NCBI GenBank assembly: GCA_910575705.1
Contig: CAJTFG010000003.1
Coordinates: forward strand, 1 to 64,000
Reading direction: 5' to 3'
Source: Erysipelotrichales bacterium
GTDB taxonomy: Bacteria; Bacillota_I; Bacilli_A; Erysipelotrichales; Erysipelotrichaceae
DNA: 64,000 nucleotides
Positions 1 through 64,000 of the stretch are shown here, in pieces. Both the position numbers and the translations under genes were made by a program. The notes beneath the pieces were generated by a model. That model had not been told where the DNA came from, made no database searches, and saw nothing but the letters and a program-made list of their open reading frames with translations. How positions within the stretch are numbered: the stretch's first letter is position 1; each line of letters starts with the position of its first letter.

Positions 1-6
1 TATATC

Positions 7-44
7 AAAAAGTGCCCAATAGGTTCGATTCCTTAGGCACTTTT
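7..44. terminator. hairpin, probable terminator of a gene left of the window
   Basis: The arms AAAAGTGCC and GGCACTTTT form a 9-bp stem around a 19-base loop and are followed by a T-rich stretch on both strands. The gene it would serve lies outside the window. Confidence 0.5.
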
Positions 45-58
45 CTTATTTATATCAA

Positions 59-117
59 AAAAAGGACTATTAAGCCCTAGATTTTTTATCTCTATTTCTT
101 AACAGCCCCTTTTTTTA
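59..117. terminator. bidirectional terminator behind the ABC exporter
   Basis: An 11-bp stem (64-74 with 98-108, two wobble pairs) is followed by a run of seven T on either strand. It sits just past the stop codon of the minus-strand ABC exporter gene. Confidence 0.65.
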
Positions 118-139
118 TATCCTTTTCTTATCTTAATAC

Positions 140-1867
140 TTAAACTTCTTCATCCATCGTTTTAAACTGACTGTCATACAGACGTTTGTATAAACCTCCT
201 CGCTGTAGCAATTCCTCATGTGTCCCCTGTTCCAAAATACTTCCCTTGGTAATTACAACGATTTCATCCGCATTCTTGATCGTCGATAAGCGGTGTGCTA
301 CCACAATCGTTGTCCTTCCTTTACACAACTCATCTAAAGCTTTTTGTATAAGGACCTCAGTTGTATTATCCAAAGCTGAAGTGGCTTCGTCCAAAATAAG
401 GATAGCGGGATTTTTCAAAAATACGCGCGCAATGCTGAGACGTTGCTTCTGTCCTCCGGAAAGCTTGATCCCCCGCTCTCCGATATTCGTCAGATATCCA
501 TCTTCAAGACTCATTACATAATCATGAATATTGGCTCTTTTGGCTGCTTCTATGATGGCCTCATCGCTTGCCGTCAAATCTCCGTAAGCGATATTATCGC
601 GAATCGTACCGCTGAACAAAAAGACATCTTGCTGGACAATCCCGATATGCTTGCGCAAGGACGCAAAGGATATATCGGAAATATTGATGCCGTCAATTTT
701 AATTTGTCCGCTTTCCAAGGGATAAAAATGAGGTATCAGATGACAGATGGTCGTCTTCCCTCCTCCGCTTGGTCCTACAAGGGCTACTTTTTTCCCCGGA
801 GCTATCGTCAGATCAATATCATGAAGGACTTCTTTCCCGTCGCTGTATGTAAAATTCACATCATCAAAAACGATCTCTCCCCTTACCTCCTGTAAAATCT
901 TGGAGTGCTCACTCTCTTCTTCTATTTGTTCATCAATCAGTTCACAAAATCTAGAAAATCCCGTCATTCCGTTTTGAAATTGCTCAACAAAGTTGATCAG
1001 TTTTTTTATCGGATCGATAAACATATTGATGAACAGCATATAAGCTACCAAATCCCCATAGTTGATCCAGCCGTAATACGTATAAATACCTCCGGCAACA
1101 AGCACGACAACATTCAAAAAATCAATGATAAAGCCGGTTCCGCTATGAAACTGTCCCATCGCCTTATAAGATTTTTCTCTCGCTTTGATAAACGCCGAAT
1201 TCCCTTTTTGAAACTTCTCTTCTTCAAACTTCGCATTCGTAAATGCCTTAGATACCCGAATCCCGGAAATGCTGTTTTCCAGATTAGCGTTTACCTCAGC
1301 GATCTTAACGCGGCTTTCCATAAAGGCACGACTCATCCGCTTGCGCATCTGCATAGCAAATACGACAAGCAACGGTATAAAGATAAAAATAATGACGGTT
1401 AACTGCCAGTTGATCGTACATAAATACATAAAAGAACCGAGAATCATGATCATCGATATAAACAGATCCTCCGGGCCGTGATGAGCAAGTTCACTGATAT
1501 CCATAAGATCGTTGATCATCCGCGACATAATATGCCCTGTTTCATGATCGTCATAATAAGAAAACGGGAGTTTCTGCAGATGATGAAAAATATCTCGGCG
1601 CATATCCGCCTGCATATAGACACCTACCAAATGACCGTAATATTGAACAAAATAGTTCAAAAGCATTTTCAGCACATAGATCAGTAAAAGGATAACCGCA
1701 AACACGACAAGCAGCTGCATATTGCGGTCCGGTATAAATTCATTCAACATACTTCTGGTAATGACCGGATAACATAAATTGCATAACGCAATCAGGAAGG
1801 CCGCCGCCATATCAAGCAGAAACAATCGCTTATGCGGTTTATAGTATTGGATAAATCTTTTTAACAT
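140..1867 (-). CDS. ABC exporter, fused permease and ATPase half-transporter
   Basis: This 575-residue protein has the layout of a homodimeric type IV ABC exporter of the MsbA/LmrA/BmrA kind. An N-terminal membrane domain of about six helices covers residues 1-310 and a nucleotide-binding domain follows. The ATPase part shows Walker A (GPSGGGKTT), signature LSGGQKQR, Walker B (ILILDEATSALD) and an H-loop (AHRLST). I start at the ATG at 1867 because AGGAGG lies 6 bases upstream; the ATG next to it at 1870 is too close. It is a lone gene with a terminator behind it, so no partner points to the substrate. Drugs, lipids or peptides are all possible. Confidence 0.9.
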   Translation of the reverse strand: MLKRFIQYYKPHKRLFLLDMAAAFLIALCNLCYPVITRSMLNEFIPDRNMQLLVVFAVILLLIYVLKMLLNYFVQYYGHLVGVYMQADMRRDIFHHLQKLPFSYYDDHETGHIMSRMINDLMDISELAHHGPEDLFISMIMILGSFMYLCTINWQLTVIIFIFIPLLVVFAMQMRKRMSRAFMESRVKIAEVNANLENSISGIRVSKAFTNAKFEEEKFQKGNSAFIKAREKSYKAMGQFHSGTGFIIDFLNVVVLVAGGIYTYYGWINYGDLVAYMLFINMFIDPIKKLINFVEQFQNGMTGFSRFCELIDEQIEEESEHSKILQEVRGEIVFDDVNFTYSDGKEVLHDIDLTIAPGKKVALVGPSGGGKTTICHLIPHFYPLESGQIKIDGINISDISFASLRKHIGIVQQDVFLFSGTIRDNIAYGDLTASDEAIIEAAKRANIHDYVMSLEDGYLTNIGERGIKLSGGQKQRLSIARVFLKNPAILILDEATSALDNTTEVLIQKALDELCKGRTTIVVAHRLSTIKNADEIVVITKGSILEQGTHEELLQRGGLYKRLYDSQFKTMDEEV

Positions 1868-1973
1868 CATTTCCCTCCTAGCATTTCCATAATATAGCAT
1901 ATTTTTTCATATACGTAAATTATGAATTTAAAATCAACTATAGATACATCAATCGTCATCTTCTACATATTTC

Positions 1974-2026
1974 AAAAAAACTGTGCGATTTCAAGATATT
2001 GACCATCCCGAATCATCACAGTTTTT
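1974..2026 (-). terminator. probable terminator of feoAB
   Basis: ACTGTG and CACAGT arms with extra pairing next to them enclose a loop of about 30 bases and are followed on the minus strand by seven T. The long loop makes it a weaker call. Confidence 0.45.
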
Positions 2027-2045
2027 ATACTTCCGTTTAATATAT

Positions 2046-4160
2046 TCATAGAAATAGCAATCGTGATGTGGCTGCCACAAAAGCACATACAATACAACCG
2101 ATCACAGTAGGAATGAGAATGGATAGTATCGTCCATTTCCAACTTCCCGTTTCTTTGCGTATCGTTAAACATGTAGTAGCACACGGCCAGTGGATCAATG
2201 AAAACAACATCGTACATACCGCCGTAACCCACGTCCATCCATTTGCCAGCAGCAATTCTTTCAATTCCATCAGATTCTCAAACTCTATCATATAGCCGTT
2301 TGACATATATGCCATGATCATGATCGGAACGACGATTTCATTTGCCGGAAAACCGAGGATGAAGGCCAGAAGGATCACGCCATCTAATCCTAACAGTTGG
2401 GCAAACGGATCCAGAAAAGAGGAAATATGTGCAAGCAATGTTACATCCTGAATCTGTACATTTGCAAGCAACCAAATAAAGGCCCCGGCCGGAACAGCAA
2501 CGCTGATCGCTCTTCCTAAAACAAATAAAGTACGATCGAAGACAGAACGAACGATCACTTTGCCAAACTGCGGCTTTCGATATGGCGGAAGTTCCAACGT
2601 AAAAGAGGAAGGTACGCCTTTTAATAAAGTCCTTGACAACAAAGAAGATACTCGAAAAGTCAGCCAAATCCCCAACAGGATGACCGAGGTCAATATAAGT
2701 GTAGAAACGATCCCATTCCATGGAGCCAGAAACATACCCGTAAAAAACATGCTGATGATCGCAATCAAGGTAGGAAACCGCCCATTGCATGGCACAAAGT
2801 TATTTGTTAAAATAGCCAACAAACGCTCTCGGGGACTGTCGATGATGCGACAGCCGCTGACACCTACCGCGTTGCATCCAAATCCCATACACATCGTCAA
2901 AGCTTGCTTGCCGCAGGCTTTGGCTTTTTGAAAATAACCATCCAAATTAAATGCGATGCGCGGCAAATAGCCAAAATCTTCCAACAATGTGAACAAAGGA
3001 AAGAAAATCGCCATCGGCGGAAGCATTACCGCTACTACCCATCCTGTTGTCTTATATACACCTAATACCAATATATCATGGAGCCAATCACTTACTTTGA
3101 TCGTATGCAGAAAATTACTAAGCACTCCTTCCATCGTTCCAAAAGCATCACTGAGGATCTGACTGGGAATATTAGCGCCGGATATCGTAATCCAGAATAT
3201 TACGGATAACAATGCGATCATGATCAATACACCATATATTTTATGAGTTACGATGCGATCAATTTTCAAATCTCGTTCATAATAGTGCGCATTGTTAAAC
3301 ATAATACATTTGTCTACGATATCTTTGGCTTTTTTTGATAGTTCCTTAACGATAAGCTCTTCATAATGTTCGTATATTCCCTGTTCTTCCAATTCCTCGA
3401 TCGCCTCGCCAACGGCGATTCTCACCTTTTCCCGATCACCGTTCAACTGATGGTAATAGTCTTCTTTATCCACCTGCGGATCTAGAAGCTTCAATGCATA
3501 AAAGCGTTTGTTAATAGATTCATCACACAAAGCTGCTTCGATCTTTTTAAGCGCCGCCTCTAAATGCGGCTCGTACGTAACGATCTCATGTGTATGAAAA
3601 CGCTGAATACGTACTGTATGAGCGATCGCTTGTTTTAATTCTTCAAAACCAATATGATTTCGAGCGCTCATCTTTACCACATCTACACCAAGCAGTTTTT
3701 CCAGCTTTTTCTCATCGATATGAATCTCTTTTCGTTCTGCCTCATCCATAAGATTTAAACATAACACGACACGATTGGTGATTTCCATCGTCTGTAAAAC
3801 AAGGTTCATATTTCGCTCTAAACATGTAGCGTCACATACGACCAAGCATACATCGCATTTTTCAAAACATATATAATTTCTGGTAACCTCTTCTTCCTTA
3901 CTATGTGCTAAAAGCGAATATGTCCCCGGCAGATCAATCATCTCATTGTTTTTATTTTGAAATACATATGTTCCACTCGCTAAAGAAACCGTCTTCCCCG
4001 GCCAATTTCCCGTATGCTGCTTCATTCCTGTCAATGTGTTAAATACAGTACTTTTCCCCACGTTAGGATTGCCGATCAAAGCAACCGTATAGCCCTCTTC
4101 TTCATTTTTATAAAGCTCATTGATTTCCTCATTTACCTCTATGAGTTTTGAAAACAGCAT
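2046..4160 (-). CDS. feoB: ferrous iron transporter FeoB
   Basis: FeoB carries Fe(II) across the cytoplasmic membrane and is the main iron uptake route in anaerobes. The 704-residue protein has an N-terminal G domain with G1 GNPNVGKST (residues 30-38) and G3 DLPG (76-79), a helical spacer, and a membrane core of paired gate repeats that starts near residue 300. Length and order are normal for the family. The start follows GGAGG at good spacing inside the 3' end of feoA. feoA stops only three bases upstream, so the two are co-transcribed and probably translationally coupled. Confidence 0.97.
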   Translation of the reverse strand: MLFSKLIEVNEEINELYKNEEEGYTVALIGNPNVGKSTVFNTLTGMKQHTGNWPGKTVSLASGTYVFQNKNNEMIDLPGTYSLLAHSKEEEVTRNYICFEKCDVCLVVCDATCLERNMNLVLQTMEITNRVVLCLNLMDEAERKEIHIDEKKLEKLLGVDVVKMSARNHIGFEELKQAIAHTVRIQRFHTHEIVTYEPHLEAALKKIEAALCDESINKRFYALKLLDPQVDKEDYYHQLNGDREKVRIAVGEAIEELEEQGIYEHYEELIVKELSKKAKDIVDKCIMFNNAHYYERDLKIDRIVTHKIYGVLIMIALLSVIFWITISGANIPSQILSDAFGTMEGVLSNFLHTIKVSDWLHDILVLGVYKTTGWVVAVMLPPMAIFFPLFTLLEDFGYLPRIAFNLDGYFQKAKACGKQALTMCMGFGCNAVGVSGCRIIDSPRERLLAILTNNFVPCNGRFPTLIAIISMFFTGMFLAPWNGIVSTLILTSVILLGIWLTFRVSSLLSRTLLKGVPSSFTLELPPYRKPQFGKVIVRSVFDRTLFVLGRAISVAVPAGAFIWLLANVQIQDVTLLAHISSFLDPFAQLLGLDGVILLAFILGFPANEIVVPIMIMAYMSNGYMIEFENLMELKELLLANGWTWVTAVCTMLFSLIHWPCATTCLTIRKETGSWKWTILSILIPTVIGCIVCAFVAATSRLLFL

Positions 4161-4163
4161 AGA

Positions 4164-4394
4164 TTACCTCCTTTCCTCCACTTCGATCAAACTGCTCTCT
4201 GAACTTCTTAAGGCTATCAGCGCACCCTTTATCATATATGCACGCATATCATGCGTAGCATTTTCTAACATAGGACAGATAGACGAACCTTTCAGTATCC
4301 CTAAATCCAATAAACGTCGCTTTATCGTTCCCGGATTGTGAACTTCTTGAATGATCCCTTCCTGTGCAATCGGAAGATCATGTAATGTTTTCAT
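4164..4394 (-). CDS. feoA: FeoA, small SH3-like partner of FeoB
   Basis: This 76-residue basic protein has the FeoA core: a conserved glycine-rich turn, then a LLDLGILKGS-like segment typical of the SH3-like fold. FeoA is needed for full FeoB activity, probably by binding its cytoplasmic domain. It is the first gene of the feoAB operon and has a strong GGAGG ribosome binding site. The 150 bases upstream are shared with the divergent peptidase gene. I could not identify a convincing Fur box there. Confidence 0.93.
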   Translation of the reverse strand: MKTLHDLPIAQEGIIQEVHNPGTIKRRLLDLGILKGSSICPMLENATHDMRAYMIKGALIALRSSESSLIEVEERR

Positions 4395-4543
4395 ACGATA
4401 CCTCCTATGCCTATTTTATCCGATATAAACAAAGGAGTATAAGACGAATACCTATAGTCATTAAAAACAAATGCTTTTATTTTCTATAACCCATACTCAT
4501 CTTAAAGTTTTTCATAGAGTGTTATGAAAGGAGGTAGATTCCC

Positions 4544-4969
4544 TTGACAAAAATCATCGTATATGATGTATATACACAGGCTCTTCAAGTGTTTCAGAGG
4601 AATGAAAACGATCCAATGCCGTATTCTTATGGACGAACGATGCTCGTTCGTGAGTTCAGAGGTTCCTCACGTTCTTCTGTTTTATGGACAACCAATGCAG
4701 CGATGGAAGCTTGGAACGCTACCCGGCGTACGTATGGCAATCCCATTCCTTTCCGCTACGCTTTTAAACGCATTTGGGAAGGCGGTCACGGCCGTCAGTC
4801 ACAGCATTATGCCGGTTTAGCTTTTGATGTGGGACAAGCACTCACACAGGCACAGCGCAATCGCATATGGCAGGTCGCAAACAATCTAGGAGTATGGGTA
4901 TACGTGGAACCGCAAAGTATGACACCGACATGGGATAGTGTAAAATTAAGGGAAAATCATTCTACTTAA
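4544..4969 (+). pseudogene. 5' part of an interrupted M15-type peptidoglycan peptidase gene
   Basis: The TTG start follows AGGAGG by about 8 bases. The first 130 residues are the front of a zinc D,D-carboxypeptidase or endopeptidase-like M15 domain. The signature SQHYAGLAFD supplies zinc ligands H88 and D95, and E122 is a candidate general base. From codon 131 the frame runs into foreign sequence and ends after 11 unrelated residues. The missing rest, with the third zinc ligand (WVHFD) and a peptidoglycan-binding domain, is found in frame at 11514-11810. As it stands this piece lacks a complete zinc site and is probably inactive. No signal peptide is visible, as in phage-type lysins. Confidence 0.85.
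4928..4934 (+). other. left junction repeat (attL core)
   Basis: ACATGGG at codons 129-131 of the peptidase gene is repeated exactly at 11514-11520. Joining the two flanks through one copy restores the peptidase reading frame, which marks this as the crossover region of the integrated element. Confidence 0.75.
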
Positions 4970-4975
4970 AATGAA

Positions 4976-5012
4976 AAAAGTAGAGAATTTTGGCTCTCTA
5001 CTAGCAATTTTT
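4976..5012 (+). terminator. hairpin just inside the left end of the element
   Basis: GTAGAG and CTCTAC pair across a 10-base loop, and an AATTTTT tail follows shortly after. It would stop transcription coming from the truncated peptidase gene. Confidence 0.4.
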
Positions 5013-5029
5013 GTATGATTTAGGGTGTT

Positions 5030-5176
5030 TTATATAATTCTATTACCACTTACTTGGATATAGATTAACTCATTTTTCTTCTTAACTACAAAATCAATTT
5101 CCTTTCTGTATAGTTTATCTACATAAACTTCATATCCTCTATGACAAAGTTTAAGATAAACTATGCTTTCATACAC
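5030..5176 (-). pseudogene. remnant of an AAA ATPase C-terminus (DUF4143-like)
   Basis: On the minus strand an open stretch of about 47 codons ends at 5030. It reads as the last part of a DUF4143-type ATPase: an [17 protein letters not shown] segment followed by [10 protein letters not shown] and a final YIQVS. This matches the PD-(D/E)xK-like end of that family. A stop codon lies directly upstream and no start or ATPase core is present. It is a leftover of a decayed cargo gene. The family match is by eye. Confidence 0.55.
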
Positions 5177-5248
5177 TCACTAACAAACTTTTATATATCA
5201 TGAAATAATCGTTATCATTACATAAAACAATAATAAAGAATTAAATCT

Positions 5249-5935
5249 TTAAAAATCTACATAAATATTATATTTATAAAATTCAGATTTCATCTTTTCA
5301 TAATCTTCTTTTGATAGTTGCTTTAAATTAAGTTCGTCCATGCCCTCTACTACACCTGCAGCACATGTATATAAGGAGAAGCTAGTGATATGTAATCCCA
5401 TTTTCTCGACTGCTAAAGGGAGTTGCTCAAATCCTTTATCAACTGTTAGTATATTCTTATTCATTTGATAAGCTGTTTCATAAATTGCTCGCATCATTCT
5501 CCTGGTTCTTCTTTCCGATATCTCGTATGCATTTTTTCTAACATAACAGATATAAGCATAAAAGTAACGATCGTCAACAAAGTCAGGACTTTCTTGATGG
5601 CATTCTTTACATAACAAAAAATAATTTGATGGTATATTTTCTCCATCTAACATTCTAGATTTAATATGCGCTTTTTGTAAATAGCGAACTTCAGGAAAAT
5701 TCCAAATTCTCATACAGCTTTTAGTATTTATTAATCTATCATACTTTGGATTATCATATATTTTATGATTGAACATGCCACAAGCCCAACACTCAGGTTC
5801 GCCAGGGTCAGTGATCACTAGTTCAGCACCTTCTTCATAAAAATCAATTATTTTAAATTCTTTTGATATGTATTTGCCTATCCAATATTCTGCAATTTGT
5901 TTTCTTGAAGGTGAATGATTCTTATTATTCCCCAT
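5249..5935 (-). CDS. HNH-endonuclease-like protein, element cargo
   Basis: This 228-residue soluble protein has a CxxC pair (C49, C52) and then an HNH-like core: AHIKS with H90, N104, and a second CxxCH (C109, C112, H113). That is the usual arrangement of a zinc-stabilised HNH nuclease fold. The C-terminal half has no recognised domain. A strong AAGGAG site precedes the ATG. It stands alone on a recombinase element beside other defence-like genes, so an anti-phage or DNA-cleaving role is plausible, but this is inference. No methyltransferase partner is present. Confidence 0.65.
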   Translation of the reverse strand: MGNNKNHSPSRKQIAEYWIGKYISKEFKIIDFYEEGAELVITDPGEPECWACGMFNHKIYDNPKYDRLINTKSCMRIWNFPEVRYLQKAHIKSRMLDGENIPSNYFLLCKECHQESPDFVDDRYFYAYICYVRKNAYEISERRTRRMMRAIYETAYQMNKNILTVDKGFEQLPLAVEKMGLHITSFSLYTCAAGVVEGMDELNLKQLSKEDYEKMKSEFYKYNIYVDF

Positions 5936-6404
5936 AAAAATCTCCTTTCATTAATCATAAAACAGGAAGGACTTGCATCTTTCCAAACGCTATGTTCTAC
6001 ATTTTTTCGTTAAGAATCATATTTTTAGAATTTCTCCAGTTGCTTTTTTCTTTCGATAACATTAGCAATTCTTAGTTTATTTATCAAACAATTGCTTGAG
6101 TTCTTTTTAAATATGTCTTTTACTTCCTATTCAAATCCGTTCAGTGCGTCAGAAACAGAACAGATTTCTATTAGTTATTCAAAGCTTTTCTTGTACTACC
6201 TGTTTTATATTCAATAATTCCTAAGGAAATACAGTCCAGATGAATAAAACGAATGATTTTTGTAACCATATGTGTTTCTTTGTAACAGAAAAATTCTAAT
6301 ACTTCAATATTTTTTTATTTAAAGCTTTATTAGAAAATTAATCAACTAATAACCTAACACCTATTATTCCATTATTAGTTAAATAAAAGAAACCTATATA
6401 GATG
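5936..6404. other. gene-free stretch with coding remnants
   Basis: No intact gene is seen over these 469 bases. On the minus strand about 6183-6300 holds an open frame of some 38 codons ending in GIIEYKTGSTRKALNN, and about 6030-6110 a further piece ending NVIERKKQLEKF. Both look like tails of decayed genes, but I cannot assign a family. Confidence 0.4.
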
Positions 6405-7790
6405 TTATTTAAATAAATCATCAATCGTTAACAGAATTGCACCATCTATTTCTGCTTGTCGTTTCACTGGTTCTGTATATCCTGATTTACTTACAAAATA
6501 TAAATGTTTCTCTTTGATATTAGGAAATGCTTTCGTTGCATTTACAAGATCTGTATATTCTTCAAGAGGCATAGGACTTGATGTGAATTTACACTCCATA
6601 AAAATGGCCTTTTTACCACTTCGATCGATAGCCAAAACATCAACATCATCTTGTGCTTTGATACTTGGATTGTTACCCCACCATTTTCCTATAGAAAAAG
6701 GAATAAAAGGAAGTTTTCTTTTCTTTGCTTGATGAATTAAATATTCTTTACATACACCTTCAAATACATCTCCCATAAGATTTGAAATATCATTCATAAT
6801 TTCTTCAGCAGCATCTTTTGCTCCTAACATTGCATAATATGCATTATTCGTAAATTCATATCGAAACCAAAATCTTAAGAAATTATCTTTTATTACATAA
6901 ATTGATTTTTTAGATCTGCTATTTTCACCACTTGGAACTCTTTTCTCAATCAAACGTAATGTTTGAAGTGTTGTTAAATATTTAGAAACTTTTGTTTGAT
7001 CCTCATGTATATAATCTGCAATTTCGATAATTCTGTTTCTTCCATTCGCAATCGCAGAAAGTATGGAATTATAGGTATTTGTTTCTCGTAATTCTGCCTT
7101 CAATAAATTTTCAGGTTCTTCATATAAATAAGAACCATTTCGAATAATTTTAGATGCTATATTTTCTTCAACAGATTTATTAGCATCAAAAGCTTCTAAA
7201 TATCTTGGAACACCACCTAAAATCCCATAAGCAATTAACTTATCTTCGTTACTGTAGTTAGGGAAGAAATTACTACTTTCTAAATAATCAAATGAAGTTA
7301 TTTCTAATGTTGCTGTTTGACGATCATGTAATGGACTTTTTCTTCCCATGATTTCATTTTCCATGACACTAATTGAAGAACCACAAAGAACTAAAAAGAT
7401 ATTTTTATTCTTCCAACTATGATCAATAGCATGTTGCAGAAGTGATTTCACAGAAGGATTTTCTTCAATGATATAGGGAAATTCATCAATAATAAATGCA
7501 GTTCTATCTTGTGTTTTATTGCCAATATAGGAAAAAGCATCTTCCCAACTTTTAAATGAAGAAATGAACTGTTGCTCAAAATGAAGTTGTATTGTTTTTG
7601 AAAAATCTTCTAAATTTAATGCATCATTTTTTTCACGTGCAGGAAAAAAGATAGCGTTTGTATGTTTTGAAAATTCTTGAAGTAATGTTGTTTTTCCTAC
7701 TCTTCTTCGTCCATACATAACTAAAAATTCAAATTTTTTACTTTCATATAATTCATTTAAATAGTTTAATTCTTCTATTCTTCCTAGCAT
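6405..7790 (-). CDS. P-loop ATPase with DUF234 nuclease-like C-terminus
   Basis: The 461-residue protein begins with an archaeal-type ATPase domain: Walker A GRRRVGKTTL (residues 27-36), Walker B FIIDEFPY, and a sensor-like LCGSS. A winged-helix region follows, then a DUF234-type end in which DVDVLAID and IFMECKF give the D...ExK pattern of a PD-(D/E)xK nuclease fold. Such proteins are widespread in Bacillota, archaea and mobile elements, and their role is not settled. A clean AGGAGG precedes the start. On this element it may be a defence or addiction-type gene. A second, decayed ATPase of a related kind lies at the left end of the element. Confidence 0.8.
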   Translation of the reverse strand: MLGRIEELNYLNELYESKKFEFLVMYGRRRVGKTTLLQEFSKHTNAIFFPAREKNDALNLEDFSKTIQLHFEQQFISSFKSWEDAFSYIGNKTQDRTAFIIDEFPYIIEENPSVKSLLQHAIDHSWKNKNIFLVLCGSSISVMENEIMGRKSPLHDRQTATLEITSFDYLESSNFFPNYSNEDKLIAYGILGGVPRYLEAFDANKSVEENIASKIIRNGSYLYEEPENLLKAELRETNTYNSILSAIANGRNRIIEIADYIHEDQTKVSKYLTTLQTLRLIEKRVPSGENSRSKKSIYVIKDNFLRFWFRYEFTNNAYYAMLGAKDAAEEIMNDISNLMGDVFEGVCKEYLIHQAKKRKLPFIPFSIGKWWGNNPSIKAQDDVDVLAIDRSGKKAIFMECKFTSSPMPLEEYTDLVNATKAFPNIKEKHLYFVSKSGYTEPVKRQAEIDGAILLTIDDLFK

Positions 7791-7910
7791 AGTATTCCTC
7801 CTATTTTATTTATATACTCATAAGTATTATACTCTAAAGTATAAAAAATATCAAACCATGATTTTTAATACCACTACTTGACATTGTCTACAACTTAAAT
7901 GATGAGAAAT

Positions 7911-9755
7911 TTAGATATTTTGATAAATTGCTTTCTTATTTTTATGAGGTCTTTTTATCACACCTTCCGTTTCTAATTGTCTGATTTGTTTCATAAAGAT
8001 TCCTTTATAGGAATACGTATATCCTTGATTGATTAAGGCTTGATGAACACTTTTTAAAGAAAACTTTTGATACATAGCTTGCTTTTCAATTTCTTCTATA
8101 ATCGCTTTACGGTATATTTCTTGTTCTTCATCAACAAGTATAACATTCGCATCAATATCATCTGAAAAACATCCCTTGAAGTGAAATACGATTTGATGAT
8201 CGTGTACAACAATTTTGCGAAATAATATTTCTAGTTCCTGCTTTGTATAATCTTGCTTGGTAATCATTTCATCTATGATATCAAGAGCAGATGTAAAGCA
8301 TTCTTCATGAAAAGAGTAACTCTCTAATTCCTGTTTCAACAACTCGATATTCTCCTCATGCTCTTTCATCATCTTCACTTTTTCATCAATCAAGGATTGA
8401 TAAGATTCTTGAATGATCTCATAGTTTTCAAGCAGTGACATACTCTCTCGCATCTTATTTTCAATCAACTGTTTGATTTCTAACTTTAACTGTGTAATCT
8501 TTGTTTTATATTGAGTGATTTTTTTTAAAATTCCTTTTATTTCAACCTCTTTGGAATCTGCATGAATCTGTTGTTCCTCTAAAAAATTCTTATATACATC
8601 TCTACACCGTTTTAAAAATATCGTTACAGCTTTTTTTAGTTGTTGGTCTGTTACTGACTTTGAACTACAGACTGTTTTACCTTGTTTTTGATAGGTTGAA
8701 CAGTAATAATGGGTATTTCCTTCTCGTATATCTTTTGTAGTCTTAGAAGGCTTTAAAAGACTATTACAGTCAGCACAATATAATAATCCATGGAATATAT
8801 TTTCATAGATTTTTCTTTTTCTCTTAGATCGTACTTTCTTACTTTCCAACTTTTCTTGACAGATACGAAATAAGTTTTCATCAATAATGGCTTCATGATG
8901 ATGTTCAAATACTTTCCATTTCTCTCTAGGAAGCTTTTGATATTTTCCTCTAATCTTAACGCATTCTCCTTTATGAAGAATTAATGTTCCTAGATATGTT
9001 TCATTCTTTAAAATTCTGCGAATACAGGAATCATTCCAACAATCCGTATATTTATTTTTATCATCAATTCCGTTCTTTAATCGATATTCATGTAAGGAAC
9101 GAGAAGGAGTAAGAATGTTTTCTCTTGTTAGAGTACGAGCAATTTGTAAGATACCATACCCATCCACATACATTTGAAAGATACGCTTCACAACACTAGC
9201 ATTGTTTGGATCAATGACGAGTTCTGCACCTTTCTTTTGTACTTTATGATATCCAAACGGTGGGGTTGTCATCCATTCTCCATCTTCTTGTTTCATGTGA
9301 ATAACATTCTTTACTTTCTTGCTTGCCTCTTTCACATACAATTCGTTATGCCAAGTTTTGATTCCAATCGTTGAATCATTATCTTGAAAATTGGAATATC
9401 CATCATCTAACGCAATGACTTCACATCCATGATCCCTTGCATCTTCCATAAAGAGTAATGCACGAGCATTGTGTCTTCCTAAACGAGACATATCTTTTAT
9501 TAGTAATCGTTTCACTTTTCCAGAAGCAATATCTTTATTTAAACGATCAAAGTTAGGTCGTTCAAATGAATATCCACTTTCTCCATCATCAATATAGCGT
9601 TCTGTAATCGTATAATGATTTTCTTTCGCAAAACGAGTCAGCATCTTATCTTGATTTTCAATGGATACGGAAAGACCTTTATTTCGATCATCTCTTGATA
9701 ATCTTAAATAAAGAACAATATTGCGATCTTGAGTCTCTATCGTAAAATCGATCAT
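7911..9755 (-). CDS. large serine recombinase (integrase of the element)
   Basis: This 614-residue protein has the full architecture of a large serine integrase. A resolvase catalytic domain carries the nucleophile S20 in YLRLSRDD, with later RLGR-type catalytic arginines. A recombinase domain covers about residues 170-300. A zinc ribbon of paired cysteines (CADC, then CSTY and CSS) lies near 325-375, followed by a long coiled coil near 400-500 that in this family controls integration against excision. The family recombines short non-identical att sites without host factors. It is the obvious agent for the insertion flanked by ACATGGG. No separate directionality factor is recognised, although the 76-residue protein upstream is a candidate. 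Confidence 0.93.
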   Translation of the reverse strand: MIDFTIETQDRNIVLYLRLSRDDRNKGLSVSIENQDKMLTRFAKENHYTITERYIDDGESGYSFERPNFDRLNKDIASGKVKRLLIKDMSRLGRHNARALLFMEDARDHGCEVIALDDGYSNFQDNDSTIGIKTWHNELYVKEASKKVKNVIHMKQEDGEWMTTPPFGYHKVQKKGAELVIDPNNASVVKRIFQMYVDGYGILQIARTLTRENILTPSRSLHEYRLKNGIDDKNKYTDCWNDSCIRRILKNETYLGTLILHKGECVKIRGKYQKLPREKWKVFEHHHEAIIDENLFRICQEKLESKKVRSKRKRKIYENIFHGLLYCADCNSLLKPSKTTKDIREGNTHYYCSTYQKQGKTVCSSKSVTDQQLKKAVTIFLKRCRDVYKNFLEEQQIHADSKEVEIKGILKKITQYKTKITQLKLEIKQLIENKMRESMSLLENYEIIQESYQSLIDEKVKMMKEHEENIELLKQELESYSFHEECFTSALDIIDEMITKQDYTKQELEILFRKIVVHDHQIVFHFKGCFSDDIDANVILVDEEQEIYRKAIIEEIEKQAMYQKFSLKSVHQALINQGYTYSYKGIFMKQIRQLETEGVIKRPHKNKKAIYQNI

Positions 9756-9818
9756 AATAATGATACATACCTTTCTGATGCCACTATTATGTCGTGCTTT
9801 TTTTGATTTGACAGTGCC

Positions 9819-10049
9819 CTAATGCCCATATTTTTTATTCACCCTACAAGCAATCAGTTCTTTTAATAGCACTTTTATATTGATTGTTCCATCAATAAAC
9901 TTCACCTCATATGTCTTCCTGTTATTTACATTTGAAGTATTTGATTTTGGATTCTTTGATTGCATGGATCCATCTCCTATACTATCATATGAATCCATTT
10001 GACTTTGTTTTCTCTTTCTAAGAGAATCCGTTACATTCAGAGTTTTCAT
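9819..10049 (-). CDS. small hypothetical protein upstream of the recombinase
   Basis: This 76-residue polar protein has a serine- and asparagine-rich first half and a KTYEVKFIDGTINIKVLLKEL segment that could form a strand-helix unit. I do not recognise a family. It lies 63 bases upstream of the recombinase in the same orientation, so it may be a recombination directionality factor or regulator. Its start lacks a close ribosome binding site. GGAGG lies about 20 bases away, before a three-codon frame (ATG ATT ATG TAA) that ends next to this start, so coupled translation is possible. Confidence 0.5.
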   Translation of the reverse strand: MKTLNVTDSLRKRKQSQMDSYDSIGDGSMQSKNPKSNTSNVNNRKTYEVKFIDGTINIKVLLKELIACRVNKKYGH

Positions 10050-10123
10050 TTGATTACATAATCATAAAATTCCTCCATTCTTCTTTGATATTTTATCTCA
10101 AATTCCAATCTTTTTACTCCATC

Positions 10124-10156
10124 AAAAAAAGCTGAACTGATTGGAACAGCTTTTCA
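10124..10156 (-). terminator. terminator behind the FRG-domain gene
   Basis: AAAAGCTG and CAGCTTTT arms (10127-10134 and 10147-10154) form a hairpin that is followed by seven T on the minus strand, just downstream of the FRG gene. Confidence 0.6.
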
Positions 10157-10215
10157 TATTCTTTATTAATTTATTGAGGTTATGATTAATTTCTCTAACT
10201 TTTTCTCCAAATTTA

Positions 10216-11100
10216 TTATTTATTAATTTTAATTTGGTTCAAAGCTCCTTTTTTCTTTAAATATTTTCTTTCCTTATCCTCTCCAGACTTTTCTTTAACA
10301 ACCTTATTAACAGCATTAATACCATTCATAAAATTATCAGTTATCAAATCAAGTGCTTTATCTGTTTTACTTAAAATATTTAATTCTTTAATAAATTTGC
10401 ATGTTTCTTCTTCTAAAGAGGGATATATACTACTTTTATTAATTCCTAATAAATCTAATTCTTTTTTTAGTATATTAATAGAATCTTTGTCAATACTTAG
10501 CTCTTCGACTTCAAAAGCTTCAGATTTAGTAATATCGAAATCCTCGAAGAATAGAATAAAATCTCCTTTTTGATTTTTTATTCTATCAGAAATACTACTC
10601 CCATTTACCATGACTATTTTACTATTAATTATGTTTTTTTCATAAAAAGAATTCAATTCTTTATTCACAAAATAACTCGCTTTGCAATTCTTAGCTATTA
10701 TTAAATACACAACTGGTTCATCAGTTTCTTTAAAATTTTCTAATGCAAAGTATAAGGATACTAAAGGATTTGAAGTGACATCTAAAACCCTTGTTGGAAA
10801 ACCATAGTGTTGTAAAATATTGATTATACTGATTAAATCTTCATAAATAATATTTACAAAGTAATCATGATTTTTTTCAACAAACTTATAAATTTGGTTT
10901 ATTTCTTCATCTATATTGTTATAAAAAGGAAGGTCTGAATGCTTTTCTTTTTCTCTATAAAAGGAAGGAATTAATTTCCAGTTTTTATTGAATCCATTTC
11001 TTTGACCTCTATAAAAAATCTGTTCAGAAGGAAAATTAATCTTTCGTTCTTCGATTATTTCAATAAAGTTGGAAATATTTTTAATCTTATTGTTTATCAT
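10216..11100 (-). CDS. FRG-domain protein, element cargo
   Basis: The 294-residue protein contains an FRG domain over roughly residues 25-150. It shows an N-terminal FYRGQ motif, a PSFYR segment and the hallmark LQHYGFPTRVLDVTSNP. The domain is named for its F-R-G residues and is common in proteins of mobile elements and defence islands. Its biochemical activity is not established to my knowledge. The lysine-rich C-terminal 130 residues are not recognised. The start overlaps the end of the preceding small gene by 14 bases and has no ribosome site of its own, so the two are translationally coupled, as in toxin-antitoxin-like pairs. Confidence 0.8.
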   Translation of the reverse strand: MINNKIKNISNFIEIIEERKINFPSEQIFYRGQRNGFNKNWKLIPSFYREKEKHSDLPFYNNIDEEINQIYKFVEKNHDYFVNIIYEDLISIINILQHYGFPTRVLDVTSNPLVSLYFALENFKETDEPVVYLIIAKNCKASYFVNKELNSFYEKNIINSKIVMVNGSSISDRIKNQKGDFILFFEDFDITKSEAFEVEELSIDKDSINILKKELDLLGINKSSIYPSLEEETCKFIKELNILSKTDKALDLITDNFMNGINAVNKVVKEKSGEDKERKYLKKKGALNQIKINK

Positions 11101-11356
11101 TTTGAATACTTGTCATTAATAACTGTTTGAAATCTTCGTTAGTCATCCCTAATTCACGCATCAAATCAATTGCCTCTAATGGAGAAAGGTTAGATTCATT
11201 ACTTAATTGTTGAACATATTCAATTAAATCAACAAAACCATTCCACAATTCGATATATTGATCGTCAATCTTTATTTTTTCATACTTATTATAAATTCCT
11301 ACAATTTTTTCTTCAAAATTTTCTTCTTTTTTTCTAGTGTTTATTTTATCTAACAT
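11087..11356 (-). CDS. small partner protein of the FRG gene
   Basis: This 89-residue, charged, mostly helical protein of unknown family is preceded by a strong AGGAGG. It is the first gene of a two-gene unit with the FRG-domain gene, which it overlaps by 14 bases. Size, order and coupling fit an antitoxin or chaperone for the FRG protein, but there is no direct sequence evidence for that function. Confidence 0.65.
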   Translation of the reverse strand: MLDKINTRKKEENFEEKIVGIYNKYEKIKIDDQYIELWNGFVDLIEYVQQLSNESNLSPLEAIDLMRELGMTNEDFKQLLMTSIQNDKQ

Positions 11357-11513
11357 GTATAAAGCCTCCTAATTAGTCAGAAATAGTATATATCTTTAGG
11401 CCTTTAAAAATCAATATCATTTAATTTTTTAATAAAAAATCTTTTAGTTTCTATCTGTTTGATATATTTTTATAATAATTTATCTAGAGGCCCATTTCCT
11501 TAACTCCACTCCA

Positions 11514-11520
11514 ACATGGG
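11514..11520 (+). other. right junction repeat (attR core)
   Basis: This is the second copy of ACATGGG. To its right the peptidase frame resumes as TGG-GTC-CAC-TTC-GAC (WVHFD). To its left lies element sequence. Confidence 0.75.
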
Positions 11521-11810
11521 TCCACTTCGACAAACGCTATGGCAGACCAGCCTGCAGCGCCGGATTCCCTACACTGCGCAACGGCAGCCGCGGTGTTTAT
11601 GTACTTGTCCTTCAAGATGCATTAAATGCCCTCGGTTATTCCACAAGAACATTGGACGGTGCCTTCGGTCAAAATACACGCTCCGCACTGATCGCTTATC
11701 AGCGCAACAACGGATTAAGCGCAGATGGCATATGCGGATGTGCCACTTGGACGAGAATTGTCAGTGAGGTAGTCGGAATCGGTAGAACACCGACGGTAAT
11801 CGATCCTTAA
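11514..11810 (+). pseudogene. 3' part of the interrupted peptidase gene with peptidoglycan-binding domain
   Basis: Read in the frame that continues codon 129 of the left fragment, this piece encodes TWVHFDKRYG followed by a peptidoglycan-binding type 1 domain. That domain has LQDALNALGY, DGAFGQNTRSAL and YQRNNGLSADG, and the frame ends at TAA 11808-11810. H132 of the rejoined protein would be the third zinc ligand. The rejoined protein is 226 residues: M15 domain about 1-145, binding domain about 148-212. The fragment has no start codon or ribosome site of its own in this frame, so it is silent while the element is in place. Confidence 0.85.
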
Positions 11811-11851
11811 AAAAACCTCCTGCCTGCTTTTCCAGCAGACAGGAAGTTTTT
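11811..11851 (+). terminator. terminator of the interrupted peptidase gene
   Basis: An 18-bp stem (11811-11828 with 11834-11851, two wobble pairs) and a final T5 directly follow the stop codon. Confidence 0.8.
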
Positions 11852-11866
11852 ACATATCATACACCA

Positions 11867-11906
11867 TTGACAAAAGCAATCAATTAAAGTTATACTAATA
11901 TAACTT
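11867..11906 (+). promoter_or_regulatory. promoter with overlapping inverted repeat, ZIP transporter gene
   Basis: The -35 box TTGACA (11867-11872), an 18-base spacer and the -10 box TATACT (11891-11896) are clear. The -10 box is overlapped by a perfect inverted repeat AAGTTATA-CTAA-TATAACTT (11887-11906). This is a likely operator for a repressor, plausibly metal-responsive given the gene behind it. Confidence 0.7.
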
Positions 11907-11922
11907 ATTAGGAGATGATACT

Positions 11923-12714
11923 ATGAAAGTACTATTATGGGCGGCATTAGGTACCGGTTTTACCTTTTTGATGACATCCTGCGGCGCTGCACTCGTATAT
12001 ATATTTAAAGGAAAAACAAGCGAAAACATTCAACGCATTTTCTTAGGTTTCGCCGCGGGCATCATGATCGCTGCATCGATCTGGTCTTTGCTGATACCCG
12101 CCATCACACAAGCAGAAGACATGGGAATGATCCCCTGGATCCCGGCAGCAGGAGGATTTACTCTTGGCGGAATATGTTTGCTGGCTCTGGATAATCTACT
12201 TCCCCATCTGCATATAGGCAGTCAGCAAGCCGAAGGCATGACCAGCTGCTGGAAACGTACTACACTGCTCATTTCTTCGGTTACGCTTCATAATATTCCG
12301 GAAGGAATGGCCGTTGGACTGATGTTTGCTATGGCGGCCCAGCAATCCAGCGATCCTGCCTTCTCCACTGCTGCCTTTGCTCTCGCCTTAGGCATCGGCA
12401 TACAAAACTTTCCAGAAGGCGCTGCTATATCATTGCCGCTTCATCAAGAGGGCATGAGCGTTCATAAATCCTTCTTATGCGGAAGCCTGTCCGGTATCGT
12501 AGAACCGATATTCGGCATTTTATGCGTGTTAGCCGCTGGGAGCATTCAGCCTTTCATGCCATGGCTTTTATCTTTTGCCGCAGGCGCTATGATCTATGTC
12601 GTCGTAGAAGAACTTATACCGGAAGCTCATCTCGGTGAGCACTCTCATATCGGAACCGCAGGCATCATGGCTGGCTTTCTCATCATGATGATCTTAGATA
12701 TCGCCTTGGGATAA
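11923..12714 (+). CDS. ZIP-family metal transporter
   Basis: This 263-residue membrane protein of about eight helices has the two metal-site motifs of ZIP carriers: HNIPEG (residues 123-128) in TM4 and QNFPEG (161-166) in TM5. Bacterial relatives (ZupT, GufA-like) import zinc and other divalent metals. A histidine-poor loop separates the first and second halves. The start is preceded by TAGGAG. It is a single gene with its own promoter and putative operator. It converges with the next minus-strand gene and their 3' ends overlap by 21 bases. Confidence 0.9.
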   Translation: MKVLLWAALGTGFTFLMTSCGAALVYIFKGKTSENIQRIFLGFAAGIMIAASIWSLLIPAITQAEDMGMIPWIPAAGGFTLGGICLLALDNLLPHLHIGSQQAEGMTSCWKRTTLLISSVTLHNIPEGMAVGLMFAMAAQQSSDPAFSTAAFALALGIGIQNFPEGAAISLPLHQEGMSVHKSFLCGSLSGIVEPIFGILCVLAAGSIQPFMPWLLSFAAGAMIYVVVEELIPEAHLGEHSHIGTAGIMAGFLIMMILDIALG

Positions 12715-14448
12715 AAGACTTCTATCGGCGGGAGGCAATAAGATCGTATCGCTTGCATCACTGATAAAGGAAGCGATATCTTCCATGACGATCTCATATA
12801 ATTCTAATGCCATCTCCTCTTTATATTCCTCTACTATTTCCTCTTCCATATTTGCCTTTCTGATATGAAATAATCCATCATATGCAAACCACGTATGCTT
12901 TTCTTCATGAAAGATCATATAAATCTTCATGCGAATGATGTACATGTCTCTTTCTTTAAAATATTTTCCATTCTCAATTTTCAACTGAACATCACATACT
13001 TCCTCTTCCGGACTTCGCTGATAATTGATTTCACCGAGATGATAGTTGATGAAATCATACATCATAGAATCATTGATCAACTTCATACGCGGATGATCAT
13101 TCAGCCAATAGAGATATCCCAAATAGATCCACAGCAATACGGAAGACATCGAATATACATAAAAGACACCATAATCGAGAAAGCCTCCGGCAGCTTCGAT
13201 AAAAATGATAAACCCGATCATCAATATTAAAAGATAAGATTTTGTATGCGTGTATTTTCGCAATGTCTCCAATAAAGCCGTGACACTGCGGAAAAGAAAG
13301 GCAAAGAAACATACAAAACCAAATACTCCTGATGTCATCAGTGCCTCCATCAGAAAGTTATGTGCATGAACTACCGTAACTCCATCAAAAAGACTGCTTT
13401 GAATCAATGTTTGCCCCATAATCTTAAAATTATCAACGCCAATGCCAAACAGCGGTGAAGTGCGCCATATCCGGTATGCATCATACCACAGTTCCAGTCT
13501 TGAAGAGCTCAGGATATTCAAAAGATCATATATTTCTTTACGGTTAGCCCATGGATTTTCTTTCATAAGCGCAATCACACGCAGCAGCTTATCCAACTGT
13601 AAACGTCCGCTGTTCTCCAGTATCGCTCCCTGCATTTGCGGTATGATATACAATAGATTCCTAATAAGGAAAGATGCGACAAAAAACAACAGACTGATAA
13701 CAGCTATGATCAGCACTTGCTGTATAATGCCGTATTTTTTTCTTTTAAACAACGTATAGTATACAAGAGATACCAACAGCATCAGCAAGATGAGCATGAC
13801 ACTTCTTGTCCCTGTAAGCAAAATATACAGCAATTGAACAACGATATTGGCCATATAAAAACGAGGCATGGAATATCGATTACGCAAAGCGACCAAGGAA
13901 AAGATCAACGACATGCAAGCTAAAAAAGCCGCTGGGTTGCAGTTAAAGTAAACCCCAAACAAGCGATCTCCTACTAATCCAAGCGTAACGCCGTTGCGCG
14001 TTGTGGATACATTCAGAAAAAACATCAAAACAGAAATCAGCGATGCTGTAAACGTTAAAAAGCACGTCATCTTCTGAATGCTTCTCATCTCATTTTTCAC
14101 AGTCATAAGACTGGTTCCCTTTTTCTGTGTAAACAACAAAAGGAAAACAAGCAGCTGCAGCGTCAGCATCAAAAACGAAGTTTGCGAAGAATATGGATGA
14201 TTGGCAAATGTGGCCAAAGAAAGACATATAAAAAATCCACCTATATATAGTAGATGATTGCCATGATACCACAGTTTTCCTTTCAAAGTCTCCACACCAA
14301 TAATACAAACACCCCATAAGATCAACATGGTATATAAAAAGGTAATGTCCATATCAAAATAGCCGATCCCCAACGTATTAAGAAAAACTACAAACAAAAA
14401 AGCCGATTTATAATACTTTCGGCTCGTCAACATATTGATTATATTCAT
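12694..14448 (-). CDS. O-antigen ligase/polymerase-like membrane protein
   Basis: This 584-residue protein has about 11-12 membrane helices over residues 1-450 with a long extracytoplasmic loop near 285-380, the layout of the Wzy/WaaL O-antigen ligase superfamily. The loop contains the typical SRLELWYDAYRIWRTSPLFG-like stretch and then VVHAHNFLMEAL with a conserved histidine. A hydrophilic tail of about 130 residues follows, which is unusual for the family. The start at 14448 has AAGGAG 9 bases upstream. Longer frames reach back into the acyltransferase gene. In a Gram-positive it probably ligates or polymerises a wall glycopolymer, and the neighbouring acyltransferase supports that. Confidence 0.75.
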   Translation of the reverse strand: MNIINMLTSRKYYKSAFLFVVFLNTLGIGYFDMDITFLYTMLILWGVCIIGVETLKGKLWYHGNHLLYIGGFFICLSLATFANHPYSSQTSFLMLTLQLLVFLLLFTQKKGTSLMTVKNEMRSIQKMTCFLTFTASLISVLMFFLNVSTTRNGVTLGLVGDRLFGVYFNCNPAAFLACMSLIFSLVALRNRYSMPRFYMANIVVQLLYILLTGTRSVMLILLMLLVSLVYYTLFKRKKYGIIQQVLIIAVISLLFFVASFLIRNLLYIIPQMQGAILENSGRLQLDKLLRVIALMKENPWANRKEIYDLLNILSSSRLELWYDAYRIWRTSPLFGIGVDNFKIMGQTLIQSSLFDGVTVVHAHNFLMEALMTSGVFGFVCFFAFLFRSVTALLETLRKYTHTKSYLLILMIGFIIFIEAAGGFLDYGVFYVYSMSSVLLWIYLGYLYWLNDHPRMKLINDSMMYDFINYHLGEINYQRSPEEEVCDVQLKIENGKYFKERDMYIIRMKIYMIFHEEKHTWFAYDGLFHIRKANMEEEIVEEYKEEMALELYEIVMEDIASFISDASDTILLPPADRSLLSQGDI

Positions 14449-14453
14449 ATCGA

Positions 14454-15473
14454 TCAACTCCTTATCGCTTTTTTCGTTCGCTGTTTCCATTCATATATCA
14501 GCCATGTTAAAACATGCGTACATAGCATGACGCTGAAAAAGCGAAGCCATCCTTGCTCCTCAAAAATTTCTTCCGCATGAAACACATCCAACACCATCGG
14601 GATCAACACGAGAAAAAAGGCATGTGTAAAATAGTAAAGTTCACTGTAAGAACGCAATCGCCGATAGTCGATTGACCAATTGATCGATAGATCGCGAAGG
14701 CATAGAAACAGAAAGATCGTGCATGGAGCCAGCATGATCAAAAAATTAAAATTTAATGTGTCCGTCTGATTTAAAATATAAGCTTCTGCCATCAGAATAA
14801 GAAGGCAAAAGGACAGCCACAGCTTTTTATGTTCTACGTGCAACCATCGTTCCTGCTTGCTTAAATAATATCCGCAGGCAACAAAAAACAATCCGAAAAA
14901 CAAACCGTTTCTAGTCGTGAAAAATACCGTCATGTAATTATCGATAACCGCCTGTACCGGTGATACGGTAACAATGCCGTAATATGTCTCAAGAGAACCG
15001 ATGCAAAAAAGAATAAATGCGATCGAAAGGAGCGGGCGATGGCGATGTTGCTTTGTGTACCATTCCACAACGAGTAAAGAAAAGATAAGAGCCGGCATAT
15101 ACCATAAATGATAATACGTTCCCAAATATAAAAAGCCGAGCAACAGAGCAAGCGGATAAAGGAAGTATGGAATATCCATATTATTCTGTAACCACTGATA
15201 ACCGCATGGTATGTATAAAATGCTCCAAAACATATATGTCTTTATCAAAGAAACGATATATTTTCGAAAATAAGCAGGATCTTCTCTTGATTTCATACTT
15301 ACAAAAAAACCGCTGCTGATAAAAAAGAACGGTACAGCAAAACGGCCGAGTATATTGATTACTACAAAATTACCAAATTCACTATATGGCAGCAAAGGTG
15401 AAGTATGTACGATGATCACCATGATCGAACTTATATATTTCATGATATCAATAGCATGGTATTGTTTATTCAT
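14454..15473 (-). CDS. membrane acyltransferase, OafA/family 3 type
   Basis: This 339-residue protein of about 10 membrane helices opens with the family's helix-1 pattern: AIDIMKYISSIMVIIVHTSP, with the conserved histidine, then a GRFAVPFFFISSGFF segment. These enzymes O-acetylate or otherwise acylate surface sugars or lipids. The ATG at 15473 has a modest AAGGA site 8 bases upstream. It is the upstream partner of the O-antigen-ligase-like gene, which starts 5 bases beyond its stop codon, so both probably act on one surface polymer. Confidence 0.82.
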   Translation of the reverse strand: MNKQYHAIDIMKYISSIMVIIVHTSPLLPYSEFGNFVVINILGRFAVPFFFISSGFFVSMKSREDPAYFRKYIVSLIKTYMFWSILYIPCGYQWLQNNMDIPYFLYPLALLLGFLYLGTYYHLWYMPALIFSLLVVEWYTKQHRHRPLLSIAFILFCIGSLETYYGIVTVSPVQAVIDNYMTVFFTTRNGLFFGLFFVACGYYLSKQERWLHVEHKKLWLSFCLLILMAEAYILNQTDTLNFNFLIMLAPCTIFLFLCLRDLSINWSIDYRRLRSYSELYYFTHAFFLVLIPMVLDVFHAEEIFEEQGWLRFFSVMLCTHVLTWLIYEWKQRTKKAIRS

Positions 15474-15535
15474 AGCTCTCATCCTTATCCATCTGAAATT
15501 ACTACCATCATAGTAAAATGCACTGCATTTGTCAA

Positions 15536-15562
15536 TAAAAGCAGCTATCACAGCTGCTTTTA
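15536..15562 (-). terminator. terminator behind the YitT-family gene
   Basis: AAAAGCAGC and GCTGCTTTT form a 9-bp stem with a 7-base loop, directly after the stop codon. Confidence 0.6.
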
Positions 15563-16426
15563 TTATTCAATCGGTTCCACATAGAATCTGCCTTCTAAAG
15601 ATTCTGTTTTTGTAGCATTGATAAATGCCGTATGATCGATCTTTCGCACATGCAGCATTACTCTTTTCATCTCTTCAAAATCAATAACCGTATACAGCAG
15701 CGTTCGTTTCTGTCCGCTATAACCACCGACGCCTTCAAATCGCGTAATTCCATGATGCGTATAATCCAAAAGTCCTTCAATGATCTCATCCGGCTTGCTT
15801 GTCACGATAAATAAAGTGATGCGTTTATAACGAGTATGCAGCATATTGATCGTCTGTGTAGAACAAAATTGATAAATGATCGAATACAGTGCTTTATCCC
15901 AACCAAACAGACACCCGGCAACAATCAAAAGTACCGCATTCATTCCCAATACATAATTCCATGCGGAAGCATTTGTCTTCTTTGAGATCCACATGGCGAT
16001 AAAATCCGTTCCACCACCGGAAGCCTTTCCCTTAAGCGCGATCCCCATAGCAATGCCATTGATAATTCCGCCAAATACCGCAATTAACAACACATCCCCC
16101 GTAACAGCAGTCGCAGGGATAATCTCTACAAATATACCCGTTAATAGGATCATCAATATGGAATATATCGTAAAACGCTTACCTATCAGCTTAAACCCGA
16201 TATACGCAGGGATTGCATTTAACGTATAGTTAACGAGAGAATAAGATATCGTGATATCAAAAAATTTATCGCAGAACCGCTGAATAAAAACGGTGAGACC
16301 TGTAAATCCTCCGGGAAACAGGCCGCCTGTCTGTACGAATGTTTTGATGTTGACGGCACTGATCAAAGCTCCGATAATAACACAAGCCAAGGTCATCATA
16401 TCTCTGCTTTTCTTACTCTCTTGCAT
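15563..16426 (-). CDS. YitT family membrane protein
   Basis: This 287-residue protein has five to six membrane helices (residues about 10-175) followed by a soluble DUF2179 domain. That domain is marked by TRFEGVGGYSGQKRTLLYTVI near residue 230-250. Family members are widespread in Bacillota and their function is uncertain. The RBS GGGGAG and a TTGAAA/TATAAT promoter lie upstream. It is monocistronic. Confidence 0.88.
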   Translation of the reverse strand: MQESKKSRDMMTLACVIIGALISAVNIKTFVQTGGLFPGGFTGLTVFIQRFCDKFFDITISYSLVNYTLNAIPAYIGFKLIGKRFTIYSILMILLTGIFVEIIPATAVTGDVLLIAVFGGIINGIAMGIALKGKASGGGTDFIAMWISKKTNASAWNYVLGMNAVLLIVAGCLFGWDKALYSIIYQFCSTQTINMLHTRYKRITLFIVTSKPDEIIEGLLDYTHHGITRFEGVGGYSGQKRTLLYTVIDFEEMKRVMLHVRKIDHTAFINATKTESLEGRFYVEPIE

Positions 16427-16463
16427 AACAAAACTCCCCTGTTCATCATATGAATACCGTTTT

Positions 16464-16491
16464 ATTATACTAGCTTTTATATGGCTTTCAA
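16464..16491 (-). promoter_or_regulatory. promoter of the YitT-family gene
   Basis: On the minus strand TTGAAA (16486-16491) and TATAAT (16464-16469) are separated by 16 bases. Confidence 0.6.
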
Positions 16492-16553
16492 CCCCTAAAA
16501 AGAATATTTTGTATAAATTTAAAGCCTATGAAAAAATTTCCCGTATCCCATAT

Positions 16554-16581
16554 AAAAAAGGATATCTTTTATCGATATCCT
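16554..16581 (-). terminator. terminator of the asnB-like gene
   Basis: AGGATATC and GATATCCT arms with a 7-base loop begin at the stop codon and are followed on the minus strand by six T. Confidence 0.75.
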
Positions 16582-18328
16582 ATAACATGCAATGTACGTA
16601 ATACTGCCGGCTCCATGCATCGATCTGATACAGATATGCCAATAACTGTGGACCGCTCATCAGCTGACCATACCATGGCAACGGAAAGCTCTCTCCTTTG
16701 GAATCCAACAATTCCTTCCATTTATCATCATCCAACAACCGATGCAAAATGCTCGAATCATCCTCGTAAACCTTTCTAAGCTTCTCACATATGAGTTCTG
16801 TATACTGCGGATTATGCGTTTTGGGGAACGGATTTTTCTTACGATGAGCAATATCAGCCGGTAATTCACTTTCAAATGCCTTTCTGAGGATCCCTTTTTC
16901 TTCTTTTCCGTAAAATTTAAGATCCCACGGTATATTGTAGACATAATCCAAAATACGAACATCCGCAAACGGAGCGCGTATATTCATGCCAGCACCTTCT
17001 CCCATACGCACCTGACGCGTTACCAGCGTTTGCATAAACCAATGCAGACAAAGCATAGTATGCATGCGGGCACGTCGATCATCTTCATTGTCTTCTTCTA
17101 AAAACTGCACACTTTGCAATGTCGCACGATATTGTTTCTGGATATATGCCTCAAAATCAATATCCTGCAAAGACGGATGCAAAATAGAGAGACGCTCTTT
17201 GATCGAGCGCAGCCATGGGAATGTATCAAGATCCTTCAGTTCTTCTTTATAAAACCAAGGATAGCCGCCGAATACTTCATCCGAACATTCTCCCGACAAA
17301 ATGACATCCTGTCCCTGCTCCTTTATCTTTCTGCACAGCCAAAGCAAAGAAGCATCTACATCTGCCATACCAGGCATTTCCCGATAATAGACTGCATCAT
17401 CCAATGTATCTACCAATTCCTGCTGCTGTATGGTAAACATCTGATGCAGCGAACCGGTCCTATCGACCATTTCCTTTATATAATCATTATCCAGAGATAC
17501 CTGATACATATTTCCTACGAAACTCTGCGCATTTCCTTCATAATCCAAGGAATACGTATGAAATTGATCCTTTGCACGGCTGCATTCCTGAACGATGATA
17601 CTGCTGTCCAAGCCACCGGATAAAAAACTGGCATTACAGCCTTCACTCTGTCTTCGTACCGCATCTTGAACGAGGGAACGGACTTTCATAATCGTATCTT
17701 CCGGATCATCAAAATGCGGTTTGCTGATCGGTTCGTAATACTTGCGTATATGAATATTATCATTCTTAATGATCATGTAATGCCCCATTGGCAATGCATA
17801 TATGCCTTTCAACAATGTCTGATTTTCCGATATGCTCGGTCCGAAAGCAAACATCTCCTGTACATTCATGAGATCCATCTCCGCTTTCACATCCCCATGC
17901 TTCAATAACAATCCCATCTCATTTGCAACCGACAATCCTCTGTGATGCCTCCTCGCATAATAAATCGGTTTCAATCCCATAGGATCTTTCGCAACGAATA
18001 TTTCGTTTCCGTCATCGATCATCAAAGAAAAAGCACCATTAAAGCGCAACAGACATCCGTGTCCCCATACACAATACGCACAAAGCATCAGTTCTTCCAA
18101 ACCGGCTTTCTTTACATCTTCGCCATATGCACACAGTGCTTTGCGCAGCTCTTTTACATTATAAAGCTCTCCATCGACACATACATCATAACGTCGATCT
18201 TTGCGACATACTTCTTTAAATCCCGAATATACCTTATTTTTATGACGATAGCCGCCTTCTAAATGACAGCGAATCGCTTCCAGTTCTTCATCACTGGCAT
18301 GATACATAACACTTAAAAATTTTTTCAT
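16580..18328 (-). CDS. asparagine synthetase B homologue without the catalytic cysteine
   Basis: This 582-residue protein has the two-domain layout of glutamine-dependent asparagine synthetases. The C-terminal synthetase domain is well kept, with the PP-loop SGGLDSS at residues 237-243 and GECSDEVFGGYPW further on. The N-terminal Ntn-glutaminase domain starts MKKFLSV instead of MCGI and lacks the RGPD motif, so the nucleophile Cys is absent. The start is fixed by GGGAGG 6 bases upstream and no in-frame extension offers a Cys. It may use free ammonia, adenylate another acid, or form another amide or lactam. asnA is also present in the window at 62101. Confidence 0.85.
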   Translation of the reverse strand: MKKFLSVMYHASDEELEAIRCHLEGGYRHKNKVYSGFKEVCRKDRRYDVCVDGELYNVKELRKALCAYGEDVKKAGLEELMLCAYCVWGHGCLLRFNGAFSLMIDDGNEIFVAKDPMGLKPIYYARRHHRGLSVANEMGLLLKHGDVKAEMDLMNVQEMFAFGPSISENQTLLKGIYALPMGHYMIIKNDNIHIRKYYEPISKPHFDDPEDTIMKVRSLVQDAVRRQSEGCNASFLSGGLDSSIIVQECSRAKDQFHTYSLDYEGNAQSFVGNMYQVSLDNDYIKEMVDRTGSLHQMFTIQQQELVDTLDDAVYYREMPGMADVDASLLWLCRKIKEQGQDVILSGECSDEVFGGYPWFYKEELKDLDTFPWLRSIKERLSILHPSLQDIDFEAYIQKQYRATLQSVQFLEEDNEDDRRARMHTMLCLHWFMQTLVTRQVRMGEGAGMNIRAPFADVRILDYVYNIPWDLKFYGKEEKGILRKAFESELPADIAHRKKNPFPKTHNPQYTELICEKLRKVYEDDSSILHRLLDDDKWKELLDSKGESFPLPWYGQLMSGPQLLAYLYQIDAWSRQYYVHCML

Positions 18329-18380
18329 ACATTGCCTCCCGTATCAGTATATGCAAAGTGGCAAGGTATTTGACTATTTT

Positions 18381-18860
18381 TTACTTCAGCAGCAAAACGA
18401 GATAGACGCCAAGAGACAAAAAAGGGATAAAAGGGAGTTCTTTTCCCTTACCTGCTGCTTTCAAACTATATAGCAAAGCAAAAAGACAGGCATATAAGAG
18501 GCATCGTACACTATGATACAGACCTAAAAAAGAACCTGTTAAAAATAAAAAGCGAATATCGGCACCACCGATAGCCTTTCCGTTTGTGATCCTATACAAA
18601 CCATACAAGATACTGCTGATAAACAAGGAACCGGATAATACAGCTGTAAAAGGCAACCGCTCCTCTCTGCACAGCAATAAAGAAATAAACGCCAATGCTA
18701 TCATATGCTTATCCGATATTTGAAGAAAGCGGATATCTTCCATCGACTGCAAAAATAAAACAAGAAAAAGACACGCATATAAAGCCGAACTTTGGGGATG
18801 GATCCCATAATACAAAAATGTCAGTATCGTATATATGAAAGCGAGAGCTATCCTTTTCAC
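18381..18860 (-). CDS. small A24 prepilin peptidase (ComC-like)
   Basis: This 159-residue protein of about six helices has the aspartyl pair of type 4 prepilin peptidases: D42 in SMEDIRFLQISD and D101 in GKAIGGADIRF. These enzymes cut the leader of type IV pilins and competence pseudopilins. It lacks the N-terminal methylase zinc domain of larger PilD proteins, as in minimal Gram-positive forms. Its ATG overlaps the stop of the comK-like gene by four bases. Linkage to a ComK-like regulator suggests a DNA-uptake role. Confidence 0.8.
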   Translation of the reverse strand: MKRIALAFIYTILTFLYYGIHPQSSALYACLFLVLFLQSMEDIRFLQISDKHMIALAFISLLLCREERLPFTAVLSGSLFISSILYGLYRITNGKAIGGADIRFLFLTGSFLGLYHSVRCLLYACLFALLYSLKAAGKGKELPFIPFLSLGVYLVLLLK

Positions 18861-19312
18861 GATATCTCCTCTATCCTTTGATACTGCTTTACATAGTCTC
18901 CTACCGTATCACGTTCAAGAACTTCATTGTATAAAGCACAACGCCGTAACTGACGCATCAGGCTTCTGACTTCGCAGTACAGCAAAAGTTCCCTTCCATT
19001 GCAAAATACGATTTTATGCTGTCCTTTCCCCTTATAAACATTTTGAATCAAACGATAGTTCAGCCACCAATAGCCATCCTCACCATTCAGTATCGGAAAA
19101 AATAAATCTTTCGTCTTATCACTGATGAGGATCGGCACCATCTGTACGATCATCAAACGATCTGAAACAGCTCTTTTTCTTCCTTCCATAGTAGAACCAT
19201 ACAGCATGCATAAATCCTCTAATATGTGCTTGGGCTGCTTTCTGGAACGGAACACACCATATTCATCTATGATAAACGTATGCATCTGTTTAGAATATAT
19301 GTAGAGAATCAT
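18857..19312 (-). CDS. ComK-like competence transcription factor
   Basis: This 151-residue soluble protein resembles the core of Bacillus ComK: a DLCMLYGSTMEGRK segment (residues about 33-46) matching CRFFGSSYAGRK, followed by VPILIS, a FFPILN turn and a W-containing strand. It is shorter than the roughly 190 residues of B. subtilis ComK and lacks the C-terminal tail that the MecA/ClpCP system recognises there. The ATG at 19312 has GGGGGAGG 5 bases upstream. It is co-transcribed with the prepilin peptidase. The comparison is from memory of the family, not from a search. Confidence 0.7.
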   Translation of the reverse strand: MILYIYSKQMHTFIIDEYGVFRSRKQPKHILEDLCMLYGSTMEGRKRAVSDRLMIVQMVPILISDKTKDLFFPILNGEDGYWWLNYRLIQNVYKGKGQHKIVFCNGRELLLYCEVRSLMRQLRRCALYNEVLERDTVGDYVKQYQRIEEIS

Positions 19313-19362
19313 AACCGCCTCCCCCAACAGTAAATCAAAAGAAAAATAAAATATCCATAAAA

Positions 19363-19391
19363 TAAAAAAAGGATGCGATTTCACGCATCCA
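19363..19391 (-). terminator. terminator of the CorC-like/RidA operon
   Basis: GGATGCG and CGCATCC form a 7-bp stem with a 6-base loop, followed on the minus strand by seven T. Confidence 0.75.
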
Positions 19392-19400
19392 AATTACGAA

Positions 19401-19880
19401 TTATTCACATCCGCCGCATTCACAGCCATCATCGCCGCCACATCCGGAACATCCGCCGCAGCCTTCCTGCTGCGCTTTCAGCTGTGCTTCATAGATCAAC
19501 GTATCAATGACAATACACTCAATCTCCACCTTTACATCTTTTGGCAGACGAGCTACCTGTACACAGCTTCGAGCGGGATACGGCTCCTGCAAATACGAAC
19601 CGTATACCTTATTTAAAGCATCGAAATCACTTAGATCCTGCATAAAGATCGTTGTCTTTACGATATGACGGAAGCCCAGTCCCATCTCGCCTAAAACCGC
19701 TTCGATATTCTGCATAACCTGATGCGTCTGTTCCTCGATCGTCGTTCCTTCTATCGCATTGGTTTTCGGATTCAACGGAATCTGTCCGGACAAGTATACA
19801 AAATCTCCTAATTTTACTGCTGGTGAGTATGGACCGAGCGCTTTCGGTGCATTCTCAGGTTTAATTGCTTTTACAAACAT
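19401..19880 (-). CDS. RidA family deaminase with Cys/Gly-rich tail
   Basis: Residues 1-126 are a complete RidA (YjgF/UK114) domain, including SGQIPL near residue 31, R104 of ARSCVQV and E119/E121. RidA hydrolyses reactive enamine/imine intermediates such as 2-aminoacrylate. The protein continues for about 33 residues: a short helix and then a glycine-rich tail with six cysteines (141, 144, 147, 153, 155, 158). This is unlike ordinary RidA proteins of about 125 residues. The tail could bind metal or become thiol-modified. AGGAGG precedes the start. It lies 11 bases downstream of the CorC-like gene in one operon. Confidence 0.9.
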   Translation of the reverse strand: MFVKAIKPENAPKALGPYSPAVKLGDFVYLSGQIPLNPKTNAIEGTTIEEQTHQVMQNIEAVLGEMGLGFRHIVKTTIFMQDLSDFDALNKVYGSYLQEPYPARSCVQVARLPKDVKVEIECIVIDTLIYEAQLKAQQEGCGGCSGCGGDDGCECGGCE

Positions 19881-19891
19881 AACATTTCCTC

Positions 19892-21166
19892 CTAATCTAG
19901 ATCATCATCTGCAAGCGACAAGATCTGCAATTCGATCTTGCTTGCCATCCCATCTTTTACATCCAGAACTTTCAGCAAAAAGTTCTCAAATTCTATTTCT
20001 CGGTTTTTGCGAACCTTGCGATGGTTATTTAATTCATAAATCCAAGCGCTGAATGTGCGCGCTTTTGTATCGGGGGCATCCTGATCATCGACATAAGTAT
20101 CGAAAAAATCAATAAGGGACACCTTACCATCTACCTCAAAGGTATGATGGCCGATTTCTACAACATGATTCGGAAGCGGATCATATTCGTCATAAATTTC
20201 TCCGACGAGCTCCTCCAATATATCCTCAAGCGTCACAATTCCCACATATACATGTGAATTATTGCTTTCCGTGACGATCGCCATATGCTCACGGGATTTT
20301 TGAATATCTTCCAATACCTGAGGCAGCTTCTTGCGCTGCGATACAAATACTGGAGGCTGCATAAGTTCCGATATAACGATATCTTCTTTTTTCAGTAATG
20401 TATCCAATACATCCCTGACTCTGAGAATACCGACAACCTCCGTTGTCTCGTAAGATAATACCGGAAGCCTTGACAGCTTATGCTGATCCAATGTTTTCCG
20501 CAGCTGATCATAAGTCGCATTGTCATACAGGAAAACAACGTGATCACGTGGAACCATGATCTCCCGTATCGTCTTATCATCAAATTCGATAACACTCTCG
20601 ATCAGTTCTCGCTCATCCTGTTCAAGAACACCTTCCTGCTCGATGGTAGAAACAATTTCCAACAACTCATCTTCCGTAGCCGTAACATTTTCAATCTCCA
20701 ATTTTTTTTGCCAATATTCTTCCATTTTTTCCACAAATAGAGTGATTGGACGAAACAGGATGACCAGAAAATGGATTACCCGAGCCGAAAACAAAGCAAA
20801 ACTCTCCGCTCTGGCTTTCGCCATGATCTTCGGTATGACCTCGCCGAACACGAGGATCAAAACGGTCATCACACCTGTGGCAACCGCAATTCCTGCTCCG
20901 CCAAAAAGGCCGGTAAACAAACTCGTCGCAAGAGATGTCGCCAATATGTTTACGATGTTATTGCCAATCAAGATCGTCGTAATAACGGCTGTAAATTTCT
21001 TTGAATTATTGAATGCTGTTTTTGCTTTCTTATTTCCATTTTTCGCCATCTGCTTGATGCGGATCATATTCAGAGAAGAATATGCCGTTTCCGTAGATGA
21101 AAAAAAAGCAGATAGAACTATCAAAACTACCAAAGTCAATAAAAGGCCTATTTCCGAACCATCCAA
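19892..21166 (-). CDS. CorC/CNNM-type membrane protein with CBS domains
   Basis: This 424-residue protein has an N-terminal DUF21 membrane domain (residues 1-190, opening with SAFFSSTETAYSSLN), a CBS pair (about 200-325) and a C-terminal CorC/HlyC domain. Bacterial relatives are implicated in magnesium export or homeostasis; the hemolysin name is historical. The start codon is TTG at 21166, set by GGGAG 9 bases upstream; the nearby ATG is in another frame. A 48-residue membrane protein gene ends 3 bases upstream and ridA follows. They appear to form one operon. Confidence 0.9.
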   Translation of the reverse strand: MDGSEIGLLLTLVVLIVLSAFFSSTETAYSSLNMIRIKQMAKNGNKKAKTAFNNSKKFTAVITTILIGNNIVNILATSLATSLFTGLFGGAGIAVATGVMTVLILVFGEVIPKIMAKARAESFALFSARVIHFLVILFRPITLFVEKMEEYWQKKLEIENVTATEDELLEIVSTIEQEGVLEQDERELIESVIEFDDKTIREIMVPRDHVVFLYDNATYDQLRKTLDQHKLSRLPVLSYETTEVVGILRVRDVLDTLLKKEDIVISELMQPPVFVSQRKKLPQVLEDIQKSREHMAIVTESNNSHVYVGIVTLEDILEELVGEIYDEYDPLPNHVVEIGHHTFEVDGKVSLIDFFDTYVDDQDAPDTKARTFSAWIYELNNHRKVRKNREIEFENFLLKVLDVKDGMASKIELQILSLADDDLD

Positions 21167-21169
21167 GTA

Positions 21170-21316
21170 TTACCACTCCCTATAATATTTTTCGCTGTTA
21201 GCCAATATCTTCGCTTTCCGTCTCTTCATAAAACTGCGGACGGCCGAGCCCAGCAGCGTCAGAGGAAACATCATCATGATGACAATAGATATATAATCGC
21301 TGATCGTTTCCAACAT
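21170..21316 (-). CDS. 48-residue small membrane protein ahead of the CorC-like gene
   Basis: The ATG at 21316 has a GAGGTGA ribosome site 5 bases upstream. The product has one predicted transmembrane helix (ISIVIMMMFPLTLLG) and a basic tail (KRRKAK). Its stop codon lies 3 bases before the TTG start of the CorC-like gene, whose ribosome site is inside this frame, so the pair is coupled. The family is not recognised. It may be a small regulatory subunit of the transporter. Confidence 0.7.
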   Translation of the reverse strand: MLETISDYISIVIMMMFPLTLLGSAVRSFMKRRKAKILANSEKYYREW

Positions 21317-21334
21317 GCCGCTCACCTCGTATCT

Positions 21335-21362
21335 ATTATAACCTAATAAAAAAATATTTCAA
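21335..21362 (-). promoter_or_regulatory. promoter of the CorC-like/RidA operon
   Basis: On the minus strand TTGAAA (21357-21362) and TATAAT (21335-21340) are separated by 16 bases. Confidence 0.6.
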
Positions 21363-21475
21363 TTGCAAAACATCGATTGACCGGAAACGAAAAAAGAGAA
21401 ATTTCCAAATACAGGCAAGATTTTAGTACATAATTTTACATCATCCGGCAACAATAGTATCAGGAGGTAATGAAT

Positions 21476-21715
21476 ATGAAAAAAGATGCAAAAAAAGATC
21501 GCTTCGTAGCGGCTCGTAAGAATTCTGACGGAACTTTGAAAGAGTTCAAGACAAAATCAGGAAAAGTGTATGATTACGAACAGGCTTTAGAAGCAGTAGA
21601 AGCAGGATTGATTGAAAACGCATTGCCATTTACCGGCCGTGACGGCGCACGTCATATCCGCGGTAAGAATGACGGTGATGAAAGCACCAATCTGAAGAAT
21701 CTGAAAAGCTTCTAG
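21476..21715 (+). CDS. small DUF3892-like protein
   Basis: This 79-residue basic protein resembles the DUF3892 family: an N-terminal RFVAARKNSDGTLKEFK region followed by the YDYEQALEAVEAGLIEN helix and a conserved GRDG turn. The function is unknown. The second ATG (21476) is chosen because it stands 8 bases from AGGAGG; the first ATG at 21470 is only 2 bases away. It is monocistronic with a strong terminator. Confidence 0.82.
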   Translation: MKKDAKKDRFVAARKNSDGTLKEFKTKSGKVYDYEQALEAVEAGLIENALPFTGRDGARHIRGKNDGDESTNLKNLKSF

Positions 21716-21723
21716 CAATACAA

Positions 21724-21750
21724 AACATACGAGCAATCGTATGTTTTTTT
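21724..21750. terminator. bidirectional terminator
   Basis: ACATACGA and TCGTATGT form an 8-bp stem with a 4-base loop, followed by seven T on the plus strand. It lies between convergent genes. Confidence 0.8.
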
Positions 21751-22336
21751 ATATTTCCTTCTCGGTTATCTCAACTGCATCAAACAGCATAGCTTCCCGA
21801 TATTCTTTTATCACTTGTATAAGATATGCAAAGCAAAGAAAAAAAAGCAATGTCTGCTCTATGGATATCAGCCATCCCATCGCACATACGTAGCCGATCA
21901 GCTCTTGGATCGAAACAGATCGCGCCGCATATGCCGATATAACTATGAGGAGGATCAGCTGAAATAGAAGTACATAAAAGAACACACGGTATTTCTTATA
22001 CACAGAGCGATATATATCTGCGATATGAAGCAAAACCACGGCTATGAGAAATAAGACATTTTCCATCCGCAACGCCCTTACGGCATTTACCGCCATAGAA
22101 AGGACAGTTCCCGAGGGCTGCGACATACCCAGCAATATCAAACGGGAACCATAGGAACGTTCTATGGCCGGTTTACCGAGCACCGCAAACAATTCCTCAT
22201 AACTGTCGATGGATATGAGGATCCTTGCCGTCTGCAAATAAGTAAACATGATCCAGCATACCAGCAGCAAATAAAGAAGTCGAAAAAGACAGCCTCGCTT
22301 CGCTCTCGTATCCATAAAGCGATCCAGCTTGATCAT
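21749..22336 (-). CDS. hypothetical four-helix membrane protein
   Basis: This 195-residue protein has four to five hydrophobic helices and short loops. No family is recognised. Its ATG overlaps the TGA of trmL (ATGA), so it is the last member of the radical-SAM/rdgB/trmL operon and translationally coupled. Longer upstream starts would lie inside trmL. The nearby housekeeping genes give no hint of its role. Confidence 0.7.
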   Translation of the reverse strand: MIKLDRFMDTRAKRGCLFRLLYLLLVCWIMFTYLQTARILISIDSYEELFAVLGKPAIERSYGSRLILLGMSQPSGTVLSMAVNAVRALRMENVLFLIAVVLLHIADIYRSVYKKYRVFFYVLLFQLILLIVISAYAARSVSIQELIGYVCAMGWLISIEQTLLFFLCFAYLIQVIKEYREAMLFDAVEITEKEI

Positions 22337-22842
22337 CGGCACAGCCAGTCTTCCCCCTTGATGCATTCCACGGCAGACAACCCTGCATAATCCAGCTGAC
22401 GAAGGACTTCGTAAACAATGATAGCCGCACAGTTGCTGAGATTCAAACTGCGGGCCTGCGGCACCATGGGAAGACGCATACAATGATCAAGATGTCCGGC
22501 GAGAATCTCTTTGGGAATACCCGTGCTTTCCTTTCCTAAAATCAGATATATATCCCCGCTGCAAGAAGCAAAATCAAAAGCAGAAGGCGCTTTTTTCCCA
22601 TACCTCGTCATATAAAAATAATGTTCGCTCGGGTTCTTTTCAACAAACGCTTCCCAATTCTCATGTATCTCATAATGCAAGTCCTGAATATAATCCATCC
22701 CCGCACGACGCAGATGATGCTCATCCATATAAAAACCCAAGGGCTGGATAAGATGGAGTTTGGTATTGGTAGCCATACACGTACGCATGATATTTCCCGT
22801 ATTCTGCGGTATCTCCGGTTCATATAAAACTACATGTAGCAT
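22333..22842 (-). CDS. trmL: tRNA (cytidine/uridine-34-2'-O)-methyltransferase TrmL
   Basis: This 169-residue SPOUT methyltransferase shows all three family motifs: EIPQNTGNIMRTC near residue 10, LGKESTGIP near 100, and SLNLSNCAAIIVYE near 135 forming the SAM-binding trefoil knot. TrmL methylates the wobble ribose of tRNA-Leu species. It overlaps the end of rdgB by 13 bases. Confidence 0.95.
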   Translation of the reverse strand: MLHVVLYEPEIPQNTGNIMRTCMATNTKLHLIQPLGFYMDEHHLRRAGMDYIQDLHYEIHENWEAFVEKNPSEHYFYMTRYGKKAPSAFDFASCSGDIYLILGKESTGIPKEILAGHLDHCMRLPMVPQARSLNLSNCAAIIVYEVLRQLDYAGLSAVECIKGEDWLCR

Positions 22843-23426
22843 GATGGATCCTCCATATACGCCAACAGCTTTGCCAATGCAAGACCACGATGCGATACTT
22901 TGTTTTTTTGTTCTTCCTCCACTTCACCAAGCGTTCTTCCAAAAGGTTCATAAAAGAAAATAGGATCATAGCCAAACCCATTATGACCGGCTGCCTGAAA
23001 GGCAACAGTTCCTTCCATAACACCCTCAAACACATGGATAGAACCGTCTTCCTTTGCATAAGCGATCGCACATACATACTGACAACGGCGGTCTTTCGCC
23101 TGTTTCAATTCATCAAGAATATACTGATTTTTATATTCATACGAGGTATCCTTTCCTAAAAAGCGGGCGGAATAAACACCCGGAGCTCCATGCAGATGGT
23201 TGATGGAAAGCCCGCTGTCATCACTGATCACCGGCATATGAAGGATATCAAACACCGTTTTTGCCTTTATCCGTGCATTTTCCGCAAACGTCTTCCCATC
23301 TTCTTCAATATCAATCGGCTCTTTTACATCCAGTAAACTTAGCACCTCGTAGCCAAGCGGCTCCAGCATCTGTTTAAATTCTTTTATCTTTCCCACATTC
23401 GTTGTCGCAATCATCATTTTTTTCAT
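22830..23426 (-). CDS. rdgB: XTP/dITP diphosphatase, RdgB/HAM1 family
   Basis: This enzyme removes non-canonical purine nucleotides (dITP, XTP) from the pool. The 198-residue protein has the N-terminal TTNVGKIKEF motif, the DDSGL loop, APGVYSARF and the C-terminal SHRGLALAK. I take the second ATG of ATGATG (23426), 8 bases after AAGGAG; it overlaps the TGA of the upstream radical-SAM gene. It lies in an operon with trmL. Confidence 0.95.
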   Translation of the reverse strand: MKKMMIATTNVGKIKEFKQMLEPLGYEVLSLLDVKEPIDIEEDGKTFAENARIKAKTVFDILHMPVISDDSGLSINHLHGAPGVYSARFLGKDTSYEYKNQYILDELKQAKDRRCQYVCAIAYAKEDGSIHVFEGVMEGTVAFQAAGHNGFGYDPIFFYEPFGRTLGEVEEEQKNKVSHRGLALAKLLAYMEDPSCYM

Positions 23427-25093
23427 CATTCCAACTCCTTTATCTTTGCGCATGCCGCATCTATAAAATATCGCTTAGGCATCGTTTTATCATTCTGAAA
23501 AACGATGACCTGATACCCGCATTCTCCTTCAAAATACCCTATATCCACAACACCGTAATGATACAAAATACCGCTTTCTTCCCTTCCCTGCTCGATCATA
23601 AACTGAAAAACCGCCTTGCGCTCCTCCATGCTCACTTCTTTCCACAAACGCTGCGGACGCTGTCGGTAACGCGTATAATAGTCCATCGTCAGCATACACT
23701 TTGCCGTATATTTTACATCAACGGGCAAAACCTCCAAAAACAAATAATACAACTGCGCGGCAGAATACGGATGCGGCAAACGCCTCATACGCTCTCCTAG
23801 CGCAACAAATAAATCAAAAGGACTTGAAAACCATCCACGGCGCAGTACTTCTTCTATACTTCTTCGAAATCTTCCGCTGTTATATAATTTCTCACACGCG
23901 GCAGCTGCTCCTTCTATGCGCTGCATTTCCTCTTCACAAAGCCACTTTGTCTTATAAACCGCATAAGGCGCTCGTTTTTCTTCCCGCAATCCATACTCTT
24001 CCCGCCGCTTCCACAGTTCGGTCCCTTTCAGCAGCTTTAATATCCCTAACTGAATCTCTTTCACATGATACGCAAACAGCGTATCAAAAGACATGCGGAA
24101 CCTCTCATATCCTTCATACGGAAGACCGGCGATCAGATCCACATGCATCGTGACACCGGCATTGCGCAAAGCAAAAATCACTTCTCGTAACCTTGTATTG
24201 TTCTGAATCCGTCTAACTGCATGCAGCGTCTGCGTATGAAAAGACTGTACGCCGATCTCTAAACGAAAACGCTTCTTATCCGCTTCTTTACAAAAGAAAT
24301 GAAGTAAATCATCCGATAATGTCTCCGCCACAATTTCAAACTGAAAAATCTGCCGCACACAATGCGCATTCATATAACGAGCGATCTTTAACGCTCTTTT
24401 AGGGTCTGCATTAAAGGTACGATCCAGCAATTTAACTTGACGTACTTGTGATCTTGAAAGCTGATCCAAAACAGAAAAGACATATTCATCAGAAAACATG
24501 CGCAGACAGGAGTCAACGGAACTGAGGCAATAGGAACAGCCGTATGGACAGCCGCGGCTTGTTTCCAAATACAAATACCGGTGTTCCATAGAATCCGCAT
24601 CCATCTCCATAAAATAAGGATCCGGCAGCGATTCCAAAAAACTTACATGTACCTTGCGATACGTAAGATTCGGAAATGATCTAGTATAGATACCCTCGAT
24701 CTCACAAGGAACACCGCATACCAGCATCTCGATATACTCCCATATGCTTTGTTCCCCTTCTCCGATGCTTAAAGCATCAATGCCTTGATCTAACAGCTCC
24801 GTAGAAGAAAAAGATACCTCCGGACCGCCGGCGATGATATGAAGATCCGGCTTTCTTTTTTTCAACAGATAAACGAGCTCCTTCATCTGTTCTATATTCC
24901 AAATATAAGTACTAAACGCCATCACATCGATATCCATTTGCAGGATATCATCCGCAACCCGCATAAGATCATCACGGATCGTATATTCCTTCAGGCATAC
25001 GTCATAATGAGCAGGACGCGCCTGATAGATCCATCGCAAAGCCAAATTTTTATGTATGTATTTCGCATTCAGCGTCGTCAATAAAATTTTCAT
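23426..25093 (-). CDS. B12-binding-type radical-SAM protein (DUF4080-like)
   Basis: This 555-residue protein has a Rossmann-like cobalamin-binding-type domain (residues 1-130, LLTTLNAKYIHKNLALRW start) and a radical-SAM core with the cluster motif SRGCPYGCSYC near residue 175. A C-terminal DUF4080-like domain of about 180 residues follows. The biochemical role of the family is unknown. It is the first gene of an operon with rdgB, trmL and a membrane protein. The B12-domain label is by fold and position; no DxHxxG motif is visible, so cobalamin need not be bound. Confidence 0.82.
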   Translation of the reverse strand: MKILLTTLNAKYIHKNLALRWIYQARPAHYDVCLKEYTIRDDLMRVADDILQMDIDVMAFSTYIWNIEQMKELVYLLKKRKPDLHIIAGGPEVSFSSTELLDQGIDALSIGEGEQSIWEYIEMLVCGVPCEIEGIYTRSFPNLTYRKVHVSFLESLPDPYFMEMDADSMEHRYLYLETSRGCPYGCSYCLSSVDSCLRMFSDEYVFSVLDQLSRSQVRQVKLLDRTFNADPKRALKIARYMNAHCVRQIFQFEIVAETLSDDLLHFFCKEADKKRFRLEIGVQSFHTQTLHAVRRIQNNTRLREVIFALRNAGVTMHVDLIAGLPYEGYERFRMSFDTLFAYHVKEIQLGILKLLKGTELWKRREEYGLREEKRAPYAVYKTKWLCEEEMQRIEGAAAACEKLYNSGRFRRSIEEVLRRGWFSSPFDLFVALGERMRRLPHPYSAAQLYYLFLEVLPVDVKYTAKCMLTMDYYTRYRQRPQRLWKEVSMEERKAVFQFMIEQGREESGILYHYGVVDIGYFEGECGYQVIVFQNDKTMPKRYFIDAACAKIKELE

Positions 25094-25158
25094 ATGGAAC
25101 CTCTCGTATTATTTTACCAGAATCCCTTCATTTATGCTATGATGAATGCGGTGATATC

Positions 25159-25980
25159 ATGGATCTCGACAAACTGATAAAAGAAGTATTCCATAGCGAT
25201 GACTATACGTGTACTCCCTTGCATAAGGGATATACAAATAAGAATTATCTTCTGCAAATAGGACAAAAAAGATATGTCCTCCGCATCCCTTATGAAAACA
25301 GTGAGCATATCGTAAACCGACAGCATGAAGAAAAAGCGATACATGCGGTACGCGATTTAAAACTGGATGCGCCGGTCGTATATTTTCATGCCGCAGACGG
25401 CATTAAGATCAGTTCATATATTGAGAATGTATGGGAATATTGCGAATGTCCGTTTCCCGATAAAATAGAGCGAGCGGCGGCATTGATGAAAAAACTTCAT
25501 CAAGCAAAAAAAAGGATCGGTGAAAACTTCGATCCTATTCAGCGCTACCAAGATTATAAAAAGCACGTATCGAATTCATTATTTCCTCTAGACGCTTACG
25601 AGATCGTCCTCCCTCACATACGGCAGCTATCATGTGAACACGTCTTATGTCACAACGACTGGGTAAGCGGAAATATCCTTTTAGGAGAAAAAGACTATCT
25701 CATCGATTATGAATACAGTGCAGATAACGATCCGCTGTTTGATGTCATGTCATTTTTAACAGAAAACAATATTGACGATGAAAAAGACCGTCAGCGATTT
25801 TATAATATCTATTTTGACACTTTTCAAACAGAAACCGCTCGACAGCTGCATATATGGGAAACATTCCACAATCTGCTCTGGTGCACATGGGCGATGATGA
25901 TGTGGGAGCAACGAAAAGATCCCGTATATCGAGGGATAGCAGAAGATAAATACAAGGCGTTAAAGAAATGTTGCATATAA
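25159..25980 (+). CDS. choline/ethanolamine-kinase-like phosphotransferase
   Basis: This 273-residue soluble protein has a kinase-like (APH/LicA) fold. It has a GYTNKNYLL glycine-rich loop near residue 24, the catalytic VLCHNDWVSGNIL (HxDxxxxN) near 160 and the metal-binding LIDYEYS near 180. The nearest type is LicA choline kinase, used to decorate teichoic acids, but thiamine, aminoglycoside or homoserine kinases share the motifs. The gene is divergent from the DUF4080 gene and stands alone. Confidence 0.8.
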   Translation: MDLDKLIKEVFHSDDYTCTPLHKGYTNKNYLLQIGQKRYVLRIPYENSEHIVNRQHEEKAIHAVRDLKLDAPVVYFHAADGIKISSYIENVWEYCECPFPDKIERAAALMKKLHQAKKRIGENFDPIQRYQDYKKHVSNSLFPLDAYEIVLPHIRQLSCEHVLCHNDWVSGNILLGEKDYLIDYEYSADNDPLFDVMSFLTENNIDDEKDRQRFYNIYFDTFQTETARQLHIWETFHNLLWCTWAMMMWEQRKDPVYRGIAEDKYKALKKCCI

Positions 25981-25999
25981 CATGAAACACGAGTATAAT
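25971..25999 (+). promoter_or_regulatory. promoter of the ECF S-component gene
   Basis: TTGCAT (25971-25976) and TATAAT (25994-25999) are spaced by 17 bases. It begins within the last codons of the upstream gene. The transcript would have a leader of about 100 bases. Confidence 0.6.
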
Positions 26000-26107
26000 T
26001 TCATTATCTGTGATTGAATATGATGATTCACAAAACATCAATATTTACGCAAACAGATGCTTATTTCATAGACGTTGCATCCTTACGGAGCGACAGTAGG
26101 AGGAAAA

Positions 26108-26719
26108 ATGAAAAGAAAGCAAACTCGTTTTTATGCTTTCATGTCCATGTTTTTGGCCGTGGAAGCCATTCTGACTTTTACCCCATTGGGATTTTTGCGC
26201 ATCGGCGTGCTAAATGCCACGACAATGCATATCCCCGTCATCATCGCCGGTATCGCTTTTGGCAGAAAAGGCGGTATTTTTACTGGAACAGTATTTGGTC
26301 TATTCAGCATTATCACAGCAACTCTGACACCCACGCTCACATCCTTTGTATTTTCCCCGTTCATAGAAGTCGGCGGCATCCATGGAAATTTTTCCAGTCT
26401 TCTTATCGCTATGGTGCCGAGAATTCTTCTGGGAATTGTCGCTGCCGATGTATATCAGTTTTTCAAACATAAAAACTGTACGGATACGATATGCATTGTA
26501 TGTGCCGCAATATGTGCAACTCTGACCAATACCATCCTCGTATTAGGGGGTATTTATATCTTTTTCGCTGAAAGCTATGCAGCCGCCATTCATGTAAGCG
26601 TACAGGCTTTGCTTGGCGTATTGTTCAGCGTCATCACGACAAACGGTGTCCTGGAGATCATTCTGGCTTGCATCCTTTCTCTCAGTATTTGCAAAGCGAT
26701 CCGCGCATATTTACACTAA
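26108..26719 (+). CDS. ECF transporter substrate-binding (S) component
   Basis: This 203-residue protein of about six helices opens with the family pattern: a FMSMFLAVEAILTFTPLGFL helix, then TTMHIPVIIAGIAFGRKGG, as in S components of energy-coupling-factor vitamin transporters. The pantothenate-like/PF12822 branch seems closest, but the vitamin cannot be named with confidence. The ATG at 26108 follows TAGGAGG; longer frames have no ribosome site. No A or T components are nearby, so it would use the shared ECF module encoded elsewhere. Confidence 0.82.
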   Translation: MKRKQTRFYAFMSMFLAVEAILTFTPLGFLRIGVLNATTMHIPVIIAGIAFGRKGGIFTGTVFGLFSIITATLTPTLTSFVFSPFIEVGGIHGNFSSLLIAMVPRILLGIVAADVYQFFKHKNCTDTICIVCAAICATLTNTILVLGGIYIFFAESYAAAIHVSVQALLGVLFSVITTNGVLEIILACILSLSICKAIRAYLH

Positions 26720-26727
26720 TCGTTATG

Positions 26728-26750
26728 TAAACCCGGTGATCCGGGTTTTT
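26728..26750. terminator. bidirectional terminator
   Basis: AAACCCGG and CCGGGTTT form an 8-bp stem with a 4-base loop, followed by T5 on the plus strand. It lies between convergent genes. Confidence 0.8.
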
Positions 26751-27267
26751 AATTAGCAGACGTTAATTCGTTGCGTGCGTTTACGATCGCATCCCAAGTT
26801 TTGCTTCCGATCCTACCGTCAATGCTAAGATCATATAAATACTGAAACTGCGTGACAGCGATCGCTGTTCTCCTGCCAAAGTTTCCATCTACGGGAACAG
26901 GACGAAGGCAAACATTATGTTCTGCGATCTCGTTCAGATACTCCTGCATTTTAAATACATCAATACCGGTATTCCCTTCGGTAAGATAAAAGTTTTCATT
27001 TGCAACAGGCAGGTTGGTAACGATACCAAGATCACGCACCTTATTCACGATTGCATCCCAAGTAGCGTGACCGATAACACCGTCCTGTGCAAGACGAAAA
27101 TAACGCTGTGCTTCTCTTACAGCCTGTGCCGTATTTGCACCATACCGTCCATCTTCGACTAGCCTTGTCTGAATATAACCTCTTTCCTGAAACATATTGA
27201 GGTAGCCTTGCATCTTATTTACTGCAATGCCAACATCCCCAGTTTTTAATACATAACGCGTATACAT
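26749..27267 (-). CDS. double peptidoglycan-binding domain protein
   Basis: This 172-residue protein consists of two peptidoglycan-binding type 1 domains (about residues 5-80 and 93-168). Each has the DGxxGxxTxxAVxxxQ pattern and ends in IGHATWDAIVN or IGSKTWDAIVN. No catalytic domain or signal peptide is present, so export would need another route. Related two-domain units occur in spore-cortex and phage lysins. The interrupted peptidase at 4544/11514 carries a similar domain. An AAAGGGGG site precedes the ATG. Confidence 0.88.
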   Translation of the reverse strand: MYTRYVLKTGDVGIAVNKMQGYLNMFQERGYIQTRLVEDGRYGANTAQAVREAQRYFRLAQDGVIGHATWDAIVNKVRDLGIVTNLPVANENFYLTEGNTGIDVFKMQEYLNEIAEHNVCLRPVPVDGNFGRRTAIAVTQFQYLYDLSIDGRIGSKTWDAIVNARNELTSAN

Positions 27268-27326
27268 ATAAAAACCCCCTTTCAGTATAGTATATGAGCA
27301 TATAAAATACGAAAGAGGATACTTGC

Positions 27327-28052
27327 CTATAAATGGCGTTTCTTTTCATCCAAACAGCGGTAAAGAAAACGCATCACTTCCTGATTAAAGATATCCGGTT
27401 TTTTAACGGCGATAAAATGATCTCCGCCCGATATTATCTTTACTATGCAATGCGGAAGCGCCTTTGCAATCTTATCGGTATGAGCAGCGGTGATCATATC
27501 ATTCTCTCCGACGATCAGCAACACATCGTGTGAAACAAAAGACAGCATCTCCACTTTTATCGAGGGTTGCTTCCACATGAGTTCCAACAATTCTTTTTTC
27601 TTCTTCCATTTCTTTCCCAAAGAAAGCACTCTGCACCATCCATACATTCCACATATTTGCAAGCGCAAAGAAAAAAGCAAACCGGAGGGATCCAGATTAG
27701 GTGAACTCAAGATCAAGCTTACCACTTTCTGCGGATGAGTCAAAGCAAACAGCAATGCAGTATTCGCACCGTCACTGAAGCCAAGCAATATGGCTTCTTT
27801 TATATGCAAAAGATCCATAAAAGCAGCTAAATCTTCACAAAAAGTATCAAAAGACAACGGTTTTACACCTCTGCCGGAACGGCCATGTCCCCTGCTATCC
27901 AGGCAGATCACCCGATATTCAAGAGAAAAAATCGGTATCTGATGATGGAAATATTCCATATCCTCTCCGTTACCGTGAAGTAAGATCAACGGTGTTCCTC
28001 TGCCATAAACCTCATAATGAAGTACGGTATCATCAAGAGAAATAAATGCCAT
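27327..28052 (-). CDS. alpha/beta hydrolase
   Basis: This 241-residue protein has the alpha/beta-hydrolase fold. It has the HGNGEDMEYF oxyanion region near residue 28, DSRGHGRSG, the nucleophile elbow GFSDGA with its serine near residue 92, a late catalytic Asp (VGENDMI) and a terminal GDHF histidine. The substrate is unknown. The start at 28052 has AAAGGAG 6 bases upstream and overlaps the end of the GNAT gene by 20 bases. It is the last gene of a three-gene operon. Confidence 0.88.
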   Translation of the reverse strand: MAFISLDDTVLHYEVYGRGTPLILLHGNGEDMEYFHHQIPIFSLEYRVICLDSRGHGRSGRGVKPLSFDTFCEDLAAFMDLLHIKEAILLGFSDGANTALLFALTHPQKVVSLILSSPNLDPSGLLFSLRLQICGMYGWCRVLSLGKKWKKKKELLELMWKQPSIKVEMLSFVSHDVLLIVGENDMITAAHTDKIAKALPHCIVKIISGGDHFIAVKKPDIFNQEVMRFLYRCLDEKKRHL

Positions 28053-28587
28053 GATCGTCTCCTTTCCAAACATCTGTCATTCCATATACATCTGCATATA
28101 ACAGCTTTTGAACGATATGAAAACGCTCTATATCCAAAACTCGAGGATAAGACATCAGACATAGCGGAAGCGGAGCAAATCCCGGCTGTAAAGGAGGCTG
28201 CTTATAACGAAAGGCAGCATTTGCGAAAAAGCCGAGGCGCTCATAAAAGGAAATCCTTCGCTTGGCAATACTCGTGTGAGGAAGCTCCACTTCTAAAACG
28301 GCGTCTTTGCAATACCGTTTAATTACCTCCAAAAGAAGCTTCGCTCCTATACCAAGATTGCGGTAAGAAGAAGCTACTGCCAGATGTTCAATAAATATAA
28401 AATCCGCATATTCCCATATGCTGACAAAAGCTTGTATCCTTCCTTCTTTTTTCTGTATATAAAGGTGATAATGCGGCAGCTGCAACAGCGCCTTCTGTCC
28501 TTCGTAAGAACGCCTTTCCACTTCCGGGAAAGCTTCCTCCATAATAGCATACAGCGCATCAAAATCTTGTAGAGTTCCTTTTTCCAT
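28033..28587 (-). CDS. GNAT N-acetyltransferase
   Basis: This 184-residue protein has the acetyl-CoA-binding signature EHLAVASSYRNLGIGAKLL (about 66-84) and the C-terminal FYERLGFF. The acceptor substrate is unknown. The ATG at 28587 overlaps the stop of the radical-SAM gene (ATATGATGG), so the two are translationally coupled. The small operon is radical-SAM, acetyltransferase, hydrolase. Confidence 0.88.
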   Translation of the reverse strand: MEKGTLQDFDALYAIMEEAFPEVERRSYEGQKALLQLPHYHLYIQKKEGRIQAFVSIWEYADFIFIEHLAVASSYRNLGIGAKLLLEVIKRYCKDAVLEVELPHTSIAKRRISFYERLGFFANAAFRYKQPPLQPGFAPLPLCLMSYPRVLDIERFHIVQKLLYADVYGMTDVWKGDDHGIYFS

Positions 28588-29429
28588 CATATCCTCCTAT
28601 CAAAACGAAGCCGATAGCGGCATTTTTGACACAGCTCCGCCGATAAACGATGCTGCCGCATATCCGCTAAAAATCGCTGGGCATTTTCTTGTTTCAAAAT
28701 AGCGGAAAAAGGAGTCTCAAAAATATTTCCCAATGTAAGATCTCCTCGTGAATCCAAGCAGCATGGGGTAACGCTCCCATCGCATAAAACAGCACACATG
28801 TCGATAAATCCCCGGCAGCTCCCCTCCGCTGTCACAAACGCGTGTTGAAGAGACGGCCATACAAACGGCTCTTCAAAATGCAAAAACACCCGCTCTTTTA
28901 AAGTGATAGAACGAGAAGGTACCCAATGTTCCCGCGGTATCGGTATATGATAAGCAAACGAGAGATCTTCGATCATCCGTTTGTTATCTTCATTCCATGT
29001 TCCTTTTTGAACGGTCCATAAACGGTAAGATACATACGTATCCTTCATCTCTTCCACACAGGAAACGATATCTTTTATATAGGACTCTTGATGGTGCGCT
29101 TCAAAACTATGCAGCGATATGTTCATCTGACGGATAGGAAGATGACACAACTCTTTCCATCGCTTTTTCAATAAGGTACCATTAGTCGTAATATTCACTT
29201 TTATACCTTCTTTTCTGCACTCTTCTAAAAATGCTGGCAAGAGAGGATGCAGCAAGGGTTCCCCCATCACATGTAAATATACATATTGCGTATATGGTTT
29301 GATCTCTCGGATCACATGTGCGAACTGCGCAAGCGACAGCGAATGAGGAGGACGCTGATTTTGAATGCAAAAAGGACATTGCAAATTACACATATTACTG
29401 ATTTCGATATAGATCTTTTTAAAACGCAT
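28587..29429 (-). CDS. radical-SAM/SPASM protein
   Basis: This 280-residue protein has the cluster motif CNLQCPFC (C14, C18, C21) and a C-terminal SPASM-like auxiliary region with CAVLCDGSVTPCC and then a late CQKCR. It resembles enzymes that modify peptides or small molecules. No precursor peptide gene is evident beside it. The start at 29429 follows AGGTG; upstream in-frame codons lie in the promoter region. It is the first gene of the operon with the GNAT and hydrolase genes. Confidence 0.88.
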   Translation of the reverse strand: MRFKKIYIEISNMCNLQCPFCIQNQRPPHSLSLAQFAHVIREIKPYTQYVYLHVMGEPLLHPLLPAFLEECRKEGIKVNITTNGTLLKKRWKELCHLPIRQMNISLHSFEAHHQESYIKDIVSCVEEMKDTYVSYRLWTVQKGTWNEDNKRMIEDLSFAYHIPIPREHWVPSRSITLKERVFLHFEEPFVWPSLQHAFVTAEGSCRGFIDMCAVLCDGSVTPCCLDSRGDLTLGNIFETPFSAILKQENAQRFLADMRQHRLSAELCQKCRYRLRFDRRI

Positions 29430-29461
29430 CTCATCACCTATGGCAAGTATAGCACACATAA

Positions 29462-29488
29462 AAAAACAAGTCGATAAATCGACTTGTC
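29462..29488 (-). terminator. terminator of the calcium-ATPase gene
   Basis: ACAAGTCGAT and ATCGACTTGT form a 10-bp stem with a two-base loop at the stop codon, followed on the minus strand by six T. Confidence 0.8.
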
Positions 29489-32060
29489 ACTTTTCCTTAG
29501 CTACCCATTTGCTTACTTCATTCACTACGATAATACTGAATGCCAAGCTGAATACAATCGACCAGCTCATGATATCTAAGGAAACTGTCTTTAACAGCAT
29601 ATGGAAAAACGGTAGCTGTGTTACCATAATCTGTAACGCAATACCAAAAACAATGGTAAGAATCAGCCATTTGTTTTTAAAAATTCCCACGGTTATGATA
29701 GAATGCGTACGAGAACGAAGATTTAATACATGAAAGAGCTGTGAAATCGATAATACCATAAAAGCCATTGTTTGTGCTTTTAACGGTGATGTTTCCAATC
29801 CATAACGGAAAGCAACCAAGGTAATCGTACCGATCAGCATTCCATTCAGCACCGTGAAGATCATTCCACCATGAGCAAAGAGGCTTTCTTTTGCACTTCT
29901 CGGTTTTTCCTGCATGATGAACTGATCCTTAGGATCCACTCCCAATGCAAGAGCAGGAAATGCATCGGTCACTAGATTCACCCACAAAATCTGAATAGCG
30001 CTAAGCGGAGATACTACATGCGGCATCAATACAATCGCCATAAACAAAGACATGATCTCCCCCAGATTACAGCTCAACAAATATAAAACGGATTTCTGGA
30101 TATTCAAATAAATATTTCTTCCCTCTTCGATCGCTTTTACGATCGTCGCAAAATTATCGTCTGCCAAAATCATATCCGATGCCTGCTTGCATACATCGGT
30201 CCCGTTTTTCCCCATAGCGATACCGATATCCGCATTTTTTAAAGAAGGCGCATCATTGACTCCGTCACCAGACATGGCTACTACCAGATCATGCCTTTTA
30301 AAAGCATTTACGATCTCTACTTTATGCTGCGGAGTCACTCTGGCAAAAACACGAAATTTTCCGATGTTTTCATATAGTTCTTTTTCACTCATCTCATCAA
30401 GCTGCTGCCCTGTCAATACTTGTTCCTGCTTAGAAGCGATACGCAGCTGTTTAGCAATCGCAAAAGCCGTCAACGGATGATCTCCCGTTATCATAATGAC
30501 CCGAATACCCGCTTTATGACAAAGGGCAATGGACTCCTTCACTTCCTCTCTGGGAGGATCGATCAGTCCGGCACAACCGATAAACGTCATTTCCTTTTCC
30601 AACTGACCGCTATAAGGGTCTTTTACTTTTTTTGTCGCAACTCCCAACACTCGCAGAGCTTGCAGGCTCATCTTTTTGGAAGCTTCCATAATGCGGCTTC
30701 GCTCATAATCATTCAAAGGCACTCTATGACGATCGATCAACACATACTCACACATAGCCAGTATTCTTTCCAAAGCACCTTTTGTATAAACGATATATTC
30801 CTGATTTTTCTGATGTACGGTCGTCATGCATTTACGTACAGAGTCAAACGGTATCTCATTGACACGCACATAACAGAGTTCACATGTTTCCTTATCCATC
30901 GCATGATCTTGCGCAAAGGAAAGGAGCGCTGTTTCTGTCGGTTCTCCCAACAATACACCATCTTGATAAAGAGCATCATTACACAAGGCAAAGCCTCGCA
31001 AAAGCTCTTCGCTAGGTTGATCGAAAACATGATTTCCATAACAATGCACGACATGCATCTTATTTTGTGTCAAAGTACCGGTCTTATCCGAGCATATGAC
31101 ACTGACGGAACCTAAGGTTTCCACTGCATGAAGCTTGCGGACAATAGCATTGTTTTTAGACATCACCTGTACACCTAAAGCTAACACGATTGTTACAACC
31201 GCCGGAAGACCTTCCGGAATTGCCGCAACTGCCAGCGAGATGGAAACAAGCAGCATATCGAAGAGATTTCTTCCTTGCAGGACAGCTACCAAAAACATGG
31301 CAATACAAACAGTGATGGAAATAATACCGAGAATCTTAGAAAGCTGCGCCAAGCGCATTTGCAGCGGTGTCATATCTTCCTGTGTTTCATCCAGCATACG
31401 GGCAATCTTTCCCACTTCGCTCTGCATTCCGGTACGCACAACTACACCTTTAGCTTTTCCATATGTAACATAGGTAGACATAAATACCATATTTTTCTGA
31501 TCGGATATGGGCGTCACATCATCATATAAGATCAGCGCATCCTTTTCGGCAGGTTCGCTTTCTCCAGTCAATGTACTTTCTTCCACTTTCAAAGAAGCAC
31601 TGGACAGTAGGCGAATATCTGCCGGAATATATCGACCAGCTTCCAATTCCACGATGTCCCCAGGAACGAGCTGTGAAGAATCGATTTCTTTCAAAAAGCC
31701 ATTCCTGATAACATATGCTTTTGGTGAAGACAGCTTTTCCAAAGCCTCAATTGCTTTTTCCGCCTTGAATTCCTGTATGACACCGATAATCGCATTCATA
31801 ACGATAACAAATAATATGATCAATGCATCCATGAATTCCTTTAAAAAGATAGAAACGATAGTTCCGATAATCAAAATGATGACCATCGGATCTTCAAACT
31901 GTTCAATAAACATATGGAACACTGTGTTTTTCTTTTGTTTTACCAGTTCATTACGTCCGTATTCTTGCTGACGTCTTACTATTTCATCATCTCGCAAACC
32001 GGTATTTTCATTTACCTGCAGCTGTTCCAATATTTTATAGATACTCGTACGATAAGGCAT
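29487..32060 (-). CDS. calcium-type P2A P-type ATPase
   Basis: This 857-residue cation pump has the P-ATPase elements in order: actuator TGES (LTGESEP), phosphorylation loop SDKTGTLTQNK near residue 325, a nucleotide domain, the hinge MSGDGVNDAPSLK, and ten membrane helices. The TM4 PEGLPA motif and C-terminal NLVTDAFPALALG fit SERCA/PMCA-like calcium exporters. AGGAGG lies 6 bases before the ATG at 32060. It is monocistronic with its own terminator. Confidence 0.93.
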   Translation of the reverse strand: MPYRTSIYKILEQLQVNENTGLRDDEIVRRQQEYGRNELVKQKKNTVFHMFIEQFEDPMVIILIIGTIVSIFLKEFMDALIILFVIVMNAIIGVIQEFKAEKAIEALEKLSSPKAYVIRNGFLKEIDSSQLVPGDIVELEAGRYIPADIRLLSSASLKVEESTLTGESEPAEKDALILYDDVTPISDQKNMVFMSTYVTYGKAKGVVVRTGMQSEVGKIARMLDETQEDMTPLQMRLAQLSKILGIISITVCIAMFLVAVLQGRNLFDMLLVSISLAVAAIPEGLPAVVTIVLALGVQVMSKNNAIVRKLHAVETLGSVSVICSDKTGTLTQNKMHVVHCYGNHVFDQPSEELLRGFALCNDALYQDGVLLGEPTETALLSFAQDHAMDKETCELCYVRVNEIPFDSVRKCMTTVHQKNQEYIVYTKGALERILAMCEYVLIDRHRVPLNDYERSRIMEASKKMSLQALRVLGVATKKVKDPYSGQLEKEMTFIGCAGLIDPPREEVKESIALCHKAGIRVIMITGDHPLTAFAIAKQLRIASKQEQVLTGQQLDEMSEKELYENIGKFRVFARVTPQHKVEIVNAFKRHDLVVAMSGDGVNDAPSLKNADIGIAMGKNGTDVCKQASDMILADDNFATIVKAIEEGRNIYLNIQKSVLYLLSCNLGEIMSLFMAIVLMPHVVSPLSAIQILWVNLVTDAFPALALGVDPKDQFIMQEKPRSAKESLFAHGGMIFTVLNGMLIGTITLVAFRYGLETSPLKAQTMAFMVLSISQLFHVLNLRSRTHSIITVGIFKNKWLILTIVFGIALQIMVTQLPFFHMLLKTVSLDIMSWSIVFSLAFSIIVVNEVSKWVAKEK

Positions 32061-32161
32061 ATGCATCCTCCTTTTTCATTGTATCGTATGTATCTGAAAA
32101 GAAAATATGATGTCTTCGACAAAAAGAGTGATGAATATACTATAATTAAAAAAGAAGGTAT

Positions 32162-32531
32162 ATGAAAAGCTGCTCTCAGTAGCACGATTTCTGTTCAAAA
32201 TAATGTTCTCCCGAACATAGGGCATAATCTTACAGGAACCCAGATAAAAGAACTAAGCTTTCAACCGTTAAATATGGAAGATGGATTTTTTTGGTATCTG
32301 TATTCCTCCTCCCCTTTATTAGAGCGAAGACTATTTGGCATCAGTTATCAGGGGACTGCCAGTTATTTTGGTGGTAGTTTAAATGGCCCCTATTCACAGC
32401 GTCCGGCTCTGCAAACATCAGAAATTCATGACCATAGTTATGAATCCGTACATATTACAGAGGAAAAAAAGATCAGCTATGCTGATCAATTAATTATAAA
32501 AATGTTTTTTTATCTGCATCTTTTCGATTAA
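32162..32531 (+). pseudogene. fragment resembling a DUF6273-type domain
   Basis: An open frame runs from 32166 to 32531. Its WYLYSSSPLLERRLFG...SYFGG...SQRPAL pattern is like the end of DUF6273 domains, which are common in gut Bacillota surface and phage proteins. An ATG with an AGAAGG site at 32162 is in a different frame and stops after six codons, so a frameshift or truncation is likely. The 3' end also overlaps the ftsZ-operon terminator. It may alternatively be non-coding. Confidence 0.35.
32463..32488 (-). terminator. terminator of the ftsA-ftsZ operon
   Basis: GATCAGC and GCTGATC form a 7-bp stem with a 3-base loop, followed on the minus strand by seven T. Confidence 0.75.
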
Positions 32532-32909
32532 TGACTGTACTTCATCCATGATGCGGTTGGTAATGTCTGCTAAAGGATCATCTATGATATCAAAGTAAAT
32601 CTGTTCTTTACTCCCTGTATCCGTATCATACGCAATACACATACCACTGCATACACCTTCCAATCGAATGTCCTCCAATAACACATAATCGGACATAACT
32701 TCTCCCCGCAAGGATTTAAAATCAAATACGGAAGGACTTACAATATAGGAGATATCCTGCGGGATCATATCCAAAGATACGTTTCCTACTGCGCTTATAA
32801 GTAACAGTTCCCCGTGATGACGATAATAATATCCTAAAAAACGCTGCAGGATATTTTTTGCAAATTCCGTATTCTGCAGCATAGATTCATTAATATAAAA
32901 GCACTTCAT
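32490..32909 (-). CDS. hypothetical protein downstream of ftsZ
   Basis: This 139-residue soluble acidic protein of unknown family ends in a helical IMDEVQSLIEKMQIKKHF segment. Its ATG overlaps the TGA of ftsZ (TGATG), so it is translated together with ftsZ. The position where sepF or ylm genes often occur suggests a division-related role, but no SepF-like glycine pattern is seen. The function is therefore open. Confidence 0.7.
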   Translation of the reverse strand: MKCFYINESMLQNTEFAKNILQRFLGYYYRHHGELLLISAVGNVSLDMIPQDISYIVSPSVFDFKSLRGEVMSDYVLLEDIRLEGVCSGMCIAYDTDTGSKEQIYFDIIDDPLADITNRIMDEVQSLIEKMQIKKHFYN

Positions 32910-34006
32910 CAGCGTCTGAAGAAAGACGGTATCGAATTATCTTCATCATCAGCAGGAACATCTTCAATGGTCGTCGTTTCTACGACCGCCTCTTTTTTTA
33001 CAGGCTGTGCAAAGGTCTGTGCATTATTTTTCTTAGGCACCGCCTTGATAACATTTTCCTTGGGCTCGTTAAAACCAGTCGCAATCACCGTAACGATAAC
33101 AGAATCTCCTAGTTTCTCGTTGATCGCCACACCGAAAATCGCGTCGATATCATTGCCTGCCGCTTCACGAACAAGCGCCATAGCATCTTCCGCATCAAAC
33201 AGCGTGATGGATTCTCCACCGGTAATATTCACAATCGCATTGCGTGCTCCTGTGATCTGCGCTTCCAACAAAGGAGACTGGATAGCCTTCTCCGCCGCAG
33301 CACGAGCCTTATCCTCACCGTCTGCCATACCGATACCGATCAAAGCAGATCCCTGATTTTCCATAATCGTCTTAACGTCTGCAAAATCCAAATTGATCAG
33401 TGCAGGAACAGCAATCAAATCAGTAATCGTCTGAACACCCTGACGCAATACGTTATCCGCAGCTTGGAATGCTTCCGTCAAAGGCTTTCTTCCAATGACT
33501 TCAATGAGATTGTTATTGGAAACGATGATCAAAGAATCTACATATTCTTTCAGTTCCGTCAATCCTGCTTCCGCAGAAAGCGTACGCTTCTTTCCTTCAA
33601 AGGAGAACGGCTTCGTAACGATTCCAACGGTCAAAGCGCCTTCCTCTTTCGCGATCTTCGCAAACAAAGGAGCTGCCCCAGTACCCGTTCCACCGCCTAA
33701 GCCAGTCGTAATGAATACCATATCGCTGCCTTTGATCGCTTCGCGGATCTCATTCTCGTTTTCCTGCGCTGCACGGCGTCCCATTTCGGGATTGGCACCG
33801 GCTCCCAATCCTTTGGTCACTTCTCTTCCCAAAATGATCTTATTTTTTACAGGAGAGATATTTAATGCCTGCAAATCGGTATTGGCTACATAAAAATCAA
33901 CACCTCTGACACCTTCTGATACCATACGGTTTACAGCGTTACAACCACCTCCGCCGATACCGAATACTTTGATCTTTGCTACCTGTTCATATTGTAAATC
34001 ACTCAT
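32909..34006 (-). CDS. ftsZ: cell division protein FtsZ
   Basis: This is the tubulin-like GTPase that builds the division ring. The 365-residue protein has an IGGGGCNAVNRM start, the GTP-binding GGGTGTGA near residue 104, a T7-loop region near 205-212 (LINLDFADVKTIM) and the C-terminal conserved tail ending IPSFFRR, which binds FtsA and partners. A GAGGAA site precedes the ATG. ftsA lies 18 bases upstream in the same operon. Confidence 0.98.
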   Translation of the reverse strand: MSDLQYEQVAKIKVFGIGGGGCNAVNRMVSEGVRGVDFYVANTDLQALNISPVKNKIILGREVTKGLGAGANPEMGRRAAQENENEIREAIKGSDMVFITTGLGGGTGTGAAPLFAKIAKEEGALTVGIVTKPFSFEGKKRTLSAEAGLTELKEYVDSLIIVSNNNLIEVIGRKPLTEAFQAADNVLRQGVQTITDLIAVPALINLDFADVKTIMENQGSALIGIGMADGEDKARAAAEKAIQSPLLEAQITGARNAIVNITGGESITLFDAEDAMALVREAAGNDIDAIFGVAINEKLGDSVIVTVIATGFNEPKENVIKAVPKKNNAQTFAQPVKKEAVVETTTIEDVPADDEDNSIPSFFRR

Positions 34007-34024
34007 TGCTTATTCCTCACTCTC

Positions 34025-35278
34025 TTATTTATCACTTAGCAGCATGCTTTTCAACTTTTTCGTAAATCCGCTTTCATCGTCCGTAGAAGGCTTAGAAGCT
34101 GATTTCACAACTTTTTCAACATCACGTACATCACAGCAGACACGATCATCTCTGCGTATATTCAGCTGTGCTTTCCAGCTGTAAAACAAACCAAGGCATG
34201 TAACAAGCGCACAATCACGAGCACCGATCGTCTGCGGCACATAAATCTGTGAAGGAGCATTCAACATAAACGTCAAATCTTCAAGTCCCTGAATTTCAAA
34301 ACCCTCCCCCGCTAACAGATAACGCACATTGCCGTTTTCCACGATCGGAGCACATGCTTCGTTGATCATCTGTAGCCAAGCTTCCACATGCGGATAAACT
34401 ACTTTATATACTTCCCGCTCTGTGATCTGCTTAGGCTCACCATTTTCTGACCAGATATAGATAACGGAATCCGATACTTGTTTTTCCAAAAGAGAACAGT
34501 TATTCTGAATCAGGCGAAAAGCAGCATCCTCACTTAATCGTTGCTGCTCACAAAGATCGTGAATCCAATCTCCGTATCCTGCCTCTAATATCTCACAACT
34601 AACTAGTCTACCATGTGTAAATAAAGAAAGTGTCGTATTCTGTCTAGCCAGATCAATCAATACGACATATTTATCCACGGTCTGTTCAAAAACAGCCGCT
34701 TCCTCGGCGATCGCATAAGAATCCAGACAGACATCCAATATTTCCAATCCCGCTCTTTCTACACAGCGTGCATAAGAGTAGACGATATTTTTATCCCCAA
34801 ACAACAAATCGACATCCATCGTCAGTGAATCGCATACTTCATCTAAAGGAAGCTTGCGTGAAGTAATGCCGTTGGTTATGTATTTTATGCATCCGATATT
34901 GATCAAAACGGTATCACTGTCAGGACGATAATTCACAGCTTCATTGATACCCTGTTGAATATGATGCAGCTGCACTCGCTGTGCTCCCTCTTCCATATCG
35001 ATCTTCACACGTTTGCTGTATCGTTCCACATGAACGGAAGGAATTGCCATAAGCACTCTTTCGATCTTAAAACCAAGTGCTCTGCCCGCACTATTCACAA
35101 CTTTCATGATAGCACCGACAACATTATGTTCTGCAACGATGTTTTTATTATCGATTCCTGTAATTTTAGCACGCTCAATACGCAGTATATTAAAACGGGT
35201 CTCATAAAACTCTCCGATGATCAGACGAATCTCATGATCCGCAATTTCCAGGGCTGCATAAATCTGCTTTTTATCCAT
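34025..35278 (-). CDS. ftsA: divergent FtsA, actin-like division protein
   Basis: This 417-residue actin-fold protein is in the ftsA position. Recognisable FtsA features are the SHS2-like insert (VLMAIPSVHVERYSKRVKI), the VVLIDLARQNTTLSLF phosphate loop and a C-terminal amphipathic membrane helix (FTKKLKSMLL). It is divergent from Bacillus FtsA in the nucleotide-binding loops, which is usual for Erysipelotrichia and mollicute relatives. GGGGG lies about 11 bases upstream of the ATG. Confidence 0.85.
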   Translation of the reverse strand: MDKKQIYAALEIADHEIRLIIGEFYETRFNILRIERAKITGIDNKNIVAEHNVVGAIMKVVNSAGRALGFKIERVLMAIPSVHVERYSKRVKIDMEEGAQRVQLHHIQQGINEAVNYRPDSDTVLINIGCIKYITNGITSRKLPLDEVCDSLTMDVDLLFGDKNIVYSYARCVERAGLEILDVCLDSYAIAEEAAVFEQTVDKYVVLIDLARQNTTLSLFTHGRLVSCEILEAGYGDWIHDLCEQQRLSEDAAFRLIQNNCSLLEKQVSDSVIYIWSENGEPKQITEREVYKVVYPHVEAWLQMINEACAPIVENGNVRYLLAGEGFEIQGLEDLTFMLNAPSQIYVPQTIGARDCALVTCLGLFYSWKAQLNIRRDDRVCCDVRDVEKVVKSASKPSTDDESGFTKKLKSMLLSDK

Positions 35279-35418
35279 AAGGTCTATAACCCCCTTATTT
35301 GGTCATGTACTCTGTTAATATAATATCATAATTACAACGCATAAAAAAGGAGTAATTCTTGAAAAAACAACGTTTTTCACATTTTTTTTACCTTATGATC
35401 ATAAAATTATGTAAATAG

Positions 35419-35453
35419 AAACAGAACGGCATAACCAATCTGCCGTTCTGTTA
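35419..35453 (-). terminator. terminator of the surface-protein operon
   Basis: AACAGAACGGCA and TGCCGTTCTGTT form a 12-bp stem with a 9-base loop just past the stop at 35466. The T tract is short. Confidence 0.65.
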
Positions 35454-35465
35454 AAAAGTTTATAA

Positions 35466-37028
35466 CTATCGATTATCAAAATCATCGTGAAAACGGAAAG
35501 GCTGCGTCAAAGAATCATCAACGTTTCCTCCAGCTCCATGATGCGTCTGTGCAGGGCGCCCGGATGACGACATATGCTGTCGATGATAGGTTGGCTGCTC
35601 TTCTTTTCTCTGCGTGATAGGTTTTGCATCTGCTTCCTTTTTTACCTGCAATTTATCGTTCTTCGGCATTTCCTTTTTTACCGTTTTTTTATTATTTTTA
35701 CTTTGATGACGACTGCGAAGCCATAAAATCAGGAATATGACAGCCAGTCCGCCAAAAGTTCCCGCTCCTATCATCAGATAGAGATTCTGTGTTAAAATAT
35801 CTTCATATGCTTCCTGAGTGACAGCTGCTGCACCTGAATAAGGCTGCAAGGTATTGGAATTCTTTTCATACTGGTAAAATACCTTTTCACCTTTCTCGTT
35901 CATCAGATAAACAAGACTGTAATCAGAAAAAGCCTCATTTTCAAATCTCCACCCTGGCATTTTCTGTCCGTCAATTTCCACTTCTCCAAATACCATGCCT
36001 TTTCTTACCTGCATATCTTCCGGTATATCGATAATAGCAAGGTTATTTCCTAAAAGGGCAATCGGCTTATAAACAGAGATGATGCGATCTCCTTCATAGA
36101 TATAAAAATTCTTTTCGCTTTTCTCGTCAATCAAATAAACAAGCGTTATATTGCTTACACTATTCTTCCATGCCGGAATTTCTTGTCCGCTGTAGTTCAA
36201 CGTAGTTTTTTCAAACCCATAAGGAGAGCTTACAGAATCCACATTGGTAATAACTCCATAGTCTTTTCCGTTTACCTTCATAAATGCGGTTGGTTTCTCA
36301 TCTACATACGCATTGATAACGTATGTTTTTTCACTGCCGTCTTCAGCAGTGACAACGACTGTCAGCTTATTATCACCCGGTTTCACACTCTTTTCACCTG
36401 TACCGGAAACGTTAGCCTTGCTGTCATTTGCCGTGGCTTCTACCGTAAGAGAGGTCGTATCCGCAGATAACACCAACTTATACTCTGTCACTGCACTGTC
36501 AAATACAGGATCCAGCGTTCCTCTTGACACCGTCAAAGAGGATAATGTATTATCCGAAGATTTTGGATCGGCAGTTTCGTTGCTCGGATCATAAACATTT
36601 CCTCCGCTATTTCCGGGATTTCCTACATTATTTGAAGAATTTCCGCCACCTGACGAACTAGGACGAGGAATGACATTAACAGTTGCACTAGTAGATATAT
36701 TTTGATCTAATCCTGTATCATAATCGGCAACAAGTCCATTAATCGATACTGTCAATTTACCAACGGCATTAGCCTTTACCGTATAAGACTTAGAACTATT
36801 ATCAAACCAATCATAATCACTAGCAGCACCGCTGACAGTAATAGAGCCTGCAGCACCACTGACACTCACCGTAAAAGTAACGCTATCGCCAACATAAGCA
36901 GTACTAGCATTAGCCCAAACAGACGCGGAAAATTGTGCATGTACAGGTTGAATACATTGTAAAAACATACATAGTCCTAATACACCACTACTAATCCATA
37001 TGAAAAACTTATGCATAAATTTGCTCAT
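35466..37028 (-). CDS. membrane-anchored surface protein with beta-sandwich domains
   Basis: The 520-residue protein begins with a signal peptide (cleavage likely after VHA near residue 31). Next come an Ig- or cohesin-like beta-sandwich of about 90 residues, a Ser/Gly/Asn linker, and a cadherin-like beta-sandwich (SSLTVSRGTLDPVFDSAVTEY, about residues 163-245). Two related beta units follow, then a transmembrane helix (about 417-437) and a long charged cytoplasmic tail of about 80 residues. It lies 12 bases downstream of a dockerin-bearing glucosaminidase gene. It may anchor that enzyme, which is inference. GGAG precedes the ATG by 7 bases. Confidence 0.8.
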   Translation of the reverse strand: MSKFMHKFFIWISSGVLGLCMFLQCIQPVHAQFSASVWANASTAYVGDSVTFTVSVSGAAGSITVSGAASDYDWFDNSSKSYTVKANAVGKLTVSINGLVADYDTGLDQNISTSATVNVIPRPSSSGGGNSSNNVGNPGNSGGNVYDPSNETADPKSSDNTLSSLTVSRGTLDPVFDSAVTEYKLVLSADTTSLTVEATANDSKANVSGTGEKSVKPGDNKLTVVVTAEDGSEKTYVINAYVDEKPTAFMKVNGKDYGVITNVDSVSSPYGFEKTTLNYSGQEIPAWKNSVSNITLVYLIDEKSEKNFYIYEGDRIISVYKPIALLGNNLAIIDIPEDMQVRKGMVFGEVEIDGQKMPGWRFENEAFSDYSLVYLMNEKGEKVFYQYEKNSNTLQPYSGAAAVTQEAYEDILTQNLYLMIGAGTFGGLAVIFLILWLRSRHQSKNNKKTVKKEMPKNDKLQVKKEADAKPITQRKEEQPTYHRQHMSSSGRPAQTHHGAGGNVDDSLTQPFRFHDDFDNR

Positions 37029-37040
37029 AAGATCACTCCT

Positions 37041-38759
37041 TTATTTTCCCATAATAATATTTTTAACTTTTACATAATCTGCTGGAGTAATCTTGCCATC
37101 TCCATTTAAATCCGCAGCAATTAAAGACGCACCACTTAATTTGCTAGAACCCATAATATGATTCTTTATCCTTACATAATCTGCTGGAGTAATCTTGCCG
37201 TCACCATTCACATCGCCTTTTTTATACCCTTCCTCAGGAACACGCTCCTCATTGGCTATTTTTACATAAGCACCACTGATATATCCGTAATCTGCGTTAA
37301 AATTATAATTGCCTACATCTTGAATAATAGCTGTTCTCTTATCATTCAATGGAGCGTCGGACTGAATCTTATACCATGTCGTGTTGCCGTTAACACTGGT
37401 TCCCTGCACTTCATCGAGGATTAATATCGGAACATTCCCCGGTGTATTCGTCGGATAAAACGCAGCGGAAGACGTATTAGGCTCCGCTCTTACCATAACG
37501 GCATCCGCATCTACGATACCGATCTTATAACGTCCGTAATCCTTACCGCCCGTAGCGCGGTCTACCGCATAGGCGATCGCAGCCATTTTCTCACCCCAAT
37601 ACGGGTCTGACGCATAACGTACATTAAATCCGTTTTGCTTATCGCCAAAATGAGGACCGTTATAATTCCCAAATGCATCCTTCGGATCCATATAATTGAT
37701 CGATACAAAATATTCCGCATGCGCTCTTACACAGTCCGCAGGCGTTTTATACAGCGTAGAGGCATCCGGATCAGAATCATATGCCTTATGTCCGAACAGA
37801 TTATTTTTCTGTTGTGCCATATTGGAATTGCCCCATGCACTCTCATTTGCCGCCAGACTGTAATTAAGCAGAGCATTGGCGCCGAACGTATTTTGCGCAT
37901 CGATAAAAGCAGATCCCAAACCGATCATCTTTGATGAGCTGTTATTTGCCGTATCTCTTGTCGTTGTATCAAATTCAGCAGCACTGATGCTCGTCTTTGT
38001 ACGCTGTGACAGATATTGATAATAGTTATAATAAGGATTGTTAGGGTTGATCGAATTCTTTCTCGTGTTGTTTTTATAATCAGCAATCATAGACGCATAG
38101 GTCAGATAAAAATAATGACCGTCATAACTGTAATAAACCGTATTGTTCTGCATATAAGACTGCTTAGGACCAAAGTCCAAAGAAGCTGCATATGTATTTC
38201 TTGAAAGATCTGTCGTAATATAGTGCTTAATCCTTCCTTGCTCTACACGATAGAAATTCACGGATTTCACTTCACTGACATCATCGTAATTGAGAACTTC
38301 TACTTCAGAAGGAGAGACAAGCCCGATCACACCGCTTTGCATAAAACGAACTTTCCCGTTTACCATTCCCAAATAGGCAGCATCCGCTCCCGAACAGCCG
38401 TTGGTATATCCCGCACGTCCCGTCGTTTCTTCCGTATAAGACGTCGTATAATTACATGCCTTGATTTTGAAATTCACAACGCCGTTAGTCACATCGCGCG
38501 GCATGCTATAAGGAGAAATACCACCGATCCCTCGCAGCAGCGGATTCAGTAAAGTGTCCTGCGTACGATGACCGTCTTCCACATAAACCGTATCGATCGA
38601 TCCATCCATATTTACCGTATGAAATTCAAATTCTTCTTCTGTCGGCAGTTCTTCTATTTCTTCATCGGCATTGGATGACGCATAAACATTGAACGGCAAT
38701 ACGAAAAGCGACATCATGATATAGGATAAAACAAATATATAACGATAACTTTTCTTCAT
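37041..38759 (-). CDS. secreted glucosaminidase with SH3-like and dockerin domains
   Basis: This 572-residue exported protein has a signal peptide (residues 1-27, ending VYA) and an N-terminal domain of about 170 residues of unknown fold. A GH73-type N-acetylglucosaminidase domain follows, with a likely catalytic glutamate in ANESAWGNS near residue 300 and NNLFGHKAYD after it. An SH3b-like region (about 410-500) precedes a C-terminal type I dockerin. The dockerin has two calcium-loop repeats, each built on DxNGDGKITPADYVxxKN (about 508-572). Dockerins normally plug into cohesins. The enzyme would cut peptidoglycan glycan strands at the surface. Confidence 0.9.
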   Translation of the reverse strand: MKKSYRYIFVLSYIMMSLFVLPFNVYASSNADEEIEELPTEEEFEFHTVNMDGSIDTVYVEDGHRTQDTLLNPLLRGIGGISPYSMPRDVTNGVVNFKIKACNYTTSYTEETTGRAGYTNGCSGADAAYLGMVNGKVRFMQSGVIGLVSPSEVEVLNYDDVSEVKSVNFYRVEQGRIKHYITTDLSRNTYAASLDFGPKQSYMQNNTVYYSYDGHYFYLTYASMIADYKNNTRKNSINPNNPYYNYYQYLSQRTKTSISAAEFDTTTRDTANNSSSKMIGLGSAFIDAQNTFGANALLNYSLAANESAWGNSNMAQQKNNLFGHKAYDSDPDASTLYKTPADCVRAHAEYFVSINYMDPKDAFGNYNGPHFGDKQNGFNVRYASDPYWGEKMAAIAYAVDRATGGKDYGRYKIGIVDADAVMVRAEPNTSSAAFYPTNTPGNVPILILDEVQGTSVNGNTTWYKIQSDAPLNDKRTAIIQDVGNYNFNADYGYISGAYVKIANEERVPEEGYKKGDVNGDGKITPADYVRIKNHIMGSSKLSGASLIAADLNGDGKITPADYVKVKNIIMGK

Positions 38760-38806
38760 GTTCTCATCTCACTTTGCAGGCATAAGTGCCATATTTATAC
38801 ATGATA

Positions 38807-38835
38807 ATTATATTATAAAAGAAAACCAAATGCAA
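38807..38835 (-). promoter_or_regulatory. promoter of the glucosaminidase/surface-protein operon
   Basis: On the minus strand TTGCAT (38830-38835) and TATAAT (38807-38812) are spaced by 17 bases. Confidence 0.6.
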
Positions 38836-38916
38836 TTTCCTGGATAAAATTAACATACTTTTAATTACAGTATGACTGTTTTTTTTAAAATTTACGTCGA
38901 TTCCTTTTATTTACGC

Positions 38917-38945
38917 TTGCAAAACATAATAATTAATGATATTAT
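38917..38945 (+). promoter_or_regulatory. promoter of rpmB
   Basis: TTGCAA (38917-38922) and TATTAT (38940-38945) are spaced by 17 bases, about 47 bases before the start codon. Confidence 0.6.
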
Positions 38946-38991
38946 AAACAAGCAAATTGCGCTTATGTATTTTACGGAAGGAGGTAAATAT

Positions 38992-39183
38992 ATGTCAAAA
39001 GTATGTCAGATTACAGGCAAGGGTCCTTTATCAGGTAATAAACGTTCGCATTCATTACGCGCTACTCGCCGCAAATGGAATGTTAATTTACAAAAAGTCA
39101 AGGTCGTTGTGGATGGAAAACCTCAAACGCTCCGTATCAGTGCTCGTGCATTAAAAACATTAAAAGCTAAAAATTCTATCTAA
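38992..39183 (+). CDS. rpmB: 50S ribosomal protein L28
   Basis: This 63-residue basic protein has the L28 start [17 protein letters not shown] and a [11 protein letters not shown] core; length and sequence are normal. AGGAGG precedes the ATG by 8 bases. The frame can be extended upstream, but those codons overlap the promoter. No zinc-binding CxxC pair is present, so this is the zinc-independent form. It is a single gene with a terminator. Confidence 0.96.
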
Positions 39184-39205
39184 AAAAACAGGTCGCCCTG
39201 TTTTT
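39184..39205 (+). terminator. terminator of rpmB
   Basis: AAAACAGG and CCTGTTTT form an 8-bp stem with a 4-base loop right after the stop codon. Confidence 0.8.
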
Positions 39206-39246
39206 ATTTTTCATATGACAGCAGACCGTCAAAAATACATATATCA

Positions 39247-39283
39247 TAAAAGTTCTCTTATTTACAGGAAAAGAGAACTTTTT
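39247..39283 (-). terminator. terminator at the 3' end of the priA-thiN cluster
   Basis: AAGTTCTCTT and AAGAGAACTT form a 10-bp stem with an 11-base loop and A/T tails on both strands, just after the last minus-strand gene. Confidence 0.65.
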
Positions 39284-39296
39284 AATATCACTCATT

Positions 39297-39965
39297 TTAA
39301 TAGTTATGCGAATAGTAATCTATGATTGGCACTTTCTTTTCGATCAGATAATTGCCGATCGCAGTCTCCATTTCTTCTCTGGAATACGATTGAAGGATAT
39401 CTTCTGTAAGCGGAAATATCAAAACAAAGGAAGTATCCCATCCACCGTCCCAATCATGTACCAACTTCCCGGATGTAGTATCATATGCAAAATTAATATC
39501 GAAGCTTTGAGCAACGACACCTACTCTTCCGTTCACTGTAAATTTGATCCATACAATATTTTTCACATCACGCAGATGGAATACCTTCTGTATCTCATCA
39601 TATTTGCCGTCCCACCTGCTGTATTTCCGGATTCCTTTATCGTACACCGGCATCATCCAGCTGCACCCGACAGCAACGATGCCATTATCCAAAATCAGCT
39701 GCTTTTCATCATCAAGCGTGATCGTTTCGACACGGACGGTGGGAGATGCTCCGTTATTCAATTTCACAAAATTCAAAAATTCATTCACATATACCAATAC
39801 TTCACTGACAGCTACCGGTTCTAACCGGCTTTGTTCTTCCGCTTTACGGACCCGCGTTTTATCATATCGGTTATGAATAGACCGTCTTCCCCTATCTCCG
39901 TTATCTTTTCTATAAAATGCATCTTCATCCACATGGAAATACCTTTGTATATCCTGCATTACCAC
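39297..39965 (-). CDS. hypothetical 222-residue protein
   Basis: This soluble protein has an arginine-rich, possibly disordered N-terminus (about residues 1-45) and a mixed alpha/beta remainder with several tryptophans. No family is recognised. GGAGG lies 5 bases before the GTG at 39965 and 11 bases before an in-frame ATG at 39959; either could be used. It is the last gene of the long priA-thiN cluster and 56 bases from thiN. Confidence 0.65.
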   Translation of the reverse strand: MVMQDIQRYFHVDEDAFYRKDNGDRGRRSIHNRYDKTRVRKAEEQSRLEPVAVSEVLVYVNEFLNFVKLNNGASPTVRVETITLDDEKQLILDNGIVAVGCSWMMPVYDKGIRKYSRWDGKYDEIQKVFHLRDVKNIVWIKFTVNGRVGVVAQSFDINFAYDTTSGKLVHDWDGGWDTSFVLIFPLTEDILQSYSREEMETAIGNYLIEKKVPIIDYYSHNY

Positions 39966-40021
39966 TTACCCCTCCTCTTTCAAAAATTTTATAACCTGCC
40001 GCTATGCGATCCCTTCCATAC

Positions 40022-40627
40022 TTAATGGGCATTGCTCTGTATAAGCAATACCCTACCACTATGGATCGTAATATGCGCCTCTTCCTGTTGGATCCGATTG
40101 GATATCGTATAAATATCGCTTTGTTCAATGTGTCGCTTTACAAGAGGGTATAAAACACCACTCTCACTTACAACGCTTTTTTCCAACGCCAATAAAGATA
40201 AATGCCGAAACGTATTACGTATCGTATGCATCCCCGGCTTTAAGACACGGACGATATGCTCTTCATCTTCTAAAATCAATGGATATTCCCGATGCATTAA
40301 AAGGGACAGATTCGCCATCGTGTGATCCAGCCTTCCGCCTAAACATCCATACAGCACGATTTCCTCATATCCCTTTTCTAATGCATAATGAATCGCCGCT
40401 TCACTATCCGTCTCATTTTTTTGCTGCGGAAGAACGATCATATTCGTATAAAGGGATAAAGCGCGGCGCTCCCGCTCGCTGATGGAGTCAAAATCACCGA
40501 TAGCACATAACAGCGGGATCTGCTGCAACATCGCCGTATAGGCACCGCGGTCTACCCCGATATACGTATACCCTTTACGCAGCGGAACCGTTTTTGCAAG
40601 ACCTGCAACAAGCATTACTTTCCGCAT
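40022..40627 (-). CDS. thiN: thiamine pyrophosphokinase
   Basis: This 201-residue enzyme converts thiamine to thiamine diphosphate. Family marks are DRGAYTAM, CAIGDFDSIS near residue 41, QQKNETDSEAAIHYAL near 67 and GCLGGRLDHTMANLSLL near 93. The start overlaps rpe by 13 bases and has GGAG 8 bases upstream. The rsgA-rpe-thiN order is conserved in Bacillota. Confidence 0.95.
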   Translation of the reverse strand: MRKVMLVAGLAKTVPLRKGYTYIGVDRGAYTAMLQQIPLLCAIGDFDSISERERRALSLYTNMIVLPQQKNETDSEAAIHYALEKGYEEIVLYGCLGGRLDHTMANLSLLMHREYPLILEDEEHIVRVLKPGMHTIRNTFRHLSLLALEKSVVSESGVLYPLVKRHIEQSDIYTISNRIQQEEAHITIHSGRVLLIQSNAH

Positions 40628-41277
40628 TTCAGCTGCTCCACATTTTTCTTTATATCGCCATGAAACACAAAGCTTCCCGCCACGAGAACATCAACTCCGG
40701 CTTTCACACACCGCTTGCCCGTGTCGGCATTTATCCCGCCATCAATTTCAATTAAAACATCATAACCCTTTTCATCAATCTCTCGGCGCAATACCTTTAC
40801 CTTATCCAATACTTCTTCCATAAAGGACTGCCCACCGAAACCGGGAACTACCGACATGATCAAGACAACATCCATCTCTTTTAAATATGGCAAAAGTCCA
40901 TCCACCGGTGTATCCGGTTTGATGCTTACCCCAGCCTTTACATGCTGGGCACGTATCTTTCGGCATAACCGAACACACTCTTCCAGATTCGCAACCGCTT
41001 CCAGATGAAATGTTACGATATCAGCACCGGATGCGATAAACATCATCGCTTTTTCCATCGGATCATCCACCATGATATGAACATCCATCACCATATCTAC
41101 CGCTTTTTTAAATCCTTTTAAAATATCCGGTCCAAATGTAAGATTCGGTACAAAGTGACCGTCCATCACATCAAAATGCATCCATTCCGCACCGGATTCA
41201 TCCAGCTCCTTCAACTGTTCACTGACACGAGCATAATCCAAAGACAAAATGGACGGTGCTATCATCGTTTCTTTCAT
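40615..41277 (-). CDS. rpe: ribulose-phosphate 3-epimerase
   Basis: This 220-residue TIM-barrel enzyme interconverts ribulose-5-phosphate and xylulose-5-phosphate. It has the APSILSLDYA start, HFDVMDGHFVPN metal site, VHIMVDDP, MSVVPGFGGQSF and the phosphate site EIDGGIN. AGGAGG precedes the ATG. Confidence 0.97.
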   Translation of the reverse strand: MKETMIAPSILSLDYARVSEQLKELDESGAEWMHFDVMDGHFVPNLTFGPDILKGFKKAVDMVMDVHIMVDDPMEKAMMFIASGADIVTFHLEAVANLEECVRLCRKIRAQHVKAGVSIKPDTPVDGLLPYLKEMDVVLIMSVVPGFGGQSFMEEVLDKVKVLRREIDEKGYDVLIEIDGGINADTGKRCVKAGVDVLVAGSFVFHGDIKKNVEQLKCGK

Positions 41278-41286
41278 AGGTACCTC

Positions 41287-42153
41287 CTAATATTTCGGTT
41301 TTTCCGCCTGAATCATCGCCGCAATCTCTTTATAATGCGCATAACGGATCGCCGATATGGTTTTCATGCGAACACCCTCCTGGATCGCACAATCCGGCTC
41401 ATTTATATGAATGCAGTTACGAAAACGGCACGTTCCCAAATACTCTTTAAAATCCGGAATGCTCTCTGCCAATCGGGATACATCCATTCCGGAAAAATCC
41501 AATGAAGAAAATCCCGGCGTATCCGCGATCCATCCCCCACAAACCGGATGCAGCTCACAATGGCGTGTCGTATGTTTTCCTCGGCCAAGCGCTTTCGATA
41601 TCTCCTGCGTCTGCAAGGTAAAAGAAGGTTCCAGCCGATTGATCAAAGAGCTTTTTCCAGCTCCGCTCTGCCCGGTCAGCACGCTGATCTTATCTGCAAA
41701 CATCGCTTTTAATTCTTCCTGTTCAAAATTTTTACCGCTCATATATACGTCATAACCGCTCTTTCGATAATCCTCGATCTGCTCATAAATAGGATCATCG
41801 TCAGAGATGAGATCCGCTTTGGTAACGCAGAGCGCCGGTTTTATACCGGCATAACAAATCAGAAAGATCAAACGATCCACCAATGCAGAAGAGAAATCAG
41901 GATCTTTACAAGACATGATGATAACCGCCTGATCGACATTGGCAACTGCCGGACGCCGTAATTCATTGCGACGCGGAAGAATGCGCTGAATACCGTTCTG
42001 ATCTGCGAAACGCTCAAATTCTACCATATCGCCTACGACAGGCGACATCCCTTTACGCAGTTTTCCCATCGCAACGCAAAGATTCCGTCTACCGGAAAGA
42101 TCCAGTACTTCGTACTGATTGGAAATGATCTTGATGACTCTGCCCGTTTCCAT
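41287..42153 (-). CDS. rsgA: ribosome small-subunit GTPase RsgA
   Basis: This 288-residue circularly permuted GTPase matures the 30S subunit. It has an OB-fold N-terminus, G4-G1-G3 order (VTKAD, then LTGQSGAGKSSLIN, then DTPGF) and a C-terminal zinc motif (CRFRNCIHINEPDC). Its ATG overlaps the TGA of prkC. In Bacillota RsgA is a known substrate of the PrkC-type kinase beside it. Confidence 0.96.
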   Translation of the reverse strand: METGRVIKIISNQYEVLDLSGRRNLCVAMGKLRKGMSPVVGDMVEFERFADQNGIQRILPRRNELRRPAVANVDQAVIIMSCKDPDFSSALVDRLIFLICYAGIKPALCVTKADLISDDDPIYEQIEDYRKSGYDVYMSGKNFEQEELKAMFADKISVLTGQSGAGKSSLINRLEPSFTLQTQEISKALGRGKHTTRHCELHPVCGGWIADTPGFSSLDFSGMDVSRLAESIPDFKEYLGTCRFRNCIHINEPDCAIQEGVRMKTISAIRYAHYKEIAAMIQAEKPKY

Positions 42154-43820
42154 CAGTAATAGTACAATGTGATATACGCTTTATCCGCCTGTTCATATTC
42201 ACTGCCCACTTCCGGGTTACAGCGTATCACAACTCCTTTTTCTATCGCTTCCAATTCTTCCTCAGATAAGTCACTGGTAGACAGCGGTTCCAGAACGACC
42301 GCTGCACCTATATCATTTAACTTCTTCTTCGCTTCATTCAACGGCATACCGATGATATCGCCGGGAATCGCAAACTTTACGGACGCAGAAACGACAAAGC
42401 GAATCTCAGTCTCCTCATTCGGATCGATCTTATCCCCCTCCTTCAGTCCGCTCTGTTCCAAGATAAGATTGGGAGTAGTATCCTTTTCCATTCGATATTC
42501 CGTATGTATTTTGATCTTTACAGCGTCTTTTTCAAATTGTGCCTCGATATCGCTTAACTTTTTTCCGGTATAATCTTGAATCGTATAATAGACGCCTTTG
42601 GATACGCGAATTTCCAAAGCTGTGCTCTTTCTCGTTTTTTCTCCTGTTTCTACATTAGCACCGATGACATAACCACTTATGATCTCATCATCCAGCTCCT
42701 CTTTATAACTGACTTTGGAAATATCAAAGCCCGCATTGACAAGCATTTCTTCCGCATCCTCTTTTGAATAATTGACGATATCCGGCATCGTAATCATCGG
42801 ATCAAACGAAAACCCCGGTATAATGCCTGAAAAATATATGATGACCGCTAATAAAACCGCCACCGCTGCCGTACCGATACCGATGATAAGATTGCGCTTT
42901 TTCCTAGGATCTTCATGATCTTCTGCCATAGAAGTCGGCTGCATCACGACCGTTTTAGCCGGCTCCCGATCCGCTCCGAGCATGACCTTCTCCACATTTT
43001 GATTTTCGGGCAAAAGACACGTATTGAGATCATACAGCATCTGTCTTGCCGTCTTATAACGAAAAGCGCGGTTTTTGGCGGTCGCCTTAATGATGATATT
43101 CTCAATGGACTGCGGCAGCGTAGGATTAAACTCCCGTACACTGGGAACTTCCTCACGCAAATGCCGCATAGCGATCTGAACCGGATTATCCCCTTTAAAA
43201 GGGACGCTTCCCGTTAGAAGTTCATAAAACACGATACCCAATGCATAAATATCAATCTGATTGGTCGCAGGTTCGCCGCGTGTTGTCTCCGGTGCGAGAT
43301 AATGTGCGCTCCCTAATACAGCATCGCTTTGCGTCAACTGTACGGCATCATGCGCCAGCGCAATCCCGAAATCCATCATCTTTACCGTTCCGTCGTCTTT
43401 TACCATGACGTTCTGCGGTTTAATATCGCGATGGATGATATTATTCAGATGGGCATGTTCAACAGCCGATGTCAGCTGTTTCATGATATTGACGGCTTCT
43501 TCTTTATGCAAAGCTCCCCGCTGGGAAAGAAGCTGTTTCAATGTCTTACCGCCTACATATTCCATAACGATATAATGTTTGTTTTGGTATTCCCCTACAT
43601 CATATACATCGACGACATTCGGATGATTCAGTTTGCTGGCGGCATTCGCCTCTCTTTGAAAACGCACCAATGCGATCGGATCGCTGCTAAGTTCGCCGCG
43701 CAGAATTTTAACGGCGACTTTGCGGTTCAAAATCGTATCCATGGCTAAATAAACGTCCGCCATACCGCCTTCTCCCAAATTATCCAAGATTTCATAGCGG
43801 TCGGATATCATCTTAACCAT
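42153..43820 (-). CDS. prkC: PASTA-domain Ser/Thr protein kinase
   Basis: This 555-residue receptor-type kinase has a Hanks-type kinase domain (residues about 8-270) with GEGGMADV, AVKIL, HRDIKPQN and DFG. A juxtamembrane segment, one transmembrane helix (about 312-332) and three extracellular PASTA repeats follow, which sense muropeptides or lipid II in this family. The ATG at 43820 has AAGGTG 6 bases upstream and overlaps the end of the phosphatase gene by 8 bases. A longer frame would lie inside that gene. Confidence 0.96.
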   Translation of the reverse strand: MVKMISDRYEILDNLGEGGMADVYLAMDTILNRKVAVKILRGELSSDPIALVRFQREANAASKLNHPNVVDVYDVGEYQNKHYIVMEYVGGKTLKQLLSQRGALHKEEAVNIMKQLTSAVEHAHLNNIIHRDIKPQNVMVKDDGTVKMMDFGIALAHDAVQLTQSDAVLGSAHYLAPETTRGEPATNQIDIYALGIVFYELLTGSVPFKGDNPVQIAMRHLREEVPSVREFNPTLPQSIENIIIKATAKNRAFRYKTARQMLYDLNTCLLPENQNVEKVMLGADREPAKTVVMQPTSMAEDHEDPRKKRNLIIGIGTAAVAVLLAVIIYFSGIIPGFSFDPMITMPDIVNYSKEDAEEMLVNAGFDISKVSYKEELDDEIISGYVIGANVETGEKTRKSTALEIRVSKGVYYTIQDYTGKKLSDIEAQFEKDAVKIKIHTEYRMEKDTTPNLILEQSGLKEGDKIDPNEETEIRFVVSASVKFAIPGDIIGMPLNEAKKKLNDIGAAVVLEPLSTSDLSEEELEAIEKGVVIRCNPEVGSEYEQADKAYITLYYY

Positions 43821-44556
43821 GCAGTTCACCTTCTTCCTTCTCCAGAAGAATGACACTTACGTTATCAAAGCCCCCGGCTTCATTTGCTTTTTCGATCAGT
43901 TCATATACCTTTGCACGAGCTTCTCCTTCACTGTTGATAACCTTTAAGATCTCTGCTTCTTCCACATAAGCATGCAGCCCGTCACTGCACAATAACAACT
44001 TTCGATAATCCGGTTTTATCTTATTGATATCGATCTTTACCTTATCCCAAATACCGAGAGCATTCGTCAGCATATTACGATTAGGATGATGCAGCGCCTC
44101 TTCTTGTGTGATCTCTCCTTTTTTTACCAGATCGCTTACAAAAGAATGATCGATCGTCAGACAGACAAATTCTTCATAAAGGCCATAAATACGGGAATCT
44201 CCCACATTGAAAATATAAGAACCATGCGGTGTTACCAAAACACCGACACACGTCGTTCCCATTCCCTTTTGAGAAAGCGATTTGGTGGACTGCATAAAAA
44301 TAAGATCATTGGCTTCACAGATGACCTTCTGCAGCCAGTGCTTGGCTTGCAGATCGCTCGTAAAAGAAGCTGCTGTCATAAATTGATTTTTTAAATGATC
44401 ACAGGCGATCTGCGACGCTACATCCCCGGCCTTACCGCCGCCAATACCATCACAGATCACTGCTAATATACACGCATTCGCATTTTCCACCAGCGCGTAG
44501 CTGTCCTGATTGTTCGTTCTTTTTAAACCGACATCACTGGCTCCGTAAAATTTCAT
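43813..44556 (-). CDS. prpC: PP2C-type protein phosphatase
   Basis: This 247-residue metal-dependent phosphatase reverses the action of the adjacent kinase. PP2C motifs are GLKRTNNQDSY, CDGIGGGKAGDVAS, VGDSRIYG and GFDNVSVI. The ATG at 44556 follows GGAG and overlaps the TGA of rlmN (ATGA). Confidence 0.95.
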   Translation of the reverse strand: MKFYGASDVGLKRTNNQDSYALVENANACILAVICDGIGGGKAGDVASQIACDHLKNQFMTAASFTSDLQAKHWLQKVICEANDLIFMQSTKSLSQKGMGTTCVGVLVTPHGSYIFNVGDSRIYGLYEEFVCLTIDHSFVSDLVKKGEITQEEALHHPNRNMLTNALGIWDKVKIDINKIKPDYRKLLLCSDGLHAYVEEAEILKVINSEGEARAKVYELIEKANEAGGFDNVSVILLEKEEGELHG

Positions 44557-45605
44557 GGTAGCTTCACTCCGTCCTTTCGCATATGCTTTACACGCAGCTG
44601 CCCGCAAGCCGCATCAATATCCCCGCCATGCTCCTTGCGAATCGTACAGCGTATTCCCTGTTTCATCAATGCATCATAAAACACCATGGCACTGGCATGA
44701 TCCACCGACTGAAATCCTTTTTCGTCAACCGCATTATACGGTATCAGATTCACATAGGCATTCAATCCTCGCATCAGTTTTGCCAGCTGCTTAACATGCT
44801 GCGGCTGGTCATTGACGCCTTTGAGAAGAATATATTCAAATGTAAGCCGGCGATTGTTTTCCTCCGCATAAAAAGAAACGGCCTCCATCAATTCCTTCAG
44901 GGGATATGCATGATTGACCGGCATCAGGCGGCTGCGCAGCTCATCATTGGGCGCATGCAGCGACAGCGCCAGATTATACTGCTTATGCTCTTTCGCAAAA
45001 TCATAGATCCGCGGCACCACACCGCATGTGGAAACCGTTATATGGCGGGCACCGATACCTAACCCACAGTCATGATTAACGGTAGAAAGAAAATTCATCA
45101 CTTCATCATAATTATCAAATGGCTCGCCTGTCCCCATCACGACGATATGGCTCAGACGCTCTTCCTGATGATCCAGATCTTTTTGCACATATACGACTTG
45201 GGCAGCCATTTCTCCGCTTGTAAGATCGCGTTTTTTCTTTGTCAAACCACTGGCACAAAATGCACAGCTCATATTGCAGCCTACTTGTGAAGTGACGCAG
45301 ATGCTCTTCCCGTAATCAAATTGCATCAGCACACTTTCGATCAAGGAACCGTCTTCCAACGCAAACAGATATTTCGCAGTACCGTCCTTCGATACCTGCT
45401 TATCGCGAAGTGTCAACGGCTTCAACGAATATGTTTCTTTTAACCGCTCACGCGTTTCCAAAGAAAGATCGCTCATATCATCAATGGAAGTGACTCTTTT
45501 TCGATACAGCCACTGAAAGATCTGATGTCCTCTGAATTTCTTCCAGCCGTTGGCTAATGCCATTTCTCCCATTTCATCATAATTCAAATCATACAAGCTT
45601 TTCAT
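44553..45605 (-). CDS. rlmN: dual-specificity RNA methyltransferase RlmN
   Basis: This 350-residue radical-SAM enzyme makes 2-methyladenosine in 23S rRNA (A2503) and some tRNAs. It has the CNMSCAFCASG cluster motif near residue 108, GMGEPFDNYD and the late catalytic cysteine near residue 338 (DAACGQL). The ATG at 45605 follows GGTGAT; the 37 extra codons upstream have no ribosome site and exceed the family's length. Confidence 0.95.
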   Translation of the reverse strand: MKSLYDLNYDEMGEMALANGWKKFRGHQIFQWLYRKRVTSIDDMSDLSLETRERLKETYSLKPLTLRDKQVSKDGTAKYLFALEDGSLIESVLMQFDYGKSICVTSQVGCNMSCAFCASGLTKKKRDLTSGEMAAQVVYVQKDLDHQEERLSHIVVMGTGEPFDNYDEVMNFLSTVNHDCGLGIGARHITVSTCGVVPRIYDFAKEHKQYNLALSLHAPNDELRSRLMPVNHAYPLKELMEAVSFYAEENNRRLTFEYILLKGVNDQPQHVKQLAKLMRGLNAYVNLIPYNAVDEKGFQSVDHASAMVFYDALMKQGIRCTIRKEHGGDIDAACGQLRVKHMRKDGVKLP

Positions 45606-45664
45606 TTCATCACCATTGCTTATTCTATCACATTTTTCTGCACTCTTCACTAAAAAAAGCGAGT

Positions 45665-46921
45665 TTATCGCTTTGAAATACGCCTTTTCAGCTTTGCCAT
45701 ATAAAATCCATCGCAATCATATACAAAAGGAAAAATCGTCTGTTCCTGCAACAGTTCAAAATCACTGTGATTTTTCAGAAAATCTTCTATCTGCTTCTCA
45801 TTTTCTTTCTTATTCAGCGTACAGGTGGAATAGACGAGCACCCCGCCTTCTTTTACCATAAAAGATGCCCTATGTAAAATCTTTCGTTGCAAAGGGATCA
45901 GTTCATCCATATCAGTGGATCGCATATGATACTTAATGTCGCTCTTCCTGCTTAAAACCCCATAACCGCTGCATGGAACATCGCATAGCACCCGATCAAA
46001 AGAGGCTTCTGTCACATCCAAAAGAAGGGTCGCATCCATAAGGCGTGTATTGATGATAGAAATACCCAGACGCGCTGCGCCTTCTTTGACCAATTCCAAA
46101 CGATGCTCATGAATATCGCCGGCAACGATAACCCCTTCATCACGCATCTTCTGCGCGATATGCGTCGTTTTGGTACCCGGAGCACTGCACACATCTAATA
46201 TGCGCTCTCCCGGCTGAGGATCCAGCAAAACAGCGACCATCTGACTCGCTTCATCCTGTATGGCGATCTTTCCTTCCCGATACAGATCGGTCTCTGCCAA
46301 AGATCCGCCTGCATAGCGAAGCGCATCCTCACATAGCCGTCCGTTTTGAAAGAGCAGATCCTCATGCAGCAATTCCTCTTTCGATGTCTTCAACGTATTG
46401 ATGCGAGCAGCAGGTACATGTATATTTCCATTATATGTACATATCTTCCGACATATATCTTCTCCATATTGCGCATTCCACATGCGAATGAGCCATAAAG
46501 GATGGGACGTTTCGATCGATAAAACCTCTTCCGGTGTTCCCTTCGCTCTGCATACTCCTCGTTTCATCACTTTATGCAATAACGCATTCACAAGCTTTCC
46601 ATAACCTGCACCTTGTGTTTTCGCAAGCTGAACGGCTTCATCGACAATGGCATAGGAAGGTACTTTATCCATATAAAAAAGCTGATAAATGCTCATATCT
46701 AACAAAATAGCGATCGTCTCTTTCGGTTCTTTTTTTACAAGTGCTTCCCACTGATAACGAAGCATGCGATAATTCTGCAACGTTCCATAAACGATATGCG
46801 TAATAAACGAACGGTCGATACGATTAAAAGAGCTTAACTGCTGACGCAATGCAAGGTTGCTGTACGTTCCATCCAGGCATATATCGCAAAGCAGATGCCA
46901 TGCTTTTTCTCTTGTTTTCAT
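45665..46921 (-). CDS. rsmB: 16S rRNA m5C967 methyltransferase RsmB
   Basis: This 418-residue protein has an N-terminal NusB-like RNA-binding domain (about 1-135) and a Rossmann methyltransferase with CSAPGTKTTH, DVPCSGYG and the catalytic cysteine in STCTLNKKENE. The ATG at 46921 follows AAGAGG and overlaps the stop of the PAP2 gene by four bases. Confidence 0.95.
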   Translation of the reverse strand: MKTREKAWHLLCDICLDGTYSNLALRQQLSSFNRIDRSFITHIVYGTLQNYRMLRYQWEALVKKEPKETIAILLDMSIYQLFYMDKVPSYAIVDEAVQLAKTQGAGYGKLVNALLHKVMKRGVCRAKGTPEEVLSIETSHPLWLIRMWNAQYGEDICRKICTYNGNIHVPAARINTLKTSKEELLHEDLLFQNGRLCEDALRYAGGSLAETDLYREGKIAIQDEASQMVAVLLDPQPGERILDVCSAPGTKTTHIAQKMRDEGVIVAGDIHEHRLELVKEGAARLGISIINTRLMDATLLLDVTEASFDRVLCDVPCSGYGVLSRKSDIKYHMRSTDMDELIPLQRKILHRASFMVKEGGVLVYSTCTLNKKENEKQIEDFLKNHSDFELLQEQTIFPFVYDCDGFYMAKLKRRISKR

Positions 46922-47697
46922 ATGTACCTCTTCTGATAAAAATAATGACGGCTGCATAAAAATACAGTATAGGTCACTAAAAATCCACCGGTAATGTCAC
47001 TAAGAAAATGCGCTCCCATGATCATGCGGGAAACCGCCATGGTGATGATCATACCAAATACAAAAACACCGATATACCATGGAACCTTATGTTCTTCACA
47101 ATCCTTCATAGTGACAAATAAGCATAACAGGGATGATATCGCAGCAGTATGACCGCTTGGAAAGGAGTGATGTCCATTGCATCCCTGCGGTAAAAACCAC
47201 GCGCTGAACTGTACTGCCTGTTCCATTTCCCGAAAGCGTATCCTTCCCCAGAAATATTTCAGGACAGCGACTAACAAGCTCGACAGGATAAGCACGCAAA
47301 CATAAAACACCGCCTTTTTTTCCAAACGCTGTAATCGCTCCAGCGACATATGATAAACGATCATATTGCAAAATGACATAAGGAAGATACCGAGTATTAC
47401 TATCAAAAAAAGATGATCGCGGATATTTACAAAATACTTCATAAATTCTATTACCGTATAAAGCGCACTGATGATCTCTGCCAGAAAAAAGAAAATGCTT
47501 TTATGAAGCCGCTGCCGCATGGTAAACACAAAGGTAACAACAGCGATAAACAACCATATGACGCCGCACTGCATGAAGATAGCAAAAACATTTTGAGGAT
47601 CATAAAGAAACGCAGTGATCGAATAATCATAAAAAGTTCCCACTAACAGCAAAATTCCTGCGACAATATAAGGTATCCACCATTTTTTCTCTTCCAT
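46918..47697 (-). CDS. PAP2-family membrane phosphatase
   Basis: This 259-residue protein has about six membrane helices and the three phosphatase motifs of the PAP2 superfamily: KYFWGRIRFRE near residue 150, FPSGHT near 182 and SRMIMGAHFLSD near 225. Likely substrates are lipid diphosphates such as undecaprenyl pyrophosphate, or phosphatidyl phosphates. AAAGGAG precedes the ATG at 47697. It sits between priA and rsmB, where def and fmt usually lie in Bacillota. Confidence 0.9.
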   Translation of the reverse strand: MEEKKWWIPYIVAGILLLVGTFYDYSITAFLYDPQNVFAIFMQCGVIWLFIAVVTFVFTMRQRLHKSIFFFLAEIISALYTVIEFMKYFVNIRDHLFLIVILGIFLMSFCNMIVYHMSLERLQRLEKKAVFYVCVLILSSLLVAVLKYFWGRIRFREMEQAVQFSAWFLPQGCNGHHSFPSGHTAAISSLLCLFVTMKDCEEHKVPWYIGVFVFGMIITMAVSRMIMGAHFLSDITGGFLVTYTVFLCSRHYFYQKRYI

Positions 47698-47707
47698 AAG
47701 CACTCCT

Positions 47708-49867
47708 TTAATCCAAATATATGGGATGCAGATCAATTTCCATGCGTGAACTGCATTTCGCCTGCTGATATTTCCTGTAAAGATGAGAAGCTGCCTGATT
47801 GAGCCGCAGCTGATCTTTTCCTTTCAAGATCATTCGCATCCGATATTCGTCATGTATCTTTGTCAAAGAGACAGGTCCCAGTATACGAATATCATCTGTC
47901 AGCAAGCTTCTGGCAAATGCAGCGTCCCGCTTTGCTTGATCTTCGTGTTTATTTGCGAATACGATACTTACCAGATACGTATAAGGCGGATAACCGGCAA
48001 GATGGCGATAGCGCATCTCCTGTTTAAAAAAGGATACATAATCATGCGCAGCCGCACACGTAATGGCATAATGCGATGTATCATATGTCTGTATGACCAC
48101 TTCTCCGGCATACTGACCGCGGCCGCTTCTGCCGCAAGCCTGTTCCAAAAGGTCATATGTAATTTCCGCACATCGATAATCGCTGCGATTCAGCAATGCA
48201 TCCCCATTGAGGATTCCGACCAACGTCACCTTTTCTACATCCAGCCCTTTTGCGATCATCTGCGTACCTAATAAAATATCGGCTTCATGTCTTTGAAAAG
48301 CAGCTAAAATCTTTTCATGAGCGTTTTTCCTCATCGTAGTGTCCGCATCCATCCGCAAAACTCCGGCGCCCGGAAACTTTTCTTTTACAAGTTCTTCTAA
48401 ACGCTGCGTTCCCGACCCCAAATAACGCCAGCTGTCCGCATTGCAAGACGGGCATAACGAAGGAAGCGGCATCTGATAGCCGCACGTATGGCATTTCAGC
48501 TTATGCTCGTCTTTATGATATGCCATTGCGATATCACAATGCGGGCACATCTGTACATATCCGCATTCCATACAGCGCAAGATCGGCGTATACCCACGGC
48601 GATTCAGCAGAAGGATGATCTGTTCCCGGCGCTCCAAACGCTCCTGCATCTTTTCTAACATCACATCCGAAAGCAAATAATTCTCACGATGCCGGATCGC
48701 CTTTCCCATTTCCACCAAATGGACCTTCGGCAGCTGCTGACGAATACGATGCGGCATATTGATCAAACGATAAATGTGCTTATGAGCACGGGCATATGAT
48801 TCAAGAGAAGGCGTTGCGCTTGCAAGGATCACCTTCGCATGGTGAAACTTCCCTCTTTCAATGGCAATATCGCGGCAGTGATAACGTGGAGTGCTGTCTT
48901 GCTTATAACTCGTATCGTGTTCCTCATCCAAAATGATGTAACCCAGATGATCAAACGGCATAAAGATCGCGCTCCTAGTACCGACGACGATGCTTACCTG
49001 ATGCCGCTTTACAAGCTGATACTGTTCATATTTCTCTTGATTATTCAAAGCGCTGTGATAAATGGCAACCTGTGTTCCAAAGCGTTCCCTTACCCGTTTC
49101 ACCATCTGCGGTGTTAAAGATATTTCCGGAACGAGCAGCAACACCTGCTTGTTTTCTTCTAAAGCCCGTTTCGCCAACTGAAGGAACACTTCAGTTTTTC
49201 CGCTTCCGGTCGCACCATGCAGCAAGATTACCTCTTTGGAATCGGCTGAAACGATCTGCTGAAGAGCATTATCCTGATCAGGCGTAAGTGACAAAAAAGG
49301 AGCTGGGGCACAAGAAAAACGCGATGCTTGCGCCTCTTTCATAACAACGCGGACACACCCTAATTCAATCAGTTTTTTCCCTACGCTTTTAAATTTTTTA
49401 TAAAATTCACTGCGAAGCATCATATCGTTTTTTTGCAGCTGCCGCAATGCTTCTCTTTGCTTTTCTGTAAGCTTCTCTATTTCCTTTTGAAAACATATAT
49501 ATGCTTCCAGTTTAATCGTTTCTTTGCTGCTGCGCGGTTTCAGTTTTGCCGGCAGCATTACCTGAAAACAGCTGATCACAGGAGCGATATACGCTTGGGA
49601 CATCCATTTCGCCAGATGAAACAGCTCTTCATTGATCAGCGGTTCCTGATCGATCACTTCCCGTATCGGTTTCACTGCAAACGGCTGTTGCTGCAAGTAT
49701 TCCTCATCCCACTCTTCCACATGATCGACGAACCCGATCAAAGACTGCGCGCCAAAAGGAACGCGAACGCGCACACCGCGCTGTACAGAAAAACTATCAC
49801 AACTATAAGAAAATGTGTGATCCAGTTCGGGAATGGGATGTTCTATATATACCTGTGCAATTTTCAT
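47708..49867 (-). CDS. priA: primosomal replication restart helicase PriA
   Basis: This 719-residue helicase restarts stalled forks. It has an N-terminal 3'-DNA-binding domain (residues 1-105), Walker A GATGSGKTEV near residue 222, DEEH, a zinc region with four CxxC pairs (from CMECGYVQMCPHC to CPSC), and helicase motifs VI near 570. The ATG has no good ribosome site. It lies 60 bases downstream of the gmk terminator and probably uses its own promoter. Confidence 0.96.
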   Translation of the reverse strand: MKIAQVYIEHPIPELDHTFSYSCDSFSVQRGVRVRVPFGAQSLIGFVDHVEEWDEEYLQQQPFAVKPIREVIDQEPLINEELFHLAKWMSQAYIAPVISCFQVMLPAKLKPRSSKETIKLEAYICFQKEIEKLTEKQREALRQLQKNDMMLRSEFYKKFKSVGKKLIELGCVRVVMKEAQASRFSCAPAPFLSLTPDQDNALQQIVSADSKEVILLHGATGSGKTEVFLQLAKRALEENKQVLLLVPEISLTPQMVKRVRERFGTQVAIYHSALNNQEKYEQYQLVKRHQVSIVVGTRSAIFMPFDHLGYIILDEEHDTSYKQDSTPRYHCRDIAIERGKFHHAKVILASATPSLESYARAHKHIYRLINMPHRIRQQLPKVHLVEMGKAIRHRENYLLSDVMLEKMQERLERREQIILLLNRRGYTPILRCMECGYVQMCPHCDIAMAYHKDEHKLKCHTCGYQMPLPSLCPSCNADSWRYLGSGTQRLEELVKEKFPGAGVLRMDADTTMRKNAHEKILAAFQRHEADILLGTQMIAKGLDVEKVTLVGILNGDALLNRSDYRCAEITYDLLEQACGRSGRGQYAGEVVIQTYDTSHYAITCAAAHDYVSFFKQEMRYRHLAGYPPYTYLVSIVFANKHEDQAKRDAAFARSLLTDDIRILGPVSLTKIHDEYRMRMILKGKDQLRLNQAASHLYRKYQQAKCSSRMEIDLHPIYLD

Positions 49868-49925
49868 GGTTAAATTCTACCATATTTTATTTGGTTTTGC
49901 ATAAAATCGGACAGATTCGTAAAAC

Positions 49926-49949
49926 AAAAGCTTCTGTAATACAGAAGCC
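49926..49949 (-). terminator. terminator of gmk
   Basis: GCTTCTGT and ACAGAAGC form an 8-bp stem with a 3-base loop right after the gmk stop, followed on the minus strand by four T. Confidence 0.7.
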
Positions 49950-50530
49950 TATTCTTCCTCTTGTTCCTGTTCCATATGCCGCCGAATGATCAGTGTGATC
50001 ATATCCGCCGCTAATTGCGGATCATCGTTGCATACGACATACTTATAATCTTTTACCATCTTCATTTCGCGAACAGCCTTAGCCAAACGTTGCTGCACAA
50101 CCTCTTCCGGCTCGCTCCGACGACCGCGTATGCGTTTTTCCAACTCTTCCATGCTCGGAGGAATGATAAAAATACTGACGGCATCCGGGCATTTTTCCCT
50201 TACCTGTGTTGCGCCCTGGACTTCGATCTCCAAAAGAACATTTTTTCCTTCTTTGCGAAGCCGTTCTATCTGTGATAGAGGTGTTCCATAATAATTACCG
50301 ACAAATTCAGCCCATTCTAATAGGTCTCCTTCACGGATCGCTTCTTCAAAACGTTCTTTGGTCGTAAAGATATAATCTTTTCCATCTATTTCATTCTTTC
50401 TCGGAGACCGGGTTGTCATAGAAATAGAATATGTGAGATTCAACCCTTCGTCTTTCATGAAATATTCCCGAATGGTACCTTTTCCTACACCGCTAGGGCC
50501 GCTGATGATGATCAAAAGTCCTCTTTTCAT
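49949..50530 (-). CDS. gmk: guanylate kinase
   Basis: This 193-residue enzyme phosphorylates GMP. It has the P-loop SGPSGVGKGT near residue 10, SMTTRSPRKNEIDGKDY and the later LLEIEVQGA. The ATG at 50530 stands 7 bases from GGAGG; the adjacent TTG is too close. Confidence 0.97.
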   Translation of the reverse strand: MKRGLLIIISGPSGVGKGTIREYFMKDEGLNLTYSISMTTRSPRKNEIDGKDYIFTTKERFEEAIREGDLLEWAEFVGNYYGTPLSQIERLRKEGKNVLLEIEVQGATQVREKCPDAVSIFIIPPSMEELEKRIRGRRSEPEEVVQQRLAKAVREMKMVKDYKYVVCNDDPQLAADMITLIIRRHMEQEQEEE

Positions 50531-50551
50531 CAAAGCACCTCCTTTTCTACC

Positions 50552-50580
50552 ATTTTACTAGTCGCAAGAAGGCTTGTCAA
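50552..50580 (-). promoter_or_regulatory. promoter of gmk
   Basis: On the minus strand TTGACA (50575-50580) and TAAAAT (50552-50557) are spaced by 17 bases. Confidence 0.7.
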
Positions 50581-50672
50581 ACATGATTTTCATAATTCAC
50601 GCACTATATTTTACATATGGATAACACTTATATATCATCGAGAAGGCCACCCTATCCCATATATCCATACCG

Positions 50673-51506
50673 CTATTTTCCTATAGTCTTCTTATACTCT
50701 CCCGGCGTTATGGAATATGTATTCTTAAATGTCTTATATAAGCTCACATCCGATTTAAAACCGCTTAATAAAGCGATCTCCTCTATCGTTTTCGTCGTTG
50801 ACAACAACAGTATCTTCACCTGTGAAAGACGTTTTCGTATCAAATACTCGTATGGCGTCATCAGCATGATCTCCTTAAAGATGCGAAGGAAATAATACTC
50901 GCTGTATCCTGTCGCTTCCGAAATATCTTTCAGCTTTATATCCCGCTGATAGTTTTCTTCCATAAAGGTCAGCGCCTTATCGATCACATCCTGTTTACTG
51001 CTCCATGATTTCAGCACGTGCCGTTCAATGTGCAGATCGGCATATAGGCGTAAAACGGAAGAACTGATAGAAAACTCATCGACCAAGTGATATTTATCCA
51101 GACTTTGAAAAACGGAATGAAAAAATATCTCTGTTTTTTTACTGAAACGCAAATCCATGATGATCGTATCCTCCCGGATGTACTGATCGATATCCATTCC
51201 TTCCAAAACAGCATAATACCCCTCACATTCATCCAAAAAGACGGAGAACGGCTGATGCATTCTCTTGATCAATGTAGCAGAACCACACAACGCATGATAT
51301 TCCCTCCCATCCACAAGGATGGCATTTCCCCCATTCACATATAAAACAAGATACTGCTGTTCTTTGATCTCATCAAAATGCTGAATATAAGATTCCTTCA
51401 TTTTAAAATGACCGATCTGCTTCACCATCTGCAAATGCGTTTGCGCAAACTGCGTAGGCTGCAATACATCTTCTCTGAGAAAATCCGCTTTATCATGGTC
51501 AAACAC
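50673..51506 (-). CDS. AraC-family transcriptional regulator
   Basis: This 277-residue protein has an N-terminal effector-binding region (about 1-165) and a C-terminal double helix-turn-helix AraC domain (about 175-275) with ISEATGYSEYYFLRIFKE and IALLSGFKSDVSLYKTFKN. The GTG at 51506 has GAGGTG 6 bases upstream; a GTG three codons earlier has no site. It lies just downstream of the corrinoid methyl-transfer operon on the same strand and is the likely regulator of that operon, by position only. Confidence 0.88.
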   Translation of the reverse strand: MFDHDKADFLREDVLQPTQFAQTHLQMVKQIGHFKMKESYIQHFDEIKEQQYLVLYVNGGNAILVDGREYHALCGSATLIKRMHQPFSVFLDECEGYYAVLEGMDIDQYIREDTIIMDLRFSKKTEIFFHSVFQSLDKYHLVDEFSISSSVLRLYADLHIERHVLKSWSSKQDVIDKALTFMEENYQRDIKLKDISEATGYSEYYFLRIFKEIMLMTPYEYLIRKRLSQVKILLLSTTKTIEEIALLSGFKSDVSLYKTFKNTYSITPGEYKKTIGK

Positions 51507-51540
51507 GAGTATCACCTCAGCGCTATTATATCATTAATAA

Positions 51541-51563
51541 GACGCTCTCAAAAGAAGAGCGTC
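51541..51563 (-). promoter_or_regulatory. inverted repeat between the activator gene and the AraC gene
   Basis: GACGCTCT and AGAGCGTC form a perfect 8-bp inverted repeat with a 7-base spacer. It overlaps the stop of the activator gene and lies just upstream of a TATAAT that could drive the AraC gene. It could be a weak terminator or an operator; the T tract is poor. Confidence 0.45.
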
Positions 51564-53031
51564 AATTTTCATTACATATTTCCAACATCATATGTTCCAT
51601 AAACAGCTGTGTAAACAATTCATCCCCTGCCAAAAGCAGACATTCACTTCTGTTTCGTATGTCTTCTATGCTTTCGATATCCTGATGTATCGCATACTGA
51701 CATGTTCCACGAAGAGCGCTGTTTCCAAGCACATGGAGACGTCCCGAAAGCTTATCAGGCAAAATTCCCAAAGCCAAAAGATCCTGCGGCCGGGCATATT
51801 TACCGAATCCTCCGGCTATATATAATTCTTCAATTGCAGAAACGCTAATCGAGGCGTGCCGGCACATACATAAAAATGCAGCGATAACCGATGCCTTTGC
51901 CAACTGAAATTCACGGACATCTTTCTGATTCACGACCGCCTTGGGATGAAAGAACAACTCCTTAGCAAGATAGCCGTCCGGCTCCAGCAGTCCGTTATCC
52001 AAAGCCTGATGAAAGATCGAAAGATAACCGCTTCCACAAATACCGCAGACAGGTGCCTGTTCCAATGTTTCATAGTGCCATTTTTCGTCATAGCCACTCC
52101 TACAAAGAGCTCCCGATACGGCACCGCTCCCACAGCTCATATTGCCCCCTTCAAAGGCCGGTCCGCAGGCAGCGCTCGTAACATAGAGACGATGATCATG
52201 ATACAATGCCATTTCCCCATTTGTCCCCAGATCGATCAATGCCTTTGTCTTATCCTGCTTCATAATCTGTGTGCTGTAAAGTCCCATGACCACATCACTG
52301 CCCACATAAGCGGAGATCGGAGGCAACAGCTGGATCACAAAACGATGTTTCCAATTCGGAAACAGCTGTTGACCGGGCAGTTCTTTGTACGTATCCAAAG
52401 TACAGCGATACGGTGCTTGACCGATACTGCTTGGGTCAACTCCCGCAAATAGATGCATCATAGTCGGATTCCCGCATACGCACATCCGCTTCCACGCATA
52501 CCCATCAAAGGAAGCAAGCTCTTTTTCGATCTTCTTGACCAATATGGATTGAAGGGGCTCTATACCGATCTTAGCTGTCTGTGCAATACGCGTGATAACA
52601 TCGGCTCCATAACGGCTTTGGGGATTTAAAAATGTCTTCTCTCGTAAGATCTTTCCCTCATACAAGTCGATCAATACAGCCGCGATCGTCGTCGTTCCGA
52701 TATCCAAGGCAACCGCAAATCCCTCTTCTTTAACGCTTTCAAAAGTTTCTTCATGAATGGAACAGATCGTATAAGACACATGTTCACGATATGGTTCGCA
52801 CACACAGTCATCCTCACAATCGGGATGGGCACATGCCAGACGAACGCCAAGAAGCAATTCCTCTTCCGATAAATGTCGGCGTTCCGCATCATGAATCGGA
52901 AGATTCCCTTGCATTACGCGGATCTTGCACTTCCCACAGCGGTGATTCCCACCGCAAGGTGCCTGTATTTCGAAAGAAGAATCCCGCATGATCGCATCAT
53001 ACAGATTCTCATGTTTTGAAATGAACGCCAT
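51562..53031 (-). CDS. reductive activator of corrinoid protein (RACo-like)
   Basis: This 489-residue protein has an N-terminal [2Fe-2S] ferredoxin domain with CGGNHRCGKC (C26, C32, C35) and a fourth cysteine near residue 72. An ASKHA-type ATPase domain follows, with VALDIGTTTIAAVL near 100, ALIDLGTNGEMAL near 255 and ELYIAGGFGKY near 405. RACo-type enzymes use ATP and a reductant to return inactive Co(II) corrinoid to Co(I). Its ATG overlaps the TGA of the corrinoid-protein gene (TGATG). It is the last gene of the four-gene methyl-transfer operon. Confidence 0.9.
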   Translation of the reverse strand: MAFISKHENLYDAIMRDSSFEIQAPCGGNHRCGKCKIRVMQGNLPIHDAERRHLSEEELLLGVRLACAHPDCEDDCVCEPYREHVSYTICSIHEETFESVKEEGFAVALDIGTTTIAAVLIDLYEGKILREKTFLNPQSRYGADVITRIAQTAKIGIEPLQSILVKKIEKELASFDGYAWKRMCVCGNPTMMHLFAGVDPSSIGQAPYRCTLDTYKELPGQQLFPNWKHRFVIQLLPPISAYVGSDVVMGLYSTQIMKQDKTKALIDLGTNGEMALYHDHRLYVTSAACGPAFEGGNMSCGSGAVSGALCRSGYDEKWHYETLEQAPVCGICGSGYLSIFHQALDNGLLEPDGYLAKELFFHPKAVVNQKDVREFQLAKASVIAAFLCMCRHASISVSAIEELYIAGGFGKYARPQDLLALGILPDKLSGRLHVLGNSALRGTCQYAIHQDIESIEDIRNRSECLLLAGDELFTQLFMEHMMLEICNEN

Positions 53032-53663
53032 CAGCAATACTGTAATAAGGTATCGGCCAAGGCTACGGCATCTTCCGTATAAATATCCGCACCGACTTCA
53101 TCCGCAAAAGCCGGAGTAATCGGCGCTCCTCCGACCGCAACCTTCACACGATCACGCAGACCCGCTTCTTGTAAAGCATCGATCACTACCTTGAAATTTC
53201 CCATTGACGTCGTCAGCAAAGAAGAAAGACATACTACCATAGGCTGATATTCACGTACCGCTTCTACAAACTTATCCGCACCGACATCGACACCGACGTC
53301 GATTACTTTGAAATTTTTGGCTTTCAACATCAAAGCACATAGATTTTTACCGATATCATGAAGATCCCCTTGCACTGTTCCGATGACTACCACCGGTCTT
53401 TCCGCTTCTTTTTCTTCTAACAAATATGGTTCCAAAAGAGGAATTGCGGCATTCATACATCTTGCGGTAATCAAAACCTCCGGGATAAAAGCAGTACCGT
53501 CTGCCCATTTCTTCGCAATGATATCCATCGCCTGTAACAGCCCTTCCTGCAAGATGGTCTGGGCAGGAACGCCTTCTTTTAACGCGCGTTCTACCAAAGC
53601 ATTCACTTCATTCATCTTGCCTTTCGGCATCAATGTTTTGATTTCTTCCATAAGTTCATTCAT
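53031..53663 (-). CDS. corrinoid (B12-binding) methyl-carrier protein
   Basis: This 210-residue protein has a helical cap domain (about 1-88) and a B12-binding Rossmann domain with DLHDIG (D100, H102 as lower cobalt ligand, G105), SSLLTTSM near 147 and GGAPIT near 175. It is the MtaC/MtbC/MtvC type, carrying a methyl group between two methyltransferases. The ATG at 53663 is preferred; the GTG at 53672 sits against the GGAG site. Confidence 0.94.
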   Translation of the reverse strand: MNELMEEIKTLMPKGKMNEVNALVERALKEGVPAQTILQEGLLQAMDIIAKKWADGTAFIPEVLITARCMNAAIPLLEPYLLEEKEAERPVVVIGTVQGDLHDIGKNLCALMLKAKNFKVIDVGVDVGADKFVEAVREYQPMVVCLSSLLTTSMGNFKVVIDALQEAGLRDRVKVAVGGAPITPAFADEVGADIYTEDAVALADTLLQYC

Positions 53664-53668
53664 ATCGT

Positions 53669-54757
53669 TCACTCTCCTCTGTCTTTCTTGCCAACTTCAT
53701 CCGCATAACGATACGCCTCTTCTATAAAAGCTACGAAATTCTCCAAAGGCACGTTATCCTGTATACGGTTATTCAAGGTAAAAATCATCTTTCCTTTTTT
53801 CGGCTGATGGAAAACATCGATAAAATGACGTGCTTCCTGCTTTACTTCTTCGACCGTTCCGAAGGGGAGAATGCGTTGAAGATCCATCCCCGCCCAGAAT
53901 GTCAGATCATCTTTAAACGTATCGACGACTTCCTGCTCATCCATCGCATATTTTTGTATCGGATGCAAAACATCAAGGCCTGCCTCGATAAACTGCGGTA
54001 TGAGTAAGCGAGCATCTCCGCAGCAATGCAGCCATACATGCAGACCAAGAGAATGCGCATAGTCGCATATTTCCTTATAGTAAGGAAAATAGAATTCACG
54101 GAACATCTCCGGTGACATAAACGGTCCCTTCTGCATACCGAGATCATCACCAAAGGCGATGGCATCAATATGCGCTTCTTCCACTCCCCGCTTCGTTGCG
54201 ACTTTAAAGAAATCCGTTACTTTGCGGTTGATCTTATGAATTTCTTCGGGATTCGTATACAGATCCATCATCGCATTTGTCATACCGCGATAATCCCATA
54301 AGCGTCCCCATGGCCCATTAGAGAACCACACCATTCGATAACGTCCGTCTTCTTTCGGCGCGTTTACATACATGGTGGGCTCTTCCGCATTCGGCACATA
54401 ATCGCTGATCTGGCGAAATACATCCCAAGATATCGCAGATTCTTCATCAATGCCTACCGTTCCCGTTCGATGAAGCGATGGATCAGCATCCGGTACATCA
54501 CACCAAGTATACGTATCTCCCGGTTTACCGAATAAGGATGGTTTTTTCAAATAGAAAACCTGCATATCCTCCGGATATTTCTTTAACAGCTGTTCGATGA
54601 CCGGCTGTTTTTCTACACTCAACTCATCAATATGAAGCCAATGTCCACAAGCGATCGCCGGGCGCGGCGTACCGGTACCATTGATGAGAGATTTCATCTC
54701 CTCTCGCGTCAAAGGCAAATACGCTGCTTCCGGAAAATTTTCCTTTTTACAATACAT
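53669..54757 (-). CDS. UroD-family methyltransferase, probable substrate:corrinoid enzyme
   Basis: This 362-residue member of the uroporphyrinogen decarboxylase/MtaA superfamily has an HCCGD motif near residue 236. The later position that holds a zinc-binding cysteine in MtaA reads TLNNRIQDNVPLEN here. That C-terminal pattern occurs in UroD-type methyltransferases thought to demethylate methoxylated compounds or amines; the substrate here is unknown. The ATG at 54757 is 7 bases from AGGAGG and overlaps the upstream gene by 11 bases. Lack of heme-pathway neighbours argues against a true decarboxylase. Confidence 0.82.
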   Translation of the reverse strand: MYCKKENFPEAAYLPLTREEMKSLINGTGTPRPAIACGHWLHIDELSVEKQPVIEQLLKKYPEDMQVFYLKKPSLFGKPGDTYTWCDVPDADPSLHRTGTVGIDEESAISWDVFRQISDYVPNAEEPTMYVNAPKEDGRYRMVWFSNGPWGRLWDYRGMTNAMMDLYTNPEEIHKINRKVTDFFKVATKRGVEEAHIDAIAFGDDLGMQKGPFMSPEMFREFYFPYYKEICDYAHSLGLHVWLHCCGDARLLIPQFIEAGLDVLHPIQKYAMDEQEVVDTFKDDLTFWAGMDLQRILPFGTVEEVKQEARHFIDVFHQPKKGKMIFTLNNRIQDNVPLENFVAFIEEAYRYADEVGKKDRGE

Positions 54758-55772
54758 GTTCATTCCTCCTTTGATTATCATCATCCAGGCTCATAAAAAA
54801 CTGATCGATATTTTCCCACTTCGCCGTCGGCGGAATATCGCAGCCGGAAGACAAGACGAAATTAGGATATTGTCTGCATTCTTCCAATAAGAACGCTACC
54901 GCTTTTTGCATATCCTCAGATGTTCCATTACAGAAGCACGCTACCGGATCAATATTGCCCATCACGGGAATATCCGCAGGGATCTGCTGCAAAACATCTT
55001 TCATAGAGACCGCATTCCCGAAATGATACGCATGACAGGTCGTTTTTAAGATCTCTTCTACCGATTGTGCGGCACTCGGTCCGCAATTATGATATAAGAT
55101 CGAAAAATCATCGTCTTGCAATTTCTCACAAATCTCCTTGATGTAACAGCTGGAAAACTGCTCTACCATAGAAGGCGGAAGCAATCCGGCAAGTGGCTCT
55201 GCCATCAAGACACCGTTTGCGCCGGCATCCTTATATGCCCGAACATACGTTTTCAAAAACGCGGTTGCCTTTTCCAATACAACGGTCGCATATTCCGGAT
55301 TCATCATGCATTCTACCATGATCTCGCTTACATCCATCAAACGCCCAGCCAGTGAGAACGGTCCTATCACACCGGCAAATACTGCGCGATCCGCTTGTTT
55401 CATGACTTCTCTGATCGCCTGTATATACCGTTGACAGCGCCCGGCAGTCAAGTCCGGAACCGACATCTTTTGAGCTTCTTCCAACGAATGCACCAGCTGT
55501 CCCGTTACTGCCGGTACTTCATGATCACTGAACTGCACCTCACAGCCAAACGCTTCTGCTTCTACCGAAAGATCCATCATAGATACGATCGCCAGCTGTT
55601 GAGGCAAGCGCTGTACGATCTTTTGCATTGCTTCCGCCTGTAAATGTCCATCGTTCAACAGTTCCTTTACTCGGACATCGAGAAGCTGCACAGCCGGAAA
55701 GGATAAAATAGCCAATCCCTTCGTCTCTTTGCCGCATATTTCTTCCTTCCATTTATGATAACTGTAGTTCAT
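54747..55772 (-). CDS. UroD-family (MtaA-like) corrinoid methyltransferase
   Basis: This 341-residue member of the same superfamily retains the MtaA-type zinc ligands: HNC in LYHNCGPS near residue 231 and a late cysteine in LSSGCDIP near 312. It may move the methyl group from the corrinoid protein to an acceptor, but acceptor and direction are inference. It is the first gene of the operon. The ribosome site is weak, and a tiny eight-codon frame with AAGGA before it ends in ATGA at this start, so coupled initiation is possible. Confidence 0.8.
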   Translation of the reverse strand: MNYSYHKWKEEICGKETKGLAILSFPAVQLLDVRVKELLNDGHLQAEAMQKIVQRLPQQLAIVSMMDLSVEAEAFGCEVQFSDHEVPAVTGQLVHSLEEAQKMSVPDLTAGRCQRYIQAIREVMKQADRAVFAGVIGPFSLAGRLMDVSEIMVECMMNPEYATVVLEKATAFLKTYVRAYKDAGANGVLMAEPLAGLLPPSMVEQFSSCYIKEICEKLQDDDFSILYHNCGPSAAQSVEEILKTTCHAYHFGNAVSMKDVLQQIPADIPVMGNIDPVACFCNGTSEDMQKAVAFLLEECRQYPNFVLSSGCDIPPTAKWENIDQFFMSLDDDNQRRNEHVL

Positions 55773-55841
55773 ACCATCACGTTGGCTAACGCCATCTCCT
55801 TTCCTTGTTTTCTGTCAATATCATCATAATCGCAATTACGA

Positions 55842-55862
55842 AAGATTCCTATGTTGAATCTT
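55842..55862. promoter_or_regulatory. inverted repeat upstream of the methyl-transfer operon
   Basis: AAGATTC and GAATCTT are perfect 7-base inverted arms with a 7-base spacer. The repeat lies 70-90 bases upstream of the first methyltransferase gene and between divergent genes, a plausible operator. Confidence 0.4.
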
Positions 55863-55915
55863 GTTAAAAACATTCCCTAAATTGCTGAAACGATAGAAAC
55901 GCCAAATCATTTTTA

Positions 55916-55924
55916 TGCTATAAT
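55916..55924 (+). promoter_or_regulatory. extended -10 promoter of rqcH
   Basis: TGCTATAAT is an extended -10 element without a good -35 box, 22 bases before the chosen start. Confidence 0.5.
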
Positions 55925-55946
55925 AGGCAAAAGAAAGGTGATGTTG

Positions 55947-57599
55947 ATGGCATTAGATGGTCTGGTCCTACAACGACTGAAAGAAGAAATAGCGCAATAT
56001 CTCCCGGCCCGCATACATAAGATTCAGCAAATTTCCGATACGGAGATTCTTTTTCAGCTCTATGGCGCAAACGGCAGCCGGCGGTTGATGATATCGGCTC
56101 ACAGCGTTTATAACCGCATTCACTTCACAGAAGAAAAATATACAGCGATGGAAACCCCAGGAAATTTTGTCATGCTGCTTAGAAAGCTATGCGATCAAGG
56201 CATTATCAAAACACTGGAACAAATCGGTTTGGATCGCATCCTGCACATGCAGATAGAGGCAAGAGATGAACTCGGCGACATCCACATACGACATATGTAT
56301 ATCGAACTGATGGGAAAATATGCCAACATCATACTCGTAGATGAACAAGAAAAAATCATCGACGCCTTGAAGCGCATTCCTCCTTTTGAAAACAACAGCC
56401 GCACCATCCATCCCGGTGCCCTTTTTCGCTTACCCGCTCCCCACAGCGGTAAGCAGGATCCGTTCTGCTGCCGGCAATTTGATCATGATGAATCCTTTAC
56501 GAAACAATTTCATGGTTTTTCACCTTTGTTGTCGGATGAAATGCACTATCGTTTAGCACACAAAGAACAGTTTTCCGATGTCATGCAGGAAATCAAAACC
56601 TCACATCATCTCTATATCAGCGATATCGGTGAGCGAATGTATTTCCACTGCATCCCTTTAAAGCATTTGCAGGCGGAATGTCGTTCCTACGATATCATGA
56701 AAGGATTCGATATCCTCTTTTATGAAAAAGAAGAAAAAGTAAGGATCAAGCAGCAAAGCGGTGACTTATTCAAAACAATACGCAAAGAACTGCATAAAAA
56801 CAAAAGCAAGCTGCCGAAGCTCCAACAGACATTGGAAGACTCTTTACACTGTGAAATCTATCGGCAATACGGAGATCTGCTGTTCGCTTATATGCCGTCT
56901 TTGAAAAAAGAAAAGACGATCCTTCTTCCTTCTTTCGAAACCGGCGAAGATATCGTCATTCCCATCGATATGAAATACGATCTGAAGCAAAATGCCAATA
57001 AATACTATCAAAAATATCATAAGGCAAAACGGGCACAGCTCATCGTCAAAGAACAGATAGAGCTTTGTATAAAAGAGCTTCATTACTTTGAAGCACTCGA
57101 AGTACAGCTGGAACAGGCATCGATCGCCGATGCCAAAGAAATACGGGAAGAACTTGTAAAACAAGGGTATATGCGTCCGCAAAAAACGAGGATCCGAAAA
57201 AAGAAAGGACAGGAATTACCGCATTTTTCTACCTTTCAATTCAAGGATATCGATGTATATCTGGGCAAAAACAATTTACAAAACGAATATGTCACATGGA
57301 AATTAGGAAAAAAAGACCATATCTGGCTGCACGCCAAAGACTATCACGGAGCCCATGTCGTCATTGCTGCGGCACATGCTGAAGAACAGCTGCTAAGAGA
57401 TGCTGCCATGCTTGCCGCATATTATTCAAATGGCCGCTATTCCTCCAGTGTTCCTGTCAATTATTGTCATATTCGCCAGTTAAAGAAGATTCCCAAAACA
57501 AAAGGCAGTTTCGTATCCTTAACCAATTATCATACGATCTATATCGATCCGGACCCTTCTCACATTCAAAAGCTGCTGGATGAACATCTGATCCGTTAA
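55947..57599 (+). CDS. rqcH: RqcH, NFACT-family ribosome quality-control protein
   Basis: This 550-residue protein recruits alanyl-tRNA to stalled 50S subunits to build alanine tails. It has an NFACT-N domain (1-~230, MALDGLVLQRLKEEI start), a helical coiled-coil middle (about 265-400) and a C-terminal NFACT-R domain (from about 425) with KNNLQNEYVTWKLGKKDHIWLHAKD and GAHVVI. The third in-frame initiator at 55947 is 8 bases from AAAGG. It is monocistronic. Confidence 0.94.
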   Translation: MALDGLVLQRLKEEIAQYLPARIHKIQQISDTEILFQLYGANGSRRLMISAHSVYNRIHFTEEKYTAMETPGNFVMLLRKLCDQGIIKTLEQIGLDRILHMQIEARDELGDIHIRHMYIELMGKYANIILVDEQEKIIDALKRIPPFENNSRTIHPGALFRLPAPHSGKQDPFCCRQFDHDESFTKQFHGFSPLLSDEMHYRLAHKEQFSDVMQEIKTSHHLYISDIGERMYFHCIPLKHLQAECRSYDIMKGFDILFYEKEEKVRIKQQSGDLFKTIRKELHKNKSKLPKLQQTLEDSLHCEIYRQYGDLLFAYMPSLKKEKTILLPSFETGEDIVIPIDMKYDLKQNANKYYQKYHKAKRAQLIVKEQIELCIKELHYFEALEVQLEQASIADAKEIREELVKQGYMRPQKTRIRKKKGQELPHFSTFQFKDIDVYLGKNNLQNEYVTWKLGKKDHIWLHAKDYHGAHVVIAAAHAEEQLLRDAAMLAAYYSNGRYSSSVPVNYCHIRQLKKIPKTKGSFVSLTNYHTIYIDPDPSHIQKLLDEHLIR

Positions 57600-57616
57600 G
57601 CAGCACACATTTCATA

Positions 57617-57646
57617 AAAACAGCATGTTTATCATGCTGTTTTTTC
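57617..57646 (+). terminator. terminator of rqcH
   Basis: AACAGCATG and CATGCTGTT form a 9-bp stem with a 5-base loop, followed by T. Confidence 0.8.
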
Positions 57647-57661
57647 ATATGTCCTCTTTCC

Positions 57662-58915
57662 CTATAGCTCTATCTTTTTCGGAAATGCCTCTTTCCGCAA
57701 AATCCCCCACATCTTATCAATATACGCAAGCGTATAGAAGTTTTCATAGTAGTGATAGTAAAATGCTCCTTTCAGCGTCATGCTGTATACATCGTTTTCT
57801 TTCACAAGAAACCCTAACCATTCGGCAATTTTTAATTCCGTTCCATACATTTTTTTCAACGGAACACCAAAGAAGCGCTCAAAATCTTTGGCATCTACCT
57901 TTGTACTGTATGCAGTCCAAAACAAATAATATACCATGCGCTGCCGTAAAGAAAAACGAATGGTCAGCGCAGTCGGAAGGTTTCCTTCTTCCACCCTTTT
58001 GCAATATTCCTCAATAGAAAACGTATTGATTTTAAACTGCTCTCTCAATAATGTTGTCGCAGAACAGCCAAAGCCTAAAAAACTATCTCTGGTCATAGAA
58101 GAATACGTTGCCTGCTTATCCTTTGAAAACGTCCAAATAGAACTGCGGTGATATCCCTTATCCATACAATAGCGCGTAACGGCATCCAAAAGAGCCTGCT
58201 TTTCTTTTTTAGGCATTGTCGTTACCGTACTTGATGTAAATGTAAAATCAATGAACGGATAAATCGCCACATGATTGGCACCGTTTTGAAATGCCGCATC
58301 GATATCTGCCTTCAGATCATCAAACGTCTGCATCGGCAAAGCGAAGATAAAATCCATGGAAACCGTTTCAAAAGAAACTTGGGACAATACTTCCTTCAAA
58401 GTCGAAATATCCACGGTTTCCCTGCCCAGGACCGTTTGAAATTTCTTTTGAAAAGACTGGATGCCAATGCTGATTTTCGTTACACCGGCTTCTTTCAAAA
58501 TGCGTAAAACAGAGGGCACCACATTATCCGGATGCAGTTCTATGCCGATCCCTTCCGTAAGGACATAATGTTCCCGTATCGCACTGATGATTTCTTTAAG
58601 CCGATCCGCCGCAAGAGCCGGCGTACCACCGCCGAAGTATAGGCTCGTCGTTTTTTTCTTACCGATGTGCTGACTGCCGACAAGATGGATCTCTTGAATC
58701 AAGGCGTCGATATACCGATCGTATACTTCCTCTAAATATCTGACTTTACAATATGGACAGAAATTACAAATGCTTTTACAAAACGGGATATGTACATACA
58801 ATCCTAAATTGTCACATTCCGAAAAAGGAAGCTGCTGGTCATATTCACTTTTAAATATAAACGGCTTCATCGAACGAGTCAGCCACATTCTTGTCAAGTT
58901 TGTTATCGTACTCAT
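57662..58915 (-). CDS. HemN/HemW-like radical-SAM protein
   Basis: This 417-residue protein has the family start VHIPFCKSICNFCPYC (C-x3-C-x2-C plus a further Cys), LYFGGGTPA and the SIGIQSF strand of coproporphyrinogen-oxidase-like radical-SAM enzymes. No heme genes lie nearby and the C-terminal third is divergent, so a heme function is doubtful. It is paired, 7 bases apart, with another radical-SAM gene, so the two probably act in sequence. AGGAG precedes the ATG. Confidence 0.85.
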   Translation of the reverse strand: MSTITNLTRMWLTRSMKPFIFKSEYDQQLPFSECDNLGLYVHIPFCKSICNFCPYCKVRYLEEVYDRYIDALIQEIHLVGSQHIGKKKTTSLYFGGGTPALAADRLKEIISAIREHYVLTEGIGIELHPDNVVPSVLRILKEAGVTKISIGIQSFQKKFQTVLGRETVDISTLKEVLSQVSFETVSMDFIFALPMQTFDDLKADIDAAFQNGANHVAIYPFIDFTFTSSTVTTMPKKEKQALLDAVTRYCMDKGYHRSSIWTFSKDKQATYSSMTRDSFLGFGCSATTLLREQFKINTFSIEEYCKRVEEGNLPTALTIRFSLRQRMVYYLFWTAYSTKVDAKDFERFFGVPLKKMYGTELKIAEWLGFLVKENDVYSMTLKGAFYYHYYENFYTLAYIDKMWGILRKEAFPKKIEL

Positions 58916-58922
58916 ATCGCTC

Positions 58923-59825
58923 CTAAATATATTTCAAATATGTCTTTAACATTTCAAAGATGATCTTTATATTCCCACGGAATAAAAGAGTATATTCAGC
59001 CACAAAAAAATAACCGCATTCATCGCAAAGCCCCGGTATCTCAATGCAGCGTCCGCAAGTCGAAATCTTTCCATTTTCCATGATCACACACTGATGGCAA
59101 GGCGTAGGAAACCGATTTTGGATAATGTATGGAAAAGCGCTTTTTAAATTAAATACAGGCACCCCTTCTTTCATCATCTTCACAATATCTTCACAGCACT
59201 TCGCTTTTTCTTCTTTTGAAAGCGCCAATTCCCTCGTATCGGGATACGGTGTATGAAAGTTAAAAGATACCGCTCGGACGTTTTGAACATCGCGGGCAGT
59301 GCGGCAAACATCACAGACAGCGTCTTTGTTTATCTGATTAATCGCCATATAAAAGCAGATATTATCAGAAGTCGCCTGTTTGACATTTTCCATAATGGTA
59401 TCATAGGTATCTCCGCGAATGATATTATGACGCTCCCTATCCCCATCAAGACTGAGCAAAATCAAATCGGCTTCCGGAAGATCTATCGGAAATGTACCGT
59501 TCGTAACCGTGTTGACAATTAAAAATCCCATCTTTTTCGCTTCCACGACAAGATCGCGCAGCGTCCGTTCTCCGTCTTCCCATAAGAACGTCTCGCCGCC
59601 GTAAAAAAACAGGATCCGTACACCCATATCGTAAAGCTGCCGCATCTCATTACGAATCTGTTTGTAAGGATGCATGACCGCCGTAATGTTATTGACGGAA
59701 CAATGCTTACATTTTAAATTGCATTTATCTGTCACGATGATCGTACCGAGGATCGGTTCTCTTTTCTTAAATAAAATCGTTTTAATTCCGAAACGCGCAA
59801 AATGTACAAATGAAGAAATTTTCAT
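58923..59825 (-). CDS. radical-SAM protein paired with the HemN-like gene
   Basis: This 300-residue protein has a cluster motif CNLKCKHC near residue 34, GGETFLW, and a late cysteine-rich region (CHQCV, CGRC, CDEC) that could hold an auxiliary cluster. The ends carry hydrophobic, basic stretches that may touch the membrane. It resembles HpnH- or MoaA-like enzymes in the core only. It is first in a two-gene operon with its own promoter. The substrate is unknown. Confidence 0.85.
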   Translation of the reverse strand: MKISSFVHFARFGIKTILFKKREPILGTIIVTDKCNLKCKHCSVNNITAVMHPYKQIRNEMRQLYDMGVRILFFYGGETFLWEDGERTLRDLVVEAKKMGFLIVNTVTNGTFPIDLPEADLILLSLDGDRERHNIIRGDTYDTIMENVKQATSDNICFYMAINQINKDAVCDVCRTARDVQNVRAVSFNFHTPYPDTRELALSKEEKAKCCEDIVKMMKEGVPVFNLKSAFPYIIQNRFPTPCHQCVIMENGKISTCGRCIEIPGLCDECGYFFVAEYTLLFRGNIKIIFEMLKTYLKYI

Positions 59826-59879
59826 ACGATCTCTTTCTCACAAAACTGTGATCCATAGGCAACCCTCTTTTTCTCAGCT

Positions 59880-59909
59880 ATTATACCATATTTGTATACT
59901 TAGTTCCAA
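59880..59909 (-). promoter_or_regulatory. promoter of the radical-SAM pair
   Basis: On the minus strand TTGGAA (59904-59909) and TATAAT (59880-59885) are spaced by 18 bases, with a TG extension before the -10 box. Confidence 0.6.
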
Positions 59910-59920
59910 TTCCGTAAAAA

Positions 59921-59953
59921 AAACAGGTACTTATAAGATGCAAGTACCTGTAA
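59921..59953 (-). terminator. terminator of glmS
   Basis: ACAGGTACTT and AAGTACCTGT form a 10-bp stem with a 9-base loop, followed on the minus strand by seven T. Confidence 0.8.
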
Positions 59954-59968
59954 AAAATAAATCGCTGA

Positions 59969-61786
59969 TCACTCCACCGTAACCGATTTGGCAAGGTTGC
60001 GCGGCTGATCGATCTCACATCCGCGCAGATTGGCGATCTGATAAGATAACAGCTGCAAAGGTATTACCGTTACGATCGTCTGTAAAAACACATCGACCTT
60101 AGGTACGGATATCCGATAATCATAAAAATCCCGATCTACCTGAAAGTCCTCACGGCATATCAGGATCACATTCGCTCCGCGCGCCTTCACTTCCTTGATA
60201 TTGCTGATGGTTTTTTCATACAGCTGTTCGTCTGTTGCCAACGCGATCACCGGTGTCCCTTTTTCGATAAGAGAGATCGTACCGTGCTTCAATTCTCCGG
60301 CGGCATATGCTTCACTGTGTATATAGGAGATCTCCTTAAGCTTTAAAGATCCTTCCATGGACAAAGCATAATCCAGACCGCGGCCGATGAAGAAAACATT
60401 GCCGTAACGGCTGATCATCTTGCCTGCCTCTACATATTGGCGATCTTTCATCATCCCTTCAAGAGTCTCCTCCAGCTGATCGATTTCCCGCAGGATCTCC
60501 CGGATTCGTTCTATTGATACATAACCGTGAATATGTGTCAGATGAAAGGCGATCATCGATAAGAGTGCTACCTGCGTACAATAGGCCTTTGTCGTAGCTA
60601 CGGCGATCTCGGGCCCGGCAAGCGTATACGCTACATATTTCGCTTCTCTGGCAATGCTGCTACCGACGACATTCACGATCGCAAATGTATCGATGCCCTG
60701 TTCTTTAGCCAGCTGCAAAGCGGCTAACGTATCTGCGGTTTCTCCGCTTTGCGAAATCAAAAGTACCAGCGTATGTTGGGAAAAGATGGGATCTTTATAA
60801 CGATACTCGCTGGCGACTTCGACATCTACACGGATACGCGCCTTGCTTTCTATGAGGGATTTCGCAATCATGCCCGCATACATAGCGCTGCCGCAGGCAA
60901 CGATATGAATCTCTTCATAGGCGGATAAATCGGGAAGAGTTTCCTGCAAGGAATGAATATCATCTTTCAGATACGCACGTATCGTATCCATGACCACCTT
61001 CGGCTCCTCATGGATCTCTTTCAGCATGAAATGCTCATAGCCACCCTTTTGAATATCCATGATGTCCATATCCGCTGTTTTGATCTCATATGTGATTTCC
61101 TGTTTATCTTTATCATACATATGAATACAATCTTTAGAAATGACCGCCATTTCATCCTGTCCCATCAAAATATAGCGACGGCTGTATTTCAATATGGCAG
61201 GTACGTCGCTGGCAATAAAATTCCCTTCTTCTCCCACTGCCGCAATGAGAGGGGAATTTCTCCGCATTGCGTAAATATGTTCCTGATCATCATCGAATAA
61301 GATCCCAAAAGCAAAGCTTCCGCGAAACGAGCGGATAGCTTGTGCCATCGCTTCCAATTTGTCCTGCGTCTTACGATAAAGAAAGTCAAGATACGCACAT
61401 GCTACTTCGCTGTCTGTCTCCGATGCAAAAACATACCCTTCTTTCTGAAGTTCTTTTTTTAATTCATGATAGTTTTCAATGATACCATTATGAACCAGCG
61501 TTACTTTTCCCTGATGATGAGGATGGGCGTTGTGCTCATCCGGTACACCGTGCGTCGCCCATCGAGTGTGCGCGATGCCGAGAGTGGAAGAAGCGATCTT
61601 CTTTTGTCTCAGTTTTTCTTCCAGACGGCTGACCTTCCCTTTCGTCTTTACACAAAGAAACCCATTCTGTTGCAGCACCGCCGCACCTGCTGAATCATAT
61701 CCGCGATATTCAAGTGCCTTCAATCCATCGATCAAAACATCATTCGAGATAGACTTTGATCCTGCATAACCTACAATTCCACACAT
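59969..61786 (-). CDS. glmS: glucosamine-6-phosphate synthase
   Basis: This 605-residue enzyme makes glucosamine-6-phosphate from fructose-6-phosphate and glutamine for the cell wall. It has an N-terminal glutaminase domain with catalytic Cys2 (MCGIVGYAG), THTRWATHG-like and HNGIIENY motifs, and two SIS isomerase domains (from about 280 and 455) ending in KSVTVE. The ATG at 61786 follows AAAGGAG. A longer frame runs into the ribozyme leader and is not used. It is controlled by the glmS ribozyme upstream. Confidence 0.97.
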   Translation of the reverse strand: MCGIVGYAGSKSISNDVLIDGLKALEYRGYDSAGAAVLQQNGFLCVKTKGKVSRLEEKLRQKKIASSTLGIAHTRWATHGVPDEHNAHPHHQGKVTLVHNGIIENYHELKKELQKEGYVFASETDSEVACAYLDFLYRKTQDKLEAMAQAIRSFRGSFAFGILFDDDQEHIYAMRRNSPLIAAVGEEGNFIASDVPAILKYSRRYILMGQDEMAVISKDCIHMYDKDKQEITYEIKTADMDIMDIQKGGYEHFMLKEIHEEPKVVMDTIRAYLKDDIHSLQETLPDLSAYEEIHIVACGSAMYAGMIAKSLIESKARIRVDVEVASEYRYKDPIFSQHTLVLLISQSGETADTLAALQLAKEQGIDTFAIVNVVGSSIAREAKYVAYTLAGPEIAVATTKAYCTQVALLSMIAFHLTHIHGYVSIERIREILREIDQLEETLEGMMKDRQYVEAGKMISRYGNVFFIGRGLDYALSMEGSLKLKEISYIHSEAYAAGELKHGTISLIEKGTPVIALATDEQLYEKTISNIKEVKARGANVILICREDFQVDRDFYDYRISVPKVDVFLQTIVTVIPLQLLSYQIANLRGCEIDQPRNLAKSVTVE

Positions 61787-61872
61787 AAGATACTCCTTTC
61801 CGCGCTTTTTGCGCATTAGAAAAATATCCTGCTTCAGGACTTTTTCTTTTTTTGCGTTGAAATAACTTTTAA

Positions 61873-61985
61873 GCATTATGATCTTGCCTTTGTATCATTT
61901 CTTACGATCCGCATGACCGTAGCAGTACCCGCCGAATATTTCGATCACTGCTATCCTCGTCAACAGCCATAGCTGTCCAGGCGCT
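61873..61985 (-). ncRNA. glmS ribozyme
   Basis: On the minus strand the leader begins AGCGCC (cleavage just 5' of the G at 61984). It continues with a CUGGACAGC...GCUGUU hairpin, GACGAGGAU, AUCGAAAUAUUCGGCGGG and a P4-like hairpin (61878-61898). These match the conserved core of the self-cleaving, glucosamine-6-phosphate-sensing glmS ribozyme in Bacillota, and the strand is that of the glmS gene behind it. The 3' boundary is approximate. Confidence 0.93.
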
Positions 61986-62013
61986 CATCACTGCATAGGC
62001 AGCAACTGTACAC

Positions 62014-62042
62014 ATTATAAAAAAAGAAGAAGGAAAAGTCTA
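62014..62042 (-). promoter_or_regulatory. promoter of glmS
   Basis: On the minus strand TAGACT (62037-62042) and TATAAT (62014-62019) are spaced by 17 bases. Transcription would start about 20 bases before the ribozyme core. Confidence 0.65.
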
Positions 62043-62100
62043 TAAAAATCGATAGAAATCCCCTTCTGTTATTCATGTAACCGATTACAAACACAGTTCC

Positions 62101-63114
62101 CTATAAGAGATGGATACCTGCCTCTTCACAGCTTTGAATCATATCCTCACTCCAGGCGCTTACCTGTACTTCTCCGATATGCGCTTTATTTAAAAGCACA
62201 AGGCAAATACGGGATTGCCCGATACCGCCGCCCATGGTAAGCGGCAGTTCCCCATGGAGAAGCATCTGATGAAAAGGAAGCTGCTCCCTATCCAAGCAAT
62301 CCGATTTCATCAATTGCTCATGCAGCTTTTCCGCATCTACCCGAATTCCCATACTGCTTAATTCCACACATGCATCCAATATCGGATAATATATCAAAAT
62401 ATCCCCATTCAACGTCCAGTCATCATAATCCGGAGCGCGTCCGTCATGTTTCTGTCCGCTTTTCATCACATCTCCGATCTGCATGAGAAAAACGCTCTTA
62501 TATTTTTTTACGATCTCATACTCGCGTTCCTTAACAGAAAGATCCGGATACATATCTTCCAGTTCCTGCGTTGTGATAAAATGGATATCCTGATGAATGA
62601 ACGGCGTTAGATTTTCAAATACCTTGATCAGCTCAGACTGTGTTTCAGTAAGAGCCTTCATGATATTTCTCACCGTTTGTTCCAGCATTTCTCTATTGCG
62701 GTTATGACGGGATATGATCTTCTCCCAATCCCATTGATCAACATATACAGAATGCAGATTGTCCAGTTCTTCATCCCGACGGATCGCATTCATATCCGTA
62801 TAAATCCCCTTATTTACTTCCAGGTGATAGCGTTTCAGCGCCATTCGTTTCCATTTAGCGAGCGAGTGTACGATCTCCACATCATCTGCCAGCTCCCGAA
62901 TATCAAAAGATACCGGACGCTCCGTACCATTCAGATTATCATTGAGCCCGCTGGCGGCAGATACATACAGCGGCGCGGATATACGCATCAGATTCAGATG
63001 ATGTGCCAGACGTTTTTCAAACAGATCCTTCACATATTTAATGGCAATTTCCGTCGCGACAATATCCAATTTATTCTCATAAATAGCAGGTAACATCAGT
63101 TTTCTGTCTTTCAT
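62101..63114 (-). CDS. asnA: aspartate-ammonia ligase AsnA
   Basis: This 337-residue class II tRNA-synthetase-like enzyme makes asparagine from aspartate and ammonia. Family marks are the MRISAPLYVSAASGLNDNLNG segment near residue 43, VEIVHSLAKWKRMAL near 80, YVDQWDWEK near 126 and the C-terminal GGGIGQSR near 293. GGAG is 9 bases before the ATG. It stands alone. Confidence 0.96.
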   Translation of the reverse strand: MKDRKLMLPAIYENKLDIVATEIAIKYVKDLFEKRLAHHLNLMRISAPLYVSAASGLNDNLNGTERPVSFDIRELADDVEIVHSLAKWKRMALKRYHLEVNKGIYTDMNAIRRDEELDNLHSVYVDQWDWEKIISRHNRNREMLEQTVRNIMKALTETQSELIKVFENLTPFIHQDIHFITTQELEDMYPDLSVKEREYEIVKKYKSVFLMQIGDVMKSGQKHDGRAPDYDDWTLNGDILIYYPILDACVELSSMGIRVDAEKLHEQLMKSDCLDREQLPFHQMLLHGELPLTMGGGIGQSRICLVLLNKAHIGEVQVSAWSEDMIQSCEEAGIHLL

Positions 63115-63187
63115 ACACTTTCACTCCTAATGTAAATATCTTTCATTATAGCTTATTTCTGAATGAAAATACAGTTAAATTTTTATT

Positions 63188-63649
63188 TCATCTATAAAGA
63201 TGATACACTCGAATATCATCGGCATATTCCTTACATACAAATCCATTATGCAGCAATACTTTTTGAGAAGCGATGTTTTTTTCCTCTACTCTCGCATAGA
63301 TCATGAAAACGGGAAATTGCCGAAACACGCGGCTGCACATTTGCCGTACGGCACAAGAAGCGATACCCTGATTCCAATATTCGTGGCCGATCCAATACGA
63401 GATTTCACCGCTGTAATCATTCTTTTTCTCAAACTGAATAAATCCGCATACCTTCTCCTGACTCGTTACCGCTTGAATACAGAATTTTTGTTTATCGGCA
63501 TCTCGATAAGTTTCCAATATCGTGACCGTATTTAAAAACGTATCCGGATATAAGTACTGTTTCAACCGCCTAGAGGCGAAGTAAGGATCCGTAGATAATA
63601 AGTGAAACTCCAATGCATCGTCAATTTTCCAGTCTCTGATCGTCGTCAT
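63188..63649 (-). CDS. GNAT acetyltransferase, RimJ/RimL-like
   Basis: This 153-residue protein has the acetyltransferase fold with GEISYWIGHEYWNQGIA near residue 80 and the NIASQKVLLHNGF signature near 125, as in ribosomal-protein N-acetyltransferase relatives. The substrate is unknown. GGTGATT precedes the ATG. It is preceded by a terminator, so it is transcribed independently. Confidence 0.88.
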   Translation of the reverse strand: MTTIRDWKIDDALEFHLLSTDPYFASRRLKQYLYPDTFLNTVTILETYRDADKQKFCIQAVTSQEKVCGFIQFEKKNDYSGEISYWIGHEYWNQGIASCAVRQMCSRVFRQFPVFMIYARVEEKNIASQKVLLHNGFVCKEYADDIRVYHLYR

Positions 63650-63746
63650 ACAATCACCTGCCTTATGCTATGCCGCTTATAGAAAATTGCTATGTTTAGC
63701 ATCTGTTTTTTTTACTCTTTTATACCGCATCCTTTCGATTTAACAA

Positions 63747-63776
63747 AAAAAGACTCCCAGATATGGGAATCTTTTT
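63747..63776 (-). terminator. terminator of the iron-sulfur protein gene
   Basis: An AAAAGACTCCCA/TGGGAATCTTTT stem with one mismatch and a 4-base loop lies at the stop codon, with T runs on both sides. Confidence 0.7.
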
Positions 63777-64000
63777 ACACCTTTACATGCAGGCAAGTAC
63801 CATCCGGTCCCGGCGTCGTGTTCAGATATTCTGCAATTCTCTCTTTTTTATCCGCTTTACACGGTTTACATGTTCCGACGGTCGTCACTTCACCATCCAC
63901 CAAAGCCTGCGCCAGACCGGCACAGCCGGCATAGCCGCAGCCTCCGCAGTTATAATTGGGAAGCATCGCCGTTACCGCCTCTACACGTTCATCTACTTCT
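63775..64000 (-). CDS. RnfB-like iron-sulfur protein, 3' end
   Basis: Only the last 75 codons are in the window. They hold the 4Fe-4S domain of RnfB/CFeSP type: LPNYNCGGCGYAGCAG with CxxCxxxxC, then a fourth-ligand region CKPCK. The frame stops about 36 residues after this motif, so the tandem ferredoxin domains that follow in standard RnfB are missing. It may be a short RnfB variant or a stand-alone FeS-domain protein. The N-terminus lies outside the window. Confidence 0.75.
   Translation of the reverse strand, partial: EVDERVEAVTAMLPNYNCGGCGYAGCAGLAQALVDGEVTTVGTCKPCKADKKERIAEYLNTTPGPDGTCLHVKV

Follow-up and report, generated by a model that had tools for sequence, protein, structure and literature searches.

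A small serine-recombinase island splits a putative sporulation-type peptidoglycan hydrolase gene in an Erysipelotrichales bacterium

A DNA island of 6,586 bp and low G+C content splits a putative peptidoglycan hydrolase gene in two in an Erysipelotrichales bacterium (assembly GCA_910575705.1, contig CAJTFG010000003.1; the window analyzed here comprises the first 64,000 nucleotides of this contig, forward strand). We consider it very probable that a large serine recombinase (LSR) integrated the island into this sporulation-type gene. The further reading, that the island excises in the mother cell at sporulation to rebuild a lysin while the spore chromosome keeps it, appears to us about evenly balanced. 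The features of the locus are listed in Table 1.

Table 1. Split hydrolase gene, its junctions, and the genes of the island (positions in the window).
Feature	Position	Strand	Remarks
Sigma-K-type promoter element of the hydrolase gene	4495..4521	+	AC at 4495-4496, 16 nt, CATAGAGTG at 4513-4521; conserved in homologs
Hydrolase gene, left half	4544..4934	+	Codons 1-130 plus the first base of codon 131
attL	4928..4934	+	ACATGGG shared core, left junction
Inserted island	4935..11520		6,586 bp, low G+C
HNH-type protein	5249..5935	-	228 aa; just under Pfam cut-off
ATPase_2/DUF234 protein	6405..7790	-	461 aa; PADLOC candidate group PDC-S27
LSR	7911..9755	-	614 aa; Resolvase, Recombinase, and zinc ribbon, all three over cut-off
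ORF just upstream of the recombinase	9819..10049	-	76 aa; no family; size and position alone make it a candidate directionality factor
FRG-domain protein	10216..11100	-	294 aa; PADLOC candidate group PDC-S15
ORF	11087..11356	-	89 aa; no family
attR	11514..11520	+	ACATGGG shared core, right junction
Hydrolase gene, right half	11521..11811	+	Rest of codon 131 to stop; peptidoglycan-binding domain; without own start codon

The first-pass annotation had proposed that the gene is split in frame through the repeat ACATGGG and that it serves as the attB of a serine-recombinase element. Both proposals hold. Scripted joining of 4544–4934 to 11521–11811 yields 226 residues and a stop codon without a frameshift (the end coordinate given earlier, 11810, is one base before the end of the stop at 11811), and, of the 34 genomes of the family with this gene, 32 read across the site in one frame. 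Thirty of these 32 copies are near full length, while the copy in G214 covers residues 1 to 204 and that in G262 residues 53 to 224; the view that the two halves might have no intact form anywhere is thus contradicted. The insertion point falls at conserved codons for T-P-T-W-V-H. Among the 31 genomes compared as DNA, AC-N-TGGG is present in all and the exact ACATGGG in 15; in the first 13 kb of the window, ACATGGG has a third copy at 12119. The G+C content is 0.44 at positions 4501–5000, 0.24 to 0.35 in the island, and 0.46 at positions 11501–12000. A single insertion site, a short shared core, and a whole site in relatives, as expected of an LSR element, are found here, together with LSR domains encoded in the insert.

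In its split state, the gene can specify a left ORF that starts with TTG at 4544 and runs into the island to 4969. Its 141-residue product lacks both H132 and the wall-binding domain. For the right half, no start codon (ATG, GTG, or TTG) is available back to an in-frame TGA at 11460. Since the join is exact, precise excision would rebuild the gene, as was claimed earlier. As judged from sequence comparison, the untranslated right half shows the same degree of conservation as the corresponding part of whole genes: its dN against eight whole genes is 0.116 to 0.187, and the range among five whole-gene pairs is likewise 0.116 to 0.187. The dS values in this comparison are saturated or above 1, so the conservation may only mean that the insertion is recent.

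The cargo of the island includes candidate defense genes (the PADLOC candidate groups in Table 1). No phage structural families were found among the six island ORFs using PHROGs, where the recombinase matched integrases, the ATPase gave a weak clamp-loader match (E 3e-4), the HNH protein matched weakly, and the FRG protein matched families of unknown function. Neither the LSR nor the FRG protein had relatives in scans of viral_contigs, and a search for near-identical copies of the island in plasmids gave no match. A TndX encoded on a plasmid matches the LSR (36% over residues 13 to 377, E 1e-55). Tn5397-like elements, which have TndX-type recombinases, carry conjugation genes; in contrast, none were recognized in the present island, whose six ORFs matched no relaxase, conjugation, or other transfer genes in Pfam and NCBIfam. 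Relatives of the LSR at E 1e-60 were present in 3 of 271 other genomes of the family and were 31 to 34% identical.

The sequence formed at the junction of the excised circle is palindromic about TG, with 14 of 22 arm positions matching, a level reached by 0.03 to 0.04% of positions; this is the best of eight centers and four arm lengths, with arm 22 chosen and arm 12 without significance. The attB is not palindromic about TG (8 of 22, reached by 18% of positions). According to the LSR model (PMC3783163), attP is a palindrome of ~50 bp, and the outer motif lies 5 bp nearer the core in attB. Picked among nine shifts, the 5-bp shift fits best with the gene of G066 (12 of 16, shuffled P 0.026), the host’s own site being outside the best 12 comparisons. 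We infer the specificity of the LSR and its crossover point, which is probably around the central TG of ACATGGG.

The product of the rebuilt gene had been described as a 226-residue M15 peptidase with a complete zinc site and a peptidoglycan-binding domain. The length stands, and the peptidoglycan-binding domain in the right half is firm; the M15 assignment, however, stays below the model cut-offs (best stated scores for Peptidase_M15 models are 13.5 to 14.6 bits versus cut-offs of 23.2 to 25), and M15_3 matches at E 0.1 in 4 of 16 homologs. The zinc site is predicted from a motif: H..D with a spacing of six and W-V-H are invariant across the 16 homologs and would form the zinc site of an M15-type peptidase. 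An N-terminal profile had no match in the PDB at E 10, and a structure model built from a three-row alignment (pLDDT 51) was too poor to judge the fold. Overall, the sequence points weakly to an M15 peptidase; the enzyme class and the role in lysis are those we infer. Full-length homologs also occur in one IMG/VR contig (60%) and in two records of gut “phages” (66% in one, 60% in the other). The possibility that the target is a phage endolysin was set aside, as the genes nearby at the two loci scanned, L085 and L087, encode phosphoglycerate kinase along with triosephosphate isomerase, or else alpha-amylase; an integrase is found at L085 as well. Counting against this, Faecalibacterium phage Pioen encodes a relative at 25% with 93% of the query covered, so distant relatives do occur in phages.

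The distribution of this uncharacterized gene suggests that it behaves like a sporulation gene. SpoIVA is encoded in 31 of 34 genomes that carry it versus 5 of 238 that do not (Fisher 3e-32) and, at the genus level, in 15 of 15 carrier genera versus 2 of 44 (3e-12); these statistics take no account of shared ancestry. The gene thus appears to be nearly confined to spore-forming members of the family. Its promoter element is predicted to be of the late mother-cell (sigma-K/E) type. CATA is found 25 to 45 nt upstream in 27 of 32 upstream regions, an interval chosen after viewing the sequences, compared to a mean of 3.5 and a maximum of 8 after shuffling and to 20 of 125 other ORFs used as a control. 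The remaining five regions have CATA at 23 nt (one case) or none within 60 nt (four cases, G242 among them). The host’s own genome encodes two sigma-K/E-like factors, with the sigma-K match at 285.6 bits versus a cut-off of 298.65; in a sigma-K search of five genomes, the carrier G066 reached only 66 bits.

A further disrupted copy of the gene was found in G242, which belongs to another genus. Here, an LSR unrelated to that of the island (28% identity), with relatives in seven other genomes (34 to 42%), abuts a truncated copy. The right half was not found in G242, where only general peptidoglycan-binding proteins matched (best 50%), so the evidence for a second insertion is one-sided. A boundary differing from the present one, which had been named as a point against the proposed element, is seen in this one relative; since a different LSR lies there, it leaves the reading of this element standing. 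A third LSR insertion, in G140, was rejected: only the right part is present on contig C9, with a 1-nt deletion and gene-like TTATGTGGAAC upstream, no recombinase is among the ORFs listed for L052:1-7000, and the copy was treated as decayed on the basis of its sequence. G262, with gene pieces at contig starts, was not counted as an insertion.

Intervening elements are known in the sporulation genes sigK, spsM, spoVFB, spoVR, gerE, and yabG (drawn from among PMC5595907, PMC5025042, PMC10747680, PMC4191935, PMC3789822, and PMC517825). The closest likeness is to gin in gerE of Bacillus cereus ATCC10987, also a non-phage serine-recombinase island that splits a mother-cell sporulation gene at a short shared core, with the frame rebuilt by precise excision (PMC5595907). 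However, gin is 28.6 kb long and has three recombinases, and its factor GirX and sporulation-time excision have been demonstrated (PMC5595907), whereas the present island, known from sequence alone, has 6.6 kb, one recombinase, and a wall hydrolase as its target. The skin elements in sigK of Clostridioides difficile (PMC5025042) and B. subtilis share an LSR, att sites inside a mother-cell gene, and restoration by excision, but are prophage-like and target a sigma factor, with the C. difficile factor CD1234 under sigma-E and SpoIIID (PMC5025042). SP-beta, an LSR element in the sporulation gene spsM of B. subtilis that is likewise restored by precise excision, differs in being a full prophage with a known factor, SprB (PMC4191935). 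Yin is an LSR element in a sporulation-associated enzyme gene, yabG, of C. botulinum; it is prophage-like, its target is a protease, and its excised form was detected by PCR, and a putative 72–amino acid factor with a putative SigK promoter is described (PMC10747680). Among the matches listed in the open-license literature, no paper described a wall hydrolase gene split by such an element.

By analogy with these elements, the island is plausibly a new example of the skin/SP-beta/gin kind, with excision timed to sporulation. Its own LSR very probably integrated a small non-phage island at the T-P-T-W-V-H codons of a chromosomal hydrolase gene; recombination between attL and attR would restore the 226 codons of this gene and release the island as a circle. 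The most likely setting for this is the sporulating mother cell, as for skin, SP-beta/spsM, gin, and yin. The restored hydrolase would then help lyse the mother cell, and the spore chromosome would retain the island. Near confinement of the gene to spore-formers, together with the late mother-cell promoter element, makes a switch, as suggested in the first-pass annotation, plausible.

Alternatively, an ordinary LSR island may have knocked out a dispensable gene from which it excises rarely or never, the in-frame join being an automatic result of site-specific recombination. We regard this as possible, if somewhat doubtful. No two-box sigma-E/K promoter was found upstream of the six island ORFs (consensus scans gave chance numbers; a lone CATAATAGTG lies at −36 of the LSR, and a CATA with AC at 14 nt lies at −59 of the HNH ORF), no directionality factor was recognizable among them using Pfam, NCBIfam, and PHROGs, a recent insertion can account for the conservation of the right half, and 5 of 36 SpoIVA-positive genomes are without the gene, which may thus be dispensable for sporulation. 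Directionality factors are diverse, however, and failure to recognize one is weak evidence. The target is also among the few genes confined to spore-formers, as known for intervening elements, and in G242 the same gene holds another, unrelated LSR; both argue against a permanent knockout.

Excision under stress or at random, serving transfer of the island with gene restoration as a side effect, seems unlikely. Candidate defense genes with an LSR are typical mobile cargo, and a 3,554-bp piece of the island is present at 99.97% identity in a metagenome-assembled genome (MAG) assigned to another organism, possibly a sign of recent transfer; yet that contig may be a binning error, and no relaxase or other transfer gene was recognized. 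An assembly artifact or chance joining of unrelated halves is scarcely credible, since, although the species is represented by one genome in a single assembly, whole homologs already contradict it, the insert encodes an LSR, the join is exact and in frame, and both junctions are deep within a 278-kb contig, next to feoAB (immediately upstream of the hydrolase gene, feoA/feoB run divergently, in the window as well as at the whole genes of G027 and G141).

What is new here is a gene that tracks endospore formation, its shared sigma-K/E-type element, a second unrelated LSR at the gene, and candidate-defense cargo. Tentatively, a compact island with candidate anti-phage genes may use a sporulation-only wall-lytic gene as a safe harbor: by excising in the mother cell, which is doomed, it would turn on a lysin without being lost from the spore. 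Unrelated serine recombinases may also target this gene repeatedly across the family. If so, developmental DNA rearrangement would extend to a new lineage and a new class of target gene, and the island would, to our knowledge, possibly be the smallest element of its kind. The wall hydrolase case, along with the unrelated recombinase found at this gene in a different genus, suggests that serine recombinases in general favor mother-cell-only genes as landing sites and that an intervening element can be a small, phage-free vehicle for candidate defense genes.

The first-pass annotation had held that the hydrolase gene fragments on either side of the island rejoin in frame; this was borne out, and relatives carry the gene whole. 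A scripted join gave 226 unbroken residues. Of the 34 carriers identified among 272 family genomes at E 1e-15, 32 have a single frame running across the site; the two that do not are the window's genome, itself one of the 34, and G242. In the window, the left ORF starts with TTG behind a GGAGG site and stops after 141 amino acids (aa) within foreign DNA, while the right fragment picks up past the second ACATGGG. When the site was compared as DNA in 31 genes, AC-N-TGGG was present in all and ACATGGG in 15. The gene of G027 is 88% identical to that of the window over the left part; G027 and G141 share with the window a divergent feoA and feoB immediately upstream, and these two genes are ~1.1 kb from the hydrolase gene in G139 and G142. 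The window's right-hand neighbor, a ZIP transporter gene, was not found adjoining the gene in the loci examined. Class-level (395 genomes, E 1e-30) and order-level (315 genomes, E 1e-25) draws returned 9 and 34 carriers, respectively, all within the window's family. The right half, unread with the island present, has dN of 0.116 to 0.187 to eight whole genes, a range that five pairs of whole genes also give; dS is saturated or exceeds 1. Such conservation would mean either that the insertion is recent or that the right half is still under selection. Some genomes also carry a diverged paralog (24 to 35% identity), located in G010 directly after the main gene; in the two paralogs read, S replaces D of the H..D motif.

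Features of the interrupted gene, the island, and compared loci
Feature	Coordinates	Strand	Remark
Gene, left part	4544-4934		start TTG at 4544
Island	4935-11520		6,586 bp
Second ACATGGG	11514-11520
Gene, right part	11521-11811
HNH-type protein		minus	just below cut-off
ATPase_2/DUF234 protein	6405-7790	minus	PADLOC candidate defence group PDC-S27, E 2e-57
Large serine recombinase (LSR)		minus	614 aa
76-aa ORF		minus	beside LSR
FRG-domain protein	10216-11100	minus	PADLOC candidate defence group PDC-S15, E 3e-40
89-aa ORF		minus
G242 LSR	L051:10151-11809		552 aa
G242 PemK/MazF-type gene	L051:12078-12482
Diverged paralogs	L010:1501-1887; L011:1501-1800
G140 decayed right-half copy	L052:1625-1948
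Fused ORF, IMG/VR contig	L085:5551-6639

The target had also been called an M15 peptidase with a peptidoglycan-binding domain. The binding domain stood (PG_binding_1 in 16 of 16 homologs); the peptidase assignment was less secure, since Peptidase_M15_3 was matched in 4 of 16, below cut-off, and a PDB search with the N-terminal profile gave no match at E 10. S-Q-H-Y-A-G..F-D and T-P-T-W-V-H are invariant across the 16 homologs, which we take to be the expected look of an M15-type zinc site. Because the break falls within codon 131, both H132, the presumed third ligand, and the binding domain are missing from the left product.

SpoIVA is a spore-coat marker. It exceeded the cut-off in 36 of the 272 family genomes and in 31 of the 34 carriers; the three carriers without it are incomplete genomes (66, 86, and 89%), and five genomes have SpoIVA but no hydrolase gene. 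By genus, SpoIVA was found in 15 of 15 carrier genera versus 2 of 44 others; neither the genome nor the genus counts are corrected for ancestry. In 27 of 32 upstream sequences, that of the window among them, CATA occurs 25 to 45 nt ahead of the start codon (200 shuffles: mean 3.5, maximum 8); in 12, AC precedes it by 16 to 17 nt (mean 0.39, maximum 3). At L043 and L044, two of the 27, the counted CATA is the one at 40 nt, and the better one is at 23. Among 125 other ORFs of at least 200 aa from the window and nine loci, 20 had CATA and 2 had AC plus CATA. Both boxes are present in the window, as AC-N16-CATAGAGTG; for the C. difficile sigK P2 promoter, a −35 AC and a −10 CATATAAT are described (PMC3789822). 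Since sigma-E and sigma-K −10 elements are described there as alike, the element could belong to either factor. None of five genomes searched had a protein over the sigma-K model cut-off (298.65 bits); the window's own has two near it (285.6 and 250.3 bits), and the carrier G066 has no such protein (best 66 bits).

G242, a SpoIVA-positive genome of another genus, presents a second recombinase at the same gene. Its hydrolase gene tracks relatives up to GGTTATGT (codon 121; aligners run on to 123-124) and is foreign beyond, some 28 bp from the window's break point. An LSR ORF, unrelated to that of the island (28% identity), ends ~25 bp past the break, and a PemK/MazF-type gene comes after it; a search of the G242 draft for the right half did not find it. 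G140 has a second copy of the right half, which has lost 1 nt at the W-V-H codons and whose left end is close to the position of the G242 break; being decayed, it was not counted as a further insertion. In an IMG/VR contig, a tetrahydrofolate dehydrogenase/cyclohydrolase domain, represented by its start, and a phage integrase domain are joined in one ORF, perhaps through integration into folD.

The reconstructed circle junction is palindromic about the TG of ACATGGG at 14 of 22 arm positions, a score that 0.03 to 0.04% of island or window positions reach; the scan covered eight centers and four arm lengths (0.2 to 0.6% for arms of 18 and 25, 6 to 11% for arms of 12). The empty site, attB, has no palindrome about TG. 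An outer motif, TTTCCTTAA, lies near the expected place of the zinc-ribbon motif in LSR attP sites and recurs in the uninterrupted G066 gene, 5 bp closer to the core (12 of 16, shuffled P 0.026, the best match over 31 homologs plus the host and nine shifts). In the published LSR model, attP and attB differ by a shift of 5 bp (PMC3783163). The host's own site fell outside the best 12 comparisons of this test. The TG is the likely crossover point.

In the proposed mechanism, the LSR would have integrated the island at conserved codons of a gene that tolerates insertion, being needed at most in late sporulation. Restoration would proceed by attL x attR recombination, for which LSRs are described as generally requiring a directionality factor (PMC5025042, PMC3783163), and such a factor would therefore be needed here. 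Only its size and place make the 76-aa ORF a candidate; its nearest CATA lies 135 nt upstream. Ahead of the LSR, CATAATAGTG stands alone at −36, with no −35 element. In the known cases described, sporulation control acts on the recombinase or the factor (PMC5595907), which makes this control the weakest link of the model.

The island, far below its flanks in G+C, carries six ORFs of note, among which no phage structural or mobilization genes were recognized with Pfam, NCBIfam, or PHROGs. Window positions 5339-8892, within the island, are matched at 99.97% identity by a 3,554-bp contig (L013, CAOKLK010000123.1) of a metagenome-assembled genome labeled uncultured Tenericutes; the feoB region of that genome is only 66 to 67% alike to the window. 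The near-identical piece reflects either recent transfer or a binning error.

Judged from sequence, the island would work like, and probably is, a sporulation-gene intervening element, its membership being incomplete as to excision and its control. Known elements of this type are described in sigK, spsM, spoVFB, spoVR, gerE, and yabG. We rate the island as a further case of a known element type, one whose target is unusual, whose size is small, and in which no phage structural genes were recognized.

Follow-up and report, generated by a model that had tools for sequence, protein, structure and literature searches.

The window analysed here (the whole stretch of 64,000 nt at the beginning of contig CAJTFG010000003.1 of an Erysipelotrichales bacterium) contains two genes, A and B, which lie 12 nt apart on the minus strand in a common reading frame (Table 1). 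Gene A begins with a signal peptide and is, by its sequence, a PF01832 glucosaminidase with predicted activity, the catalytic glutamate of the NES motif (E306) being nearly invariant in the alignment of glucosaminidase relatives. Its C-terminal domain exhibits two canonical EF loops (DVNGDGKITPAD and DLNGDGKITPAD) in near-identical repeats, and the AlphaFold2 (AF2) model of this domain superimposes on the Clostridium thermocellum dockerins 8x39_A and 2ccl_B at 0.8 A (Z 13, VIA). Both sequence and predicted fold thus mark it as a true type I dockerin, as had been proposed for the end of this enzyme, with putative calcium loading of the two loops.

Table 1. Features of genes A and B and of the adjoining intergenic DNA (positions in the window)
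Feature	Position	Strand	Description
Gene A	38759-37041	-	572 aa; secreted glucosaminidase; SH3-like region; type I dockerin at the C-terminus
Glucosaminidase catalytic domain, gene A	37566..37913	-	aa 283-398; Pfam PF01832, 2e-15
SH3-like region, gene A	37260..37499	-	aa 421-500; weak PF08239 match, E 0.1
Type I dockerin, gene A	37053..37220	-	aa 514-569; PF00404, 7.6e-16; two EF-hand loops
AGGAG motif, resembling a ribosome-binding site	37036..37040	-	directly 3' of the gene A stop
Gene B	37028-35466	-	520 aa; membrane-anchored protein, candidate receptor
Signal peptide, gene B	36936..37028	-	approx. aa 1-31; predicted from sequence
First domain (FD), gene B	36669..36935	-	aa 32-120; sandwich of Ig-like type; candidate domain for dockerin binding
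Cadherin-like beta-sandwich domain, gene B	36306..36545	-	aa 162-241; PF12733, 1.6e-10
Membrane-proximal domain, gene B	35835..36296	-	approx. 155 aa; conserved; alignment A3
Transmembrane helix, gene B	35718..35774	-	approx. aa 419-437; from hydropathy and sequence
Cytoplasmic tail, gene B	35469..35717	-	83 aa; basic at its start
Terminator-like hairpin between B and ftsA	35420..35452	-	-18.8 kcal/mol, z -5.5

Both open reading frames were confirmed at the positions given beforehand. The anatomy originally predicted for gene B, i.e., a signal peptide and a transmembrane anchor with a long cytoplasmic tail, was recovered, the length of the tail varying among related anchors from 4 to more than 150 aa. 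No Pfam family scored above the cut-off for FD itself, behind which a low-complexity linker precedes the cadherin-like domain. The membrane-proximal domain, for which no Pfam match above the cut-off was obtained, is the most widely conserved part of gene B; it represents an unnamed domain family and is also found in small-genome Bacilli (family f11).

Concerning the remainder of the host genome (1.85 Mb in 11 contigs), the dockerin of gene A is the only one detected in a genome-wide Pfam search, and the Pfam cohesin family PF00963 finds no match anywhere in the genome, even at E<=10. The multi-cohesin scaffoldin and the many dockerin enzymes that characterize a cellulosome are thus not found in these searches, in agreement with the original prediction that the pair is not part of such a complex. 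A second glucosaminidase (G000:C1; L268:1222-2817), 44% identical to gene A, possesses an N-terminal transmembrane helix, which looks uncleaved, and no dockerin, whereas a search with the membrane-proximal domain revealed no second copy of gene B in the genome; the genome therefore encodes one directly membrane-anchored copy of the enzyme and one that would need B. Judged from sequence, the neighbourhood of the dockerin gene and B is not a chance arrangement, since the genome contains a single dockerin and no Pfam cohesin and since the same pair recurs in dozens of genomes.

This recurrence was followed in both directions. The GTDB contigs were searched with the enzyme alignment, and the neighbours of the best 80 glucosaminidase relatives were read: the anchor gene directly follows every dockerin-bearing glucosaminidase among them except one (L093), the gene of which ends 128 nt before the end of its contig, whereas the many glucosaminidases without dockerin have an anchor-like gene nearby in a single case (Sellimonas, L121). 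In the converse search, the membrane-proximal domain of the anchors (alignment A3) was used and the gene upstream of each anchor was then read; where this gene was readable, it carried a dockerin in 70 of the 71 anchors with an FD. The remaining anchor is again that of Sellimonas L121, the genome of which has its dockerins elsewhere. Obvious duplicates had been removed from the 70 dockerin-anchor loci, which are to be counted as loci and not as independent evolutionary events. Half of them carry a glucosaminidase as cargo, the other half GH25 muramidases, Amidase_2 amidases, MBL-fold hydrolases, or SH3 proteins of unknown catalysis. Three anchors (L265, L266, and L262) start at the cadherin-like domain without an FD; none of them has a dockerin gene upstream, and no dockerin was found in the genomes of L265 and L266, such that FD and dockerin are lost together. 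The pair, with a short FD, even occurs in Vescimonas, a member of the Clostridia.

Some of these loci show peculiarities of their own. In four of them (L009, L027, L238, and L245), the dockerin is borne by an MBL-fold hydrolase, not an obvious wall hydrolase, and the same type of anchor adjoins. Two Breznakia loci (L081 and L235, genome G578) possess near-identical anchors with 100% identical FDs, of which the first follows a glucosaminidase and the other an amidase, i.e., the socket is constant and the cargo differs. The dockerin cargo of four loci of small-genome Bacilli (L217, L220, L222, and L228) contains SH3_3 and sometimes cadherin-like domains, with no recognised catalytic domain. Furthermore, two loci (L068 and L070) combine another kind of dockerin enzyme with a subsequent transmembrane protein, the first domain of which matches Pfam Cohesin and which has no cadherin-like domain; this protein represents a further type of membrane anchor with a single cohesin.

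In several relatives, the slot of FD is occupied by a longer domain, which gives a Pfam Cohesin match in 13 of 19 cases; the profile of these longer domains matches cohesins in the PDB (best match 3l8q, 2.7e-9), including the NagJ cohesin structures, so that true cohesins stand in this slot. Concerning the short FDs (17 tested, including that of gene B), Pfam Cohesin is not among the families listed, a weak similarity to Big_3_5 is observed, and comparison with PDB sequences yields chance matches only and no solved cohesin. The profile of the short FDs nevertheless aligns with that of the cohesins at the orthologous position with an hhalign probability of 96.4% over 101 columns, as compared with at most 0.3% for column shuffles, 14.7% for reversed columns, and 0.4% for the cadherin-like domain taken from these proteins; the short FDs differ mainly in their middle part, which is reduced at the place where cohesins carry their YD..L segment. 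At the level of sequence profiles, FD is thus homologous to genuine cohesins. The AF2 model of the FD of gene B is a confident (pLDDT 93-98) Ig-like sandwich of eight strands, whereas the cohesin jelly roll has nine; the structural neighbours listed by Foldseek and VIA are Ig-like domains, e.g., the MG domain of alpha-2-macroglobulin (Z 9.6) and complement C3, and cohesins are not among the listed matches, an absence that is no proof of a different fold. The first domain had been described beforehand as Ig/cohesin-like: its cohesin position and the profile match uphold this description, whereas its smaller, Ig-like sandwich and its failure in the Pfam cohesin test do not. FD is probably a reduced cohesin; by sequence it cannot be classed as a Pfam cohesin, though the pair would work in the manner of cohesin and dockerin.

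A second line of evidence is provided by the exchange of the two domains. Over 32 glucosaminidase pairs, with the distances of the enzyme and of the rest of the anchor partialled out, the distances of dockerin and FD exhibit a partial correlation of 0.62 (reached in none of 500 permutations), the corresponding values being 0.16 for dockerin and rest of anchor and -0.02 for dockerin and enzyme. Replacements of both domains at once are seen within genera: in L237/L005, enzyme and rest of anchor are 98% and 93% identical, dockerin and FD 48% and 42%; in L006/L011 the respective values are 93% and 86%, and 45% and 32%, and in L215/L240 88% and 87%, and 40% and 33%. On the DNA level, identity falls in these swaps from around 0.85-0.9 to 0.3-0.5 over around 550 bp and then recovers, the block of low identity spanning the dockerin, the signal peptide of the anchor, and FD. 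As dockerin and FD adjoin on the DNA, a single recombination could move both without any binding between them, and the joint swaps support binding without proving it; however, breakpoints at the domain edges, together with the joint losses, make binding a simpler reading than linkage alone. Dockerin motif and FD class are only loosely correlated; a strict rule connecting the two was abandoned, seven cohesin-type FDs being paired with DY-type dockerins.

The common reading frame of the two genes made it possible to model a single chain of dockerin, signal peptide, and FD, together with identically arranged homologues. AF2 modelled this chain with a pLDDT of 90 and a pTM of 0.74, low confidence being confined to the linker, whereas a control of similar size (FD, linker, and cadherin-like domain) reached the same pLDDT but a pTM of 0.47; the linkers of the two chains differ in nature, that of the dockerin-FD chain including the signal peptide. 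Were the two domains not positioned against one another, a pTM as high as 0.74 would hardly be attained; as an indirect sign of contact, this value suggests that the model puts the dockerin against FD. To this extent, the interaction that the original prediction had postulated is in keeping with the modelling, with the first domain as a putative Ig-like partner. Readthrough of the stop codon between A and B as a biological process was rejected, since the gap between the genes in relatives frequently has a length not divisible by three; the joined chain served the modelling only.

Taken together, we consider A and B to constitute a membrane docking system with one cargo and one receptor, in which the dockerin binds FD and holds a wall hydrolase near the membrane (probability about 0.84), which corresponds to the minimal, non-cellulosomal pair of cohesin-dockerin type initially suggested from the window. 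In the proposed mechanism, the glucosaminidase, having neither membrane nor wall anchor of its own, would be secreted, and its two-loop dockerin, probably loaded with calcium, would bind FD, the outermost domain of the single-pass membrane protein B, which would act as its dedicated receptor. Bound in this way, the hydrolase would stay close to the membrane, at the place where nascent glycan strands appear. FD would be a shortened or replaced cohesin, and in relatives the same anchor would serve other wall hydrolases, dockerin and FD being exchanged as one specificity cassette. FD is taken as the receptor of the dockerin because of the pairing in 70 of 71 loci, the missing dockerin partners of FD-less anchors, the cohesin replacements, and the joint swaps.

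The original prediction had further placed the pair at the division site. The gene order is prkC-rsgA-rpe-thiN-rpmB-A-B-ftsA-ftsZ, such that the pair lies directly upstream of ftsAZ, and the same order is found in several Erysipelotrichaceae loci (L082, L087, L088, L095, and L097 of Longicatena), whereas in Breznakia, Merdibacter, Massilimicrobiota, and Beduini the pair is located away from ftsAZ. The link to ftsAZ is weak, as B and ftsA are divided by a strong terminator-like hairpin and the position is common to only part of the relatives; neither a shared transcription unit nor a linkage conserved throughout the family was found. A pair dedicated to the division site and acting with FtsA and FtsZ, which would be an addition to the docking reading and not an alternative to it, is favoured by the position here and in the relatives named, whereas the hairpin, the other locations, and the variable tail length speak against it; we regard it as unlikely, and beyond position a role in division, though possible, finds no support.

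Concerning the docking itself, FD might also be an ordinary Ig-like surface domain, the two genes adjoining by virtue of a common role in the cell wall and the dockerin binding something else or nothing. The lacking Pfam cohesin match and the resemblance of the model to generic Ig-like domains do count against docking, and the weak similarity to Big_3_5 points in the same direction; however, the presence of FD tracks that of the dockerin, cohesins occupy the same slot in relatives, this genome contains no other cohesin, and the joint swaps occur between conserved flanks, all of which makes an ordinary Ig-like domain very improbable. That the dockerin instead binds the cadherin-like or the membrane-proximal domain, with FD in another role, is hardly tenable: conservation within B is highest in these two domains, but anchors that keep them without FD have no dockerin partner, and dockerin distances track FD and not the rest of the anchor.

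Pairs of cohesin and dockerin are familiar chiefly for holding together complexes that degrade fibre. The docking pair proposed here shares with the cellulosome (e.g., type I of C. thermocellum) the dockerin fold, a receptor domain built as a beta-sandwich, and, as predicted from sequence and model, an enzyme held by a non-covalent plug. Unlike cellulosomes, however, this genome has one receptor, one cargo, and one dockerin, a membrane helix replaces the scaffoldin, the cargo consists of wall hydrolases and not of carbohydrases, and FD, with around 90 aa, falls outside the Pfam cohesin family. Cohesins outside cellulosomes are also known from the NagJ type of C. perfringens, the structures of which are matched by the classical FDs of relatives; there, cohesin and dockerin are situated on carbohydrate-active enzymes and are not known from a dedicated membrane receptor. 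In its effect, i.e., a membrane partner for a glucosaminidase, the A-B pair might by analogy be compared with SagB-SpdC of Staphylococcus aureus, which to our knowledge possesses neither a dockerin nor an FD. SpdC, which belongs to the CAAX protease family and is an integral membrane protein, contacts SagB directly, and it binds and regulates this glucosaminidase, which trims new glycan strands (reviewed in PMC12272431). Gut Bacillota possess another cohesin-dockerin assembly, the Limousia mucinolysome, in which one of the cohesin proteins is anchored to the wall; it comprises multi-cohesin scaffoldins, many mucin enzymes, and sortase anchoring and, unlike the A-B pair, no wall hydrolase cargo in the consulted parts of its description (PMC12997984).

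A description of such a pair of dockerin hydrolase and membrane receptor was not found in the open-access papers searched. Its recurrence with different wall enzymes and the joint exchange of plug and socket suggest that this manner of attaching such enzymes to the cell surface is widespread and has so far been overlooked. It seems somewhat more probable than not that FD, as a compact domain for dockerin binding, lies outside the known cohesin family and is borne by a membrane receptor reserved for peptidoglycan hydrolases, that the specificity of this receptor has diversified by exchange of the cassette of around 550 bp with dockerin and receptor domain, and that the system is widespread among the Bacilli, the Erysipelotrichales included, and reaches the Clostridia. 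If docking holds true, common gut bacteria would use plug and socket to position their wall hydrolases at the membrane, each enzyme having a receptor of its own, and the solitary dockerins borne by wall enzymes where a genome lacks cellulosomes would be accounted for; FD would provide a small new socket for protein engineering, and the naturally swapped pairs could be used to study changes in binding specificity. In current annotation, both proteins are named by domain only, e.g., in Vescimonas as "dockerin type I domain-containing protein" and "cadherin-like beta sandwich domain-containing protein". Elsewhere in the window, positions 4001-12000 exhibit a G+C content of 0.31, as compared with around 0.41 in the surrounding sequence, and this part, with open reading frames at 5249-11100, is possibly acquired DNA.

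Follow-up and report, generated by a model that had tools for sequence, protein, structure and literature searches.

A corrinoid methyl-transfer operon with two unlike UroD-fold proteins in an Erysipelotrichales genome

We analyzed a compact operon within a 64-kb stretch of DNA (the window) from an Erysipelotrichales bacterium. Judged by the motifs of its carrier protein and by its RACo/RamA-type activator, the locus is near certain to be a corrinoid-dependent methyl-transfer system, with methyl transfer itself predicted, and its two UroD-family proteins, UroD1 and UroD2, differ in kind as enzymes. What it demethylates is probably a small molecule, quite possibly a methylated sugar. Our best explanation, which falls somewhat short of being probable, is a modular corrinoid methyl shuttle in which UroD2 takes the methyl group from an O-methyl compound linked to carbohydrate and UroD1 hands it to a thiol; the donor, the acceptor and the direction of transfer are those that we infer from the evidence below. 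The more specific proposal, that O-methyl groups are stripped from transporter-imported sugars and delivered to a thiol instead of folate through an exchangeable acceptor module, is tentative and on balance rather unlikely.

Operon organization, carrier and activator

Domain calls were made from Pfam and NCBIfam profiles, and gene junctions and starts were judged by eye. All operon genes and araC were found on the minus strand at the positions first annotated (Table 1).

Table 1 Features of the operon and its flank in the window
Feature	Position	Strand	Profile match or remark
UroD1, UroD-fold methyltransferase, MtaA-like	54747..55772	(-)	Pfam URO-D 2e-50
UroD2, UroD-fold methyltransferase	53669..54784	(-)	Pfam URO-D 2e-20
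Corrinoid carrier, MtgC/MtbC-like	53031..53672	(-)	Pfam B12-binding 8.3e-25, B12-binding_2 1.1e-15
RACo-type reductive activator of carrier	51562..53037	(-)	Pfam RACo_C_ter 1.8e-48, Raco_middle 6.7e-39, Fer2 3.3e-5
Hairpin, terminator-like, at RACo stop codon, between RACo and araC	51541..51563	(-)	Poor T run, hence weak
AraC-family regulator, C-terminal HTH	50673..51515	(-)	Pfam HTH_18 1.8e-18

The likeliest start codon of UroD2 is ATG 54757, with AGGAGG 7 nt upstream, which leaves an overlap of ~11 nt with UroD1; that of the carrier is ATG 53663, 5 nt past the end of UroD2. The overlapping genes of the initial annotation thus stand at the UroD2/UroD1 junction but are doubtful at the carrier/UroD2 junction. 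RACo likely begins at ATG 53031, where the junction reads TGATG, and araC at GTG 51506. The adjoining AraC-family regulator, also annotated at the outset, was confirmed by its HTH match and is the probable sensor of the substrate; the hairpin parts it from RACo, so that it may be transcribed apart. No cobalamin riboswitch or other RNA regulation was found, the sole RNA match being a glmS ribozyme, and a promoter scan, with fewer sites than in shuffles, was uninformative. The operon arrangement recurs in other genera and is therefore no product of chance.

The carrier retains an intact B12-binding motif comprising D-x-H-x-x-G (103), S-x-L (150) and GG (181), which speaks against the lack of cobalamin binding that the initial annotation named as a refuting outcome; the carrier scored 207 bits against the NCBIfam MtgC profile, under the cut-off of 370. 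The Cys cluster of the activator (C28, C34, C37 and C69) and its ASKHA motifs are likewise intact, and the protein matches PDB 3zyy (4.5e-56). Domains and motifs together uphold the original assignment of a corrinoid methyl-transfer operon with two UroD-family proteins, a carrier and a RACo-type activator.

Two UroD-fold proteins of different kinds

The assembly encodes no UroD proteins other than UroD1 and UroD2. Uroporphyrinogen decarboxylase (HemE) was rejected as an identity for either: UroD1 reached 66 bits against a cut-off of 303 and UroD2 gave no match, the RQAGR motif is absent from both, and both separate from HemE with a support of 100 in a tree whose references were CmuA, three HemE proteins and the four UroD proteins from a single Acetoanaerobium cluster. 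Grouping with true uroporphyrinogen decarboxylases, the contrary outcome named in the initial annotation, was therefore not what profile scores and tree returned. In the same tree, the UroD1 and UroD2 clades also lie apart from the four Acetoanaerobium proteins.

By alignment, the zinc triad of UroD1 (H228, C230 and C311) is the His-Cys-Cys of thiol methyltransferases. Its scores remain under the cut-offs of both NCBIfam PRK06252 (methylcobalamin:CoM methyltransferase; 135 bits, cut-off 244) and TIGR01463 (curated MtaA/CmuA; 124 bits, cut-off 235), and its structural model matches MtaA best (4ay7, TM 0.83). We propose that UroD1 is a thiol methyltransferase on the acceptor side. UroD2 keeps H253-x-C255, and hhalign alignment to UroD1 places Asn339 where the third zinc Cys would be; that Cys is absent, and the Asn invariant, in 58/58 homologues. 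Carboxylates or non-ligands have been reported at these zinc-ligand positions in O-methyltransferases of the superfamily, and the UroD2 pattern appears O-substrate-like, zinc-site reasoning of this type being correlative. We propose that UroD2 acts as the donor-side O-demethylase. Its AlphaFold model is confident (pLDDT 93); profile searches against the PDB yielded weak matches only, and the fold search returned only UROD/MtaA matches with TM about 0.6, so that no substrate was deduced from structure. In profile comparison it is only weakly similar to CdmB, which is related to the aromatic O-demethylases (E 0.2).

Methyl exit and partner exchange

We searched the genome family by family for enzymes that could take up the methyl group. 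There was no PF00809 match anywhere in the assembly, and hence no pterin-binding protein (MtrH, MetH or FolP), in agreement with the absence of MtrH noted initially; MetF, MetE and homocysteine methyltransferase were not detected either, nor was any PF02574 or PF01717 protein. The folate exit therefore looks closed, and folate was rejected as the methyl acceptor in this genome as far as family searches reach. With the usual folate acceptor enzymes missing, a sulfur compound is the probable destination of the methyl group. Selenium salvage is unlikely, as SelD was not found above its cut-off in the genome. The one full-length PF01053 enzyme of the genome looks most like methionine gamma-lyase.

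In relatives, UroD2 and the carrier are constant and their partner varies, being UroD1, a UroD-thioredoxin fusion, the methanol:corrinoid protein MtaB or, in one genus, a second UroD2 with separate MeTr and MetF. At least five partner switches map onto the UroD2 tree. The sole genus without UroD1, UroD3 or MtaB carries a stand-alone MeTr in 5/6 genomes, compared with 0/14 relatives lacking the operon and 0/7 other operon genomes scanned; because the type of partner is nested within the tree, this correlation amounts to about a single independent contrast. Two Lachnospiraceae MAGs with the same gene set have a mannosyl-type PTS and a GH38 hydrolase directly before UroD1, Longicatena has a PTS and GH4 near the operon, the MtaB genome has a mannose-type PTS in the neighborhood, and sugar ABC genes adjoin distant, stand-alone UroD2 homologues. 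This sugar association was read from the neighborhoods of relatives without a genome-wide control, and the operon in the window itself has neither a sugar transporter nor a glycosidase next to it. The transporters of the relatives belong to different classes, so that they do not establish one common substrate. Named relatives (Holdemanella, Faecalitalea and Longicatena) make a gut origin plausible.

We picture the shuttle as follows. RACo, by analogy with its family, would bring the carrier cobalt to Co(I) with ATP, and UroD2 would then enable this cobalt to accept the methyl of an O-methyl compound, in the likeliest case a methylated sugar or a methyl glycoside, free or as its phosphate. The methyl group would next leave the carrier through UroD1 for a thiol held by zinc, for example sulfide or homocysteine, and the missing enzymes suggest that it would not reach folate in this genome. 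Relatives retain UroD2 and the carrier and swap the protein that, in this picture, would carry the methyl group away. Of the substrates initially suggested, a methoxy donor is favored by the zinc-site residues of UroD2, but a methylamine or betaine is not: no MttB-like ORF was seen within the window, and the neighborhoods of relatives point to carbohydrates. The initial annotation had passed over the differing kinds of the UroD pair, the apparently closed folate exit and the exchange of partners in relatives.

Alternative readings, significance and comparison with known systems

Partner exchange also lends itself to the opposite orientation, in which UroD1, UroD3 and MtaB would serve the donor side with different substrates and UroD2 would be a shared acceptor-side enzyme of a new kind. 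We consider this unlikely, though worth serious weight: UroD2 is constant and both partners and transporters vary, and MtaB normally loads a carrier with methanol and is thus a donor-side enzyme. The genome with MtaB encodes no UroD protein besides UroD2 and gave no pterin-binding match; it fits the opposite orientation and counts against our best explanation. Against this orientation stand the site of UroD1, which is of the thiol-acceptor type, and its MtaA-like fold, the lack of the third Cys in UroD2, the presence of MeTr and MetF as the acceptor side in one genus (g8), and the sugar ABC genes that adjoin stand-alone UroD2 homologues, as expected of a substrate-side enzyme. A variant of the type 1 mlp systems, with both UroD proteins acting on sulfur or selenium in methyl-sulfur or methyl-selenium demethylation, would share identical gene classes, the missing H4folate methylase and the His-Cys-Cys site of UroD1, and the methionine gamma-lyase-like gene could yield methanethiol; the Cys missing from UroD2 in all 58 homologues, the absence of SelD above cut-off, the clades separate from the Acetoanaerobium cluster and a context in relatives of carbohydrate, not sulfur or selenium, make it improbable.

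We give little credence to the operon as the organism's only methionine synthase, methylating homocysteine from the corrinoid carrier without folate. This would be a special case of our best explanation and shares its probability. The thiol-type zinc site of UroD1 and a genome without MetE, MetH or any other PF02574/PF01717 protein speak for it. However, two relatives without the UroD2 operon (G002 and G018) also lack MetE and PF02574 proteins, so auxotrophy is common; several operon-bearing relatives have MetH or homocysteine methyltransferase; and homocysteine synthesis is doubtful, given that the one full-length PF01053 enzyme resembles methionine gamma-lyase. Equally hard to credit is the classic acetogen route, in which methoxylated aromatics from the diet would be O-demethylated and the acceptor enzyme would be encoded at another locus: gut-type relatives, a corrinoid operon and the O-type zinc site of UroD2 suit it, but the genome is without an MtrH-type acceptor and MetF, the context in relatives is sugar, and the UroD2-CdmB similarity is weak.

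Glycans of plants, algae and microbes contain methylated sugars. If the sugar reading is true, the system would be an anaerobic counterpart of oxygen-dependent methoxy-sugar demethylation and would explain how anaerobes use methylated sugars; it would tie sugar use in the gut to vitamin B12 supply, and a methyl pathway bypassing folate would affect host and community through its product, be it methanethiol, methionine or methanol. Partner exchange around a fixed UroD2 also provides a natural experiment on which protein does what. The one route met in our literature search, 6-O-methylgalactose demethylation (PMC10033563), relies on an oxygen-dependent P450 and would be useless in an anoxic gut. 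In the literature searched, no corrinoid-dependent removal of methyl groups from sugars came up, a blank that falls short of proving novelty.

Among known systems, the folate-independent core methionine synthases MesA-MesD (PMC7857596) embody a similar idea, since in MesA-C a corrinoid protein supplies the methyl group for a thiol and folate is bypassed; unlike the proteins described here, Mes proteins are relatives of MetE, and this genome has no PF01717 protein. The type 1 mlp gene clusters of anaerobic Firmicutes described by Kountz and Balskus (PMC10418091) also combine several UroD-family methyltransferases, a corrinoid protein and a RACE-type activator with no H4folate methylase. Mlps, some Mlp1 apart, have His-Cys-Cys, and the selenium trait occurs in 87% of encoders, with a non-selenium minority (PMC10418091). 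In contrast, UroD2 lacks the triad that UroD1 has, SelD is not above cut-off, and neither protein groups with the Acetoanaerobium cluster tested, the relatives' context being carbohydrate. Acetogen OdmB/VdmB/MtvB and chloromethane CdmBCA (PMC13222342) resemble the operon in their UroD-fold donor-side methyltransferase, corrinoid carrier and activator, but pass the methyl group to folate through an MtrH-type acceptor that this genome is without, and UroD2 is remotely similar to CdmB (E 0.2). In methanogen MtaABC (methanol:CoM), UroD2 of the window would stand in the place of MtaB, and UroD1 lies under the curated MtaA cut-offs, and its thiol acceptor need not be coenzyme M. Even so, a donor enzyme, a corrinoid carrier and a UroD-fold enzyme that methylates a thiol would be common to both systems; the zinc ligands and model of UroD1 are MtaA-like, and one relative even has MtaB.

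Two UroD-fold enzymes with a corrinoid carrier and activator

Re-reading of the coordinates placed the four operon genes and the adjacent araC gene where the initial annotation had them, and Pfam and NCBIfam assigned a RACo activator, a corrinoid protein, two URO-D proteins (the MtaA-like UroD1, and UroD2) and an AraC regulator. The carrier retains the B12 motifs DxHxxG, SxL and GG, and is thus predicted to bind cobalamin, as the initial annotation had assumed; the Cys cluster of the activator is likewise kept. Reading of the junctions gave probable starts at 54757 (UroD2), 53663 (carrier) and 53031 (RACo). The sequence indicates that gene coupling in the operon is tight, as proposed, but with a start at 53663 the claimed overlap of the carrier and UroD2 genes is probably absent. 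A hairpin at the RACo stop, between RACo and araC, together with a TATAAT spotted by eye ahead of araC, suggests that araC may lie on its own transcript. UroD1 and UroD2 are the only UroD genes in the assembly, which is rated 100% complete.

Annotated features of the window
Feature	Position	Strand	Remarks
UroD1	54747-55772	minus	
UroD2	53669-54784	minus	
Corrinoid carrier	53031-53672	minus	
RACo activator	51562-53037	minus	
AraC regulator	50673-51515	minus	
glmS ribozyme	61849-61996	minus	Rfam RF00234, 61.8 bits; ahead of glmS gene 59969-61876
Two adjacent radical SAM genes	57662-59825	minus	one HemW/HutW-like, one short; no clear NCBIfam assignment
Secreted protein	37041-38759	minus	glucosaminidase-like region, dockerin-like repeats at end (GDVNGDGKITPADYVRIKN); by eye
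Second secreted protein	35466-37028	minus	follows the 37041-38759 gene; C-terminal membrane segment; by eye
Radical SAM gene	23426-25093		B12-binding domain
FRG-like gene	10216-11100	minus	by eye
Serine recombinase	7911-9755	minus	by eye
ATPase	6405-7790	minus	by eye
HNH-like gene	5249-5935	minus	by eye

Elsewhere in the window, the genes at 5249-11100 suggest, by eye, a small island of mobile or defence type.

An identity of either UroD protein as uroporphyrinogen decarboxylase (HemE) was ruled out. UroD1 scored 135 bits as a methylcobalamin:CoM methyltransferase versus 66 bits as HemE (cut-off 303; NCBIfam), UroD2 had no NCBIfam HemE match, and the RQAGR motif is absent from both. In a 51-protein tree, HemE split from everything else with a support of 100, contrary to the grouping that the initial annotation had named as fatal to its proposal; UroD1, UroD2, the UroD-thioredoxin fusions of relatives (UroD3) and an Acetoanaerobium cluster formed separate groups.

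By alignment, UroD1 retains the MtaA zinc triad (H228, C230 and C311), and its AlphaFold model (pLDDT 93) best matched MtaA (4ay7, TM 0.83). UroD2 retains H253 and C255; its position 339, which falls onto C311 of UroD1 in a profile-profile alignment, is Asn in 58/58 aligned sequences. Within the UroD superfamily, His-Cys-Cys marks S/Se methyltransferases, and O-methyltransferases have one or both Cys replaced (Kountz and Balskus, PMC10418091). By that rule, UroD1 would be thiol-type and UroD2 O-type, on residue correlation, and their sequences indicate two different enzymes.

Partner exchange and the direction of methyl transfer

UroD2 relatives occur in 13 of the 196 genomes of the family (8/124 good genomes). 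Beside UroD2, carrier and activator, the partner protein differs: UroD1 in the window, Faecalitalea and two Lachnospiraceae MAGs; UroD3, MtaA-like with a C-terminal thioredoxin domain, in Holdemanella, Longicatena and two others; MtaB in one genome; and, in the genus g8, a second UroD2 with a glycyl-radical enzyme, an activase and a DeoC-like aldolase. The partner states require at least 5 changes on the UroD2 tree, which is not significantly below the mean of 6.1 for shuffled labels, so the partner appears to be close to freely exchanged.

We tentatively favor a corrinoid methyl shuttle, in which RACo would use ATP to reduce Co(II), UroD2 would transfer the methyl group of an O-methyl donor to the resulting Co(I), and a zinc-bound thiolate would then receive it from CH3-Co(III) through UroD1. 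Only g8 lacks UroD1, UroD3 and MtaB, and 5/6 of its genomes encode a stand-alone methyl-H4folate:corrinoid methyltransferase adjoining a MetF gene (four of these enzymes are 82-89% identical to the first one). In the 14 relatives that lack the operon, and likewise in the 7 other operon genomes, there was either a MetH-sized protein or no match. Such a pattern would be expected if the carrier is loaded by UroD2 and gives up its methyl group through the variable partner, and amounts to about one independent contrast because all g8 genomes belong to one genus. The opposite orientation is also compatible with the MtaB genome, because loading of the carrier is the normal role of MtaB.

UroD3 (L045:1744-3108, L051:7612-8988, L054:5370-6746) has a CAAC motif in its thioredoxin-like domain and Phe in place of the zinc-site His; at L051 and L054 its neighbours include CobW and DUF1638 genes. 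At loci L036 (G117), L033-L035 and L039-L041, genes for a glycyl-radical enzyme, activase and DeoC-like aldolase cluster with the corrinoid genes; HPS/PHI (formaldehyde-type) genes lie nearby, with a NanE-like gene in several. The MtaB-operon genome also encodes a 510-aa MetH-like protein (L028:1042-2574, G005) with a homocysteine domain and about half a pterin-binding domain, which may be truncated or folate-independent.

Candidate donors and acceptors

Upstream of UroD1, the two Lachnospiraceae MAGs both carry a fructose/mannosylglycerate-type PTS (IIA, IIB, IIC) and a GH38 hydrolase resembling mannosylglycerate hydrolase, with a GH38-UroD1 gap of 9 nt in L043. In Longicatena, the UroD pair comes after an alpha-glucoside/glucose-type PTS and is followed by LarA-like and GH4 genes, and the MtaB genome has a divergent mannose-type PTS and BtpA gene upstream. 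Sugar ABC permeases or a rhamnose-mutarotase-like gene also lie next to UroD2 genes that are more distantly related; in Peptoclostridium acidaminophilum, a carrier and UroD gene come immediately after a sugar ABC set and a DUF4091 gene. Flanking sugar transporter matches were found at 12/57 loci, in most cases no more than 2 kb away as judged by gene count, a tally without genome-wide control. As no sugar transporter adjoins the window operon itself, we infer the donor in this genome, putatively a carbohydrate-linked O-methyl compound, from its relatives. A Subdoligranulum variabile plasmid (L150; OY725838.1, 80000-109843) carries three UroD2-like genes, which adjoin genes that look glycosidase-like and ROK-like by eye, as well as a RACo gene accompanied by a UroD1 homologue (50%).

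Family searches of the window's assembly found no pterin-binding domain, and hence no MtrH, MetH or FolP, and no MetF, MetE or PF02574 homocysteine methyltransferase; of the 14 control genomes, 9 to 13 gave matches in the same searches. Judged by gene content, this genome therefore has no known route for producing or oxidising methyl-H4folate. Besides the carrier, a B12-binding domain was found only in the radical SAM gene at 23426-25093.

Sulfide, homocysteine or some other thiol may accept the methyl group. Homocysteine is tempting because all known methionine synthases are missing, but relatives without the operon share this lack, and the single full-length PF01053 enzyme most resembles methionine gamma-lyase, both of which weaken that reading. 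In the window's genome (L131:3486-6946, G000:C1), CoA-disulfide-reductase/rhodanese-like and C_GCAxxG-like genes precede a methionine gamma-lyase-like gene.

Relation to described systems

Among described systems, type 1 mlp gene clusters come nearest: they combine the same gene classes as the window operon and likewise lack an H4folate methylase. On the other hand, UroD2 breaks the His-Cys-Cys rule, SelD was not found above cut-off in the window's genome, and the genomic context differs. Acetogen O-demethylases and CdmB have the same donor-side fold, but theirs is an MtrH-type acceptor. Given these differences, we place the operon in no named family and call it a novel variant among corrinoid methyl-transfer systems.
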